Of a DNA stretch of 64,000 bases, positions 1 through 64,000 are shown one piece after another. The notes beneath the pieces were generated by a model that was not told the origin of the DNA, made no database searches, and saw only the letters and a program-made list of their open reading frames with translations. Source of the stretch: Sodiomyces alkalinus F11 (Eukaryota; Ascomycota; Sordariomycetes; Glomerellales; Plectosphaerellaceae); assembly GCF_003711515.1 (NCBI RefSeq), contig NW_021167093.1, forward strand, positions 814,077 through 878,076. The letters are read 5' to 3'. The position numbers were made by a program, and so were the translations under genes. Position 1 is the first letter of the stretch, and each line of letters starts with the position of its first letter.

Positions 1-152
1 CTATTTATGTACTCGGATAGAGTACTTCCGACCGATATATCCATATCGATTTCCGCTCCTTTTACCTTATAGTTAGATATTTCCGTAGAGTATCTTTTAC
101 TCTTCTTTAATGCATATATATATCTTTTGCGTACCTTATTTGTGTGCTGACA
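1..152 (+). repeat. Copia 5' LTR, 3' portion only
   Basis: Aligns base for base with 5944-6095. It ends ...GCTGACA here and ...GCTGATA in the 3' copy; the CA to TA difference is a RIP-type change at the canonical LTR terminus. The primer-binding site would start at 153, but I could not assign a tRNA to it. Confidence 0.85.
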
Positions 153-639
153 GTTATAAGCCCGGCGTTCTAATAAACGAAGCTATTCCGATAGATCCTG
201 TAGCTTTAAGGCAGTCAAAATAGCCTTAAGTCTATAGCGGTTAGCTTAGTATTATTAGCTATATCCGCCTGCTTTATTTTAACCGTTATTCCGTTATTTC
301 CTCTTATTTAAATCGCTTAAATCGCTTAATCCCCTCTCGTTCTATCTTGTATAATCGCTCCTTATTTAATCGGTCTATTATAGTCGGCTTTAATAGTTTA
401 TTTCCCTATAGTCCTAGTTAGTCAGACGATAGCCTTAACTACGGCGTTGCCTATAATAGGCTATACGATCCTTACCTCACTAAAAGAATAGCGTTATTGG
501 ATCGAGGCTATTATATAGATACCCTACGCTAACTAGGTCTCTAACATCGTTAATCTAGACCTTAAGGAATCTAAACGTCCTTAATAGCTTATATCCTCGG
601 AACCTCTAGAAGAAGGTAACGACGATAATGCCTAGGATC

Positions 640-1660
640 GTAAGTTTAAGGTATAGAACGTAAAAGAGAATAAATATCAGTAATAGTAATAAGGTCTAGC
701 TACACTTCACGACTATATCGCGAAGATAGTTAATCCTAACCTTAAAGATTAGTATATAGGGAAGAAGGAGGTTAAAGATATCCTGATCGCCTTAAAGGAC
801 TATCTTAAACCTACTAACGCTGTCTAAAAGTCCTTAGTTAAGAAGAGATAGGAAGAATATATATAAAATATACGGAGGATACCCTATAAGCGTTAGCTAT
901 AGGACTTTATATCGCTATGCCGAGATTCGAAGACCTATAGCATTAGATCTTCTAATACTATAGAGGATTAACTTAACGCGTTTTTTAGGGCTATCGGTAT
1001 TATAGCTCTAGAGTGGTTAGAGGCGTGTTTTATAGAGATTTTAAGAGAAGATAAGGAAGAGTAACCTATTATCGAAGAGGTTATAAACGAATATACGGTT
1101 TAGTTATACTATAGGTATTCTTATAGGCTTAATAAGAAGCCTATAGCGTTATCGTTTTACACGGCGATATTCCTAGGAAAGGATAAAGATAGTAGATAGT
1201 AGCCTACTAATTAGGGAGGTTAGTAGTAATAGAAAAAGGAGGATTCGTCGGTAAGGGAATATATCTGCGATTACGTTAAGATAGGAAGAGCTAAACGCTA
1301 CTACTACCCGTGGAGTACCTGCCCGAATATTAATCTAACGCGCCGCTAAAAGGGCTTTACGCCCTTAAAGGAAGTGGTGGAACGCTACGACCGCGTTATT
1401 AAGAGCTAGAGTGCTTCTAAGTAAAAGAAGTTCAGGGAGTATATTAAAAAGGATATCGATAAGGCGAAAAATAAGGTAAAAGAGTCTAAAGCTAAGTTAC
1501 CAGACAAAGATTAGTCTAAGGAAGTATCTAATTTCGTTAATAATGGGGAAGAGGATTCTAACGATAGCTCTTACGATATATATTTTACCTCTAATTTTAT
1601 AGGAGAAGAGGTGGTATCGTCGACCTTACTATCGGTTTTCTCGCTCCTGTAGACTAAATA
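640..1660 (+). pseudogene. Copia gag (capsid/nucleocapsid), broken
   Basis: Readable gag-like frame with TAG/TAA interruptions. About 705-800 reads DYIAKIVNPNLKD, then a stop, then YIGKKEVKDI. Near 1262-1330 a remnant of a CCHC knuckle can be seen (CDYVKIGRAKRYYYPW); its second Cys and its His are lost, and one change is not obviously RIP-type. Gag would form the cytoplasmic particle that packages the RNA. It is continuous with protease downstream, as expected for a single Copia polyprotein. No intact start codon could be chosen. Confidence 0.7.
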
Positions 1661-1679
1661 GGTGGTTAGTAATAACCTT

Positions 1680-3260
1680 TTTAATTAGTTATTAATCGAT
1701 TCGGGGTCCTTAAGATATATAACTAATCAACGCTACCTGCTCGAGGACTTCCAGCCTACTACCACTATCGTTAGATTTTAGATAGGTAGCGGCACCTCTA
1801 ATCCAGTAAAGGGGTACGGCACACTACGTCTTTAGGTTAAAGATATAAAAGGATATCCTTATACCCTTATACTAAACAACGTGGCGTTTATAGATAGATA
1901 TCCTATAATACTACTAGTAACGCGTAGGTTATAGAAGGATTAGAATACTGTTTTTATAACCGGTAGAGATATCTTAGTAATAGACCGATATACCTGCCTG
2001 CCGTTAATAAACGTTAACGGCTAATATGCCCTTAAACCGACTAAGGGCACGCTATAGCGCTTATAGTAGTAATAGCAGAGCTATTTTAATAGCTGGAGGG
2101 AACTAAAGCCTATAAGCGTGGCCGATACACGTTTATAGCATAAGAGGCTAGGGCACGCTAACCCTTAAGCACTGGTATAGCTATTAAAAGGGTGCGTGGG
2201 AGGTATTGTGGCTTTAAACGGAGGAAAAGCGGCACCTTTAGTAGTAGACTATAAGGCTTACGCTATTAGTAAGGTAAAAATAATAATATCGCGACGTTCA
2301 CCCACCTATAGGCTAATAAGGCCTTTTTAGAGGATTAACGTGGATCTATTTTCTATGGATCCTGCCGCTAACAGCGACGATACTATTACCCTATTCCACG
2401 ATCCCTGCACATAGAAAAACGTGACCAGAATAATACCAGGGTATATATATATACTATCCTCTCTAGCTAACTTCGAACTCTTCTTATAAAGGTAGTATAG
2501 GCTACTTATTAGTATAATAAGACTCGACATAGAGAGGGCGCTATAGAAGAAGCTGGATAACTAGTCTTTAGATTATAGTATCCTGCTAGAAAGATCGGCT
2601 CCTTATATAACCGTATAGAACGCTAACGCCGAACGGTATAGGGGTATTATCTTTACTACCGCGAGGGTATTAGCAGATACCTTAGGCTTTTAATAGGATC
2701 TATAGCCAGAGATTATTATAGTAGCTACTTACCTATATAACCGGATTCCACGCAGGGATCTAGGCTGGTAAACTCCCGAAGGAGTATTAAACGCGTGGTT
2801 ATAAAAAGAGGGCATCGTTAGCTTTATAACCACTAATCTCTTAATTACGTACCTGAAGACGTATAGTTATAAGGCGTACGCGTTAACTGCTAACTACCTG
2901 CGAGGAAGGCATAAAAACGAAAAGCTCGCGCCGAGGGTATATATCGGTTATTTAATCGAGTATAAGGGCACTAATACTTTTCGGGTTTAGGGGCTAAAAT
3001 TAGGGAGGATCTTGCGTATAAGGGACGTCGTGTTCGACGAGTCAGTCCTTTATAAAAATAGGGGAGAGGAGCCTAACGTGCCTTTAGAGCTATATAAAGA
3101 GCTTAATCTGCCGTTAGATTAAGGGCGAATCCACGATCCTTTTAGCGTTATAACCGATTTCGTCGATTTCGGTATACCTATAGTAACGTAGTAGAACTCC
3201 ACGATAAAGGCTTTATAAGAGGAAAGGAGGCGTTAATAATAGCCTTAATCGTTAAGATCT
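1680..3260 (+). pseudogene. Copia protease and integrase, broken
   Basis: The protease active site is visible at about 1691-1710 as LIDSGSLRYIT (D-S-G triad). At about 2125-2200 the GAG-pre-integrase motif reads RL*HKRLGHANP, with TAG replacing the usual Trp. The integrase core follows, from VDLFSMD at about 2340 through the conserved Copia C-terminal block (YKAYALTANYLRGRHKNEK, then YIGYLIEYKG and VVFDES, about 2865-3045). Protease would cleave the polyprotein and integrase would insert the cDNA. The frame is continuous but holds many TAG codons at Gln/Trp positions and is inactive. Confidence 0.85.
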
Positions 3261-3269
3261 AGGGGGTGG

Positions 3270-3900
3270 CCGGCGGTGGTGGTAAAGGATCAAAAACCAC
3301 TACTAACATAAAAACCACCGAAAACGCCTCTAAGAACTAACAGGTTACTGACTAAGAGGCATCACGTGGAACGGCTCCCACGGCCACGGTAGGCATGGTG
3401 CCTGCCGTTATGCCTGCCGTTATTCCTGCTATTAGTTCTTCCTCTTTAACTGCTATTTTACCCTCCTCTTTAATAACGGCACCAGTTTTACCCTCTTCAA
3501 CGACCTCTTCTTCTTCGAGGCCTGCTTATATGCCCTTTTCGCTACCTCCTAACGATCCTCCAATTAATCCTAGCGATTAAGAGGAATCTAATAATACTAG
3601 CGGATCTTCCTCTACCTTAGAGGAGGCTATAGGCGAGGCTACCGACGATACCGTCGGAATAGGATTATTGTCACCTGACTAATCCGTTATTGAAGAGGCT
3701 ACTGCCACTGCCGCTACTCCTTAAATAACTAATCCATAAGTAGTAACCCTATCTTTAGCAGCTAAGTCTAATTCTACTACTACTACTACTATTCTGGCCT
3801 AATAACTAACCTCTCGTTCGCCTGCTTTAGCTTTAACGCCTACCCCTATAGGGAGGCCTACTTATAATCGCCGACCTCCCTCTAGATATAACGATTACGT
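3270..3900 (+). pseudogene. Copia integrase-RT linker (low complexity)
   Basis: Plus-strand frame rich in Pro, Ala, Ser and Thr, with an uninterrupted stretch at 3395-3580. It lies between the integrase C-terminal block and the RT, where Copia polyproteins have a disordered, fast-evolving linker. About 3850-3900 reads RPTYNRRPPSRYND, leading into RT. It is part of the polyprotein, not a separate small gene: the ATG at 3395 is internal. Confidence 0.6.
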
Positions 3901-5590
3901 CTCCTACTATAATAATACCTTCGAGAAGCCGAAAAAGCCGTTATTACGCCGCGAGATACCTAAGGAACCGTTAAACTGGTCTTAGATACTAAAGAGCCCC
4001 TATAAGCTATAATAGCTTAGGGCAGCCGTATAAAAGGTGGATACACTTTAGGTTAATAGGCACCTTTAAAGTAGCAGAGCTGCCCTAGGGTAGGCAACGT
4101 GCCTTAGACCTTAAATAGGTCTTTAAGTATAAGGTTAACCCGTCGGGGTACGTTAGTAAGTTTAAGGCGAGGTTATACGTGCGAGGCGATTAATAGCCTA
4201 AAAACCACCTTAACGCCTACGCTTCCACCCTCGCCGGCAGGACCTTTAGGTCGTTAATGGCTATTACTGCCTATTTTAATCTAGAAACACGTTAGCTTAA
4301 TACCGTTAACGCCTTTACTAACGCTACCCTTAACGAAGAGATTTACGTTAAGGATCCACCCGGGTAGCCGCTGCATTAAGCAGTAAAAGGCATAAAGAGC
4401 GACGAGGACCTTAAGGCTGTTTTAAAGCTATCGCGGCCACCCTCGCGCGGTATATAACGCCTACATAGGGCGTTATATAGCCCATATCGCTCCCCTAAGC
4501 TATAGCACGAATAGCTCTCTTCTGTTTTAGGTAAGTACGACCTAAAGTAACTAACTAAGGACGATTACGTCTTTAAAGGCAAGGAATTAATCGTCTTCTT
4601 TTACGTGGACGATATTATTCTAATCTATAGGAAGGAATATTAATCTACTGCTAATTCTCTTATATAACGGATATAGCAGCACTTTTAAGTAAGGGACCTA
4701 GGCCTACTTAAGTGGTTCCTAGGGATTAGAGTGGTTCGAGATCGCTAATAACGTCGGCTATAGCTTTCCCTTAAGAACTATATCACCGAAAAGATTAAGG
4801 CTTTAGGGATAGATTTCCCTTTTAGTAGGCGTAGGGTTAAAAGCCCTCTTTCTTTTCCTGACGTTTTAGAATTATCTGCTACCGACTAATAAGTATCTAT
4901 AGAGTTAATCCACCTATATCTGCGGAAGGTCGGTTCTATTAATTACGCGGCCTATTAGACCGGCCTAACGTATCTAAAGCTGCTTCGAGGCTTACCGAAT
5001 TTAATACTAACCTATTAAAATAGTATTATAATACCGTAGATAGGTGTTTAAAGTACCTCGCCTCCACTAAGTCCTTATGCCTTTACTTTAGACCACGTAA
5101 TAACCGCCTATAGTACGCACTTTACTATATTTCTAACGCAGCCTTTAGGGACGACTATAAGACACGGTATAGCTCCTAGGGCTACACTATAATATTATTC
5201 GGGGGTCCTATAGACTAGAAGGTAAATAAGTAAACGAGCGTCGTGACCTCTAGTACTAAAGCCGAGCTTATAGCACTTTCTACTACCACTAAGCAGTATA
5301 TCGCGATCAGGCGTTTAATTAAGGACCTGACCTTAACCTTTAAAACGAGCCTCTAACGATATACTACGATAACGACTAAACGAGGATCCTTTTAGAGGCT
5401 TTACGCCCTTAGGTTATATCTAGATTAAAGTATCTAGATATCCACGCCTTTTAGATCCGATAGGTCGTTTAATAGAAGAAGGTCCTAATCGCCTGGATCT
5501 CGACCTAAGAGATAGTCAGCGATAGGCTAACTAAAGTACTTTCCCCGCAGAAATATGAGGCGTTTATATATCTATTAGGGATAGAGGTCC
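3900..5590 (+). pseudogene. Copia reverse transcriptase and RNase H, broken
   Basis: RT is recognised by RTFRSLMAITAYFNLE (about 4230-4285), then NAFTNATLNEEIYVKDPPG (about 4315) and the catalytic box FYVDDIILIY at about 4600-4630, in which both catalytic Asp survive. RNase H follows, with SSTKAELIALS at about 5250. These domains would copy genomic RNA into cDNA inside particles. Stops fall at Gln/Trp codons throughout, and the reading frame appears to slip between RT and RNase H, so the product is dead. A purine-rich stretch (AAGCCAGGGGAC, about 5591-5602) ahead of the 3' LTR is a candidate polypurine tract. Confidence 0.88.
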
Positions 5591-5604
5591 TAAGCCAGGG
5601 GACT

Positions 5605-6095
5605 TAAGGTAATTCATAGAGGCGCGGTGCTAAGTTTAAAATCTATAGCCTAGATTAACCGTTATTTTGGTGCCCTTTAGATTATTATTTAGGCACCCGT
5701 TTTTAACGTTTTAACGTGGTTTTAGGGTTAATCTAACCACCTGTTTTTATACGTTTTTAACGTTTTTAGGTATAAAAAGAGCGCGCTTTTCAATAAGCCG
5801 TTCTTTAACCGTTAGATTAATATCTAGGCTCTATTTTACCCTAGATTTAGGGCTTTAAGTAAGCAGAATAGTCAGGATTAATCCTGCAGTTCGGGGGGGG
5901 GGGGGTTAGATACCACCACACACTTATCGGGGTATAACTTACGCCATTTATATACTCGGATGGAGTAGTTCCGACCGATGTATCCATATCGATTTCCCCT
6001 CCTTTTACCTTATAGTTAGATATTTCCGCAGAGTATCTTTTACTCTTCTTTAATGCACACACACATCTTTTGCGTATCTTATTTGTGTGCTGATA
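5605..6095 (+). repeat. Copia 3' LTR
   Basis: The right 152 bp match the window's first 152 bp. The left edge is inferred: a candidate polypurine tract at about 5591-5602 is followed by TAAGGTAATTCATAG, a plausible RIP form of a TG-starting LTR. A C-rich/G-rich run (5893-5904) lies inside. The right edge at 6095 is well supported; the left edge is approximate. Confidence 0.7.
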
Positions 6096-6189
6096 TACCT
6101 TGAGCGTAGTAAGTTTACCGATAAACCACTATAGCATATATAGCGGTATCTCTCTAATAAACAGGCTATTTACGACTTCCTACGCCCCT

Positions 6190-7990
6190 CTACTATATTC
6201 CTATCTCCCATTCCACGGACTATAAGAACGCCCGGATCTTATACCGCTAACACTTAGCCGACTAAGCCGCACAGAAGCTAACTAGCAGTATATCGTCCGT
6301 ACCTAACACGCTCTGGTTCGCCGCGCTAGAACCAGCCGGCAACCAAAAGTCTAAGGACGATATATATAAGGAGACGCTCGAGAACGCCTTCCGTGACCGC
6401 CGCCGCGGAATAAGCCTAGGGATTAATAGGTATTTCCGCGCTCCCTAGCTCTACGGTGGAGAAGAATTAATCCTCGATAGTCTCCCGGCTATCGGCCGTA
6501 AATTTAATAAATAGCAGTAGCGTAACCCTGCCTAGATCGCGTAGATACGCGATAAGGTAACCTAACGCGGCTACGATAACCCGTAGTACCGAGGGATAGA
6601 CCGTATTATCTACGTGCCCCCGGACTATCCATATATTTCCCGGCTAATTACTAAGGAAATAGTATAAGCGCTAGCCCGCTAATACCCCTAGCTATACTAG
6701 CTTTTAGCCGCAAACCCTAAGGTTATAGGATAGGCACGGCCAGAGTAATCTTTTAATAAGTATATTATTCTGCCTACGCCTAACTACAACTCGGCCGGAT
6801 AATTTACTTAACCCGCCCCACGAACGCTAGTCCTATAACGCCGCTTAGCCTATAGCACTATTCACGGCTCTCCTATACCGTTTAGCACCTGTACGCGAGT
6901 AATCTTCGCTAACGCCATGGCCGTAACGAGAACCACTAGCGCCTAGGGAACCGCTAATAGCGCTATTATATTTAGCGCCGCGTAGATCGGCCCGTAGACC
7001 GTTACCTAGACGGCGGAGATTACCGACCTTACTATAGCGGAATCGCCGGAGTCGCCTTAGTACCTTAATACTGCGTTCGAAGCGGCGTTTATAAAGGAGT
7101 TAAAGGAATATACTATATAATACCGTGATATCTTCCATAATCTCGCGACGCTTTATAAGAGCGATATCGATATATAGGAGTTTATCCGTATTACCGCCGC
7201 GGCCGCTAAGGACGCCGCTAAGCGGGCCGGCGATATCTATCTATTCCTTATACAGAAGCGCTATAATAATAGGGCCGACCCCTCGACTATATAAGAACTT
7301 ATAGATACTATGAATAACGTTAGCGCTAGCGCTAGCTCCGCGTATACTAAGCGCCGGGCGGAAAACGATAACGGAGCACTAGTACTAAAAAGAGCGGTAG
7401 TATCGTCCGGTAAACTTAAGGTCTAGTAGGACCTAGCCCGTAATATAGCCCTTAGGGTCCTTAATAGTAACACGGGGGTTTAGTGCTATAATCTTACGCC
7501 GTAAGGCGGTTAGAGTATCTCGCTCCTAGGATAGCGGGGCTACGCTATCGGAATACCGGCGGCGGCGGCTAGGTTCGCTAAAGACTAAATCGAGAATAGT
7601 ATCTTTAAGGACCTTATATAGAGCGCGGCGGATTAATAACTACTTATTAAGCTATAACGCCTCCGCGCGTTTATCTAGCTAGCTTTAATAAAGGCTAATA
7701 GTAACGACTTTACCCTTACGCGCCGTAAGAGGCTAGCCGACCGCCTAACGGATATTCGGGAATTAGCGGAGAATATTATAAAGCACTACGCTATCCTCTA
7801 CCGCTACTATAAGTAAGATAAGGAACGCGGATTACTAACGTCCTACGATATCTCTATCACTAAGCTTACCGAATAACACGACGCGATATCGCTAAAGGAC
7901 ACCGCCGGTATCTACGGTATTAATATAGGAGCGCTCGGGCTACCCTATATAATACTAATAGACCTCACTCCGACACGGTGGATATAATAG
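6190..7990 (+). pseudogene. Unrecognised coding-like region of element A
   Basis: A long plus-strand frame is interrupted almost only by TAG/TAA, as in a RIP-mutated gene once rich in Gln. Open stretches are visible, for example KDAAKRAGDIYLFLIQKRYN (about 7210-7270) and KDTAGIYGINIGALGLPYII (about 7885-7950). The composition is Ala/Arg/Ile-rich, with no zinc knuckle, catalytic DDE or RT box that I can see. The end of the frame lies some 300 bp before the LTR. It may be a gag-like or a novel structural protein; I do not recognise it. The start is unknown because Copia separates it from the upstream part. Confidence 0.45.
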
Positions 7991-8286
7991 ACTGATAGCA
8001 AAATACCGAGAGATAGCCAGAGACTTAGTTAGTATTAGGATACACGGTCGGTTTTACTTCTTTTTTATAGTCCCCTTTCGTTCTATTATACTTAGCGCTA
8101 TCCTATAGTATTAATAGCGGTCGCTACTAGGGCACTATACCTTACTAGCACTAGGTAATTTTCTTATATTCTCCCCCTTTTACACTGCCCTAATAGGATA
8201 CCTATTATAAGTCTATATTCTAAGCGGAATATACTATACCGGCGTAGAGCCCGCGGGACGCAGGGCTCTCTTACTCCGGGTATATA

Positions 8287-8757
8287 ATACGCCCTATAGC
8301 GTACTATAGGAACCGCCCCTTACGGGGGTATACTATAAGAACTATATTCTACGGGGGTATACCGTAAAAACCGTGTTCTACGGAGGTATACCGCGGATAC
8401 TAGGTACTACGGGGAGTATACCGTAAGAACCGTGTTCTATAGAGGTATACCGTAGAACCGGTATACCACGGAAATACCTAGTAGGAACTAGGTATTACCG
8501 GGCCATAGTTAGGAAGCCGGAGTATCCCCGGGGTTTCCCCGTGGATATATTAATTCGGGGCTTCGCCCCTTAGTTAGACTAAGATATCTTTATTACACCT
8601 CTTTTACTCTGGTAAAGATTACCCCTTAAATCCTGGATTCCCTAGGTCCGATAATGCTAGCTAGCTAGAGTCGTGCCCGGATAGGGCATATTAAATTCTA
8701 GATCCTTCTAGGTCCTACAGTACTGGCTGGCCAGGGGATTTACCTGGACAGGGCTCA
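8287..8757 (+). repeat. Element A right LTR
   Basis: About 470 bp from just after GTATATAAT to the LINE junction. The last ~220 bp align with both LTRs of element B; the first ~190 bp are A-specific tandem repeats. The left edge is placed by analogy with B, where the boundary is exact. The matching left LTR would be outside the window. Confidence 0.5.
8318..8470 (+). repeat. Tandem ~30-bp repeats in the element A LTR
   Basis: Four to five degenerate units resembling GGTATACCGTAAGAACCGTG followed by TTCTACGG (for example near 8324, 8353, 8383, 8420 and 8449). They differ by RIP-type and other substitutions. Element B LTRs instead carry TATACGTTCGTATAG-like palindromic units at the equivalent place, so this part of the LTR evolves quickly. 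Confidence 0.65.
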
Positions 8758-9559
8758 TTAGATACCTTCTCCTAGTAGTAATAATCGTTATTATAAATAA
8801 GGTATTATTCGTATTATACTATATATATACTCTAATAGTACTAAAGTAGTATCACGGCGGCTAATATATAGTAGTTACTTATATTATAGTAAGCGTCTAG
8901 GAACCTACCCGGATAATATTAAAGTCTATACTAATACTATAAGCACTAATACTATATACTTTTAGTACGCTAATAATTAACGCCTATATAAGAATCCAAG
9001 TCGTCTTTATACCGTTAAGGTACTACTAGTATATTAAGGTAGTCTAACTAATTAATAAGTCCCCCCTACTACTAAAAAATAGTAATAACATCTTATAAAT
9101 ATTTATACTCTTTACCTATTAGTAAAGGCTATTAATAACGGTAGTATCGTTATAGTAAATAGTCTCCTTTTAATATTATAGTAGCGCCTTACTAATAACC
9201 TATAGGCTAAGGAGTACCTAAAGATAGCGGCTTTATCCTTTAGATAGGCCGTTGCTCGGGCGCTACCTTCCGGTTATAGCCGTTGCGGTACTTTATTAGT
9301 AAAGGTAGTTTTATAAGATATCCTCTACCAGACTTATCGGCTAAAGGGTATAATAGGGGTTCTTATAGACTATTACGTGTACAGTCCTTTTTTAATTTCG
9401 TTACGGTGCCTCCGTGGTAGTAGTATAGCTAACTAATTCTAAGGCCTTAAGTATATCGAGAGTAGTATTAGCGCCTTTAAGGGGGGTAATACCGAGACTA
9501 ATAAGGAGTAAAGGGGAGGTTCGGCTAGTAACGCTTTAATACCGCTAGGGTCCTAGCTT

Positions 9560-12500
9560 AGAAGGCTCCTATTTAATACTAAACCGGACTATTATATTAT
9601 CTTTTCCCCGCTATAGTGCTACCGTGTTCTTATAGGCTTTTATAACTTTAAGGGTAAGGCGGAAGTTATTAAGCCTTTTCTATTATAGGAACCACTTGGT
9701 TATCGCCCTGGCTTTTATATTATAGTCTAGTACGGTATATAGATCCCCTTTAGTCGTAAGTAGTCTCCCTATAGCACTAAAAAGCTCCTTACGCTTATCC
9801 TCGATTATATCCTAGTACTAGAGTATTGTATACTCCGCTATTTCTACCCCTTATCGCTATAAAGGCACCACGTTATTAGAAATCCCGGTACCCTTATTCT
9901 AGCTAGAAAAGCTTATAAGCGTAGTTTTTCTAATATAATCTAAGTAAATACGGAGCTTTATAGCTTAAAGAGTCCTTTATATTTCCGGAGGGAGCGTTAT
10001 ATTAAGGGGCGGCTTAGTGCTATTACGGTATAGGTATAGGGCCGCCGTGCTTCTGCCTAGGCTTAGACATATTCCTATACAAGGGCTTTCCTCGGGGGCG
10101 AGGTTCTAGCCTAGGTTATTAGGGCGGTAAGCTAGGCTATTTATATAAGGGTAGCGTAGGTCCTATAATACCGATTCGGTATCGCTAAGGCTTTTACCAC
10201 GGCGTATACTCTAGCTAATATCTTATCTTCGGTCCCCTTTTCTTATATCCGAAGGATCTTCTAGGCACTTCGGCTTAAAAGGCATAGGTTAAGAGGGGGA
10301 TAAAGGTCTTTTTTTTAAGGACCCTAACCGGCGCAGCCTTATAAGCTCTGGCTACTAGTCGGAGGTATAGGTTTTATACCGCTATAAATACCGCTACGGG
10401 GCTATACTAGGGGCCGACCCTTATCTTATAGATAGTTAAGGCGTAATATATAACTACTAATCTTATTACCATAAGATATAGTCTTCTTATATCTACGAAG
10501 CTATACCCCTATACTACTACGCTAAGCCTTAAAAGGGCGTATATTTAGGTAGCTAGTTAGCTTTTTATCTTTTTAGCGTATCGCCGGAAATTAAGTTTTC
10601 TATTAAACTAAATACCTAGGAGCTTTATTACCTCCGTTACTAGTACCGAAATAACGCTAAGGGGGAGCGGGGTAAAGGAGGGTTAGCGTAATTTTATAAA
10701 GGGGATATAGATATACTTAGCTAGTTTAAACTATAGTCCGCTTACTATCTCTAAGTCTAAGTAAGTTTATTATGCGGTAGCGAGGCGGTACCGTGTTTAT
10801 ACCTCTATTCTACTAAAAGCGATAATATACGTGTTATTAGTAAAACCTACTATTCTAGTTTTAAGAACTTTTTCTAGCTCCTTATAAAGGGTTAAGATAT
10901 AGAGGATAAAGAGGATAAAGGAGATCGGGGAGCCTTATAGTATACCCCTGCGGAGGTACCCCGGGGGGGCTGTTTTATTATTAAATAATAGCTAGGCTAT
11001 ACGGTCTTAGAGGAAACTACTAATCAGGGTAATAAGCTATTAGGGGAAGCCTTTCTTTTTAAGCACCTTAAGGAGGCGAGAGTAGGGGATAGTATTAAAA
11101 GCGCCTTTAATATCTAGTTAGAGTATCGAAGCGGTGCCGCCGTAGGCCTAGCTTACCCTTATAGTCTTTATAACTCTTTATACTACTATCTTTATATTCT
11201 GCCCGGTCCGGTTACCTATTTATCCTTTTAAGAGGAGCTAATACTCCTTTACTATAATAGCGATATAGTCAGCTAGTATCCCCTTAAGGACTTTACCTAT
11301 TATATTAAGGAGTAATATCGGTTACTAGCCCTTTACTACCTTATAATTAGCTAATAGCTAGCCTTCATTTTTAAGAATTACTATAATAGCGTAACGGTAC
11401 CTTTTCGGGTAATAGCCTATTTTAAGGCACGCTATAAAAATAATACTTAGTCTTTAGTATAAAGGGGGTTTATATACTTTGAGGAGCCGTACTAGGAGTC
11501 CATTAAGCCTTAGTACTGCCTAGGGTTTAGTTTTCTTAAGACGCCCCTATATATCCGCTATAGTAATATCGTGGCAGATATCCTATCTAAGGGGGAATTC
11601 CGCGCTTAGGGGCCTAAAGGCGGTAAGGAGGGGGGGTAAGAAGAATTTCCGGTTAAGGACTTTAGCTTTCTTTATATATATAATAGCTAGGTTATTATTA
11701 TTATCTTAGCGTAATATCGATACTAATAACGAATTTAGCGGTACTCCCCTTTTAGTTTATACTTATTTCTATAATTACTAAAGGAGGTTATCGTTTTTCC
11801 TAGTCGTATAGAGTAAGTAACTACTAGTATAGCTATTTTATTACCGCCACGGCCTTATCCCGGCGCCTCTCCGCTTCCTAGAACTTATCCTATCGGCTCC
11901 GGGATTTCCTAGATATATATCTACGGTAAAGGCGCCTCGCTTCCTAGGTAAAAGCAGTTAGCTCCGTATTCCATAAAGGGGTAAGGAGGAGTTTAGAGTT
12001 ACCCCGGCGGTAATATAGTATAGCCCTATCGGCTAAGGTTATAAGATTCTTAATTAGGTTATCTAATACTAAGTCGATATCTCCTCGTATTATAAGGGAG
12101 CCGGTCTGTTATAGTTATATAGTAATACGCTAGGGGACCTATAAAGGGTTAAAGTCCTTTTAGACCTAATAGGGCCTAACTAAGTCTGATAGTAGTATTA
12201 TCACGGTATTTATTATAGTATCTATCTTTATATAGATTTACACTATCTATAAGTAATAATCTAACCAGAAAATAGTCTTATTAGGGCCGTTAAAATTATA
12301 GCGGAGCCTTTATATCGCCTATATATAGTTAATAGTGCTAGTATACCGGCCCGGGAGATGCTATATAATAGTTCTAGAGGGGGTTATTAGGTTTAGGCTC
12401 TACCTAGTTATAAGGGTAAAGAAGGTATTAGCCCGGGGGTAGTATTACGGTAGCTATAACTATAAGGGGTAGTACAGGTTAAAATCCCGTATACGGATAT

Positions 12501-12840
12501 AGCGGCCCTACAACGGTACTATATCGAATATATTTTATAAGGGTATATTCTAGGGGATCATAGTAAATTAGTAGTTCTCTAAGTAGATTAACTAGATTAT
12601 AAGGATATTATCTCCGGTCCCGGATATGACCATATAGGTATTATAGTAAGCCCGCTATATCCACGTATATAGCGGGTGTCTTTTATAGATAGATAGGAGG
12701 GCATAGGCCCCTCCTTTAATTAACCGGTATACCCCTTAGGAGGGGTAGGCAGAGCTTTTTATAAAAGGGTTAAGGCCAGGTTCCTAGATTACTATTATAT
12801 TATACTCGGCGCGGTACTAAAGCAGGAGCTCCCGCCGCGC
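9560..12840 (-). pseudogene. L1 ORF2 (endonuclease, RT, RNase H), broken
   Basis: Matches L6 ORF2 end to end on the minus strand. The RT catalytic box (rc of about 10840-10860) reads GFTNNTYII, so the catalytic Asp pair is gone. The downstream conserved block and the C-terminal Cys-rich region before the stop (about 9800-9860) are readable. The product would be the enzyme for target-primed reverse transcription. Many TAG/TAA codons make it non-functional. Confidence 0.8.
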
Positions 12841-13373
12841 CTAACTCCTCCTTATACCCCACGAAAGGATATAGATTCTTATTAATTAAAAAAAAGGGGG
12901 GGGGTTTAAGATAATATACTTAGTATAACCGGGGTCTAGCTGTAGGGCTCTTACTACGGTACCTTACTAGCCCCGCGGGGGGCTATATAGACGCTTATTA
13001 GGCCTAGTATTAGGGAGCCCTCCTATTCTTTAGTCCGTTTCGGGGGGCGTCCTTTACCCTTATAAAAGGGTCAGTCCTAGTCCTAGGCGATAATAATCGG
13101 GGGGAAGATCTTCGGCTACTATAAGTATACCGCTTTAGTTTAATAGATAATATTAAAGTCCCTGGCTTAGTACTTATACGCTTTATAGGTTTTCTTAGCC
13201 TTTTTCCTTAGTATTCGGTATAAAGCATTAAAGGTATTATAATCTCCGGTATAGGCGGTATAGTAATAGGGGCGCCCGGGCGTTATAGTATTATAGTATC
13301 CTAGGGCTTATAAATACGCTAATTTAGGCTTAGCGTAGTAACGGTATACCCTTGCTGCTATAACGTAGCCGTT

Positions 13374-14235
13374 TAGTAGGCTATAAAAGCTAAATCCCTT
13401 ATCTCTCGCCTTAAATAGCTAGGCACCTCGGTTTCTGTCTAGTAGTGCCCCTTATACGTGGGGATAGAAGGGAACGAACTAGCGGATAAGGTAGCTAAAG
13501 GGGCGTTAAACCCCGAAAAAGCTACTAAATCCATTAGCTTAGTTACTCTTAGCCACCTAAAATGCCGGGTAAATAAAGCCCTTATTTAAGACTAGAAAAC
13601 CCTATAGAATCACGAAGAGGAGGAGAAGAAAAGAGATAACTCGGTTCGATTAGGCCGCCTATATAGGCGACTAGTCCGCGATAACCTCTATTTCTCCAGA
13701 AAATCACTACTAATATAAGGCCCTAGGTGGGTAAAATCGGCTTTTACGTAGTTAAAAACCGGCTTCGGATACCTGAGAACCCACTAAAAAAGGGCCTAAA
13801 ACTACGCTAACGACCGTTATTCCTGTCCCGGCTCCCCTATGCAGAATATAGTATACCTTATTCTTTCCTGCCCTTTTTATAAAGAAGAACAAAAAGCCCT
13901 ACGGGAAGGCCTAGCAGGCTTACCGCTATCCCTGCCGCTTTTATTTGGTACTAAAAGAGGAATACAGGCCTTATAGGCCTACCTTTTAGCTACTAAAATA
14001 GCCTGAGCAGAGTGGTATAGGGCGTAAACCACGAATCCTACGGTCTAGTTATTTTGCTTTGGCTTTTTACCTATTAGGTTTTATTAGGCAGATTATTACG
14101 GAGGATTTCCTTCGTTTAGTACGATCTATTTTACTATACCTAGTTTCTGATAGCCTTTAGCCCTTAGGGCGATAGGCGCCGCGCTATAGCTTTAGGGCTG
14201 TATGCACGTAATAAATACATAAAAAAAAGAAAAAG
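13374..14235 (+). mobile_element. LINE-2 fragment, 5'-truncated, poly(A)-tailed
   Basis: An 862-bp insert with perfect flanking 9-bp duplications GTAGCCGTT (13365-13373 and 14236-14244), ending in ACATAAAAAAAAGAAAAAG: the signature of 5'-truncated target-primed retrotransposition. The sequence is the 3' end of the family present full-length at 57102-63328 on the other strand. It retains the RNase H motif GIEGNELADKVAKGA (about 13462-13506) and a CCHC-like segment (SCPGSP, about 13826). Fewer stops than the surrounding L1 suggest a later arrival. Confidence 0.9.
13440..14140 (+). pseudogene. LINE-2 ORF2 C-terminus (RNase H and zinc-binding tail)
   Basis: The frame reads VGIEGNELADKVAKGALNP, then ATKSISLVTLSHLKCRVNKA, typical of RNase H domains of fungal Tad/I-like LINEs, followed by RWVKSAFTQ-type and GFGYL blocks and SCPGSP. 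TAG/TAA stops occur at Gln/Trp positions (for example WVKSAFT*LKTGFGYL). RNase H would remove template RNA. The N-terminal EN and RT are absent because of 5' truncation, so this piece was dead on arrival. Confidence 0.85.
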
Positions 14236-15499
14236 GTAGCCGTTAGCCTTATAACTAAAGTATAAGTATTTATAGTACTTTAATAGGCTAAGGTTGGGAT
14301 TATATAGTTCGTAGATATAGCTACGCCCCTTAAAGAGGAGGGTATTCCGGATAAGGCTTACTACCCTTTCCGGTAAAGCGAATTTAATAAGGAGAAGCGC
14401 TACCCTATTAGTACTATAGCGGGGTACTTACTATTATACTTAGAAGATTTTAGCTTCGGGATTCGTGTCTTATAAGAATACTAATAGGATTTTTTTAAAT
14501 AAGGCGTTAAGGACCTCCTAAGAGATAGCCTTAGCTAGTATAGGGTAAGTTTATATAGCTAGGGTAGCTCCTTTACTAAAGGCCTTCTTAACCTATTACT
14601 CCTTATAGGAAGTCTATTACTATATCTTTTCGGTAAAAGTATGGTAGATATCTCCGCTTAGTAGCTTCTATACCGTTACGGTGTTATATCGGGTAATTAT
14701 AGTGTTTATAGCTTAAATAATTTCCGTTAGGGTCCTAGCTTTAAGGGGCTAGTCTTCGGGGAGGGTTCCTTACTAGACGATTAGTTCCCGGTACTACCTA
14801 ATAGAGATTATTTTAGAGGGGCGGGGTCCCGCGGCTGTACCGCTATAGGAGCCTAGGCTATAATATTAGCCTAGGTCTCTTTTATGCGGCTTATTCTTTT
14901 TCGGAGTTCCTTATAGATAATATAGCGGATAGAAGCGTATAGGTATACTAATAGTCTTATACTAGCGTTATTACGGGTATTACGTATCGTGCTTAATTCC
15001 TTTATTAGTTTTATAACCTACTTAATCGTATTCCTATTAGCTAGTAAAGCCTAAATTTCTGCCTTAATCTTAGCTATTCTTAATTCCGGGGGACGCGGTA
15101 ATTCCCTCTTAGTCTTATATCGGTTCCGCGCTATATCGTACTTCGAAAGAGGGGGGAGCGCTTATATTACGAAAAGTGGGTCCGCTACGTATTCTATATA
15201 GTTAAGGTCGGAATAACGCTATCTTATAAAGCGCCACGATTTTAACACGCCTATTAACCACGGGCGCGTAATAGGAGTAAAATCGATAAAACTATTAAGA
15301 TAGAGATTATAACTACCGCCTCCCTCCCAGGATACTAGTATAGCGGCACCGTAACACTAGCGCTATAGTATAGCCGGAAGAATTATAGGATAGTGTTATT
15401 CCGACCTTAACGATATAAAACTCGTAACGGATCCACTTTTTATAATATAAGCGCTCCCCCCTCCCCCTAAGGTAGGATATAGCGCGAAACCGATATAAG

Positions 15500-16930
15500 A
15501 CTAAAAGGGGACTACTACGCCCCCCGGAAGTAAGAGTAGATAAGATTAAGGTATATATTTAGGCCTTATTAGCTAATAGGAATACGATTAAGTAGGTCGT
15601 GGAGTTAGTAAAGGAATTAATTATAGTATATAGCACCCGTAATAACGCCGGCACGCTACCGCTAATATACCTATACGCTTCTATCCGCTATATTATCCGA
15701 GAGGAACGCCGAAAAGGAATAAGCGGTATAAAAAAGACCTAGGCTAATATTGTAGCCCGGGCTCCGGCGATAGCACCACTATAGGACCCCGCCCCCCTTA
15801 AAGTAATCCTAGCTAAGTATTACTAGGAACTAATTATCCGCTAAGGAACCCATCCCGAAGACTAGCCCCATAAAGCTAGGATCCTAAAAGAAATTATTCA
15901 AGCTATAAACGCTATAATTACCTAATATAACGCTATAACAGCACGGAAGCTACTAAATAGAGATATCTAGATACCTTACCTTTACTAAAAGGGCATAATA
16001 GTAGACTGCCTATAAGGAGTAATAGTTTAAGAAGGCTTTTAGTAAAGGAGCTACCCTAGCCATATATACTTACCTTATACTCGCTAAGGCTATCCCTTAA
16101 GAGGTCCTTAACGCCTTATTTGAAAAATTCCTATTTGTATCCTTATAAGACACGAATCCCGAAGCTAAAATCCTCTAAGTATAATAGTAAGTACCCCGCT
16201 ATAGTACTAATAGGGTAGCGCTTCTCCTTACTAAATTCGCTTTACCGGAAAGGGTAGTAAGCCTTATCCGGAATACCCTCCTCTTTAAGGGGGGTAGCTA
16301 TATCTACGAACTATATAATCCTAACCTTAGCCTATTAAAGTACTATAAGTACTTATACTTTAGCTATAAGGCTAACGGCTACCTTATAGTAAAGAGGGTA
16401 TACTATTATTATGCTAAGCCCGAATCGGTGTACTTATAGGGCCTTAGATACTATAATATTACGGCGCCCGGATACCCCCGACGTTATACCGCCTATACTA
16501 GAGATTATAATACCTTTAGTAACTTGTACTAATTATTAAGGAAAAAGGCTAAGAAGACCCGCGAAGTGTATAAGTACCGAGCCAGGGAGTTTAATATTAC
16601 CCCTTAAACTAAAGCGGTATACCTATAGTAGCCGTAGATCTTCCACCCGATTAATATCGCCTAGGACTAGGACTGACCCCTTTATAAGGGTAAAGGACGC
16701 CCCCCGAAAAGGACTAAAGGATAGGAGGGCTCCCTAATACTAGGCCTAATAAGCGTCTATATAGCCCCCCGCGGGGCTAGTAAGGTACCGTAGTAAGAGC
16801 TCTAGAGCTAGACCTCGGTTATACTAAGTATATTATCTTAACCCCCCCCTTCTTAATTAATAAGAATCTATATTCTTTTATAGAGTATAAGGAGGAGTTA
16901 GGCGTGGCGGGAGCTCCTGCTTTAGTACCG
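15500..16930 (+). pseudogene. L2 ORF1 (zinc-knuckle RNA-binding protein), broken
   Basis: ORF1 of the L family. Around 16341-16440 the knuckle cluster reads LKYYKYLYFSYKANGY, then VYYYYAKPESVYL; the Tyr residues are RIP forms (TGC/TGT to TAC/TAT) of the Cys of CX2CX4HX4C knuckles that survive partly in L6. A basic region (KKAKKTREVYKYRA, about 16540-16585) follows. The product would bind LINE RNA. Stops at Gln codons inactivate it. Confidence 0.75.
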
Positions 16931-18185
16931 CGCCGAGTATAATATAATAGTAATCCAGGAACCCCGCCTTAACCCTTTTATAAAAAGCCCTTTCTACCCC
17001 TCCTAATGGGTATACCGATTAATCTAAGGGGGGGGCTATACCCTCTTATAAAGCTATAAAAAATACCTGTTATATATATAGATATAGCGGGCGTACCGCG
17101 ATACCTATATAGTTATATTCGGGACCGGAGATAATACCTTTATAATCTAGTTAATCTACTTAGAGAACTACTAATTAACTAGGATCTCCTAGAATATGCC
17201 CCTGTAAGATATATTCGATATAGTACCGCTATAAGGCCGCTATATCCTTATAAGAGACTTTAACTTATATTACCCCCTATAGTTATAGCCACTACGATAC
17301 TACCCCCGGGCTAATACCCTATTTACCTTTATAACCCGATAAAACCTAGACCTAGTAACCCCCCCCCCCGGAACTAATATATAGTACCGCCTAGGCTAGT
17401 ATACTAGTACTATTAACCTTCTATAGGCGATATAACGGCTCCGCTATAACTTTAGCGGCCCTAATAAGGCCGTTATCGGGCCGGATTAGTATTTATAGAT
17501 AGCCCGAATCTATATAGAGATAAATACTATAGCGAGCACCACGATAATATTACTATAAAACCTGGTTAGGCCCTATTAAGTCTAGAAAGACTTTAACCCT
17601 TTATAAGTCCTTTAGCTTATAGCTATATAATTATAGTAGATCGGCCCCCTTATAATACTAGGAGATATCGACTTAGTATTATATAACCTAATTAAGGATT
17701 TTATAACCTTAGCCGATAAGACTATTCCTTATTACCGCGGGAGTGCCCTTAGACTCCTACCTACCCCTTAGTAGAACACGGAGCTAACCGCTTTTACCTA
17801 GGAACTAAGGCGCCTTTACCGTAGATATATATCTAGGAAGTCCCGGAACCGATAGGATAAGTTCTAGGAAGCAGAGAGGTGCTAAGATAAGGCCATAGCG
17901 GTAATGAAGCGGCTATACTAGTAGTACTTACTCTATATAACTAAGAAGAACGATAATCTCCATTAGCGACTATAAAAATAAGTATAAACTAAAGGGGGGG
18001 TATAGCTAAACCCCCTATTAGTACCGCTACTACTATACTAAGATAATAGCAATAACCTAGCTACTATATATATAAAGAAAGCCGAAGTCCTTAACCGGAA
18101 GTTCTCCCGTCCCCCGGCCCCCTTTTTACTACGCTTAGGCCCTTAGGCGCGGAATTCCCCCTTAAATAGGATATCCGCCGCGATA
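16890..18185 (+). pseudogene. L2 ORF2 N-terminal APE-type endonuclease, broken
   Basis: Frame begins AEYNIIVIQEPRLNPF (about 16933-16980); IQEPxxN is the metal-binding Glu motif of APE-type LINE endonucleases. GDFN-like and C-terminal EN blocks follow to about 17660. The linker before RT is reached by 17800-18180, where L3 interrupts. The product would nick the target DNA. Multiple stops. Confidence 0.75.
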
Positions 18186-18186
18186 T

Positions 18187-19870
18187 TATTATTATTATTA
18201 TTATTAATCTTACTCCGCTATCCTGATTAATCTACAGGAGCCTTCCTAGGCTATACGGTCCTTTTCGGGTAGCTATAAAGGGGAAAACCCGGGTAAAACC
18301 CGGGGAAAACCTCTATACACTTCCTTAGGTGGAGAGGTGCCGCTACGGGGCCGATATAGCCCCGGTTCTTCCCCGTTACGTATCTGGATCTCACCTCTAG
18401 GCTAGTGGCTGACGGGAAGTGAAGCAGGCCAGTGGTTAGGTAAGTTAGCCTAAGCTAATCTCTATCGGTGGTGCGGGGGCTAAGGGGGCGCTACCGTGCT
18501 ACCGCTATACGGCGGCTACGGCTCTCTAGCCTCGGTCTCCCTACGTCCCTTAAGGATCGTGCCTTTTATTCCTTCTATTCGGTTAATAAAGAGAGTAGGG
18601 GGGTAAGCGCCTCCTGCCTTCCCTAGGTAGGTTCTTACTATATATATCCGGCGGCAGGTAGGGGGAATAAGGCTCCACCCTATTATAAGAATTAGATCGT
18701 TAATATCCCCCGAGGCCCTCGTGCCTTAATCCTCCCTCTTCTTCCTATAACGCTAACGATTTCGTTATAGGTTTCCTCCTAATCTATTCCTGCTTACGGT
18801 CCCGCGGGTTTATTGTTACGGTTTATGCTAACTAGTAAACCCCTCTAGGATTCTCGTCGTTTTCCTATCGTAGTTTTAACTATAAGTATCTCGCGGGTAG
18901 CGTCGCGGTGGCGTAGCGGCGTGGGGTTAACTAGGTAGTATAGTATTAATCCATATATATATATAAGTAATTAATAGTAGTAGCCTAATATAAGTTCTCT
19001 TCGTGGCGTAGTAGTGCCTCTACGGCGGCGTGCTAATAGTCGTAGATATCTTCTCCTAATAATAACGCCACTACTAATAATAATCATAACCGTTATAAAA
19101 AAGGTTCGATTCAGGTTATACTATATATAAACCCCGGTAGTATCGAGGCAGTGCCGTAGTGGCTGACTTAGGGTAGTTATATACGTTATAGTAAGCGCTT
19201 AGGTATATACCTAGATAATATAGAGGCCTACTCTAATACTATAGGAACTAGTATAGCCTATTTTTAATATACTAATAGTCGGCGTCTATATAAGGATATA
19301 AGTCGTGCTAATACCGCTATAGTGCTATAGGTATACCTTAGCGATATATCCTAATCGTCTCGATAGGTCCCCTCCGCTACTAAAAAGCAGTAATAGCGTC
19401 TTATAGATCTCTATAATACGTATATAGCGGTAAAGGCCGCTAGTAGTAACGGTATCGCTACTATAAGCGTCCCCCTTCGGTGCTATAGTAGTCCCCTTAC
19501 TAATAAGCTTTTAGGCTAAGGAGCGCCTAGGGACGGCGTCCCGGTCTTTTAGCCGGGCCCTAAACCGGGCGTTACCTTCCGGTCGCGGCCACGGCGGTAC
19601 CGTGTCGGCGGAGGTATAGGAGTTATCTCGCTAGATAAGGCGTTTAGAGGGTAAGATAGACCTGATTTTAGAATACTTTATAAGTGGCCTCCTTTTAGCC
19701 CCGTTACGGCCCCTGGCGGCGGTGGTTAGCTAACTAGTCCTTATAGAGCCTTAAGTACGTTAAGAGTAGTGTTAGCGCTACTGAGGGCGACGAAGACGAT
19801 AATAACTAGTAGCGCCCTATTAGTGCCGTGCTGATACCGCTAGGGTCCCGGCTTATAGGACCCCCGTTAA
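18187..19870 (-). other. L3 3' UTR with conserved structured end
   Basis: About 1.65 kb without a readable frame, conserved in all L copies. The last 120 bp before the tail contain GGGTTTTACCCGGGTTTTCC repeats (rc of 18279-18311), a GGGGCTATATCGGCCCCG palindrome (rc of 18343-18362) and a tail-proximal block ending GGATAGCGGAGTAAGAT. These are candidates for the RNA structure recognised by the family's own RT; the function is inferred. Confidence 0.6.
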
Positions 19871-19874
19871 TAAT

Positions 19875-22800
19875 CCGCTGGTTCGCTATACCGTTCTGTC
19901 CCCGCTCCGGTCTCGCTTCGGTGTTATCTCTATTTTCGTAGGCCTCTATCACTTCGAGGGTAAGGCGAAAGTCCTTAAGCCTTTTCCGTTATAGGAACCA
20001 CTTAGCTATCGTCCCGGCTTCGGTGTTATAGTCTAGTGCGTCGTATAAATCCCCTCTAGTCGTGAGTGGTCTCCCTACGGTACCGAAAAGCTCTCTACGC
20101 TCTTCCTCGGTTATATCCTGGTACTAGAGCACCACGTGCTCCGCTGTTTCTGCCCCCCCGTTACCGTAAGGGTACCGCGTGGTTAGGAATCCCGGCACCC
20201 TTATTTTTGCTAAGAAGGCTTCTAGGCCTAGCTTTTCTGATCTGATTTAGGTAAGTACAGTACTCTATAGCTTTAGGAGTCCTCTATATTTCCGGAGGGA
20301 GCGGTATATCAGGGGGCGGTTCGGTACCGCTACAGCGTAGGTATAGGGCCTCCGTGCCTCTGCCTAGGTTCGACCCTATTCCCTTATAAGGGCTTTCCTC
20401 GGGGCCGCGTTTCCGGCCTAGGTCGTTAGGGCGTTAAGTTAGGCTATCCACGCGAGGGCCGCGTAGGTCCTATAGTATCGATTCGGTGCCGCTAAGGCTC
20501 TCGCTACGGCGTATACCCCGGCTAATATCTTATCCTCGGTTCCCTCCTCTTATATCCGGCGGACCTTCCGGGCACTTAGGCTTAAGAGGTATAGGTTAAG
20601 GGGGGGGATAAAGGTCTTTTTTTCGAGGACCCTAACCGGCGTGGCTTTATAGGCTCCGGCTACTAATTAAAGGCACCGGTTCTATATTATTATAAGTGCC
20701 GCTACGAGGCTATACTAGGGGCCGGCCCCTATCGTATATACAGTTAAGGTAGAATAGGCGATTACTAGTCGTATTACTACGAGGTATAGTCTTTTTATGT
20801 CCGCGAAGCTATACCCCCACGCTACCGCGCTAAGCCTTAAGAGGGCGTATATCTGGGTGGTTAGGCGGCTTTTTACCTTTTTAGTATTTCGTCGGAAGTT
20901 AAGCTTCCTGTTAAGCTAAACGCCTAAGAACTTTATCGCCTCCGCTACCGGTACCGAAATAGCATTAAGGTGAAACAGGGTAAGTAAGGGTTAACGGGAC
21001 TTTATAAAGGGGATATAGATACACTTAGCTAGTTCGAACTATAGTCCGCTCGCTATCTCCTATTCTAGGTATACTCTTTACGCGGCGGCGAGGCGTTACC
21101 GCGTTTATACCTCCGTCCTGCTAAAGGCGATAATATTTATATTATCGGTAAAACCTATTACTATCGTTTTAGGGACCCTTTCTAGCTCTTCGTATAGAGT
21201 AGAGATATAAAGGATAAAGAGGATAAGGGAGATCGGGGAGCCTTACGGTATACCCCCGCGGAGGTACCGCGGGGGGGCCGTTTCTTTATTAAGTAGTAGT
21301 TAGGCTATACGGTCCCGGAGGAAGCTACTAATTAGGGTATTAAGCCACCGGGGGTAGCCTTTCCTTTTAAGCACCTTAATAAGGCGGGAATAGGGGATAG
21401 TATCGAAAGCGCCTTTAATATCTAGTTAGAGTATCGAAGCGGTGCCGCTATAGGCCTAGCTCGCCTTTACGGCCTCCGTGATTCTTTATACTACTATCTG
21501 TATACTTCGCCCTATCCGGTTACCTATCTATCCTTCCGGGAGGAGCCGATACTCCTCCGCTACGGTCGCGATCCGGTCGGTAAGTATCCTTTTAAGGACC
21601 TTACCTATTATACTAAGGAGTAATATCGGTCGTTAGCCCTTTACTATCCTATAGTTAGCCGGCGGCCGGCCTTCCTTCTTTAGGACTACCACGGTAGCGT
21701 AGCGGTACCTCCTCGGGTAGTAGCTCGCTTTAAGGCACGCTATAAAGATAGCACCAAGTCTTTAGTATAGGGGGGGTCTATATACTTTTAAGAGCCCTGC
21801 TAGGAGTTTATCAGGACTTAGTGCCGCCTAGGGTTTTATCTTCTTAAGGCGCCCCTGCACGTCCGCTACGGTGATGTCTTAGCGGATATCCTACCCCGGG
21901 GGGGATTCCGCGCCTAAAGGCCTAGGGACGGTAGGGAGGGGGGGGGGGAAGAACTTCCGGTTTAGGACCTTGGCCTTCTCTGCGTGTGTGGTTACCGGGT
22001 AGGCGCTATTATCTTAGTATAGTGGTGGCACCGATAGGGGGTCCGGTAGTACGCCCCTTTTAGTTCGTGTCTATTTTTATAGCCGCTAGAGAAGGCTATC
22101 GTCCTTCCCGGTCGAGTAGAGTAGGTATCGCTAGTATATCCGCTTTATTACCGCCACGGCCTTATCCCGGCGCCTCTCCGCTTCCTAGAACTCGTCCTAA
22201 CGGTTCCGGGACTTCCGGGATATATATCTGCGGTAAAGGCGCCTTACTTCCTAGATAAGGTTAGTTAGCTCCGCGTTCTACTAAGGGATAGGTAGGCGTC
22301 TAGGGGTGCCCCTATAGCGACGCGGCGTGGCCTTATCGGCTATAATTATAAGGTCTGCTATTCGGTTATCTAGTGCTAAGTCGATATCTTCTAGTAATAT
22401 AAGGGGGCCGGTCTATTATAACCGCGTGATGGTAAGCTAGGGGACCTATAAGGGGTTAAAGTCTTTCTAGACTTAGCGGGGCCTGGTTAGGTCCCGCGGT
22501 GGTATTATCGTAGTAGTCGGCGAGGCGTCCGTCTTTATAAGGATTCGGACTGTTTATAAGTAGTGGTTAGACCCGATTATAGTCTTATCCGGGCCGCTAA
22601 AGTCGTAGCGGAGCCCTTATATTACCTATATAAAGTCGATAGTGCTAGTATACCGGCCCGGGCGGTACTATATAATTATTCCAGGGGGGGTTACTAAGTC
22701 GAGGTTCTACCAGGTTATAAGGGTAAGCAGGGTATCGGCTTAGGGGTAGTATCGCGGTGGCTATAACTATAGGAGATAGTATAGGTTAAAGTCCCCTATA

Positions 22801-23150
22801 AGGACGTATCGGCCCCGTAACAGTACTATATCGAATATATCTCGTAGGGGCGTATTCTAGGGGATCCTTACCGACTAGTAGTTCTCTAAGTGGATCGATT
22901 AGATTATAAGGGTATCGTCTCCGGTCCCGAATATAACCGTATAGGTATTATGGTAGGCCCGCGACGTCCACGTATATAGCGGGTGTCTTTTATAGATATA
23001 TAGGAGGGCGCGGCCTCCTCCCTAGATTAGCCGGTATACCCCTTAAAAGGGGTATACAGGGCTGTTCGTAAAGCGGTTAAGGCCGGGTTCCTAACTAACT
23101 ATCACGTTATACTCGGCGCGGTACTAGAGCGGTAGCTCCTGCCGCGCCTA
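19875..23150 (-). pseudogene. L3 ORF2 (endonuclease, RT, RNase H), broken
   Basis: Minus-strand counterpart of L6 ORF2, close to full length. EN GDFN-type block is rc of about 22785-22802. The RT catalytic box (rc of about 21140-21165) reads GFTDNINIIAF, retaining one of the Asp pair. The RNase H and C-terminal Cys-rich block lie at 20150-20700. Stops are fewer than in L1 or L4 but still abundant, so it is inactive. Confidence 0.82.
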
Positions 23151-24540
23151 ACTCCTCCCTATATTCTATAAAAGGACGTGGATTTCTATTAATTAGAGGG
23201 GGGGGGGGGTTAAGATAATATACCTGGTATAACCGGGGTCTAGCTCTAGGGTTCCTACTACGGTGCCTTATCGGCCCTACGGGGGACTATATAGGCGCTT
23301 ATCGGGCCTAGTATCGGGGAGCCCTCCTATCCCCTAGTCCTTTTCGGGGGCCGACCCCTGCCTCTACGGAGGGGTCGGTCCTAGTCCTAGGCGATAATAA
23401 TCGGGGGAAAGATCTACGGCTGCCGCGGGTATACCGCTTCGGTCTAGCGGGTAATATCGTAGTCCCTAGCTCGGTACTTATACGCTTCGCGGGTTTTCTC
23501 GGCCTCCTTCTTTAGTAATCGGTATAAATTATCGAAGGTATTATAGTCGCCGGTATAAGCGGCGTAGCGGCGGGGGTGCCCCGGCGTTATAGCTTCGTAA
23601 TATCCTAGGCCTTAGGGGTACGCCGATTCGGGCTTAGTATAGTAGCGGTATACCCTCTCCGTTATAGGGTAGCCGTTCGCTTAGTGGCCGAAGTGCAGGC
23701 ACTTATAGCACCTTAGGGGGCTAAGGTCGGGGTCGTATAGTTTATAGATATAGCTACCCCCCTTAAAGAGGAGGGTATTCCGGGTAAGGCTTACTACCCC
23801 TTCTAGCGAAGCCGATTCGATAAGGAGGAGCGCTACCTTACCGGTACTATAGCGGGGTACCCGTTATCGTGCTCGGATAATTTTTACCTCGGGGTTCGTG
23901 TCCTATAGGGATACTAGTAAGTCTTCTTCGGATAGGGCGTTAAGGACCTTTCGGGGGATAGCCTTAGCTAGCGTAGGGTAGGTGCGTACGGCTAGGGTAG
24001 CTCCTTTACTAAAGGCCTTCTTAATCTATTATTCCTTATAGGTAGCCCACTACTATACCCCTTTAGTAAAGGTAAGGTAGATATCTCTGCTTAGTAGTTT
24101 CCGTGCTGCTATAGTATCGTGTCGGGTAATTATAGCGTTTATAGCTCAGATAATCTCCTTTAGGGTCCTATCCTTAAGGGGCTAGTCTTCGGGGAGGGTT
24201 CCTTAGCGGATAATTAGTTCCCGGTAATACCTAGCAGGGATCACTTTAAGGGGTACGGGGTCCCGCGGCGGTGCCGCTACGGGAGCCCGGGCTACGATAT
24301 TAGCCTAGGTCTCTTTCGTGCCGTTTATCCCTTTTCGGAGTTCCTGTCGGATAATATAATAAACGGTAACGTGCAGGTACGCTAGCGGTATCGTACCGGC
24401 GTCCTTACGGGTGCTACGTATCGTGATTAGTTCCTTTACTAGCTCCACGACCTAGTTAATTATATTCCCGTTAGCTAGTAAGGTCTGAATTTCTGCCCTA
24501 ATCTTAGTTACTCTCGGTTCCGGGGGGCGCGGTAATCCCC
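23100..24540 (-). pseudogene. L3 ORF1 (zinc-knuckle protein), broken
   Basis: Homologous on the minus strand to L6 ORF1: basic and knuckle region at rc of about 23560-23740, Pro-rich C-terminus overlapping the start of ORF2 near 23100-23150. The product would coat LINE RNA. TAG/TAA interruptions throughout. Confidence 0.7.
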
Positions 24541-24824
24541 TTTTAGTCTTATATCGATTCCGCGCTATGTCCTGCTATAAGCGGGGGGGGGAGCGCTTAT
24601 ATTACGAAAAGTGGGTCTGTTACGAATTCTGTATAGTCGAGGTCGGGGCGACGCTATCCCACGACTCTTCCGGCTATACCGTAGCACCGGTATTACAGTA
24701 CTGCTACGATAGTATCCCGGGAGGGAGGTAGTAGTTATAATCTCTATCCTAATAGTTTTATCGATTTTGCTCTTATTACGCGCCCGTGGTTAATAGGCGT
24801 GTCGATATTTTAGTTCGAAGATAT

Positions 24825-25195
24825 CCCGCTAGCCGATTATAGGATAGTAAAGAGGTAGCGACCGATATCGCTCCTTAATATAATAGGTAAGGTCCTTAAA
24901 GGGATACTCGCCGATTATATCGCCGTTATAGCGGAGGAGTATCGGCTCCTCCTAGAAAAGTAGATAAGTATTAGGATATAATAAAGGAGGAGCGTAAAGC
25001 CCATTTCGGCGCTATAGAGAGACCGCTTATAACTAAGGGAGACCTATATAATATACTAGAATACGATACCGAAACCGGAATAATAGCTAAGTAATTCTTA
25101 TAATAGACAAGGCTTAACGACTTCCAGCTTACCCTCGAAGTTATAGACGCCTATAAAAACGCGGTAGTACTATAACAGGCTAGGAGGGGCTTAAC
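24825..25195 (+). pseudogene. L2 ORF2 remnant: RT fragment fused by deletion to C-terminus
   Basis: The RT stretch KVLKGILADYIAVIAEEYRL-like (about 24890-24960) runs directly into ERPLITKGDLYNILEYDT-like sequence (about 25020-25080). These are separated by about 1.45 kb in L6 and L3. The fusion removes the catalytic RT box and most of RNase H. Confidence 0.75.
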
Positions 25196-25552
25196 GGCCC
25201 TATTATAATTAAATAGAGGCCCTATAAGCCAGGACCCCGGCGGCACTAAAACGACTACTCTTTGTTATTATTTTTATCCTCCTCCTCGCCTCCCTTAAAG
25301 GAACTCCGCTCTTAATATACTTAGGACCCTAGGACGGTTAGCCAGCCTAGCAGAGTATAGGAGCCGTAAGGGGACCTTATCAAGGCTATTTATAAAATAA
25401 TTTAAAGGATATAAGGTATACCCTTAACGGGCCGTATCCGGCGTAAATTTTCTTATACCTCCTCTAATAAGGTGCCGCCGCGGCCGCGACCGGAAAATAG
25501 CGCCCGGGAGACGCCCCGTCTAAAAGATAAAGCCGCCGGCTTTAGGCGCTCC

Positions 25553-25644
25553 TTAGCCTATAGAATACTAGACTATTAGTATAGCACTACTACGATACTT
25601 AGCCTATAGAATACTAGACTATCAGTATAGCACTACTACGATAC
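25553..25644 (+). repeat. 46-bp tandem duplication in L2 3' UTR
   Basis: Two adjacent 46-bp units starting TTAGCCTATAGAATAC (25553-25598 and 25599-25644), nearly identical, differing by one T/C (ATTAGT against ATCAGT). Other L copies have a single unit here, so the duplication is specific to this copy. Confidence 0.9.
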
Positions 25645-26696
25645 TAAAAGGAGACTACCTATTATAGCGATACCCACGCTATTAGCGGCCTTAGCTATTA
25701 TATATACTAAATAGACCTTTATAAGGCGTTACTCCTACTTCTTAGTAGCGGGAGGGACTTATACACCTATTAGACCTAACTACCCTAGTATCCAAATAGC
25801 ACCCGTATAGTATAAGGCCGACTTATATCCTTACACGGACGCCGGCTATTAGTATAAAAGTATATAGCACCTATACCCGTAATATCAGAATAGGCTTTAA
25901 CGTTATTAGGTTATAGCACTAAACGCTTACTATAACGTAGGCACCTACTATATAGTAACCGATATAATACTACCTCGATACCGTAAAGCTATATACACAG
26001 TATAACGCGGGTTATATATACCGCGCTTATAGCCGCGGTTATTATTACTAGGAGGTATTTATAGTAATTAGTGCCACGACGGCAGGCCTATAAGACCGTA
26101 GGCGGGAACGTAATAAGGAATACCTATAACGAGTTCTATAGCGTTATAGGAAGGAAAAGAGTAAAAGGAGGAGGACCTTACCCTCTATTAACTATCTACT
26201 ATTTTTACGGTTGTAGACGGAGCCCTGCCCTACCTGCCTACCGCCAGATATAGTAGGTACCCCCCCCCCCCCTAAGGGAGGCAGGAACGCCTACCCTACC
26301 TTTTCTCTTTATTAATTAAATAGAAGGAATAATAGGCATAGTCCCCGGGGATATAAGGACGCCGGATATAGCGTGCCGTGGCCGCTATATAGCGGAGACG
26401 CCGCGGCACCCTTTTAGCCCCCGCCCTCTTATTGACGACCGACCTAGGCTAACCTAAACTATAGCCTACTACCTTTCCCGTTAGCTACTAGCCTAAAGGT
26501 AAAATCCAGATATATAGACGAGACGAACCGGGGCTATATCGGCCCGGTAGCGGCATTACTGTAACTAAGGATAAGTGTAAAGGTTTTCTCCGGGATCCCG
26601 GGTTTTCCCCTTTATAGCTACTCGAGAAAGACGGTATATTCTAAACTAGGCTCCTATAGATTAGATAGGATAACGGAGTAAGAAGAAGAAGAAGAA

Positions 26697-27073
<377 letters not shown>

Positions 27074-27371
27074 TTTCTTTTTAATATATATATATAGCCC
27101 TAAAGCTATAGCACGAGTCTATTAAGGAGACTAAGCCTATAACGAGTATCTAGTTATTTATATAACCTATATATAAAAGTAAAGAATAGGCGAACTAGAG
27201 TTATTAGTCCGGGACTTATCCTTAAGTAGTGGTGCTCGCTCCCTAGAGTTCTCTAGACCCTAGGGCTTAATCGCAGGTATAGTATATATATAGGCGCGCT
27301 TAATTACACGTAATAGATATATACTCTCCTACCCCTAAGGGGGGTATATACTGAAGGAGGCAGTATAGTTC
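27074..27371 (-). mobile_element. tRNA-derived SINE, 3' part (minus strand)
   Basis: Read on the minus strand this is the 3' two-thirds of a ~480-bp SINE. It ends in TTAAAAAGAAAAG at the 8-bp target duplication GCGGCACT (27066-27073 and 32917-32924). The 3' end contains GCTATAGCTTTAGGGCT (rc of 27098-27114), identical to the 3' end of LINE-2 at 14183-14199. After it the SINE has ATATATATATATTAAA where LINE-2 has GTATGCACGTAATAAA, almost exactly the RIP-converted form. Element B splits the SINE at 27371/32728. Confidence 0.75.
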
Positions 27372-27700
27372 ATACGACCACGATTGGCAGGTACTATACG
27401 CGCGTATAGATCCCGCGGCACGGACCCTATACGAACGTATAGCCCTAAGCCATCTGCTCGTTTAGGCCGGAGCTATACGTCCGTATAGATCCGGAACTAT
27501 ACGTTCGTATAAGAACCGGAAGATAGATAGTCTAGGCCCGCCGAGGATATATATCCTTGGCGCTATTCGCCCCTTAGTTTGGTAGAAGATATCTTTATTC
27601 TACCCTTATGTACTAGAGTAAAGGTCACCCTTTTAAACCCTAGAAGCCCTAGGTCCAATAGTACTAGCTAGCCAGGGATTTACCTAGATAGGGTATATTA
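27372..27700 (+). repeat. Element B left LTR (329 bp)
   Basis: Starts ATACGACCACGATTGGCAGG and ends GGGTATATTA. It differs from the right LTR almost only by C/T and G/A changes, as RIP would produce. It contains several short palindromes (TATACGCGCGTATA, TATACGTCCGTATA, TATACGTTCGTATA) about 50-60 bp apart. Confidence 0.88.
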
Positions 27701-27751
27701 AATAGTAGTAACTACGCTTTTAGTTAAGGTTCGCAAACCGCCGCCCGGCGC

Positions 27752-28330
27752 GGACTACGTATACTAAGACCAAGTAGGCATGTGGTTCACTAGTAAACGC
27801 TAGTATACTAGGCGTAGCCGCTCGGCGCGGGCTACGTATACTTAGACTAAACAGATATATAATAACTAGCGGTCGCTATCGCGAACTATATATACTAAGA
27901 CTAAACAGATCTATAGTAACCGGCGGAACTATATAACCGCTAGCGTACTAGGCGAAAACGCCTCCCCTTTAATAGGTCTAGGCGTAAAGCCGTAAAAGAA
28001 TTCACGGTCGCTAGTTTAGCGTAGGAATAACGCCTATACTAACCTACGTACTAGCACTATAGATCCTAAGCTCCGACCATAATAACCTTCCCAACGATCG
28101 CTAGTCGTCGTAGGCAACTATACTATGCTATACCGGCGCTAACCGTTCTTAATAATTGCTGAAGGGCGTAGGATAACGACTATACTATTCTATACCGATA
28201 ATAACCTTTCTAATAATAGGTAAGGTTCGCGTACCGCCGCCCGGCGCGGACTACGTATACTAAGATCAAATAGACACGTAGTACTAGCGGTCGCTATCGC
28301 GAACTACGTATACTAAGACTAAACAGACAC
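27752..28330 (+). repeat. Five-copy 31-bp repeat and ~300-bp direct duplication
   Basis: Units resembling GAACTACGTATACTAAGACT followed by AAACAGACACG occur at about 27752, 27829, 27891, 28248 and 28301. They sit within a larger duplication: 27725 to about 28060 resembles 28213 to about 28450 (shared GGTTCGC, ACCGCCGCCCGGCGCGGACT, AACCGGCGGAACTATA, GCCTCCCC). Location just inside the left LTR suggests leader or packaging sequence; the function is unknown. Confidence 0.8.
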
Positions 28331-28917
28331 GTAATAACCGGCGGAACTATACGACTGCTAGCGCGCTAAGCGAAGACGCCTCCCCTGTAATAAGTCTAGG
28401 CGTAGAGTATTAGGAATCCACGGTTGCTAAATACGGAGGGATAACGACTATACTAACCTATATACTAGCACTTACCGTGGATCGACCCCGAGCTCTAAAA
28501 GCTTCGATAACTATCCTCCCCTCTACTATAGCACCGAGCTACTCGATAATCCCCCCCCTTTTCTTTTCCCCTTTTTCCCGCGGAGTATAAGGGGAGCTAA
28601 CCTCCCCTTACCGTAAGCTTCCCTTCCTCTATACCTCGCGGAGAATATTTTTCCCTCTCCTTCTTATAGCAGAGTAAGCTACCCCGCTCGCTATCGTTCG
28701 ATTAGCTATTAATATACCAGGAATACCCGAGGCCAGCGGAGTAATAACCGTAAAAAGAAGATCACGGAACTAGTATATCCGTGCCTAAAGGCCACGTTTC
28801 CTAAAAAAAAGGCATACTCTAGCCACTCACTATAGCACCCTAGGAATAGCTTAATCGCGAGCTATAGGCTTTATTACCGGACTACTAAGGTCCCCTCGGC
28901 CAATTCCCCCTAGTAAA

Positions 28918-29115
28918 GGAGGGCTTCCCCTTATTCGATTTCCCCTTACTCGACTCGCCTTTAATAGATAAGTTTACTAAGAGAGCTAGCTATTCCTATA
29001 GCTCCCTTTATCGGATTTACCCCAAGTTCCCTTAACTTATTCTCCCTATTAGAGGGAGGGCTTCCCTTTATTCTACTCGCTTTCGACTCGCCTTTAACCG
29101 ATAAGTTTACTAAGG
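28918..29115 (+). repeat. ~62-bp direct repeat pair in element B
   Basis: 28918-28981 and 29055-29115 share GGAGGGCTTCCCTTTATTC, CGACTCGCCTTTAA and GATAAGTTTACTAAG, with a short internal difference. No coding sense was found. Confidence 0.75.
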
Positions 29116-29402
29116 CGACCCTTATCTACGGGCTATAGACGTATACCGCCGGATTAGGCTTCGTCCTTACCTTAAGCGCTCTAAGCTTGGGAACCGGGTA
29201 ATCCGCCGTGTCTATTATTTCCAACTAGGACCCTAAGCTCCTCCCGGATAACGCCGTAGAAGGCCGTGGTATTATTCTCGGATTCTCTACGGCGTAATAT
29301 CCTTAGACGGCTAGACGGCCTATTAAGTAGAAGACCCGGTAACACGATAAAATATCGCGGTTTATTATCTCCCCTTAGCGTATCTCCGTCGTTTCATAAC
29401 GT

Positions 29403-29490
29403 ATACTCCTTTCCTTTCCTTCCTTTCCTTTCCCTTCTTATCTTTCCCTTCTTACCTTTCCCTTCTTACCTTTCCCTTCTCTCCTTTCTA
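29403..29490 (+). repeat. Polypyrimidine tract, 15-bp repeat units
   Basis: An uninterrupted pyrimidine-rich strand built of CCTTCTTACCTTTCC-like units. It encodes a low-complexity Ser/Phe/Leu/Pro run in one frame, which I regard as incidental. Purine/pyrimidine asymmetry of this kind can adopt triplex structure or act as a polypurine tract on the other strand. Confidence 0.75.
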
Positions 29491-29649
29491 TTATAAACAC
29501 TATTACCGCCCACGGTTACTAAGTAATCACTGTACGGCGCTACCTTATTTCTATTCCCCGCTAAAGGATGCCCGCGGGATATAGGGCTTTTATCGCTTAG
29601 GGTAGACACTTATAGATAAAAGCCGTTATATAGCTAAAGTTCGATTACC

Positions 29650-32000
29650 GCCGGGGAATAGCGAGACCTATATAAGCACCGTGAGAATAAGGTAACCCTA
29701 TCGCGAGAGATAAAGTTAGCTACGGATTAAGCACTTAGAAAGAATAGCTAGCTTACCGGAATAGGTAGATACTAGAAGAAGCTATAAAGGCTAAGCGACG
29801 CCTTTAAGGAAACGATAAAAGACCTTAGGTGACCTAAGGATAGCCTTAAAGAAAGTATAGGTTCCAATAGTGCTATAGACAGGAAATACTAAAAGAACCG
29901 ATAGGTGAAAGAATACTGAAGGCAAAGAACCTTTAAGAGGCTCTAGCACGGCCTTATAGCCTTATTAGATATCGAATAAGGAACCCGAGTTACCCGAGGT
30001 AACCACGCGCTATATATATATAGCGAACGGCCTCGAACTCGGGTAAGGGAAGGTATAAGGGTTATTATCCGATCTCCGAATAGTAGGCACACGAAAGAAG
30101 AATAAAGCGGAATAATAAAAATAATATAAACCGCGACGCTCTACTAGATCAGGCCGCTTACCTAACCGATTATAAAATTCTTCTTATACCTAATATTCTA
30201 GCCGACCTTCTCCTATTATTTACTATTATAACGGCGGTATTCGTTAATATCGACTAGAACTTATATCTTTGTTTCCTCTAGTAGTATTTCGCGCTATCTT
30301 TTACTACTCCACTAAACTATCCCTATTATAATTTCGATATATTATGTATACACCTTTTATACTTCTTTTATACCCTTTTACCACGCTTACCTACCTAATA
30401 CTATTTATAGCTTAGTGGTATATTATAGAGTACGTATCTACTGTTAATAGATCTAAGGATATAGTATTTAAATAGTAGTTCTCTAAGTACTTCCACTAAG
30501 GACGCACGGGCGAAGGGCCACCCTTTAAAGGGTACTTTCGCGCTATTATACTATTTAGTAATAAGAGTTTACTTATTATTAGGCTATCGATATCGGGAGC
30601 CGCGTTCCGGGCTTAGCGCCGGGAAAATAAGGAGATTATCGCTAGCTACCTTAACCGGGCTATCGTATTAGATTACGATAACCCCCTTCCTTAACTAAGC
30701 ACTCTGTTAGACTATCTTCGCCCCCGCGTTTAAGGTAAATAGGATAATTAAGATAGATAACGCTAAAATATTAGCTTTAATCTACCCCTAGCCGCCGTTT
30801 TTACTCGACTATAATTATAACGTATAGAGCTAAACTAGGCCCGAGTAGATATTCGAGTAATACTTAGCTAGTATATCCCGCTATAACGCACTATAAGGAC
30901 TAAATAGCCGTTTCCTCCTAGACCCGCTATCCGCCTCCCACGGTACTAATCCGGCCACGCCTTAGAACTAGCGCGTAATTAGTGTACTTATATCGTTTCC
31001 CGCCTAGTTAGGTATAGGCGGTATTAACACGGCCGGCCTATTATTACCCGCCGCTATTCCTATAACGGACAGAATAATACCCGGCTATATTCTATAGGTG
31101 ATAAATAAGCTAGCCTACCTTACACTTAAACTAGTAGATACGGTAGAAGTTTATTATAAAGGCGATGTTAACGAAGCCACCTTCCTAGCTAAGACCGGCG
31201 ACTATAATAGTCTTATTAAGAGTCGCGCCGCGTCTATTAAGTAATTTCTTTAGTCTACCGCCTAAAGAACTACGCTAACTATTCTACGAGCCGTCGATAT
31301 CCTTACCTAGCTATATTTAGGTATAGCTAATAACGCTACCTAGACCGCCTCGCTAATAACGAATACTACTCCTTCTAGTAATACTAAAGACTGTACTAAG
31401 ACTATACTAGCTCCCCCGTAGCTAAGCAATTCTTTTCTAGACCTAGCTAGGAAATAGTCTGCATATAGGGTTATAAGTATCTCGCTAAGCGTCTATTCAC
31501 TCGTAACACGGCGTGTATATATAAGGACTTCTTACACGATAGATAAAAACTATTAATACTCTTATAGCGCGGGTATAGTATAGTACTCCCTGCCCTAGTA
31601 GGACTATAGGCCAGGAACTTTATTAAGGACTATATTATCCCGAGTAAGGTGTAGAATAGTATAGGACTACTATTCCTACTCTTACTCTAGCGTATAGAAG
31701 ACACGACCTAGTTTACCGTACTCACCACTAATAACAATATAAATCCCGGTAAGTATACCCGAATAACGGATAGGTTTACTAAGCACTATATACACGCCTA
31801 GGACCTTATCCTCTACACCACTATTATCGCTAAATACTATAATAAGGCAGGTAATAAAGGCCTTATCTCGTTATATAACCTCGACCGGACCGAGCTAGAT
31901 AAACGCGTGGTAAAGATTACCACGGTAGATATCGACGACATGATTAAGGTCGACGAAGAGTATTAGGGCTTCCCGGATAAGGAGACCGAGCTTATATAAG
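29650..32000 (+). pseudogene. Unrecognised coding-like frames of element B
   Basis: At least two readable plus-strand frames interrupted mainly by TAG/TAA: about 30905-31480 (for example INTAGLLLPAAIPITDRIIP at 31021-31080 and TVEVYYKGDVNEATFLAKTG at 31140-31199) and, in another frame, about 31500-31998 (for example KAGNKGLISLYNLDRTELDK at 31846-31905, ending DKETELI). A frameshift seems to separate them near 31480. No conserved retroelement catalytic motif is visible. The frame ends some 400 bp before the right LTR, as in element A. I do not recognise the protein. Confidence 0.4.
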
Positions 32001-32398
32001 TGGGGAAAGTATAAGGAGTAAAGGGTTATAAAGTATAGAGTTTATTTAGAATTAGCATATAAGGAGGAAAAGATAGCGTATAAGTACGCTATCGTAAATA
32101 GATGTATAGGTTATATTTAACGGTTTAGGTAACACGGTCGGTTCTTTACTTTTCTTATATTTTTGTATCTCTCTTTATATTACTAGATTCGGGTATTAGC
32201 GCCGCTATAAATATAGTGGAGGCCCGTAGATACGGTTTAGCTCTATAGGCCCTATTTATAGTCTTCCTCTTTTCCCGTTTCCCTTTATTATAACTAACAC
32301 CTGCCCGTAACAGTCGCCTAGCGGTAACTATAGGTAACACGCGCAGGTACGTAGGGAACGCCCATAGGACGTAGGGCTCTTTTTGCCCGGGGTATATA

Positions 32399-32727
32399 AT
32401 ACGACCACGATTAGCAGGTACTATACGCGCGTATAGATCCCGCGGCACGGACCCTATATAAACGTATAGCCCTAAGCTATCCGCTCGTTTAGGCTAGAGC
32501 TATACGTCTATATAGATTCGGAACTATACGGTTGTATAGGAACTGGAAGATAGATAGTCTAGGCCCGCCGAGGATATATATCCTCGGCGCTATTCGCCCC
32601 TTAGTTTAGTAGAAGACATCTTTATTATACCCTTATATACTAGAGTAAAGGTCATCCTTTCAAACCCTAGAAGCCCTAGGTCCAATAGTACTGGCTGGCC
32701 AGGGATTTACCTAGACAGGGCATATCA
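32399..32727 (+). repeat. Element B right LTR (329 bp)
   Basis: The same length as the left LTR, ending GGGCATATCA. Immediately inside it (32376-32398) lies GGGCTCTTTTTGCCCGGGGT followed by ATATAA, shared with element A at 8263-8286. Read on the plus strand this contains a TATA-like box; read on the minus strand it occupies the primer-binding-site position. Confidence 0.88.
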
Positions 32728-32916
32728 ATAGTTCCACTTATTAGCGCGTAAGCTAATATAAATATCTCCCCGAATGTGCGGGGACCCCTATAACGTGCAG
32801 GAGCTCCGGGTAGGTCGCGCGCGAATTAAAAATTCGCGTACGATTAAGGGGAGTAGGATTCGAACCCAAGGCCTTACATAGCCACTAGGCGTGACTATCT
32901 ATACTATCCCCCTACG
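32728..32916 (-). mobile_element. tRNA-derived SINE, 5' part (minus strand)
   Basis: Minus-strand 5' third of the SINE: a tRNA-like head (32848-32912), then a body with two strong hairpins, CCCCG...CGGGG (32768-32783) and CGCGAATTaaaAATTCGCG (32820-32838). The first 7 bp (32728-32734) are the duplicated target of element B. Removing B, the SINE and one GCGGCACT rejoins LINE L8 collinearly with L6. Confidence 0.75.
32848..32912 (-). ncRNA. tRNA-like head of SINE with internal Pol III promoter
   Basis: Read on the minus strand it begins GGGGGATAGTATAGATAGTC and ends GGTTCGAATCCTACTCCCC. GGTTCGAATCC (rc of 32856-32866) is a perfect B box, TAGTATAGATAGT resembles an A box (consensus TRGYNNARNGG, the terminal GG degraded), and the ends can pair as a 7-bp acceptor stem with one wobble and one mismatch. 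At 65 nt, with only a 4-bp anticodon stem, it is unlikely to be a working tRNA. The anticodon cannot be assigned safely. Confidence 0.7.
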
Positions 32917-33823
32917 GCGGCACTATAATAGGGCAGGGGCGATATAACGGCCCGGTTATTATTAAATAAGGGCTTTATAAGCTACGACCCCGGTAGTATT
33001 AAAGCGGCACTAATACTATACTACTCCTTATCGTTATTCTTTTTACCTCTCTTAGAGGCACTAATCCTATTATCGGTATACTTAAGACCCTAGGATAATT
33101 AGCTGGCTCTATACTATAAAAAGGCCGTAAGGGAAGCTTAGTAGCACTACGTATAAAGTAATCTAGCAAAATACCCGCTATACTCTTTATATATTATAAT
33201 CAGCGCGTTAGCTCCTATATCTCTACCGATAAGGTGCCGCCACGGCTATAACCGGAAAGTAATGCCCGAGAAATAGCCTACACAGAAGGTAAAGCCGCCG
33301 TCTATAAGCGCTCCTTAGCCTATAGATTATTAGCATAGCTCCACTATAACACCTAAAAGGGACTACTTACAATAATAACACTATTAGTCCTAGCGGTCTT
33401 AGCCGTTATATAACCCTAATAGATCTTTATAAGGGGTTACTACTACTTTGTATTAGCAGGGGGGACCTATTAACCTATTAGACTAAACTACCCCGGTACC
33501 CTAGCGATGCCTTTATAGTATAGGGATAACTTATATCCTTACATAGATATCGACTCTTAGTATACTAAAAGTATATAGTACTAATACCTATAGTATTAGT
33601 ATAAGCCTTGATATTATTAGGGTAAAACTCTAGACGCTTACTATAACATAAGTAACTACTATATGTTAGCTACTATAATACTACCTTAATACTACTAGGG
33701 TCTATATATAGTATAATATAAACTATACCTCGGTTATAATAACGGTTATTACTATTAGGAGAAGGTATCTACGACTATTAGTATACTACTACTAAGGTAC
33801 TACTATATTATAAAGATACTTAT
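32917..33823 (+). mobile_element. LINE L8, end of ORF2 and 3' UTR (truncated by L4)
   Basis: AGGGCAGGGGCGATATAAC and GGGCTTTATAAGCTACGACC match the end of ORF2 and the 3' UTR start of L6 (53070-53120). Collinearity continues to about 33823, where the (ATT)n tail of minus-strand L4 begins. The last ~800 bp of UTR and the tail are not found on the far side of L4. Confidence 0.78.
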
Positions 33824-35149
33824 ATTATTATTATTCTTATTCTTATTCTTACTCCGCTATCCTTTCTAATCTATAAGAGCCTAGTTTAGATTATATAGTC
33901 CTTCTAGGGTAGCTATAGAGGGGAAACCCCGGGATCCTAGGGAAAACCTCTATACTTATCCTTAGTTAGAGTGATACCGCTACGGGGCCGATATAGCCCC
34001 GGTTCGTCCCTTCTATATATCTGGATTATACCTTTAGGCTAATAGCTAACGGGAAGGGTAGTAGGCTATGGTTCGGGTTAGCCTATACTGGTTATTAGTA
34101 AGGGGGCGGGGGCCGAAAGGGTACCACGGCGTCTCCGCTATATAGCGGCCGCGGCACGCTATCTCCGGCCTCCCTATATCCCCGGGCACTATACCTATTA
34201 TTCCTTCTATTTAATTAATAAAACGAAAAGGTAAGGTAGGCGTCCCTGTCTCCATTAAGGGGGGGGAGGGTGCTTACTATATCCGGTAATAGGCAGGAAG
34301 GGTAGGGCTCCGCCTATACCCGAAAAAATAGTAAATAGTTAATAAAGAGTAAAGTCCTCCTCCTTTTCCTTTTTCCCTTCCTATAATACTATAAAGCTTA
34401 TTATAGGTATTCCTTATTACGCTCCCGCCTACGGTCCTATAGGCCTATTATCGTGGCGCCGTACTAACTAGTAATAAGTTCTAGTTCTTTATTCTTAATT
34501 TATAATTTTCTTTTTTAATTTTAGTATATAGTCTATAGTTCGTGGGTAGCGTTATAGTAGTGCGGGGTTAACTAAGTAGTATAATAGTAATAGTAACAAT
34601 AATTATAATATTAACTATAAATATCGTTATAATATAAGTATCTCTATATTATAGTAGCCCTATAATAGTAGCGTACTAATAGTCGTAGATACTTTCTCCT
34701 AATAGTAATAACTATCACTACGAATAAGGCACTATTTATGTTATGCCGTATATATATCTTAGTAATGCTAAAATAGTATTATAGCGGCTAATATATACTA
34801 AGGAGCGCCTAAAAATAGCGGTTTTATCCTTTAGACAGGCTGTTACTCGGGCGCTACCTTCCGGCCGCGGCCGTAGCGGCACCTTATCGGTAAAGGTAGT
34901 TTTATAAGATATTCTCCGCCGAACGTATCGTATAAGGGGTATAATAGGTGTTCTGATAGACTATTACGTGTATAGTCCCTCTTCGATTTAGCTAGAGCGC
35001 CTTAACGGTAGCAGTATAGCTAATTAATTCTAAGGCCTCGAGTATATTAAGAGTAGTATTAATACCTCTAAGGGAGGTAATACTAAGACTAGCGAGGGGT
35101 AAAGGGGGGTTCGGCCGATAACGCTTCGATACCGCTAGGGTCCTAGCTT

Positions 35150-37084
35150 ATAAGGCCCTTATTTAATACTAAACCGGACTATTATATTACCTTTTCCCCG
35201 CTATAGTGCTACCGTGTTCTTATAGGCTTCTATAACTTTAAGGGCGCGGCGGAAGTTATTCAGCCTTTTCCGTTATAGGAACCATTTAGCTATCGCCCCG
35301 GCTTTTATATTATAGTCTAGTATATCATATAGATCCCCTCTAATCGTGAGTAGTCTCCTTACGGCACCGAAAAGCTCCCTACGCTTATCCTTAGTTATAT
35401 CCTAGTATTAAAGTACTACGTGCTCTGTTATTTCTGCCCCCCCGTTACTATAAGGGCACCGCGCTATTAGGAGTCCTAGTACCCTCGCCTTAGCTAGGAA
35501 AGCCTATAGGCCTAGTTTTTCTAATCTAATCTAGGTAAGTATAGAGCTTTATAGCTTAAGGAGTCCTCTATATTTTCGGAGGGAGCGTTATAATAGGGGG
35601 CGACTTAGTGCCGGTACGGTATAGGTATAAGGCCGCTATACTTCTGCCTAGGCTTAACCCTATTCCCTTATAAGGGCTTTCCTCGGGGGCGAGGTTCTAG
35701 CCTAGGTTATTAGGACGGTAAGCTAGGCTATCTATATAAGGGTAGCGTAGGTTCTATAATACCGGTTCGGTATCGCTAAGGCTCTCGCCGCGGCGTATAC
35801 TCCGGCTAATATCTTATCTTCGGTCCCCTCTTCTTATATCTAAAGGATCTTCCGGGCACTTAGGCTTAAGAGGTATAGGTTAAGGGGAGGAATAAAGATT
35901 ATCTTTTTAAGAACCCTAACCGGTATAGCCTCATAGGCTCTAGCTACTAGTTAGAGGTATCGGTTCTATACCGTTATAAGTGCTATTATAGGGCTATACC
36001 GGGGGCCGGCTCCTATCTTATAGATAGTTAAAGCGTAATAGGCGATTACTAGTCTTATTACTATAAAGTATAGTCTCCTGATATCTAGAACGCTATACCC
36101 CTACGCTACTGCGCTAAGCCTTAAAAAGACGTATATTTAGGTAGCTAAACGGCTCTTTACTTTTTTAGTATATTATCGGAAGTTAAGTTTCCTATTAAGC
36201 TAAACGCCTATGAGCCTTATTACTACTATTACCGGTACCGAAGAAGCGCTAAAAGGGAGCGGGGTAAAGGAGGGCTAGCGTGACTTCGTGAAGGAGATAT
36301 AGATATCCTTAGCTAGTTCGAACTATAGTCCGCTCGCTATCTCCTAGTCTAGGTAAGTTCGCTATGCGACGATAAGACGGTACTATATCCATACCTTTAT
36401 TCTGCCGAAGGCGATAATATTTATAGTATTAGTAAAATATACTACTATTATTTTAAGGACCTTTTTTAGTTTTTTATAAAGGGTAGAGGTATAAAGGATA
36501 CAAAGGATTAGGGAGATCGGGAAGCCTTATCGCACCCCCCCGCGGAGGTATTATAGGGGGGCCGTTTCGGTATTAAGTAATAGCTAGGCTATACGGGTTT
36601 AGAGGAAGCTATTAATTAGGATAGTAAGCTATTAGGGGAAGCCTTTCCTTTTAAGTACCTTAAGGAGGCGAGAGTAGTGGATAGTATTAAAAGCGCCTTT
36701 AATACCTAGTTAGAGTATTAAAGCGGTGCCGTTATAAGCCTAGCTCCCTTTTACGGCCTCCGTGACTCTTTATACTACTATCTTTATACTCCGCCCGGTC
36801 CGGTTACCTATCTATCCTTCTAGGAGGAGCCGATACTCCTTTACTATAATAGCAATATAATCGGCTAGTATCCCTTTAAGGACCTTATCTATTATATTAA
36901 AGAGTAGTATCGGTCACTAGCCCTTTATTATCTTATAGTCGGCTAGCGGCCGGCCTTCTTTCTTAAGGACTACCACGGTAGCGTAGCGGCACCTCTTCGG
37001 GTACTAGCCTATTTTAAGGCACGCTATAAAGATAGCACTTAGTCTTTAGTATAGGGGAGGTCTATACACTTTTGAGAGCCCTGC
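35150..37084 (-). pseudogene. L4 ORF2, C-terminal part (RT, RNase H), broken
   Basis: RT and RNase H on the minus strand. The catalytic box (rc of about 36425-36455) reads YFTNTINIIAF, so the Asp pair is destroyed. The frame would continue into 38474-39800 if the mariner and one TA are removed (compare L3 21790-21810, CCTGCTAGGAG uninterrupted). Very many stops. Confidence 0.78.
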
Positions 37085-37086
37085 TA

Positions 37087-38471
37087 TAGTCGGTACACAC
37101 TAATTTCGAGTCAGACTAAAAATATCCCACCACTATATCACTACTACTATCTTCGAAGTCCTCTATACATCGTATTCCTTAGTAAAGTCAGTAGTATTTA
37201 TATAATCTAGGTACAGGAAAAGCAGGTCTCTCGAATAGTATAATTAGTATTTTATATTCCACCCTCCGCTTTAAATTATAGCATTAATCCTACGCGGTAT
37301 ACTAGCTATTAGCCTTTGGATAAGCTCTTATTCAAACTCCTCCTATACTATAACCGCGGTGCGTATAAGTAATTCCCACGATTCAATATTCTTTTTTATA
37401 TCCACGAGGTTCGGTTCCTTCTTATAAATACGCTCCTTTATTAAGTTCTATAGGTTTTCTATAGGGTTAAGGTCAGGGGAGTATACCGCCTAGTCTATGA
37501 TTTCGACCCTGTTTTCTCGAGCCTATAGGCGTAACTATTTTTACACTACGCGCGCTATATACGTAGAGGCGTTATCCTGGGCGAAGATCTTACTAGGATC
37601 GCAAATAGTTAGAAGCTGGTCTTAAAGGCAGTATAAAATAACCTGACCTGTAACCCCCCCGCGCGGTGATTCGGGGTTACCGTGAAGCTTGTATAACAAC
37701 GTGCGCGCGCTATACGAAATCGCGCCCTAGAATATCTAGGAGTATCTTATTAGCTTAAGCCGTGGCTATATATTCTAGGGGAGTAAACGTTCGCCTTAGT
37801 AAAACGTTAGTATAAAGTTCTAAAGCCGGGATAATAGCCTACCTTTCCGTAGAAAACCTAACTCTGCCTTATACTCTGGCCGCGCGCGATAGTGCTCTCG
37901 TTAGAGAAGATAACGCGTTTCCAGAAATTAAGGCCTTTACTTGCGTGTGCCCTAGTAAAAATAAGCCTCTCTTTCGTGTGCTCTTCTATTAGTTTTAGTC
38001 GTTAAAGCGCGCGGTAGTACTGGATACCTCTGCGGATAAGCTCCCTCTTAATTATCTCTATAAAATATGTAAGGCGCGCCTAGGCCTTGAGTTCCCTACA
38101 CGAAATAAAAGGGTTTTACCTAACGAATCGAAAGAGGTACCTTATATCGCGATTAGTAAGGCAGCGTGGCCGGCTAGGCCGTGGGAGTGACCTAGCTGAT
38201 TTCTGCTCTTAGTATCGCTTGTATATCCTATGGATAGACCCTGGGGATACGCCTATCCTGCGTGCGACCTCGCAATACGTTAGCCCTATTTCGACTAAGG
38301 ATATAATCCTTATTCGTTTATACGGCGAATAATACTGTTGAGGGGTCTATGGCTATTGAACTGGCATTATTACGGCTGTTTGAAGATAGAGGGTAATAGT
38401 AGGAATAACGTGTTTGAACGCGTTAAGGGTGAAAATGTGGGTTTTGACTCGAGATTAGTGTGGGGCCACTG
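37087..38471 (-). mobile_element. Tc1/mariner-type DNA transposon, 1,385 bp
   Basis: Inserted at a TA: TA is duplicated at 37085-37086 and 38472-38473, and the interrupted LINE sequence (CCTGC-TA-GGAG) is intact in L3. Terminal inverted repeats of about 35 bp are present: the left end has TAGTCG, CACACTAAT and TCGAGTCA, and the rc of the right end has CAGTGG, CACACTAAT and TCGAGTCA. It encodes one transposase on the minus strand. CA/TG dinucleotides are clearly commoner here than in the surrounding LINE, so RIP has acted less on it. Confidence 0.93.
37200..38345 (-). pseudogene. Tc1/mariner transposase (DDE), broken
   Basis: N-terminal helix-turn-helix reads ISLVEIGLTYCEVARRIGVS, then PGSIHRIYKRY (rc of about 38215-38310). 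Central FQGAISYSARTLLYKL-like block and GNPESPRGG lead to the catalytic QDNA (rc of 37569-37584) and SPDLNPIENL (rc of about 37450-37482). I count 38 residues between the QDN Asp and the PIEN Glu, more than the usual 34 of Tc1. Roughly a dozen TAG/TAA stops at Gln/Trp positions, plus an apparent +1 shift at a G run near 37658-37666, inactivate it. The exact start codon is unclear. Confidence 0.88.
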
Positions 38472-38473
38472 TA

Positions 38474-39800
38474 GGAGCCTATTATTAGGCCCTAGTACCG
38501 CCTAGGGTTTAGTCTTCTTAAGGCGCCCCTGCACGCCCGCTACGGTAATATCGTAGCGGATATCCTAACTAAGGGGGAATTCCGCGCCTAGGGGTCTAAG
38601 GGCGGTAGGGAGGGGGGGTAAAAAGAACTTCCGGTTAAGGACTTCGGCTTTCTCTATATATATAGTGGCTAGGTTATCGTTATCGTCTTACCGTAGTAAC
38701 GGTACCGATAAGGGGTCTAGCGGTGCTCCCCCTTTTATTTATACTTATTTCTATAATCGCTAGAGGAGGTTATCGTTCTTCCTAGTCTTATATAGTAGGT
38801 ATTATTAGTATAGTCGCTTCGCTACTATAACGGCTTTATCGCGGCGTGTCTCCGCTTCCTAAAACTCGTCCTATCCGTTCCGGGACTTCCTAGATATATA
38901 TTTACGGTAGAGGCGTCTTACCTCCTAGGTAAGAGCGGTTAACTCCGCGTTCTACTAAGGGGTAGGTAGGCGTCTAGAGGTACCCCCGCGGCGACGCGGT
39001 ATAGACTTATCGGCTAGGGTCGTAAAGTCCCCGATTAGGTTATTTAGTACTAAGTTAATATCTCCTAGTATTATAAGGGGGCCGGTCTACTATAGTTATA
39101 TAGCGGCGAGCTAGGAGACCTATAAAGAGTTAAAGTCCTTCTAGACCTAGCGGGGCCCGCCTAGGTCCTATAATAGTATTATCGTAGTGCTCGGCGCGGT
39201 ATCTATCTCTATATAGATTTATCGTATCTATAAGTAGTAGTCTAACCCGATAACGGTTTTATTAGGGCCGCCGAAATCGTAGCGGAGCCTTTATATCGCC
39301 TATATAAGGTTAATAGTGCTAGCGCGCTATCGCGGGCGGTGCTATATAGTAGTTCCGAGGGGGGCTACTAGGTCTAGGTTTTACCAGGTTATAAGGGTAA
39401 GTAGGGTATTAGCTTAGGAGTAATAACGCGGTAGCTATAACTATAAGAGGTAGTATAAGTTAAAGTCTTCTATAAGAATATAGCGGCCCTATAGCGGTGC
39501 TATATCGAATATATCTTATAGGGGTATATTCTAGGGGGTCCTAGCTAACTAGTAGTTCTCTAAATAGATTAACTAGATTATAAGGGCGTTATCTTTAGTC
39601 CTAAATATACCCGCGTAGGTATTACAGTAGGCCCGCCACGTCTACGTATATAGTAGGTGTCTCTTATATATATATAGGAGGGCGCGGCCTCCTCCCTACA
39701 TTAGCCGGTACCCTTAGGTGGGGTAGGCAGGGCTTTTTATAAAGGGGTTAAGGCCGGGTTCCTGGATTACTATTATATCGTACTCGGCGCGGTACCAGAG
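38474..39800 (-). pseudogene. L4 ORF2, N-terminal part (endonuclease to RT start), broken
   Basis: The counterpart of L3 21810-23150. It begins near rc of 39790 (CGGTACCAGAGCGGGAGCTC region), with the EN GDFN-type block at rc of about 39455-39475. It is separated from the RT half by the mariner. Stops at Gln codons. Confidence 0.75.
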
Positions 39801-41220
39801 CGGGAGCTCCCGCCACGCCTAACTCCTCCCTATATTCTATAAAAGGATATAGATTCTTATTAATTAGTAGTAGGGGGGGGGTTAAGATAATATACCGGGT
39901 ATAACCGGGGTCTGGTTCTAGCTTTATAGCTCTTACTACGGTACCTTACTAGCTCCGCGGGGGACTATATAGGCGCTTATAGGGCCCGGTATCAGGGAGC
40001 CCTCCTATCCTTTAGTCCTTTTTAGGGGGTATCTACGGCCCCTATAAAAGGGCCGGTCCTAGTCCTAGACGATAATAATCGGGGGGAAGATCTACGGCTA
40101 CTATAGGTATACTCTTTCGGTTTAGCGGGTAATATCAAAGTCCCTGGCTTAGTATTTATACGCTTCGCGAGTCTTCTTAGCCTTTTTCCTTAGTAGTCGG
40201 TATAAGTCGTTAAAGGTATTATAGTCTCCGGTATAGGTAGTATAGCAGCGGGAGCGGCTAGGCGCTATAACGTTATAGTATCCTAGGCCTTATAGGTACG
40301 CCGATTCGGGCTTAGCGTAATAGCGGTATACCCTTTTTACTATAGGGTAGCCGTTAGCCTTATAGCCGAAGTATAAGTATTTATAGCACCTTAGGGGGCT
40401 AAGGTTAGAATTATATAGTTTATAGATATAGTTACCCCCTTTAAAAAGGAGGGTATTCTGGATAAGGCTTACTGCCCTTTCTGGTAAAGCCGATTCGATA
40501 AAGAGAAGCGCTACCCTATTAATACCGTAACGGGGTACTCGCTATTATACTTAGAGGATTTTAGCCTCGGGGTTTATATCTTATAGGGATACTAGTAAGT
40601 CCTCCTCGGATACGGCGTTAAGGACCTCCTAGGGGATAGCCTTAATAAGCGTAGGGTAGGTTTATACAGCTAGGATAACTCTTTTATTAAAGGCCTTCTT
40701 AACCTATTATTCTTTATAGGTAGTCTACTATTATACTCCTTCGGTAAAGGTAAGGTAGATATCTCTATTAAGTAGCTTCCGTGCCGTTATAGCATTATAT
40801 CGGGTAATCGTGGCGTTTATAGCTTAAATAATTTCCTTTAGAGTCCTGGCTCTAAGGGACTAGTCTTTGGAGAGGGTTCTTTAGCGGACTATTAGTTCCC
40901 GGTAATACTTAGCGGGGATTATTTTAGGGGGGGCGGGGTCCCGCGGTGGTGGCGTTACGGGTACTCGGGCTATAATATTAGCCTAGGTCTTGTTTATACT
41001 ACTCGTTCCTTTCCGGAGTTCTTCTCGGATAATATAGCGGATAAATACGTATAGGTATACTAGCGGTAGCGTGCCGGTGTTATTATAGGTACTATATATC
41101 GTAATTAGTTTCTTTACTAGCTCTATAACCTATTTAATCGTGTTCCTATCAGCTAATAAGACCTAAATTTCAGCCTTAATCTTAGCTACTCTCGGTTCTA
41201 GGGGGCGTAGTAGTCCCCTT
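39760..41220 (-). pseudogene. L4 ORF1 (zinc-knuckle protein), broken
   Basis: Collinear with L3 ORF1 on the minus strand; knuckle region at rc of about 40260-40400. Overlaps the start of ORF2 near 39790. Many stops. Confidence 0.7.
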
Positions 41221-41507
41221 TTAGTCTTTTATCGGTTCCGCGCTATATCCTGCCTTAGGGGGAGGGGGAGTGCTTATATTACGAAAAGTGGGTCCGTTAC
41301 GAATTCTGTATAGTTAAGGTCGGGATAATACTATTCTATAACTCTTCCGGCTATACCGTAGCACCGGTATTACGGTACCGCTGCGATAGTATCCTAAGAG
41401 AAAGGCGGTAGTTATAATCTCTGTCTTAGTGGTTTTATCGGTTTTACTCTTATTACGCGCCTATGGTTAGTGGGTGTGTCGAAATCCAATCGAGTATATA
41501 ATTAACT

Positions 41508-41518
41508 ATTAGTATTAG

Positions 41519-41607
<89 letters not shown>

Positions 41608-41648
41608 GTATTAATATTATTATAAGTATTATTATTATTATTAGTAAT
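41508..41648 (+). repeat. (ATT)n microsatellite, left half of an interrupted array
   Basis: Array of ATT with regularly spaced AGT interruptions (TTAGTATTATTATTATTA units of about 18 bp). It lies between the 5' ends of L4 and L5. A similar array with the same AGT interruptions lies at 45938-46063 on the far side of L5. Poly-Ile/Leu reading frames through it are not genes. Confidence 0.9.
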
Positions 41649-41939
41649 ATCTTCGCGATATAGCTTCGAACTAAAATATCGACACGCCTATTAACCACGG
41701 GCGCGTAATAAGAGCAAAATCGATAAAACTCTTACGATAGTGATTATAACTACTACCTCCCTCCCAGGATACTATTATAGTGGTACCGTAATACTAGCGC
41801 TACACTATAGCCGGAAGAGTTATAGGATAGCGTTACCCCGACCTCGATTATATAGAATTCGTAACGGACGTACTTTTCGTTATATAAGCGCTCCCCCCCC
41901 TACTTATAGCAGGATATAGCGCGGAACCGATATAAGACC

Positions 41940-43390
41940 GAAAAGGGACTACCACGCCCCCCCGGAACCGAGAGTAACTAAGATTAGGGCAGAAATTTAG
42001 GCCTTACTAGCTAATAGGACTATAATTAACTAGGTCGTGGAGCTAGTAAAGGAACTAATTATAATACGTAGCACCCGTAAGGACACTAGTACGATACCGC
42101 TAACGCACCTATACATAACCGTCTGCCACGTTATCCGTGAGGAACTCCGAAAGGGAATAAGCGGTACAAGAGAGACCTAGGCTAATATTATAGCCTAAGC
42201 ACCCGCGGTAACGCCGCCGCGGGACCCCGCCCCCCTTAAGGGAATCCCCGCTAAGTATTATCGGGAGTTAATAGTCCGCTAAGGAACTCTCCCCGAAGAC
42301 TAGCCCCTTAGAGCCAGGACCCCTAAGGAAATTATTCAAGCTATAAACGCTATAACTACCCGATATAACGCCGTAGTGGCATAAAAGCTACTTAGCGGTA
42401 ATATCTGCCTTACCTTTACTAAAGGGGTATAGTAGTAGACTACTTATAAAGAGTAATAGGTTAAAAAGGCCTTCGGTAAAGGAGCTACCCTAGCCGCGCA
42501 AACTTACCCTACGCTTACTAATGCTATCTCCCCCGGGAGGTCCTTAACGCCTTATCCGAGGAGGACCTACTAATATCCATATAAGATATAAACCCTAAGG
42601 CTAAAATCCTCCGGGCATAATAGCGAGTACTCCGCCGCGGTACTAATAGGATAATACTCCTCCTTATCGAATCGGCTTTACCAGAAGGGGCAGTAAGCCT
42701 TATCCGGAATACCCTCCTCTTCGAAGGGGGTAGCTATATCTATAAACTATATAATCCTAACCTTAGCCCCCTAAGGTGCTATAAGTGCCTATACTTCGGC
42801 TATAAGGCTAACGGCTACCTAACGGCAGAGAAGGTATACCGTTACTACGCTAAGCCTAAATCGGCGTACCTATAAAACCTAGGGTATTATAACGCTGCGG
42901 CGCCCGGCCGACCCCGCCGTTATACCGCCTATACCGGAGACTATAATACCTTTAACGACTTATACCGGTTACTTAAGAAAGAGGCCGAGAAGACGTATAA
43001 AGCGTATAAATACCGAGCCAGAGACTCCAATATTACCCGCTAGACTGAAGCGGTATACCCACGGCAGCCGTAGATCTTCCCCCCATTATTATCGCCCAGG
43101 ACTAGGATAGACCCCTTTATAGGGGCCGTAAACGCCCCCCGAAAAGGACTAAAGGATATAAGGGCTCCCCGATACTAGGCCCTATAAGCGCCTATATAGT
43201 CCCTTATAGAACCGGCCAGGCACCGTAGTAGGAACCCTAGAGCTAGACCCTGGCTATACCGGGTATATCGTCTTAACCCCCCCCCCCCTCTAATTAATAG
43301 AAATCTATATCTTTTCGTGGAATATAGGGAGGAGTTAGGCGCGGCGGGAGCTACCGCTTTAGTACCGCGCCGAATATAACGTGATAGTAA
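41940..43390 (+). pseudogene. L5 ORF1 (zinc-knuckle protein), broken
   Basis: The C-terminal knuckles at about 42774-42870 read LRCYKCLYFGYKANGY followed by VYRYYAKPKSAYL, showing better-preserved Cys (CYKC) than in L2. Further down SRPRRYTAYTGDYNTFNDLY-like and KKEAEKTYKAYKYRA-like basic segments are visible. The product would bind LINE RNA. Stops at Gln/Trp. Confidence 0.78.
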
Positions 43391-44233
43391 TCCAGGAACC
43401 CGGCCTTAATAGTTTCACAAAAAGCTCCGCCTACCCCTCCTAAGGGGTATACTGGCTAATCTAAGGAGAAGGCCGCGCCCTCTTATATATCTATAAGAGA
43501 TACCCGCTATACACGTGGACGTGGCGGGCCTACCACGATACCTACGCGGTTATATTCGGGACCGGAGATAATACCCTTATAATCTAGTCGATCTACTTAG
43601 GGAACTACTAGTTAGCTAGGATCCCCTGGAATATGCCCCTATAAGATATATTCGACACGGCACCGCCACGGGGCTAACACGTCCTTATAGGGGACTTTAA
43701 CCTATACTACCCTCTATAGTTATAGCCACCGCGGTACTACCCCTAAGCTAATACCCTACTTACCCTTATAACCCGGTAGAACCTTAACCTAGTAACCCCC
43801 CCGGAATAACTATATAGCACCGCCCGGGCCGGCGTGCTAGCACTATCGACCTTATATAGGTAATATAAGGGCTCCGCTATAACTTTAGCGGCCCGGATAA
43901 AACCGTTATCGGGTCTAACTATTACTTATAGACGGCCTAAATCGTTATAAAGACGGACACCTTACCGACTACCGCAACGATACTACCGCGGGACCTAGCC
44001 GGGTCCCGCTAGGTCTAGAAAGACTTTAACCCCTTATAGGTCCCCTAGCTCGCCACGCGGCTATAGTAGACCGGCCCCCTTATATCACTAGAAGACATCG
44101 ACTTAGTACTAGATAACCTAATAGTAGACCTTACGAATATAGCCGATAAGGCCGCGCCGCGCCGCCGTGGGGGCACCCCTAAACGCCTATCCACCCCCTA
44201 GTAGAATGCGGAGCTAACGGCCCTTACCTAGAT
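43345..44233 (+). pseudogene. L5 ORF2 endonuclease, truncated by deletion
   Basis: AEYNVIVIQEPGLN (about 43370-43412) carries the EN IQEP motif; GDFNLYYPL (about 43691) is the second EN block. The frame ends at the deletion junction with the 3' UTR, leaving no RT. It contains TAG/TAA stops too, so it is doubly inactive. Confidence 0.78.
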
Positions 44234-45935
44234 TATTAATAGGGGTCCTATAAGCCGGGACCCCGGCGGTATTAGCTCGGCGTTAGGGGGGGCTACTAGT
44301 GGCTACTAGCTATTATCGACCTAGTTATTATCGTCCTTGTCGTCCTTGTCGTCCTCGGTAGCGCTAATACCACTCTCGATATATTCTAGGCCCTATTAGG
44401 ACAGGTTAGCTAACTACCGCCACTATAATACCGTAGGGAGACTGAAAAGGGGCCACTTATAAGGTACTCCAGAATAAGGTCTATCTTACCCTCTAAACGT
44501 CTTATCTAATAAGATAATTCCTATACCTCCGCCGATACGGGGCCACCGCGGCTATAACCGGAAGGTAGCGCCCGGTTTAGGGCCCGGCTAAAAAGCCGGG
44601 ACGCTGTCCCTAAACGCTCCTTAGCCTATAGCTTATTAGTAGGGGACTACTTCGGCACCGAAGGGGGAGATATATAGTAGCGATACCGTTATTACCGGCG
44701 GCCTTTACCACTATATACGCCCTATAAAGATCTATAAGACGCTACTACTATTTTTTAATAGCGGGGGGGACCTAAAGGAAAATTAGTATATACCACCACG
44801 ATATACCTGCGGTACCACGACGATATCGACACGACTTATATCCTTACACGGACGCCGGCTATTAGTATACTAAAAATAAGCTGCCCCTATACCCGTAGTA
44901 TTAGAGCAGGCCTCCACGTTATCCGGGTATATACCCAGGCGCTTACTATAACGAATATAACTGCCCTAGGTTAGCCACCACGGCACCGCCCCGATACTAT
45001 TAGGGGATATATACGGTATAACCCGAACCGAGCCCTTCTTATACCGGTTACGATTATTATTAGTATTATTATTAGGAGACGATATCTACGACTATTAGCA
45101 CGCTGCTACTAAGGCACCGTTACGCTACTAGGAGAACTTATATTATACTACTACTACCGCTTAATTATTTATATATATAAATTAATACTATACTACCTAA
45201 TTAACCCCACGCCACCACGCTACCGCGGCGCTACCCACTAAGCACTTATAGTCTAGTCATAATAGGAAAATAAACGAGGGAAACTAAAGGGTTTTACTAG
45301 TAGTATAGAGCCGTAACGATAAGCCTATAGCACTAGAAGCAGGAATAGATTAGGAGAAAACCTATAACGAACTCGTTAGCATTATAGGAGGAAGAGAGAG
45401 GGAAAAGAGGCACGAAGACCTTAAGGGATATTAACTATCTAATTCTATAATAGGGTAGAGCCCTATTCCCCTTACCTACCGCCGGATATAGCAGGAACCT
45501 ACTTAAGGGAGGCAGGAGGCGCCTGCCTCCTTTACTCTCTTTATTAACCGAGTAGAAGGAATAAAAGGCACGATCCTCGGGGATATAGGGAGGCTAAGGC
45601 TAAAGGGCCGTAGCCTCCGCACCGCGGAGGCGCGGCGGCACCCCCTCGGCCCCTACTCCGTCGCTAATAATCGGCTTAGGCTAACCTACCTAACCACTAG
45701 CCTACCACACTTCCCGTTAGCCACTAGCCTAAAGGTACGATCTAGATATATAGCAGAGATAAACCGGGGCTATATCGGCCCCGTAGCGGTATTACTCCAC
45801 CTCAGGAAGTGTATAGAGGTTTTCCCCGGGTTTTACCCGGGTTTTCCCCCCTATAGCTACCCGAGAAGGACCGTATAGCCTAGAAAGGCTCCTATAGATT
45901 AGTTAGGATAGCGGAGTAAGATCGATAATAATAAT

Positions 45936-45937
<2 letters not shown>

Positions 45938-45967
<30 letters not shown>

Positions 45968-45988
45968 GTATTATTATTATTATTATTA

Positions 45989-46027
<39 letters not shown>

Positions 46028-46032
46028 GTATT

Positions 46033-46063
<31 letters not shown>
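45938..46063 (+). repeat. (ATT)n microsatellite, right half
   Basis: ATT array with AGT and ATC interruptions immediately after the AAT tail of L5, continuing to LINE-3. The inverted polarity relative to the L5 tail shows that it is not the L5 tail itself. Confidence 0.88.
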
Positions 46064-46065
<2 letters not shown>

Positions 46066-47400
46066 CTTTTTTTTCTTTTTCTATATCATAACAGGAAAAG
46101 GGGAGAAGCCGAGCGGAGTACTAAAAGAACTAGCTAGTAAGCAGGCGTAGTGCTTATATATCGTTACCGGCGCGTATCAGGCTATAGCTATAAAGGTAGT
46201 AAAGATAAAGGCGGGGGTCCCCCCCCTTAACTTATACTATAACGCCCTAACCGCGTAAGCGGTGCTATAAGTAAAGGGCACCTAGATAGAGTAAGCGATA
46301 TTTTAGGTATAACGAGTAGTCGAAGCGGCTACGTAGCGTAGAAGATATAGGGGAGGGGTTAGGCCTTACCTAAGGTCCTAGAGAGCTTAGAAATAGGAAA
46401 TCAAGTCCTAGCTCCTTAGGAGGGAACTAGCCTAGCGCCTTCAAGAGGAATAAGCGTACCGGTAAAAGCGTACCTCGCTATGCTAATATAATAGCGTGGC
46501 CGTAGCGTGGACGCCCTAGCTTAACCACATAGCGTTTAGGGAGTATAAGGGCCTTATAAAACTATAGAGTTCTATTCTTACCTAGATCCCAATAAAGAAG
46601 ATAGGCCTTTATTACTTCCTTTTTATAAAAGGCGTACCGGATATGGCGATACTACGTTCTTAGTACGCCGATAAAGGGCCGGAGATAGCGGAATATATCG
46701 CGTTATAATACCGGGATATAGTAAGGGAGATATAAGAGCGCCTCGCGGCCGATATAGGCGCGCGCCTACTAATAAAATAGGACTAGCTCTTAGCGCTCCG
46801 GAGTAAGGAGATTATAGGGAAGGTCGCGAAATAGTTCCTATAAAGCGGGCGCTTTCCGGACTTCTAACTAGCACAATAACTAGAATCGGAGGCGTAGTAA
46901 AGCCCCCGTAGCGCTAAAACCTCGGGTAAATATATAGGAGAGGTTAAAGATAGCTACGAAGAAGATAAGTAAAGGGAGAGTAAGATATTTATTAATAGCC
47001 GCTATACAGCTACGCTATAATCACGCTATAACCCGCCTATGTACTCCTCCTCCTTATTATCTATATACTTATCCGACTTATTATTATTATCGGACCCAAT
47101 TACTCTACTATCTACTAGGATAACCTTATCCTCGGCCCTACCCTTATCCTTAGTAGTAAAGGTAGTAGGGTCTCCCGATAATAGGATAGGGATATTCTAC
47201 GATACGTATTAGTAGCGGGGTCGATATAGGAGAGGCGCCGGGTAACTTATAAGGTAGGCGAGGATAGCCTTTAATATCTCGCTATTACGGGTTAACCCCG
47301 ATATAAAGGATCCGGCTATACTCCGGATCTTCCTAACTATGCACTTAGTTAACGGACCTATATCGCCTAGTTATCGCCACCTTATAGCTAGCCTAGCGCT
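46064..47400 (+). mobile_element. LINE-3 fragment, 5'-truncated (third LINE family)
   Basis: Contains only the RNase H and C-terminal part of a non-LTR ORF2, distinct in sequence from the L family and LINE-2. It begins after the (ATT)n array; the downstream edge is not defined and is somewhere between the end of the coding region (about 46975) and Gypsy gag (about 47560). No poly(A) or duplication was identified. Confidence 0.65.
46093..46975 (+). pseudogene. LINE-3 ORF2 C-terminus (RNase H and zinc-binding region)
   Basis: Frame reads CLYIVTGAYQAIAIKVVKIK, then AGVPPLNLYY (about 46150-46245), the conserved block that in L6 reads CLWLIAGAYKATPVRVLE. Further on, IKKIGLYYFLFIKGVPDMAI (about 46593-46652) and EIAEYIALQYRDIVREIQER (about 46682-46741) match the C-terminal Cys/His block (usually CxC...HxxxxC) with its Cys lost to Ser/Tyr. 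Stops are TAG/TAA. EN and RT are absent. Confidence 0.75.
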
Positions 47401-47560
47401 ATAGACTTTTCTCCTTTTCCTTCTTCCTTCCTTAGTTCTAAATAATCTATTATTACGACCATACTTAGTGCCACGACCTATAACTAGTCGTTTATATATC
47501 TAGAACTTAGCGACACCTACACGCTACGCTAGCGATAGATTAGGATCCTAATACTACCGC
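46976..47560 (+). other. Unassigned sequence between LINE-3 and Gypsy gag
   Basis: Probably the LINE-3 3' end followed by the 5' LTR or leader of the Gypsy element. It contains ATTATTATTATCGG and a pyrimidine-rich stretch (47405-47436, TTTTCTCCTTTTCCTTCTTC). I could not find a second LTR copy in the window, so no boundary is claimed. Confidence 0.4.
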
Positions 47561-47579
47561 CTAGCGACCTATTAAAATT

Positions 47580-48139
47580 AAATACGTCGCGGAGTAAATA
47601 CACCGACGGTTCGAAGAAAACGACCAAGCCCTAAATATAAGGCTAGGCCCTCTCTATAAATAATATACCGATATTAACGTAAGGATTACCCCGATATAAG
47701 AATACTACTTAGAAATATACTAGTTTATAGACCGATAACGCGTAAGGGAAAAAGCTAATAAGCGACAACGCCTATTAGTCGAATAGCTTATAGCCCGGGT
47801 CCTAGGATCGCTTACTCCGTAGAACCTAATACCGCCTAACTTAAATATTCCGGCTCCCTTATAAACCCCGATAATATTTATACTAATAGAGTCTACCCTA
47901 TTACCGGTTTTATCACTAGCGCTATAGCCGATAATAATAATAGTCGCCCCGACTTTAACGGCGGAACCCCGTAAGACTATTAATAGCCCGGCGAAGGTTT
48001 TAGGGAAGCGAGTATACTATAGCGTATAGGCCTATATAATACGGTAGAAGCTTATAATCGATAGCGACTTATTCTATAATAATATATAAGCCTGGTATAT
48101 AATCTATAATTACCTAGGGCCTAAAGTATAATAAGTTAT
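47580..48139 (+). pseudogene. Gypsy gag, N-terminal part, broken
   Basis: Frame reads RRFEENDQALNIRLGPLYK, later YLEIYQFIDR and YNYLGPKV (about 48105-48128) up to the L6 insertion. Removing L6 and one duplicated ATAATAAGTTAT gives GPKV**VISAFYKSNRPGKL in one frame, continuing at 54789. The product would be the capsid. TAG/TAA interruptions. Confidence 0.65.
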
Positions 48140-48429
48140 GAAACGAAATCAAAAAAATGGACACGCCTATTAACCACGGGCGCGTAATAGGAGTAAAATC
48201 GATAAAACCACCGAGACGGAGATTATAACCACCGCCTCCCTCCCGGGATACTATTATAGCGATACCGTAATACTAGCGCTACGGTATAGCCGGAGGAAAT
48301 ATAGGATAGTATCGCCCCGACCTCGACCACGCAGAATTCGTAATAGACCCACTTTTCGTAATATAAGCGTTCCCCCCCTCGCCCTTGGCGGGATATAGCG
48401 CGGAACCGATATAAGACCGAAAGGGGACC

Positions 48430-49858
48430 ACCGCGCCCCCCGGAACTAAGAGTAACTAAGATTAAGGCAGAAATTTAGGCCTTACTAGCTAATAGGAACA
48501 CGATCGAATAAGTTATAGAGCTAGTAGAGAAATTAATTACGATACGTAGTACCTGTAAGGACGCTAGCGCGATACCGCTAATATACCTATACGCTACTAT
48601 CTATCACGTATCCGAGAGGAACTCCGTAAAAGAATAAACGGTATAAAAAAGACCTAGGCTAATATTATAGCCTAGGCTCCTATAACGGTACCGTCACGGG
48701 ACCCCACCCCCCCTAAAATAATCCCCGCTAGGTATTACCGGGAACTAATTATCCGCTAAGGAACCCTCCCCGAAGACTAGCCCCTTAAAGCTAGGACCTC
48801 GAAGGAAATTATCTAAGCTATAAACGCTATAACTACCCGATACGATACCGTAATAGTATAAAAGCTACTAAGCGGAGATATCTACCTTACCTTTACCGAA
48901 AGGGTATACTAATAGGCTACCTATAAGGAGTAATAGGTTAAGAAGGCCTTTAGTAAAGGAGCTACCCTAGCCGTATATACCTACCCTACGCTAGCTAAGG
49001 CTATCCCCCGGGAGGCCTTTAACGCCCTATCCGAAGAAGACCTGCTAGTATCCCTATAAGATACGAACCCCGAGGTAAAAATTATCTAAGTATAATAACG
49101 GGTACCCCGCCGCGGTACCGGTAAGGTAGCGTTTCTCCTTATCGAATCGGCTTCGCCAGAAGGGGTAGCGAGCCTTATCCGGAATACCCTCCTCTTTAAG
49201 GGGGGCAGCTATATCTATAAGCTATATAATCCTAACCTTAGCCCCCTAAAGTGCTATAAATATCTATACTTCGGCTATTAGGCGAACGGCTACCCTATAG
49301 CGGAGAGGATATACTATTACTACGCTAAGCCCGAGTCGGCGTACTTATAGGGCCTAGGATACTACGAAGCTACGGTACCTAAGCGCCCCCGCCGCTACGC
49401 CGCCTATACCGGAGATTATAATACCTTTAACGATTTATACCGACTACTAAAAAAAAAGACTAAAAAAGCCCGCGAAGCGTATAGGTACCGAGCCAGGGAC
49501 TTCGATATTACCCGCTAAACCAAAGCGGTATACCCGTGGTAGCCGTAGATCTTCCCCCTAATTATTATCGCCTAGGACTAGGACCGCCCCCTTTATAAAG
49601 GTAGGGGTCGGCCCCCGAAAAGGACTGGGGGATAGGAGGGCTCCCTAATACTAGGCCTAATAAGCGCCTATATAATCCCCCACGGGGCCGGTAAGGCACC
49701 GTAGTAGGAACCCTAGAGCTAGACCCCGGTTATACCGGGCACGTCGTCTTAACCCCCCCCCCCCCCCCTTTTAATTAATAGAAATCCACGTCCGTTCGTG
49801 GAATATAGGGAGGAGTTAGGCGCGGCGGGAGCTACCGCTCCGGTACCGCGCCGAGTAT
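48430..49858 (+). pseudogene. L6 ORF1 (zinc-knuckle RNA-binding protein), broken
   Basis: One frame can be followed from about 48430 to the TAA at 49858. Central segment IRNTLLFKGGSYIYKLYNP (about 49180) precedes the knuckles LKCYKYLYFGY*ANGY (about 49246) and YYYYAKPESAYL; Tyr stands for RIP-mutated Cys. A basic stretch (KKKTKKAREAYRYRARDFDI) and a Pro-rich C-terminus (PPPPPLLINRNPRPFVEYRE, about 49755-49815) follow. The product would be the LINE RNP component. Its end overlaps the start of ORF2. About 20 internal stops. Confidence 0.8.
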
Positions 49859-52800
49859 AACGTGATAACGATATAGGAACCCGGCCTTAACCGTTTCACG
49901 AAAAGCCCCGCCTACGTCTTTAAGGGGTATACCGGCTAATCTAAGGAGGAGGCCGTGCCCTCCTATATATTTATAAAAGATACCCGCTATACACGTAGAC
50001 GTAGCGGGCCTACCACAATACTTACACGGTTATATTCGGAACCGGAGATAATGCCCTTATAATCTAGTTAATCTACTTAAAGAACTATTAGTTAGCTAGG
50101 GTCCCCTAGAATACGCCCCTATAAGATATATTCGATATAGCACCGCTATAAGACTAATATATCCTTATAGGGGACTTTAACCTATACTATCCCCTATAGT
50201 CTTAGCCACCGCGATACTACCCCTAAGCCGATACCCTACTTACCCTTATAACCCGGTAGAACCTAGACCTAGTAACCCCCCCTAGAATAACTATATAGTA
50301 CCGCCTAGGCCGGCGTGCTAGTATTATCGACTTTATATAGGTAATATAAGGGCTCCGCTATAATTTTAGCGGCCTAGATATAACCGTTATCGGGTTAGAC
50401 TATTACTTATAGAAAGCCCGAATCCTTATAAAGACGGATACTACGCTAATTACCGCGACGATACTACCACGGAACCTAGCTAGGCCCCGCTAGGTCTAGA
50501 AAGACTTCGACCCCTTATAAGTCCCCTAGCTCGCCGCTATATATTTATAGTAGACTAGCCCCCTTATAATACTAGGAGATATCGACTTAGTACTAGATAA
50601 CCTAATAAAGGACTTTACGACTCTAGCCGATAATACCGCGCCGCGCCGCCACGGGGGCACCCCTAAACGCTTATCCACCCCTTAGTGGAACGCGGAGCTA
50701 ACCGCCCTTACCCAGGAAATAAGGCGCCTCTACCGTAGATATATATCTAGGAAGTCCCGGAACCGATAGGATAAGTTCTAGGAAGCGGAGAGGTGCCGAG
50801 ATAAGGCCGTGGCGGTAATAAAGCGGCTATGCTAGCAATACCTACTCTACTCGACCGGGAAGGACGATAGCCTCCTTTAGCAGCTATAAAAATAGGCACG
50901 AATTAAAGGGGAGCTCTGCCGGACCCCCTATTAGTCCTACCACTATACTAAGACGATAGCGATAACCCGGTAACTATATATGCAGAGAAAGCCGAAGTCC
51001 TTAACCGGAAGTTCTTCCTAACCCCCCTCCCTACCGCCCCTAGGCCCCTAAGCGCGGAATTCCCCCCGGGGTAAGATATCCGCCGCGATATTACCGTAAC
51101 GGATGTATAGGGGCACCTTAAAAAGACTAAACACTAAGCGGCACCAGGACCCGATAGACTGCTAGCAGGGCTCCTAAAAGCGTGTAGACCCCCCCTATAC
51201 TAAAGACTTAGTGCTATCTTTATAGCGTACCTTAAAGTAAGCTATTACCCGAAAAGGTGCCGCCACGCTACTATAGTAATCCTTAAAAAGGAAGACTGGC
51301 CGCCGGCCGATTACGGGATAATAAAGGGCTAATAACCGATATTACTCCTTAGTATAATAGGTAAAATCCTTAAAGGGATACTAGCCGACCGGATCGCTAC
51401 CGTAGCAGAGGAGTATCGGCTCCTCCTAAAGGGGTAGATAGGTAACCGGATAGGGCGAAATATAGAGACGGTAGGATAAAAAGTTATAGAGGCCGTAAGG
51501 GCGAGTTAAGCCCACGGCGGCACCGCTTCGATACTCTAACTAGATATTAAAGGAGTATTCGATACTATCCCCTACCCTTACCTCCTTAATGTACTTAAAA
51601 GGAAAGGCTTCCCCTAATAGCTTACTACCCTAATTAGTAGCTTCCTATAAGACTATATAGCCTAGCTACTACTCGATAATAAAATAGCCCCCCGTGGTAC
51701 CTCCGGGGGGGGGTACTATAAGGCTCCCCGGTCTCTCCTATCCTCTTTATCCTCTATATCTCCACCCTATATAAAGAACTAAAAAGGGTTCCTAAAATAA
51801 TAGTAGTAGGTTTTACTAATACCACGAATATTATCGCCTTTAGCAGGATAAAGGTATAGATATAGCACCGCCTCGCCGCCGCGTAGCGGATATACCTAGA
51901 CTAGGAGATAGCGAGCGGACTATAGTTCGAACTAGCTAAGTATATCTATATCCTTTTCACGAAGTCACGCTAACCCTTACCTACCCCGCTTCCCCTTAAT
52001 ACTATTTCGGTGCTAGTGGCAGAGGCGATAAGGCTCCTAGGCGTTTAGCTTAATAGGAAGCTTAACTTCCAATAAAATACTAAAGAAGTAAAGAGCCGAT
52101 TAGCTATCTAAATATACGCCTTCTCGAGGCTTAGCGCGGTAGTATAGGGGTATAGCTTCGTAGATATAAAAAGACTATACCTCGTAGTAATACGACTAAT
52201 AATCCCCTACTACGCCTTAACCGCCTATAAAATAAGGGCCGGCCCCCGGCACGGCCCTATAACGGCACTTATAATACTATAGAACTAGTGCCTCTGGTTA
52301 ATAGCCGGAGCCTATAAAGCGACGCCGGTTAGGGTCCTCGAAAAAGAGACCTTTATCCCCCCCCTTAACCTATACCTCTTAAACCTAAATACCCGGAAGG
52401 TCCGCCGGATATAAGAGGAGGGAACCGAAGATAAGATATTAGCCGGAGCACACGCTGTAGTAAGAGCTCTAGCGGCACCGAATTAGTATTATACGACTTA
52501 TACGGCCTTTACGTGGATAGCCTATCTTAACGCCCTAATAACCTAGGCCGGAAACGCGGCCCCGAGAAAAGCCCTTATAAGGGAATAGGGTTAAACCTAG
52601 GCAGAGGTATAAAAGCCTTATACCTACGCCGTAGCGGCACTAAGCCGCCCCCTAATATAACGCTCCCTCCGGCAATATAGAGGACTCCTAAAGCTATAAA
52701 GTACCGTACTCACCTAAATCAGATTAGAAAAGCTAGGCCTATAAGCCTTCTTAGTAAAAGCGAGGGTACCGGGATTTCCCATAATAAGGTGCCCCTACGG

Positions 52801-53090
52801 TAACGGGGGGGCAGAAACAGCTTAGTATATAATACTCTAATACTAGGATATAACCGAGGGAAACCGTAAAGAGCTCTTCGGTACTATAGGGAGACCACTT
52901 ATAACTAAAGGAGATCTATACGGCGTACTAGACTATAATACTAAAGCCGGAATAATAGCTAAGTAGTTCCTATAATGGAAAAGGCTTAAGGACTTTCGCC
53001 TTACCCTTAAAGTTATAAAGGCCTACGAAAATAAAGACGATACCGAAGCGAGACCGGGGCAGGGACGGAATAGTATAGCGAACTAGTAGA
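49800..53090 (+). pseudogene. L6 ORF2 (endonuclease, RT, RNase H), broken
   Basis: APE-type endonuclease: AEYNVITI*EPGLN (about 49850), GDFNLYYPL (about 50172). RT: ILKGILADRIATVAEEYRLL (about 51370-51430), LDIKGVFDTIPYPYLLNVLK (about 51540-51600), and the catalytic box degraded to GFTNTTNIIAFS (about 51812). RNase H region: CLWLIAGAYKATPVRVLE (about 52290), then the Cys-rich CPYGNGGAETA (about 52790) and RPLITKGDLYGVLDY before the stop. It is the family's target-primed RT enzyme, roughly 1,090 codons, a normal Tad-clade size. Many TAG/TAA stops. Confidence 0.87.
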
Positions 53091-54748
53091 TTATTAATAG
53101 GGGTCCTATAAGCCGGGACCCCGGCGGTATTAGCTCGGCACTAATAGGGCGCCACTAATTATTATCGTCTTTATCGCCCTTAGTAACGCTAACACCACTC
53201 TTAACGTACTTAAGGTCCTATAAGGATAAGTTAGCTAATTATTACCGCGAAGGACCGTAATAAGGCCGAAAAGAGGCTATCTATAAAGTATTCTAAAATC
53301 AGGTCTATCTTACCCTCTAAACGCCTTATCTAGTAAGATAACTCTTATACCTCCGCTAACGCGGTACCGCCACGGCCGCGGCCGGAAGGCAACGCCTAGT
53401 TCAGGGCCTAGCCAAAAGACCGGGACGCTATCCCTAGGCGCTCCTTAGCCTATAAACTTATTAGCAGGGGACTACCACGACACTAAAGGGGGACACTTAT
53501 AGTAATAACACCGTTACTACTAGCGGCCTTTACCACTATATCCGCGTTATAAAGATGTATAAGACGCTATTACTATTTTTTAGTAGCGGAGGGGACCTAT
53601 TAAGACGCTTAGGATATATTATTACGGTATACCTATAGCACCACGGCGGTATTAGCACGACTTATATCCTTATATAAACGCCGGCTATTAGTATACTAAA
53701 AACAGGCTATACTAGTTCCTATAATATTAGAGCAGGCGTCTATATCGTCTAGGTATATACCTAAGCGCTTACTATAACGAACGTAACTACCCTAAGTCAG
53801 CCACTACGGTACCGCCTTAATACCCCCGGGGTTTATATACGGTATAACAGGGATCAAGCCCTTTTTATAATAGTTACGATTATTATTAGTATTAGTGTTA
53901 GTATTAGGAGAAGATATCTACGATTATTAATACGCTACCGTAAAGGCACCACTACGCTATAAAAAGAACTTATATTAAGCTACGACTATTAATTACTTAT
54001 ATATATATAGATCGCTACTATACTACCTAATTAACCCTATACCACTACGCTACTATAACGCTACCCGCGAGACACTTATAGCAAAACTATAATAGGAAAA
54101 CGATAAGAATCCTAAAGGGGTTTACTAGTTAATATAAGCCGTAACGATAAACCTATAGGACCGTAAGCGGGAATAGATTAGGAGGAAACCTATAACGAAA
54201 TTATTAGCGTTATAGGAGGAAGAGGGAGGATTAAGGTATAAAGGCCTTAGGGGATATTAATTATCTAATTCTTATAATAGGGTAAAGCCTTAGCCCCCCT
54301 ACCTACTACCGGATATAGTAGGAACCTATATAGGGGAGGCAGGAGGCGCCTACTCCCCTTACTCTTGTTATTAACTAAATAAAAGGAATAAAAGGCATAA
54401 TCCTCGGGAGACGTAGGGAGACTAAGGCTAAAGAGCCGTAGCCGCCGTATAGCGGGAGCGCGGTAGCGCCCCTTAGCCCCCCGCTCTACTAATAGAGATT
54501 AGCTTAGGCTAACTTACCTAACCACTAGCCTGCTTTACTTCCCGTTAGCTATTAGCCTAGAGGTAAGATCCAGATACGTAATAGGGAAGAACCGGGGCTA
54601 TATCGGCCCCGTAGCGACACCTCTCCACCTAAGGAAGTGTATAGAGGTTTTCCCCGGGTTTTACCCGGGTTTTCCCCTTTATAGCTACCCGAGAAGGACC
54701 GCGTAGCCTAGGAAGGCTCCTATAGATTAGTCAGGATAGCGGAGTAAG

Positions 54749-54750
<2 letters not shown>
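53090..54750 (+). other. L6 3' UTR
   Basis: 1.65 kb without a coding frame, conserved among all copies. It contains internal ATT-rich runs (53880-53905) and a terminal module: GGGGCTATATCGGCCCCG (about 54595-54613), GGTTTTCCCCGGGTTTTACC followed by CGGGTTTTCC (about 54645-54675), and the tail-proximal GGATAGCGGAGTAAGAT. An unusually long 3' UTR for a LINE. Confidence 0.65.
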
Positions 54751-54783
<33 letters not shown>

Positions 54784-54788
54784 GTTAT

Positions 54789-55430
54789 ATCGGCCTTCTA
54801 TAAAAGCAATAGACCGGGTAAGCTTATAGACCCTAATAACTTCATAGCGTATCTTAATCGTACTTACCTTAACTCTATAGAATAATCGCGGGGTACCTAA
54901 GCTTTACGCACGATTTATTAAAAATCCGATAGGTTATTCGCTGCCTTCCTACCCTATTTTAAAAGATAAATCGCCCTTATAGGCGGTACTAAATAGGAAG
55001 CTATTATATAGATTTTATTTCTTAAAGGAGCGATTACCTCGCGATTTAAGGATAAACTTATCTCCGCCCGTATCCCCGCTAACTATGATACTATATAGGT
55101 TAATAGCGTATAAGAGACTGCCGGGAAACTCGAAGGTTATTAGTTTAAACGGAACTACGATAAATAAGCTTAAGATTACGTAACCGCGAAGAAGGATACC
55201 GATAATAATATAAAGATAGGCGGAGTAAACCGTGTTAGTAATAGGGAAGGCAAAGTAAAAGACTCGGATATACTATAACTATAATAAAAAGGGGTATATC
55301 GCGCGGAATTATAAAAAGCTAAAAGAAAACTAAGATATAGTCTAAAAGGTTAAAAAGACTTACGCGAAGGATCACGATAAAAGCGGGGATAAGTCGATTA
55401 GTAAGGATAACTCGGAAAAAGAATAGCTTT
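54789..55430 (+). pseudogene. Gypsy gag, C-terminal part with zinc knuckle, broken
   Basis: DPNNFIAYLNRTYLNSIE (about 54827) and LKGAITSRFKDKLISARIPA (about 55020-55080) match Ty3-type capsid, followed by the nucleocapsid knuckle CYNYNKKGYIARNYKKLK (about 55270-55322), in which Tyr replaces Cys/His positions of CX2CX4HX4C by RIP. Continuous with the N-terminal part once L6 is removed. Confidence 0.78.
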
Positions 55431-55539
55431 AATACGAAAATAGACGTTAAAGCCGATAGCCGTGATACGGTAGGAGTAAAAGGCGTTTAAAATACGTGCT
55501 AGTAATAACCTAGTATTTATAGTAGCTAAAGTAAATAAA

Positions 55540-57101
55540 TAGCGTATTCTTACCCTTATTAATACTATTTATAACTGCTATACCGCTATAAGTGAATAGT
55601 TTACCTAAAGACTCTAATTACTATTAATCGATAAGACGAATTAACTACTAAATAGTTTCTTAGAAGCTACTAGGACTATTAATAGCGCGGAGATCGCTAT
55701 CTATAAGCTTAAAATTAGCGGCTACCCGTAATGGATATTGGTATATATAATACCTAGGCTTAATTAAGACGTATTCCTTAGGAAGCCTTAGACAAAATAA
55801 AATAATATAATATACTACGCTAAGGATAAACGGCTTTACTACGGAGTAGCCGGATTAAATATACGACTTTATTATAAAAAGAAACCCACTAGAGTATAAG
55901 CTATCCGCGACGCCTGTTTAGTTATTAGATCTGTGTTTACGGGTATTATCCGATAATTATAATAGAAGGGCGAAAAAGTGTTAGTCTAGAGAGTAAGCTT
56001 AAGGGATATTAAAAAAGCGTTATATAAGAAATACCTAGCGGACCTAAAGGACTTTATACCTAAAAAGCTATTACGAGAATTCGGCGACCTATTTACGCCT
56101 AATAAGGCTAACTAATTACCGCTATACTGACTAGGAGTTAACTACGAGGTAAACCTTATACCCGGAAATAACCATAAGGAATTATCGCTTCCCTAAAAGC
56201 CGCTCTATAATATATTAAGAGAAAAACTCTTAGTATTACGGAAAACGCTTACTAACCTAATAGATAAGGGATTTATCCGTGTTAGTAGTTTAAAAGCCGC
56301 GGCTTCTATCCTTTTTATAAGGAAGCTAGGCGGAGGACTTTATTTTTATTATAACTATTAAGCGTTAAACGCGATTATTAAGTAAAACCGTTACTTACTC
56401 CCTTTAATCGCTAAGATATCCTAGAACCTAAGCTAAGTGAAATAGTTTATAAAGGTTAATATAATCACTAGCTTCTATAAGATTAGAATAGCCCTAGGAT
56501 ATAAATATAAGACCGTGTTCCCAACTCGGTTTAGGCTCTTTAAATAGCTTATTTACCCGTTCGGCTTAAGTAAAGCCCCCGCGACTTTCTAATACTATAT
56601 TAATAAGACGCTACAGCGCTTCCTAGATAACTTTATTCGGATAATATCCTAGTTTACTTTAGTAAGAGTTAGGCCGACCACGAAATAAAGGTAAAGTAGG
56701 TACTCCGCGCGCTCGCGGATACCGGCCTAAACCTAAATCCGTTAAAGTATAAGTTTAGCGTAAACATTGTAAAGTACCTAGGATTTATAGTTATTACGGG
56801 GAAGGGCGTATTTTATAACCTAAAGAAGTTATAAGCTATCTGCGAGTAAAATGCGCCTATAACGGGTAAGGGTAAATAAAGCTTTTTAGGGTTTACAAAT
56901 TATTACCGGATCTTTATTAAGGACTTTTCGGGGATCTTTACCCCGTTAATAGCACTTACTAAGAAAGACTACGCCTTTTAATAGGGTCCCGAGTAAGAAG
57001 CGGCCTTTCGCGAGCTATATACGAGGTTCTAAGAAAGACTAATACTATAATAGTAAGACCTAGCAAATGAGATATTTATTAAGATAGACTACTCGGGGGG
57101 G
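55540..57101 (+). pseudogene. Gypsy pol: protease region, RT and start of RNase H, broken
   Basis: Protease is expected at about 55540-55780 but its Asp motif is not clear. RT is unmistakable: LIDKGFIRVSSLKAAASILF and IRKLGGGLYFYYNY (about 56260-56362), then ALNAIIK*NRYLLPLIAKI, KTVFPTRFRLFK*LIYPFGL and SKAPATF*YYINKTL (about 56510-56615). The YIDD box is lost. IFIKIDYSGG (about 57072-57101) starts RNase H, where LINE-2 interrupts. It would copy Gypsy RNA. Stops throughout. Confidence 0.87.
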
Positions 57102-57259
57102 TTTTTTTTTTTTTTTTTTGATTCATCACGCGCATACAGCCCTAAGACTATGGCGCGGCGCCTATCGCCCTCAGGGCTAAAGGCTGTTAGAAGCCAGGTA
57201 TAGTAAAATAAAGTCTAATAGTAATAAGTGAAGGAAATCCTCCGTAACAATCTGCGTAA

Positions 57260-60200
57260 TAGACCTAATACGTAATAAACCAAAGCAAAATAACTAGACC
57301 GTAGAATCCGAGGTTTACGCCCTATACTACTCTGCCGAAGCTATTTTAGTAGCTAAACGATAGGCCTGTAAGGCCTGTATTCCTCTTTTAGTACTGAATA
57401 ATACCGGTAGAGATGGCGGTAGGCCTGCTAGGGCTTCCCGCAGGCTCTTCGTTCGTCTTGATAAAAAGGGTAAGAAATAATAAGGTATACTGTATCCTGT
57501 ATAGGGGAGCCGGGACAGGAACAGCGGTCGTTAGCGTAGTTTTAGGCCCTTTTTTAGTGGGTTTTAAGGTATCCGAAGCCGGTTTTTAACTGCGTAAAAG
57601 CCGACATTACCCACCTAGGGCCCTGAGTTAGTAGTGGTTTTCGGGAGAAACGGAGGTTATCGCGGACTAGACGCCTATAAAGGCGGTCTAAGCGCACCGA
57701 TTTACCCCTTTTCTCCGCCTCTTCTTCGTCGTTCTATAGGGTTTTCCAGTCTTGAATAAGGCCTTTATTTACCCGGCGTTTTAGGTGGCTAAGGGTAACT
57801 AAGCTAACGGATTTAGTAGCTTTATCGGGGTTTAACGCCCCTTTAGCCACCTTATCCGCTAATTCGTTCCCTTCTATCCCTATATGCGAGGGGAACTACT
57901 ATATAGGGACCGAAGTGCCTAGTTATTTAAGACGTAAGATAAGGTCTTTAGCTTCTATAGTCCACTATAAGAAGCGCTAAAGCTTCTAAATAGCCGTCTA
58001 TAAATCGCTAAAAATATAGTAGTCTAGGGGCCTAGGCGACTACTCTAGGGCAGCGTAGAGGGCCTGAGGAATAGCGTATAATTTAGCGTCCGCGACTTCG
58101 GCAGCGGCCCCTAGATTAAAGCCTATAGCTTTACAGGGCCTCCTAGTATCAGTCTACTATATCACGGCGGCTACAGCCTATAGGGGACCTATAAGGGGCC
58201 TAGTAGGGTAGCCTAGGGAGCCGTCGGTATAGAAAACAGTAGCCTATTCCGCTAGGCCTTATTAAATTTCAGCGCGGGCTTCGAGGTAGGCTATCTTCTA
58301 ATCGGGTATATCGGGGCCGGTATCTATTACAGGCCGGTCTTTAAAGGGGAAAAAGGGTCTTAAGTCCGCTGTAGGCTCCGAGGCCTAGGGGGCCTCCCAC
58401 CTAGCCGACGGACCCTTGATATCCTAAGACTAACCTACTAAAGCCACCGTTTTTCGGCCTAGCCTATATAGCTATATAGTAGGCTATAGGCTCTAAAGAA
58501 GGGCGAGGTTTTAGTTTTTATCCCCTAGCTGCCTTTAAACGCTAGCGAGGAGCTGGCGTTTAATAGAGTAATTCGGGAGGAATTTTAAGGTCCTAAAGGC
58601 ATATAGCCTATTAGACCTAGTTAACCGAACTGCTACTGGGGGAACTACTGCTTCGAGTTCTAAAGGCCGTAAGGGGGCCCTCCTAAAAGCACCTAGGGCG
58701 CTGACTAGAGCGCCGTATTATAGACGTTCTAGGCGGTCTACGAGGTGTTTCTTCGGTGATTTAGGGTCCTACTAGAGCTACGAGCCAAAGTCAGCTAAAG
58801 AGGCTATACAGGCTATATATAGCTACCGTAAGGCCTTAAAAAAAAGGCTCCTCTACGAGCTAGCTAGCCTATATAACCTGTTTAGGGCCCCTAATACTAA
58901 GTTTAGGCGTTTTTCGAGGTGGGGTTTAAAGGATAGCTTAGGCTTAAACTAGACCCCTAGCCACCTAATAGCACCTAGCGCAGGTTTAACTAGGTGCCCC
59001 CCTATAATGACCGGAGCGTCGTTTGTAGAGCGTCGTCGGTGGAAGTGAATAAGCTCTGTTTTTCGGTGGTCGAAAAGGACTTAGTTCACTTTTACTGCGT
59101 CGAAAAGGGAGGCTACGGCTTTTTCTAGGGTTTTATAGTTTTTCCTAGTCGACGTAGACGCTATAGATAGCTAAAAATCGTCGATATAGGATAGCTAAAG
59201 CCCCTAAAAATCCGGTCCCGCTATAACCTTCCTAATATATATTAGGAATAGAATAGGGGAAACCGGAGAGCCTTATAGAACCCCTATATTTAGAGGGGTA
59301 GGCTACTAAACCTGCCCCTCGAAGGCTAGTTAGATACGCCTATTTTCTATAAAAGAGACAACCCATTTAACTAGGTTCGGGGGTAGTTAGAGGTCTTAAA
59401 GGGTCCTAAGTAGCTAGGGACGGGCGACGTGATCGAAGACGCCCTTAATATCTAAAAATAGCGTAGAGATCACAGGACTTTAGCGTGATTTACACTGTGG
59501 TTCGATATAGTAGAGGAGGAGAAGGGCTATATCGATAGCGGATCGTTGACTTCTACCCCCTATTTAACTAGGGTGTAAAAGGTCATCGCGGGTATTAGCT
59601 ATAAAGCTAAGCCTAGCAGCTATAACCCTTTCGAGTACTTTACCTAGGCAGTTTAGAAGGGCTATAATCCTATAAGACTTAGGATCTAAATAGTCCTTCT
59701 TCCCTGGCTTCGGTAGAATAACCCCGAGGGCTCCTTTCTAGCAGGTAGAGTGGTGCCCTACGGAAAAGAGTACTAAGTAGGCCTATAAAAAGGACCCGGG
59801 AATAGCCTTATAGGCCTATTAGATCGATTGTAAACCTATCGTATCAGGTCCAGGGGCTTTCCCTTTAGCGGCTCCAAAAATCGCGCATTATAGCTCTATA
59901 GCCTATAGGCTAGGCCACTCCCACGGTCTTCTAAGGCCCTTACTGCGTGATCTAGTCAGGCTCTAGGGACCTTAAGAAGGGTAGGAGGGGCCTAGGCCCC
60001 CCGAAGGGCCTATAAATACAGGGGCTTCGGGGGCGACGGTGGTGGAGAGTACTAGAAAAAGTGTCTAAAGTAGGGCGTTATATTTCTCTTCGAAGGTATA
60101 GGCCTTCTACTTCGTAGGTATTTGAATCGGTGGGATTTTTACGTTAAGACCGCTCTTCGTATAGTGATAGGCCTTAAAATTCTCGGGGCCTTCGGCGTAG

Positions 60201-61390
60201 GCTAGGAAGGCCTCCTAGTAGTCGTTTTTTACTATTTTAACTGCCCGATAGTAGACGTTTCGAGCTTCTTTCTAGGAGGCTTCTAAGGACGTCTAGGTAG
60301 CCGAGGCCCCCTTTTTTACCTTTCGAAAAACCTTAAAGACCCTGCTAGCTACTTTTCGCAGGGCTTTTAGTTCTTTAGTCCACCACGGCTTCGAATATTC
60401 TACTACCCGTAACTTAGGCACTAAAGCCTTAAGCGCTAGGGTAATAGTATCCGAGAGGCAGCGGCCTAAAGAATCCTAGTCCGAGGCGTTAATAGCCTAT
60501 TAAAGGTGCAGGTTAAGGCTAGATTCTAGGCTCTTTAGGGTACTAGAAAATAGGTTCTAATCTGCTAGCTTATAGTTATAAGCCGGTAGGAGGGATCTAT
60601 TTATAGGACCTTTAAAGCCTAAAATAGTAGCCGAGAGTAGGATAGCGCGGTGTAAAGAGGTAGTATTTTCGATATATTCCCACTTATAGAAGCGGAGATA
60701 ATCGAAGCCGGGCGTGTAGCAGGCTAGGTTTATAACCGACTCTTAACGAAGATTAGACCTAAAAAAGGTCCCCCTATTCAGGTTAACTTCTTTAGAATCC
60801 ACTAAATAGGTAGCTCCGAGACTATCCAACTAGTCTACTAGAGGCTAGGCCCTAATAGAAGCCTGGTTAGTAGCCGCTCCGTTCCACTGCTAGTGGTTTC
60901 TATTAAAGTCCCCTATAATAAGGGTAGGCTTAGGGACTTACACGTCCTATAGCACTCGATCCTTAGTCTAGGGCCGGCTTCTAGGGCCTAAAAAGGAAGG
61001 GAAAGAATAAGAAGAAGAAGTGGAAGAAGTGGAAGGGGTAGGGCTAGAGGGCCGCTCTCGGCCTATCGTTTCGGGGTCCTATTGTATCTAATTATAAACG
61101 TGTAGAATATAGAAGGTCTATAGATAATAAACCTCTATAATCTACGCGTCTATATTATCTAGAAGGTCTTCGCGATATAAAAAATCGATACTAAAGCCCT
61201 TTCTTATATAAGAGAGGACCCTAGGCTTAATAGAGAAGAACTAGGATTTTTAGGATATAGGCGTAATAGTGTAAAAAGTAGGGTGGTTTCGGATAAACTA
61301 TCCCTTTAGTATCGAGACGTAGGCAGGTCCCTGAATAAGCACTATATTAGCCGAAGCCTCTAAAGCCTATTCTAGGATAACCTCCTATAC
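57260..61390 (-). pseudogene. LINE-2 ORF2 (endonuclease, RT, RNase H), broken
   Basis: Endonuclease: GDFNRNH*QWNGAATNQASI (rc of about 60860-60925). RT catalytic box LSYIDDF (rc of about 59170-59195) keeps both Asp, unlike the L-family copies. RNase H: GIEGNELADKVAKGALNP-type block (rc of about 57820-57885), followed by RLYRRLVRDNLRFSRKPL and a terminal SCPGSP. It is the target-primed RT enzyme; its substrate RNA would include any SINE carrying the LINE-2 3' end. TAG/TAA stops at Gln/Trp make it inactive here. Confidence 0.87.
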
Positions 61391-61399
61391 CGGGGACTA

Positions 61400-62912
61400 T
61401 TTATCGACGTTATATTAAATAAACCGGATATCTTTCGAACTAAAAGGCCCTTTATTCATAGAATCTAGGGTTTTATAGCTCGAAGAACCTTATAGTCTCT
61501 ACTAAAGGGGGGGTGCTCTCCCTTATAGTTATAGCACTTATAGGTCTTATACTCGTAGTCTCCGTATTCTTCACACTCGTTATAGTAGTAGTATTCCTCC
61601 CCGTAGCCTTCGACGGCGCAGATAGGGCAGGTAACTAGGCGTTTATAGGTCCCGCGGGTATACCCGAATTTCCAGTAGTTAGAGGACTAGGTTCTAGGGG
61701 TTATAGGCCTATATTTATAGACCTTTAGCCGCTGGGCGGCTATATAGAGCCCCTGTTTTAGGCAGTACTTCTATTCTTTAGTGGAGGGCATAGAATTAAC
61801 CACCGTGCCGTAAAACGCATTTAGAGCCCCTAGCCACCGAGGCTTCCCTACTACCCTAATAGGGTTAAAGGTGCCGATTTCGGTGGCTAGGTCCTATAAA
61901 CCTAGGCCCTATTATAGGCTTCGGTTTAGGGCCTTTTACGGCGGCTTAGAAGGGTCGGGTGGAGGGGTATCGCCACTCCTAAAGGCTTTAGAAGGCACCT
62001 ATTTAATAATAAGCTTAAACTAGTCGCCTATAGGCTAGGGGGGCTAGAGAGGGAGGTTTAGCTCTTTAAACCACTAATTCTACGAGTCTAGGAGCTATTA
62101 AACGCTATATTTCGGCCCCGGGGTCAAAATAAGGTTCCCGTTAGTTAATAGACTAACAGCCGTAACTACAGGGGTTTTTAAGGCCTTATTTAGCCCGTTT
62201 CGGAGCTTAAGAGGATTAAAGTCTTCCCGGGGAATCTAGGCCCCTGCCGTGGGTTAAAGGATAACCTTAGGGACCATTTTAGGGTCTACTAGGAGGGGTG
62301 CCGGGGGGGTCTAGGCCGAAGGTGCTAGGGCCCCTGAAATAGAGGCCTAGGGAGCTATAAGGCCTTTTTTCCCCTTTAAAGCCTCGCTGTAAAGGGGTTT
62401 GGGCTGCTATTCTATAAGCCTACGAACTGCCTAGGCTAGCTTATCGACCTTCTATTCGAGAGTAGGGGGCTAGGAGGCTTCTAGTACACCGTCGATAGTA
62501 GATTTAAGCCCTACGGATAGGGCTTTAATCTAGGGGGCAGGGTCGAGGGTATAGGCCTATTAAAGTAGGTGAAGGGCCTATTAGAGTAGTTCCTTAGCCT
62601 ATGCCTTACTAGCCGATTTAGTCGACTTCTAGGGCTCGGCCGAGGTTTCTCCAGGGGCTTTAGCTGTTCCAGGGGCCCTTTTAGCCTATTTAGAGCCTAA
62701 AAGGCTCGGTTTTTCAGCAGGGGGGCCCTAGAAGCAGGGGGGGCCCTAGAGAGCGTTTCGAAAGCGCCTTCGGCTTCCGAGTCCGAGGGGGATTCGATTC
62801 GGGTCCTAGAAAAACGTCTAGGGGTAGGTATAGAAGGGCTAAGGTGCCTTTTCGAATTTAGAGGCGTAGCGAGGGTTAAATCCTCTGTATTAGAGGTATT
62901 ACCTATATCCAC
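61400..62912 (-). pseudogene. LINE-2 ORF1 (RNA-binding, zinc knuckle), broken
   Basis: Starts MDIGNTSNTEDLTLATPLNS at 62912; the first 71 codons are open (to 62697) before the first TAG. The N-terminal region is Ser/Pro/Glu-rich (RRFSRTRIESPSDSEAEGAF). A central region of Ala/Leu-rich sequence is followed by the conserved C-terminus FGYTRGTYKRLVTCPICAVE (rc of about 61610-61670) and KCYNYKGEHPPFS (rc of about 61495-61535), a knuckle with one Cys to Tyr change typical of RIP. The function is packaging LINE RNA. The start is chosen because it is the first ATG of the open stretch after a non-coding leader. Confidence 0.82.
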
Positions 62913-63328
62913 CTCCCCTAGGCCCTCTATAGTTATAGGGGCCTTTGAGGGGGGGGCGTTAGGGGCATTAGGGGCGTTATTATAGCTAGTATTATAGCTG
63001 GTGGGTTATTGTTTATAGCGTTAGGGCCGGGTGGAGGTCGGGGGTACGGCTCTGCGCGGCTAGGCTTACTGCTTTATCAGCGTGGGCGCACGGGCCACGT
63101 CAGACTTTTCCCCCGCACGCGGGGGAGCCGTAAGCCCATTTCCAGACATTTTCGCACTCAAAATACGCCTTAATTAGCGCCTGCGCGATACAGGGCTATA
63201 GATAGGCATATAGAGCTTAAAAAGAGTTATCGATTGATATAGGGTTTGAGTGGTTTAGGGCGTTTACGCGTAAAACGTACGTCCCCCTATATGAGTTATA
63301 AAAAGCCTCGTTGTACTCCGGGTTTACC
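62913..63328 (-). promoter_or_regulatory. LINE-2 5' leader (probable internal promoter region)
   Basis: About 415 bp between the 5' target duplication and the ORF1 ATG, G/C-rich near ORF1 (CCCGCACGCGGGGGAGC, about 63112-63128) and without a readable frame. LINE 5' leaders normally carry an internal Pol II promoter; no specific box is claimed. Confidence 0.4.
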
Positions 63329-63336
63329 CTCGGGGG

Positions 63337-63450
63337 TAGCCTAATATAAGAAAACACGGACGGAAATCGTTATATAGTCGTATAGTACACTTATAAACTT
63401 AATAAAGTAGAATATAACTACCTAATCTAGAACTAGTAGAATATCGACCC
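63337..63450 (+). pseudogene. Gypsy RNase H, continuation after LINE-2
   Basis: GSLI*ENTDGNRYIVV*YTY and KLNKVEYNYLI (63336-63425) match the Gypsy RNase H segment (S-x-KL...E-x-NY). It joins DYSGG at 57101 in frame if the pre-insertion G run was six long; the flanking copies carry seven and five G. It ends where L7 begins. Confidence 0.7.
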
Positions 63451-64000
63451 TCGACACGCCTATTAACCACGGGCGCGTAATAAGAGTAAAATCGATAAAA
63501 CCACTAGGATAGAGATTATAACTACTACCTCCCTCCTAGGATACTATCGTAATAGCACCGTAACGCTAGCGCTATAGTATAGCCGGAAGAGTTATAGGAT
63601 AGCGTTGCCCCGACCTCGATTATATAGAATTCGTAACAGACCCACTTTTCGTAATATAAGCGCTCCCCCCCGCTTATAGCAGGACGTAGCGCGGAACCGA
63701 TATAAGACTAAAAAGGGACTACCACGCCCCCCGGAACCGAGAGTAACTAAGATTAGGGTAGAAATTTAGGCCTTCCTAGCTAATAGCAACACGATTAATT
63801 AGGTTATAGAGCTAGTAAAGGAACTAATCACGATACGTAATACCTATAAGGACGCTGGTATAACACCGCTAGTATACCTATATATATCCGTCCGCCACGT
63901 TATCTGTAAGGAACTCCGAAAAGGAATAAGCGGTATAAGAGAGACCTAGGCTAATATTATAGCCCGAATACCCGCGGTAGCGCCGCCACGGGACCCCGCC
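63451..64000 (+). mobile_element. LINE L7, 5' end (continues past window)
   Basis: The family 5' start (GACACGCCTATTAACCACGG at 63453) followed by the collinear leader and the beginning of ORF1, to the window edge. RIP-type changes as in L5. Inserted in Gypsy RNase H. Confidence 0.9.
63700..64000 (+). pseudogene. L7 ORF1, N-terminal part
   Basis: Matches the first ~100 codons of L6/L5 ORF1 (KGISGIRET*ANIIARIPAV region, about 63920-63980) and is interrupted by TAG/TAA. The window ends within it. Confidence 0.65.

Follow-up and report, generated by a model that had tools for sequence, protein, structure and literature searches.

A tRNA-derived SINE family sharing its 3' end with a LINE in the fungus Sodiomyces alkalinus F11

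A repeat interrupted by a younger insertion in the window, that is, the entire 64,000-nucleotide stretch of contig NW_021167093.1 analyzed here, is one copy of a repeat dispersed in the genome of Sodiomyces alkalinus F11. It is very likely that this repeat is a tRNA-derived SINE, probably originating from a tRNA-Leu gene, that was mobilized via a tail shared with a LINE of the same genome (hereafter LINE-2), spread as subfamilies, underwent RIP-like mutation and, in the window, was split by another element (element B). Together, the SINE and LINE-2 constitute a new, well-supported case of a type of pair that is already known.

A SINE copy split by element B

The window copy occupies positions 27074-27371 and 32735-32912 on the minus strand, about 476 bp when joined, and includes or adjoins the following features:

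32735-32912, minus strand: SINE 5' part (tRNA-related head and body), its 5' end located using the alignment of the copies together with the target duplication
27074-27371, minus strand: SINE 3' part, comprising body sequence, the LINE-2-like tail and an A-rich end; element B lies between it and the 5' part
32845-32912, minus strand: tRNA-related head, lacking 3 nt relative to the family form
32856-32866, minus strand: B box, GGTTCGAATCC, the exact reverse complement, read from the sequence
32895-32906, minus strand: A box, read by eye, TAGTATAGATAG in this copy and TAGCGTAGGTGG in the family majority sequence
27087-27115, minus strand: predicted 3' hairpin common to the SINE and LINE-2, SINE side
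27096-27112, minus strand: 17-nt core with the same letters in LINE-2, from sequence comparison
27062-27073, no strand: target duplication, left copy, from the sequence, score 6
32913-32924, no strand: target duplication, right copy, 2 of 12 positions different, both transitions, score 6
27372-32734, no strand: element B, inserted in the SINE, delimited from the sequence

Element B has direct terminal repeats that are 91.9% alike (27372-27706 and 32399-32732), and the heptamer ATAGTTC lies on both sides of its insertion (27365-27371 and 32728-32734). As the earlier note had described, removal of this element leaves a minus-strand unit of about 480 bp, flanked on both sides by GCGGCACT (27066-27073 and 32917-32924). 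By eye, this flanking repeat stretches to 12 bp, TATAGCGGCACT on the left and TACGGCGGCACT on the right, with two transition differences, and the SINE end was therefore placed at 32912. On the strict scale used for the duplications, the window copy scores just 6, with 9 being the level applied across the copies.

A dispersed family of full-length units

Pattern searches covering the 43.4-Mb genome of S. alkalinus F11 detected 48 SINE heads, spread over 9 contigs, and 57 tails. A tail on the same strand, 410-483 nt downstream, was found for 35 of the 48 heads, and a tail on the wrong strand for none; 13 heads and 22 tails were without a partner at the spacing required. The 182-bp head used as a query matched at 40 places that were scored, of 61 candidates. 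Of the 29 loci outside the window that were retrieved with the head, 28 align with nearly the entire joined unit (starting at position 20 or before and ending at 463 or beyond, of 480); in the exception, L020, the alignment ends at 270. Thus, many copies with a tRNA-like head and a LINE-2-like tail in a single unit, and with varied target duplications (see below), are present within this genome, which is what the earlier note expected of a SINE; the opposite outcome, with no other copies or with heads and tails apart, was not observed.

Without the A-rich 3' end that is apparent in the family alignment, the 29 copies are 437-497 nt long; the family includes at least two subfamilies, of about 466 bp and 483-497 bp. 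The longest stop-to-stop stretches of the copies span 47-126 codons, that is, they are short and without coding capacity.

The tRNA-related head

The perfect B box and the A-box-like sequence that had been noticed in the window head are both there, at the positions listed above. These internal Pol III promoter motifs were recognized by eye, against the A box and B box consensus sequences. The window head itself yields no tRNA call with ARAGORN and no tRNA match in Rfam up to an E-value of 5, so its tRNA identity rests on the other copies. Two Rfam matches that do occur within the window are to microRNA families, far below their cut-offs, and were discarded.

In the other copies, the relationship is readily recognizable. 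The Rfam tRNA model (RF00005) scores over its cut-off in 13 of 20 such copies and below it in 3, with no match in the remaining 4, and ARAGORN calls a tRNA in 21 of the 29 loci outside the window. The anticodons in these calls vary among copies (Thr, Ile, Gly, His, Ser), and the ARAGORN isotype was therefore dropped. When the head was compared with 40 tRNA genes, hand-picked from 63 scored of 1453 candidates and with some isotypes absent, the best local match was tRNA-Leu(CAG), with a score of 41 against 32 for the next gene and at most 28 in 300 shuffles. The 17-nt T arm is identical in the SINE head and tRNA-Leu(CAG). In the global comparison, an Ala gene scores 63 and the Leu gene 62. Based on the local comparison, the head probably derives from a tRNA-Leu gene.

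The 3' end shared with LINE-2

LINE-2 is represented in the window by two copies, listed here with the predicted hairpin that lies in the first:

13374-14233, plus strand: 5'-truncated LINE-2 copy with an A-rich tail, with GTAGCCGTT on both sides (13365-13373 and 14236-14244)
57105-63305, minus strand: long LINE-2 copy, its 5' limit set where the similarity to L004 and L007 starts
14180-14208, plus strand: predicted LINE-2 3' hairpin, the counterpart of 27087-27115

The long copy contains many stop codons and encompasses a zinc-knuckle-like ORF1 remnant (recognized by eye), an endonuclease (PF14529, E = 1.8e-6, 28.2 bits against a cut-off of 27.4), a reverse transcriptase (RVT_1, PF00078, E = 4.9e-22) and an RNase H-like region, for which the match to RNase_H (PF00075) is weak (E = 0.0054, 17.4 bits, below the cut-off of 25.8). 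The 10 PDB matches of LINE-2 include LINE-1 and R2 proteins. Tad1 is the usual fungal LINE group with this domain order. Given that 38 of 40 matches to the truncated copy started at its first base, we considered that LINE-2 might be a short element of 860 bp; this was rejected because 17 other copies run on upstream, truncation at that point being confined to the window copy at 13374.

The 17-nt identity between the SINE and LINE-2 that had been reported is exact, and its LINE-2 location (14183-14199) was given correctly; on the SINE side, it is the reverse complement of 27096-27112, two bases to the left of the originally given 27098-27114. The adjacent 16 bp were said to differ almost only by G>A and C>T, and indeed, 5 of the 6 differences are of these types in the LINE-2 to SINE direction, the sixth being an A/T difference. 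The match is longer than 17 nt, comprising about 37 nt ahead of the A-rich tail, and the last 45-56 nt of LINE-2 including this tail match SINE copies with E-values down to 9e-12 (in a small database).

Taken alone, the window copy with its 17 identical nucleotides might be a fortuitous match between unrelated repeat fragments, even if a given 17-mer is expected only about 0.005 times in 2 x 43.4 Mb (calculated by hand for equal base frequencies; higher in AT-rich DNA). The genome-wide counts make chance a negligible explanation, and we reject it: a 20-nt pattern from the tail, with up to one mismatch allowed, occurs at 174 places compared to none for the reversed control, and the linkage of heads to tails is that described above. 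The proposal that the SINE shares its tail with LINE-2 is borne out, and by sequence comparison the SINE 3' end is homologous to that of LINE-2 from the same genome.

A different non-LTR element could still have moved a genuine tRNA-derived SINE, with the LINE-2-like tail belonging to a wider or lost LINE group with the same 3' end. LINE-2 has diverged subgroups (L038, L042, L043, L044, L058 and L059 versus the rest) that keep the same tail core, so the element that actually moved the SINE might be one of these subgroups or a relative now lost, and the A/T difference between the two tails also fits such a scenario. We nevertheless consider it unlikely: LINE-2 is abundant, with 196 3' ends within 3 mismatches in the genome and none in the control, and the 30 tail places examined, which are the first listed of the 174 and not a random sample, are all either this SINE (15, with only the 3' part in L035 and L037) or LINE-2 (15).

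A predicted hairpin in both tails

In both the SINE and LINE-2, the ~37-nt 3' end is predicted to fold as a single hairpin. Across the aligned tails, 86.4% of the cells are paired, and the covariation score and the number of cells changed on both sides each exceed all 500 shuffles. Two of the five measures are not above the shuffles, namely, the pairs changed on both sides (3, reached in 412 of 500 shuffles) and the pair types (10, reached in 487). Furthermore, of the 11 pairs, one fails to form in 41 of 53 tails, and partners slid by -2 or +2 still pair in 55.4% and 66.4% of cells, respectively. The covariation rests on one compensated pair, (-1,23), which is T-A in all 27 subfamily A tails and C-G in 9 of 13 subfamily B and 16 of 19 LINE-2 tails, that is, on one inherited event made of transitions. 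Conceivably, LINE-2 recognizes the RNA that it copies by hairpin shape in addition to sequence, and the SINE kept this shape even as its own stem was altered (U-A in subfamily A as opposed to C-G in subfamily B and LINE-2), which would amount to structure-based stringent recognition by a Tad1-type fungal LINE; we put this proposal forward tentatively, as slightly short of evenly balanced.

Target duplications and the proposed route of mobilization

Among the 36 copies with both ends, 21 reach a duplication score of at least 9, compared to 1 of 180 mismatched pairings, and 15, including the window copy, fall below that score. The duplications vary in length and sequence between copies. Locus L015 shows a SINE inserted into a LINE-2 copy, with the LINE-2 alignment repeating 11 positions on either side of the SINE; a second, internally deleted SINE in the same locus lies at a 9-position repeat. 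The target motif of the SINE is weak, given that the starting A of the duplication may in fact belong to the A-rich tail and that manual trimming was used for some boundaries. For LINE-2, a target site could be made out by eye in just two copies, L050 and the one at 13374 in the window; none was found for L052, and a scripted search for a duplication at the long window copy yielded nothing clear.

Directly past the tRNA head, about 80 nt into the unit, 20 of 29 copies contain a run of at least five T, which could stop Pol III transcription early. Such runs are ill-suited to a long Pol III transcript and would be less of an obstacle had the unit propagated at the DNA level (like a MITE or by segmental duplication) or from Pol II RNA, with the tRNA likeness being irrelevant. 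We deem this very improbable, considering that the 5' end of the unit coincides with the tRNA start, the 3' end is A-rich, the duplications are varied and a SINE sits within a LINE-2 copy in L015.

Under the preferred scenario of mobilization by LINE-2, which we infer, the A and B boxes at the SINE 5' end would drive a Pol III transcript. The LINE-2 reverse transcriptase would accept this RNA as a template because its 3' end carries the LINE-2 terminal hairpin and the A-rich tail. Priming would take place at a nick made by LINE-2 in AT-rich DNA, with TAT|A as the tentative site, and the insertion would leave a duplication, mostly of 10-14 bp. The family would then have spread as at least two subfamilies and been mutated by a RIP-like process, with element B later splitting the window copy; at present, it is presumably inactive.

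Comparison with known SINE/LINE pairs

The genome of S. alkalinus F11 shows a strong RIP-like composition, and the earlier note held that a SINE with a LINE tail would be notable in a RIP-active fungus. The pair itself is borne out, but the case is less unusual than first thought because fungal SINE/LINE tail pairs are already in print; RIP also occurs in Magnaporthe. The present pair adds to the few, three in number, that we found reported in fungi, to which it is likened by description, not by sequence. Mg-SINE of Magnaporthe grisea is reported as a tRNA-derived SINE with a 3' end like that of the ~6-kb LINE MGL, and is thought to capture the MGL machinery through molecular mimicry (PMC2104539, PMC3747384); a fungal tRNA-derived SINE with a LINE-like 3' end is also what we observe here. 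Likewise, SINE2-1_BG of Blumeria graminis is presented as a tRNA SINE with the tail of the Tad1 LINE Tad1-24_BG (PMC3747384). In Aspergillus fumigatus, AfuSINE2-1a is described as tRNA-related, with a 3' part, positions 210-335, like the 3' UTR of the Tad-clade LINE I-1_AF (PMC5063351); here, the similar part consists of some 37 nt and the A-rich tail.

Outside fungi, the maize pair of ZmSINE2/3 and LINE1-1_ZM is described as being of the stringent type, with a related 3' end of ~50 nt, a hairpin and compensatory changes (PMC3747384). The pair described here resembles it in the related 3' end, hairpin and compensatory change. It differs in that the maize LINE is a plant element of the L1 clade and several compensatory changes are present, whereas here there is one clear compensated pair, and LINE-2 has an endonuclease, a reverse transcriptase and a candidate RNase H. 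Owing to this compensated base pair, the idea that the hairpin is the recognition signal of a fungal LINE can be put to the test. With dozens to hundreds of copies of both partners in one assembly, it becomes possible to compare directly how tails are used, how subfamilies replace one another and how a repeat of only ~470 bp mutates.

A dispersed SINE family

The split SINE on the minus strand of the window (27074-27371 and 32735-32912) is interrupted by an insertion:

27372-32734, element B: splits the SINE; direct terminal repeats (27372-27706 and 32399-32732, 91.9% alike) and ATAGTTC repeated at the edges

With element B taken out, a minus-strand unit of 476-480 bp remains, in agreement with the ~480 bp proposed in the earlier note. 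A search of the genome (43.4 Mb in 22 contigs; the window is C15:814077-878076) with the tRNA-related 5' end (head) of this unit yielded 61 candidates, including 40 scored matches, and the best 30 of these 40, the window copy among them, were retrieved (the others being loci L002-L030). At 28 of the 29 non-window loci, the SINE is near-complete, that is, covered from position ≤20 to ≥463; at L020, it stops at 270. In the alignment of the 28 loci with the window copy, read in part (the middle portion was not displayed), the SINE begins at GGGGGGATAGCGTAGG and ends at GTATACACGTATTAAA, after which the sequence is A-rich; the flanks differ between copies. The additional copies for which the note proposed a search are abundant, with head and tail in one unit. 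Two subfamilies were recognized, one of which (L002, L011, L014, L015, L026, and L030) has a distinct middle with ~25 extra bases. Excluding the A-rich end, the 29 copies are 437-497 nt long. Because the closest of the 406 pairs is only 93.7% identical and the median identity is 85.8%, there is no very recent copy among these 29.

Judged against the usual thresholds for RIP indices, composition is RIP-like in the window (TpA/ApT 1.85, (CpA+TpG)/(ApC+GpT) 0.27), the SINE copies (1.77 and 0.44), and the LINE-2 3' ends (2.09 and 0.45). Within subfamily A, transitions account for 492 of the 621 differences from the majority, and C>T changes are not restricted to CpA: the next base is G in 50, A in 44, C in 34, and T in 10. 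A long AAT-type microsatellite lies on the 3' side of the window SINE (26679-27007), and similar arrays are found at ~41497-41650 and ~45925-46080.

A 3' end shared with LINE-2

The identity of 17 nt between the SINE and LINE-2 reported in the earlier note is real and, in other copies, extends to a common 3' end of ~37 nt; for example, L047, a subfamily B SINE, ends with CGCGCTATAGCTTTAGGGCTGTATACGCGTATTGAAT, and L041, a LINE-2 copy, with CGCGCTATAGCTTTAGGGCTGTATGCGCGTAATGAAT. A 20-nt tail pattern with ≤1 mismatch occurs at 93+81 places in the genome, compared to 0 for the reversed control. The first 30 of these 174 places as listed (L031-L060) comprise 15 SINEs, several of them copies already among L002-L030 and two (L035 and L037) matching in the 3' part only, and 15 LINE-2 copies. 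With ≤3 mismatches, there are 57 SINE-type tails and 196 LINE-type 3' ends (control, 0 for each). A SINE-type tail lies 410-483 nt downstream of 35 of 48 heads on the same strand and of none on the wrong strand, so that head and LINE-2-like tail indeed belong to one unit. No head was detected for 22 of the 57 tails; the unpaired heads and tails may be truncated, interrupted, or beyond the mismatch limit.

Single-strand folding predicts one 3' hairpin in LINE-2 and both SINE subfamilies. Over 59 tails (40 SINE, 19 LINE-2; 53 distinct, with identical tails counted once and 10 further matches classed as 'other' left out), 86.4% of the hairpin cells are paired, but the tails were chosen by core similarity (≤3 mismatches), which favours pairing inside the core. 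Three measures are higher than in any of 500 shuffles, namely paired cells, cells with both sides changed, and the covariation score. Two others, the count of pairs in which both sides changed (3) and that of further pair types (10), are reached in shuffles as well. Of the 11 pairs, one fails to form in 41 of the 53 tails, and partners slid by -2 or +2 still pair in 55.4% and 66.4%, respectively. The single clear compensated pair is T-A in all 27 tails of subfamily A; in subfamily B, 9 of 13 tails have C-G, as do 16 of 19 from LINE-2.

The LINE-2 element

The LINE-2 copy at 13374-14233 is 5'-truncated, as 17 other copies extend upstream. The second window copy is longer:

57105-63305, minus strand: long LINE-2 copy; 5' limit set at the start of similarity to L004 and L007 (similarity to L011 begins 8 bases later)

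This copy contains remnants of two reading frames with many stops. Translated with X at stops, it matches the Pfam endonuclease PF14529 (1.8e-6) and reverse transcriptase PF00078 (4.9e-22), with a weak RNase H match below the cut-off (0.0054); the zinc-knuckle-like ORF1 piece matched no Pfam family. The domain order would suit Tad1, the usual fungal group with this order. Among the LINE-2 matches listed (120 of 339), five carry an organism name: four are fungi, all ascomycetes, and the fifth bears the label of a bacterial assembly. Together with the RIP-like composition, these names suggest a fungal host genome.

In one subgroup of LINE-2 (L038, L042, L043, L044, L058, and L059), the 3' region is more diverged from the window copy (~79-80% alike), with the tail core unchanged. 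In L040 (1246-1900), two 5'-truncated LINE-2 3' ends adjoin head to tail, the second beginning at the A-rich tail of the first.

The tRNA-related head

That the SINE starts with a tRNA-like head holds for the family: Rfam detected a tRNA above the cut-off in 13 of the 20 loci submitted (below it in 3, with no match in 4), and ARAGORN called one at 21 of the 29 non-window loci, the anticodons differing between copies. In the window copy itself, neither program detected a tRNA. When the head was compared with 40 tRNA genes from this genome, the T arm of tRNA-Leu(CAG) showed 0 mismatches (next best gene, 2), and the local alignment score was 41, against 32 for the next gene and a maximum of 28 in 300 shuffles; in global alignment, an Ala gene scored 63 vs 62 for Leu. 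A tRNA-Leu is the likely source, although the comparison does not settle the matter.

Directly 3' of the head, at 32820-32838 and the equivalent place in other copies, the SINE sense strand carries an inverted repeat together with a T run; the middle of this repeat is highly variable between copies, and it could serve as a Pol III terminator. The T run, present in 20 of the 29 copies, is the main point that a Pol III model leaves to be explained: either it originated or lengthened once the SINE had inserted, or the polymerase transcribes past it.

Insertion sites and proposed mobilization

Target duplications that differ between copies, as the SINE reading had anticipated, were sought in the 36 SINE copies with both ends by scoring, for each, the best direct repeat shared by its 5' flank and the sequence beyond its tail. 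The score was at least 9 in 21 of the 36 vs 1 of 180 mismatched pairings, in which the 5' flank and the 3' sequence came from different copies; by script, these 21 duplications are 10-17 bp long, mostly 10-14. The window SINE scores 6 because 2 of 12 positions differ. The 21 scoring copies and the window copy were lined up at the insertion point, some boundaries being hand-trimmed; with L021 lost, 21 remained. The three bases preceding the duplication are T (13/21), A (14/21), and T (16/21), and the duplication itself opens with A in 17/21, a figure inflated by the A-rich tail, which can contribute an A. For LINE-2, target sites come from two cases, both by eye: in L050, AAAAGCG(C/G)TTAG is preceded by TTTTAAAT, and in the window copy, GTAGCCGTT is preceded by TATAAC; in L052, no duplication was found.

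From the sequence features observed, we infer the biochemical steps of mobilization. A Pol III transcript would start from the tRNA-like head, the LINE-2 protein would bind this RNA via the terminal hairpin, and target-primed reverse transcription at an AT-rich site would leave a duplication of mostly 10-14 bp, after which the copies would decay through RIP-like mutation.

Similar fungal pairs appear in published work: Mg-SINE with MgL/MGR583 and SINE2-1_BG with Tad1-24_BG in a review (PMC3747384), the similar 3' ends of Mg-SINE and MGL (PMC2104539), and the like similarity of AfuSINE2-1a and I-1_AF (PMC5063351). The same review describes plant pairs with hairpin-forming 3' ends and compensatory changes. 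Since such fungal pairs are already in print, the SINE and LINE-2 make up a further, well supported case of a known type of tail pairing.

SINEs lie within or adjoining LINE-2 sequence at L015, L008, L011, and L004. In L015, two SINEs split one LINE-2 copy: around one of these, the LINE-2 alignment repeats 11 positions on either side, which is the scored duplication, and the second, internally deleted SINE is inserted at a 9-position repeat.
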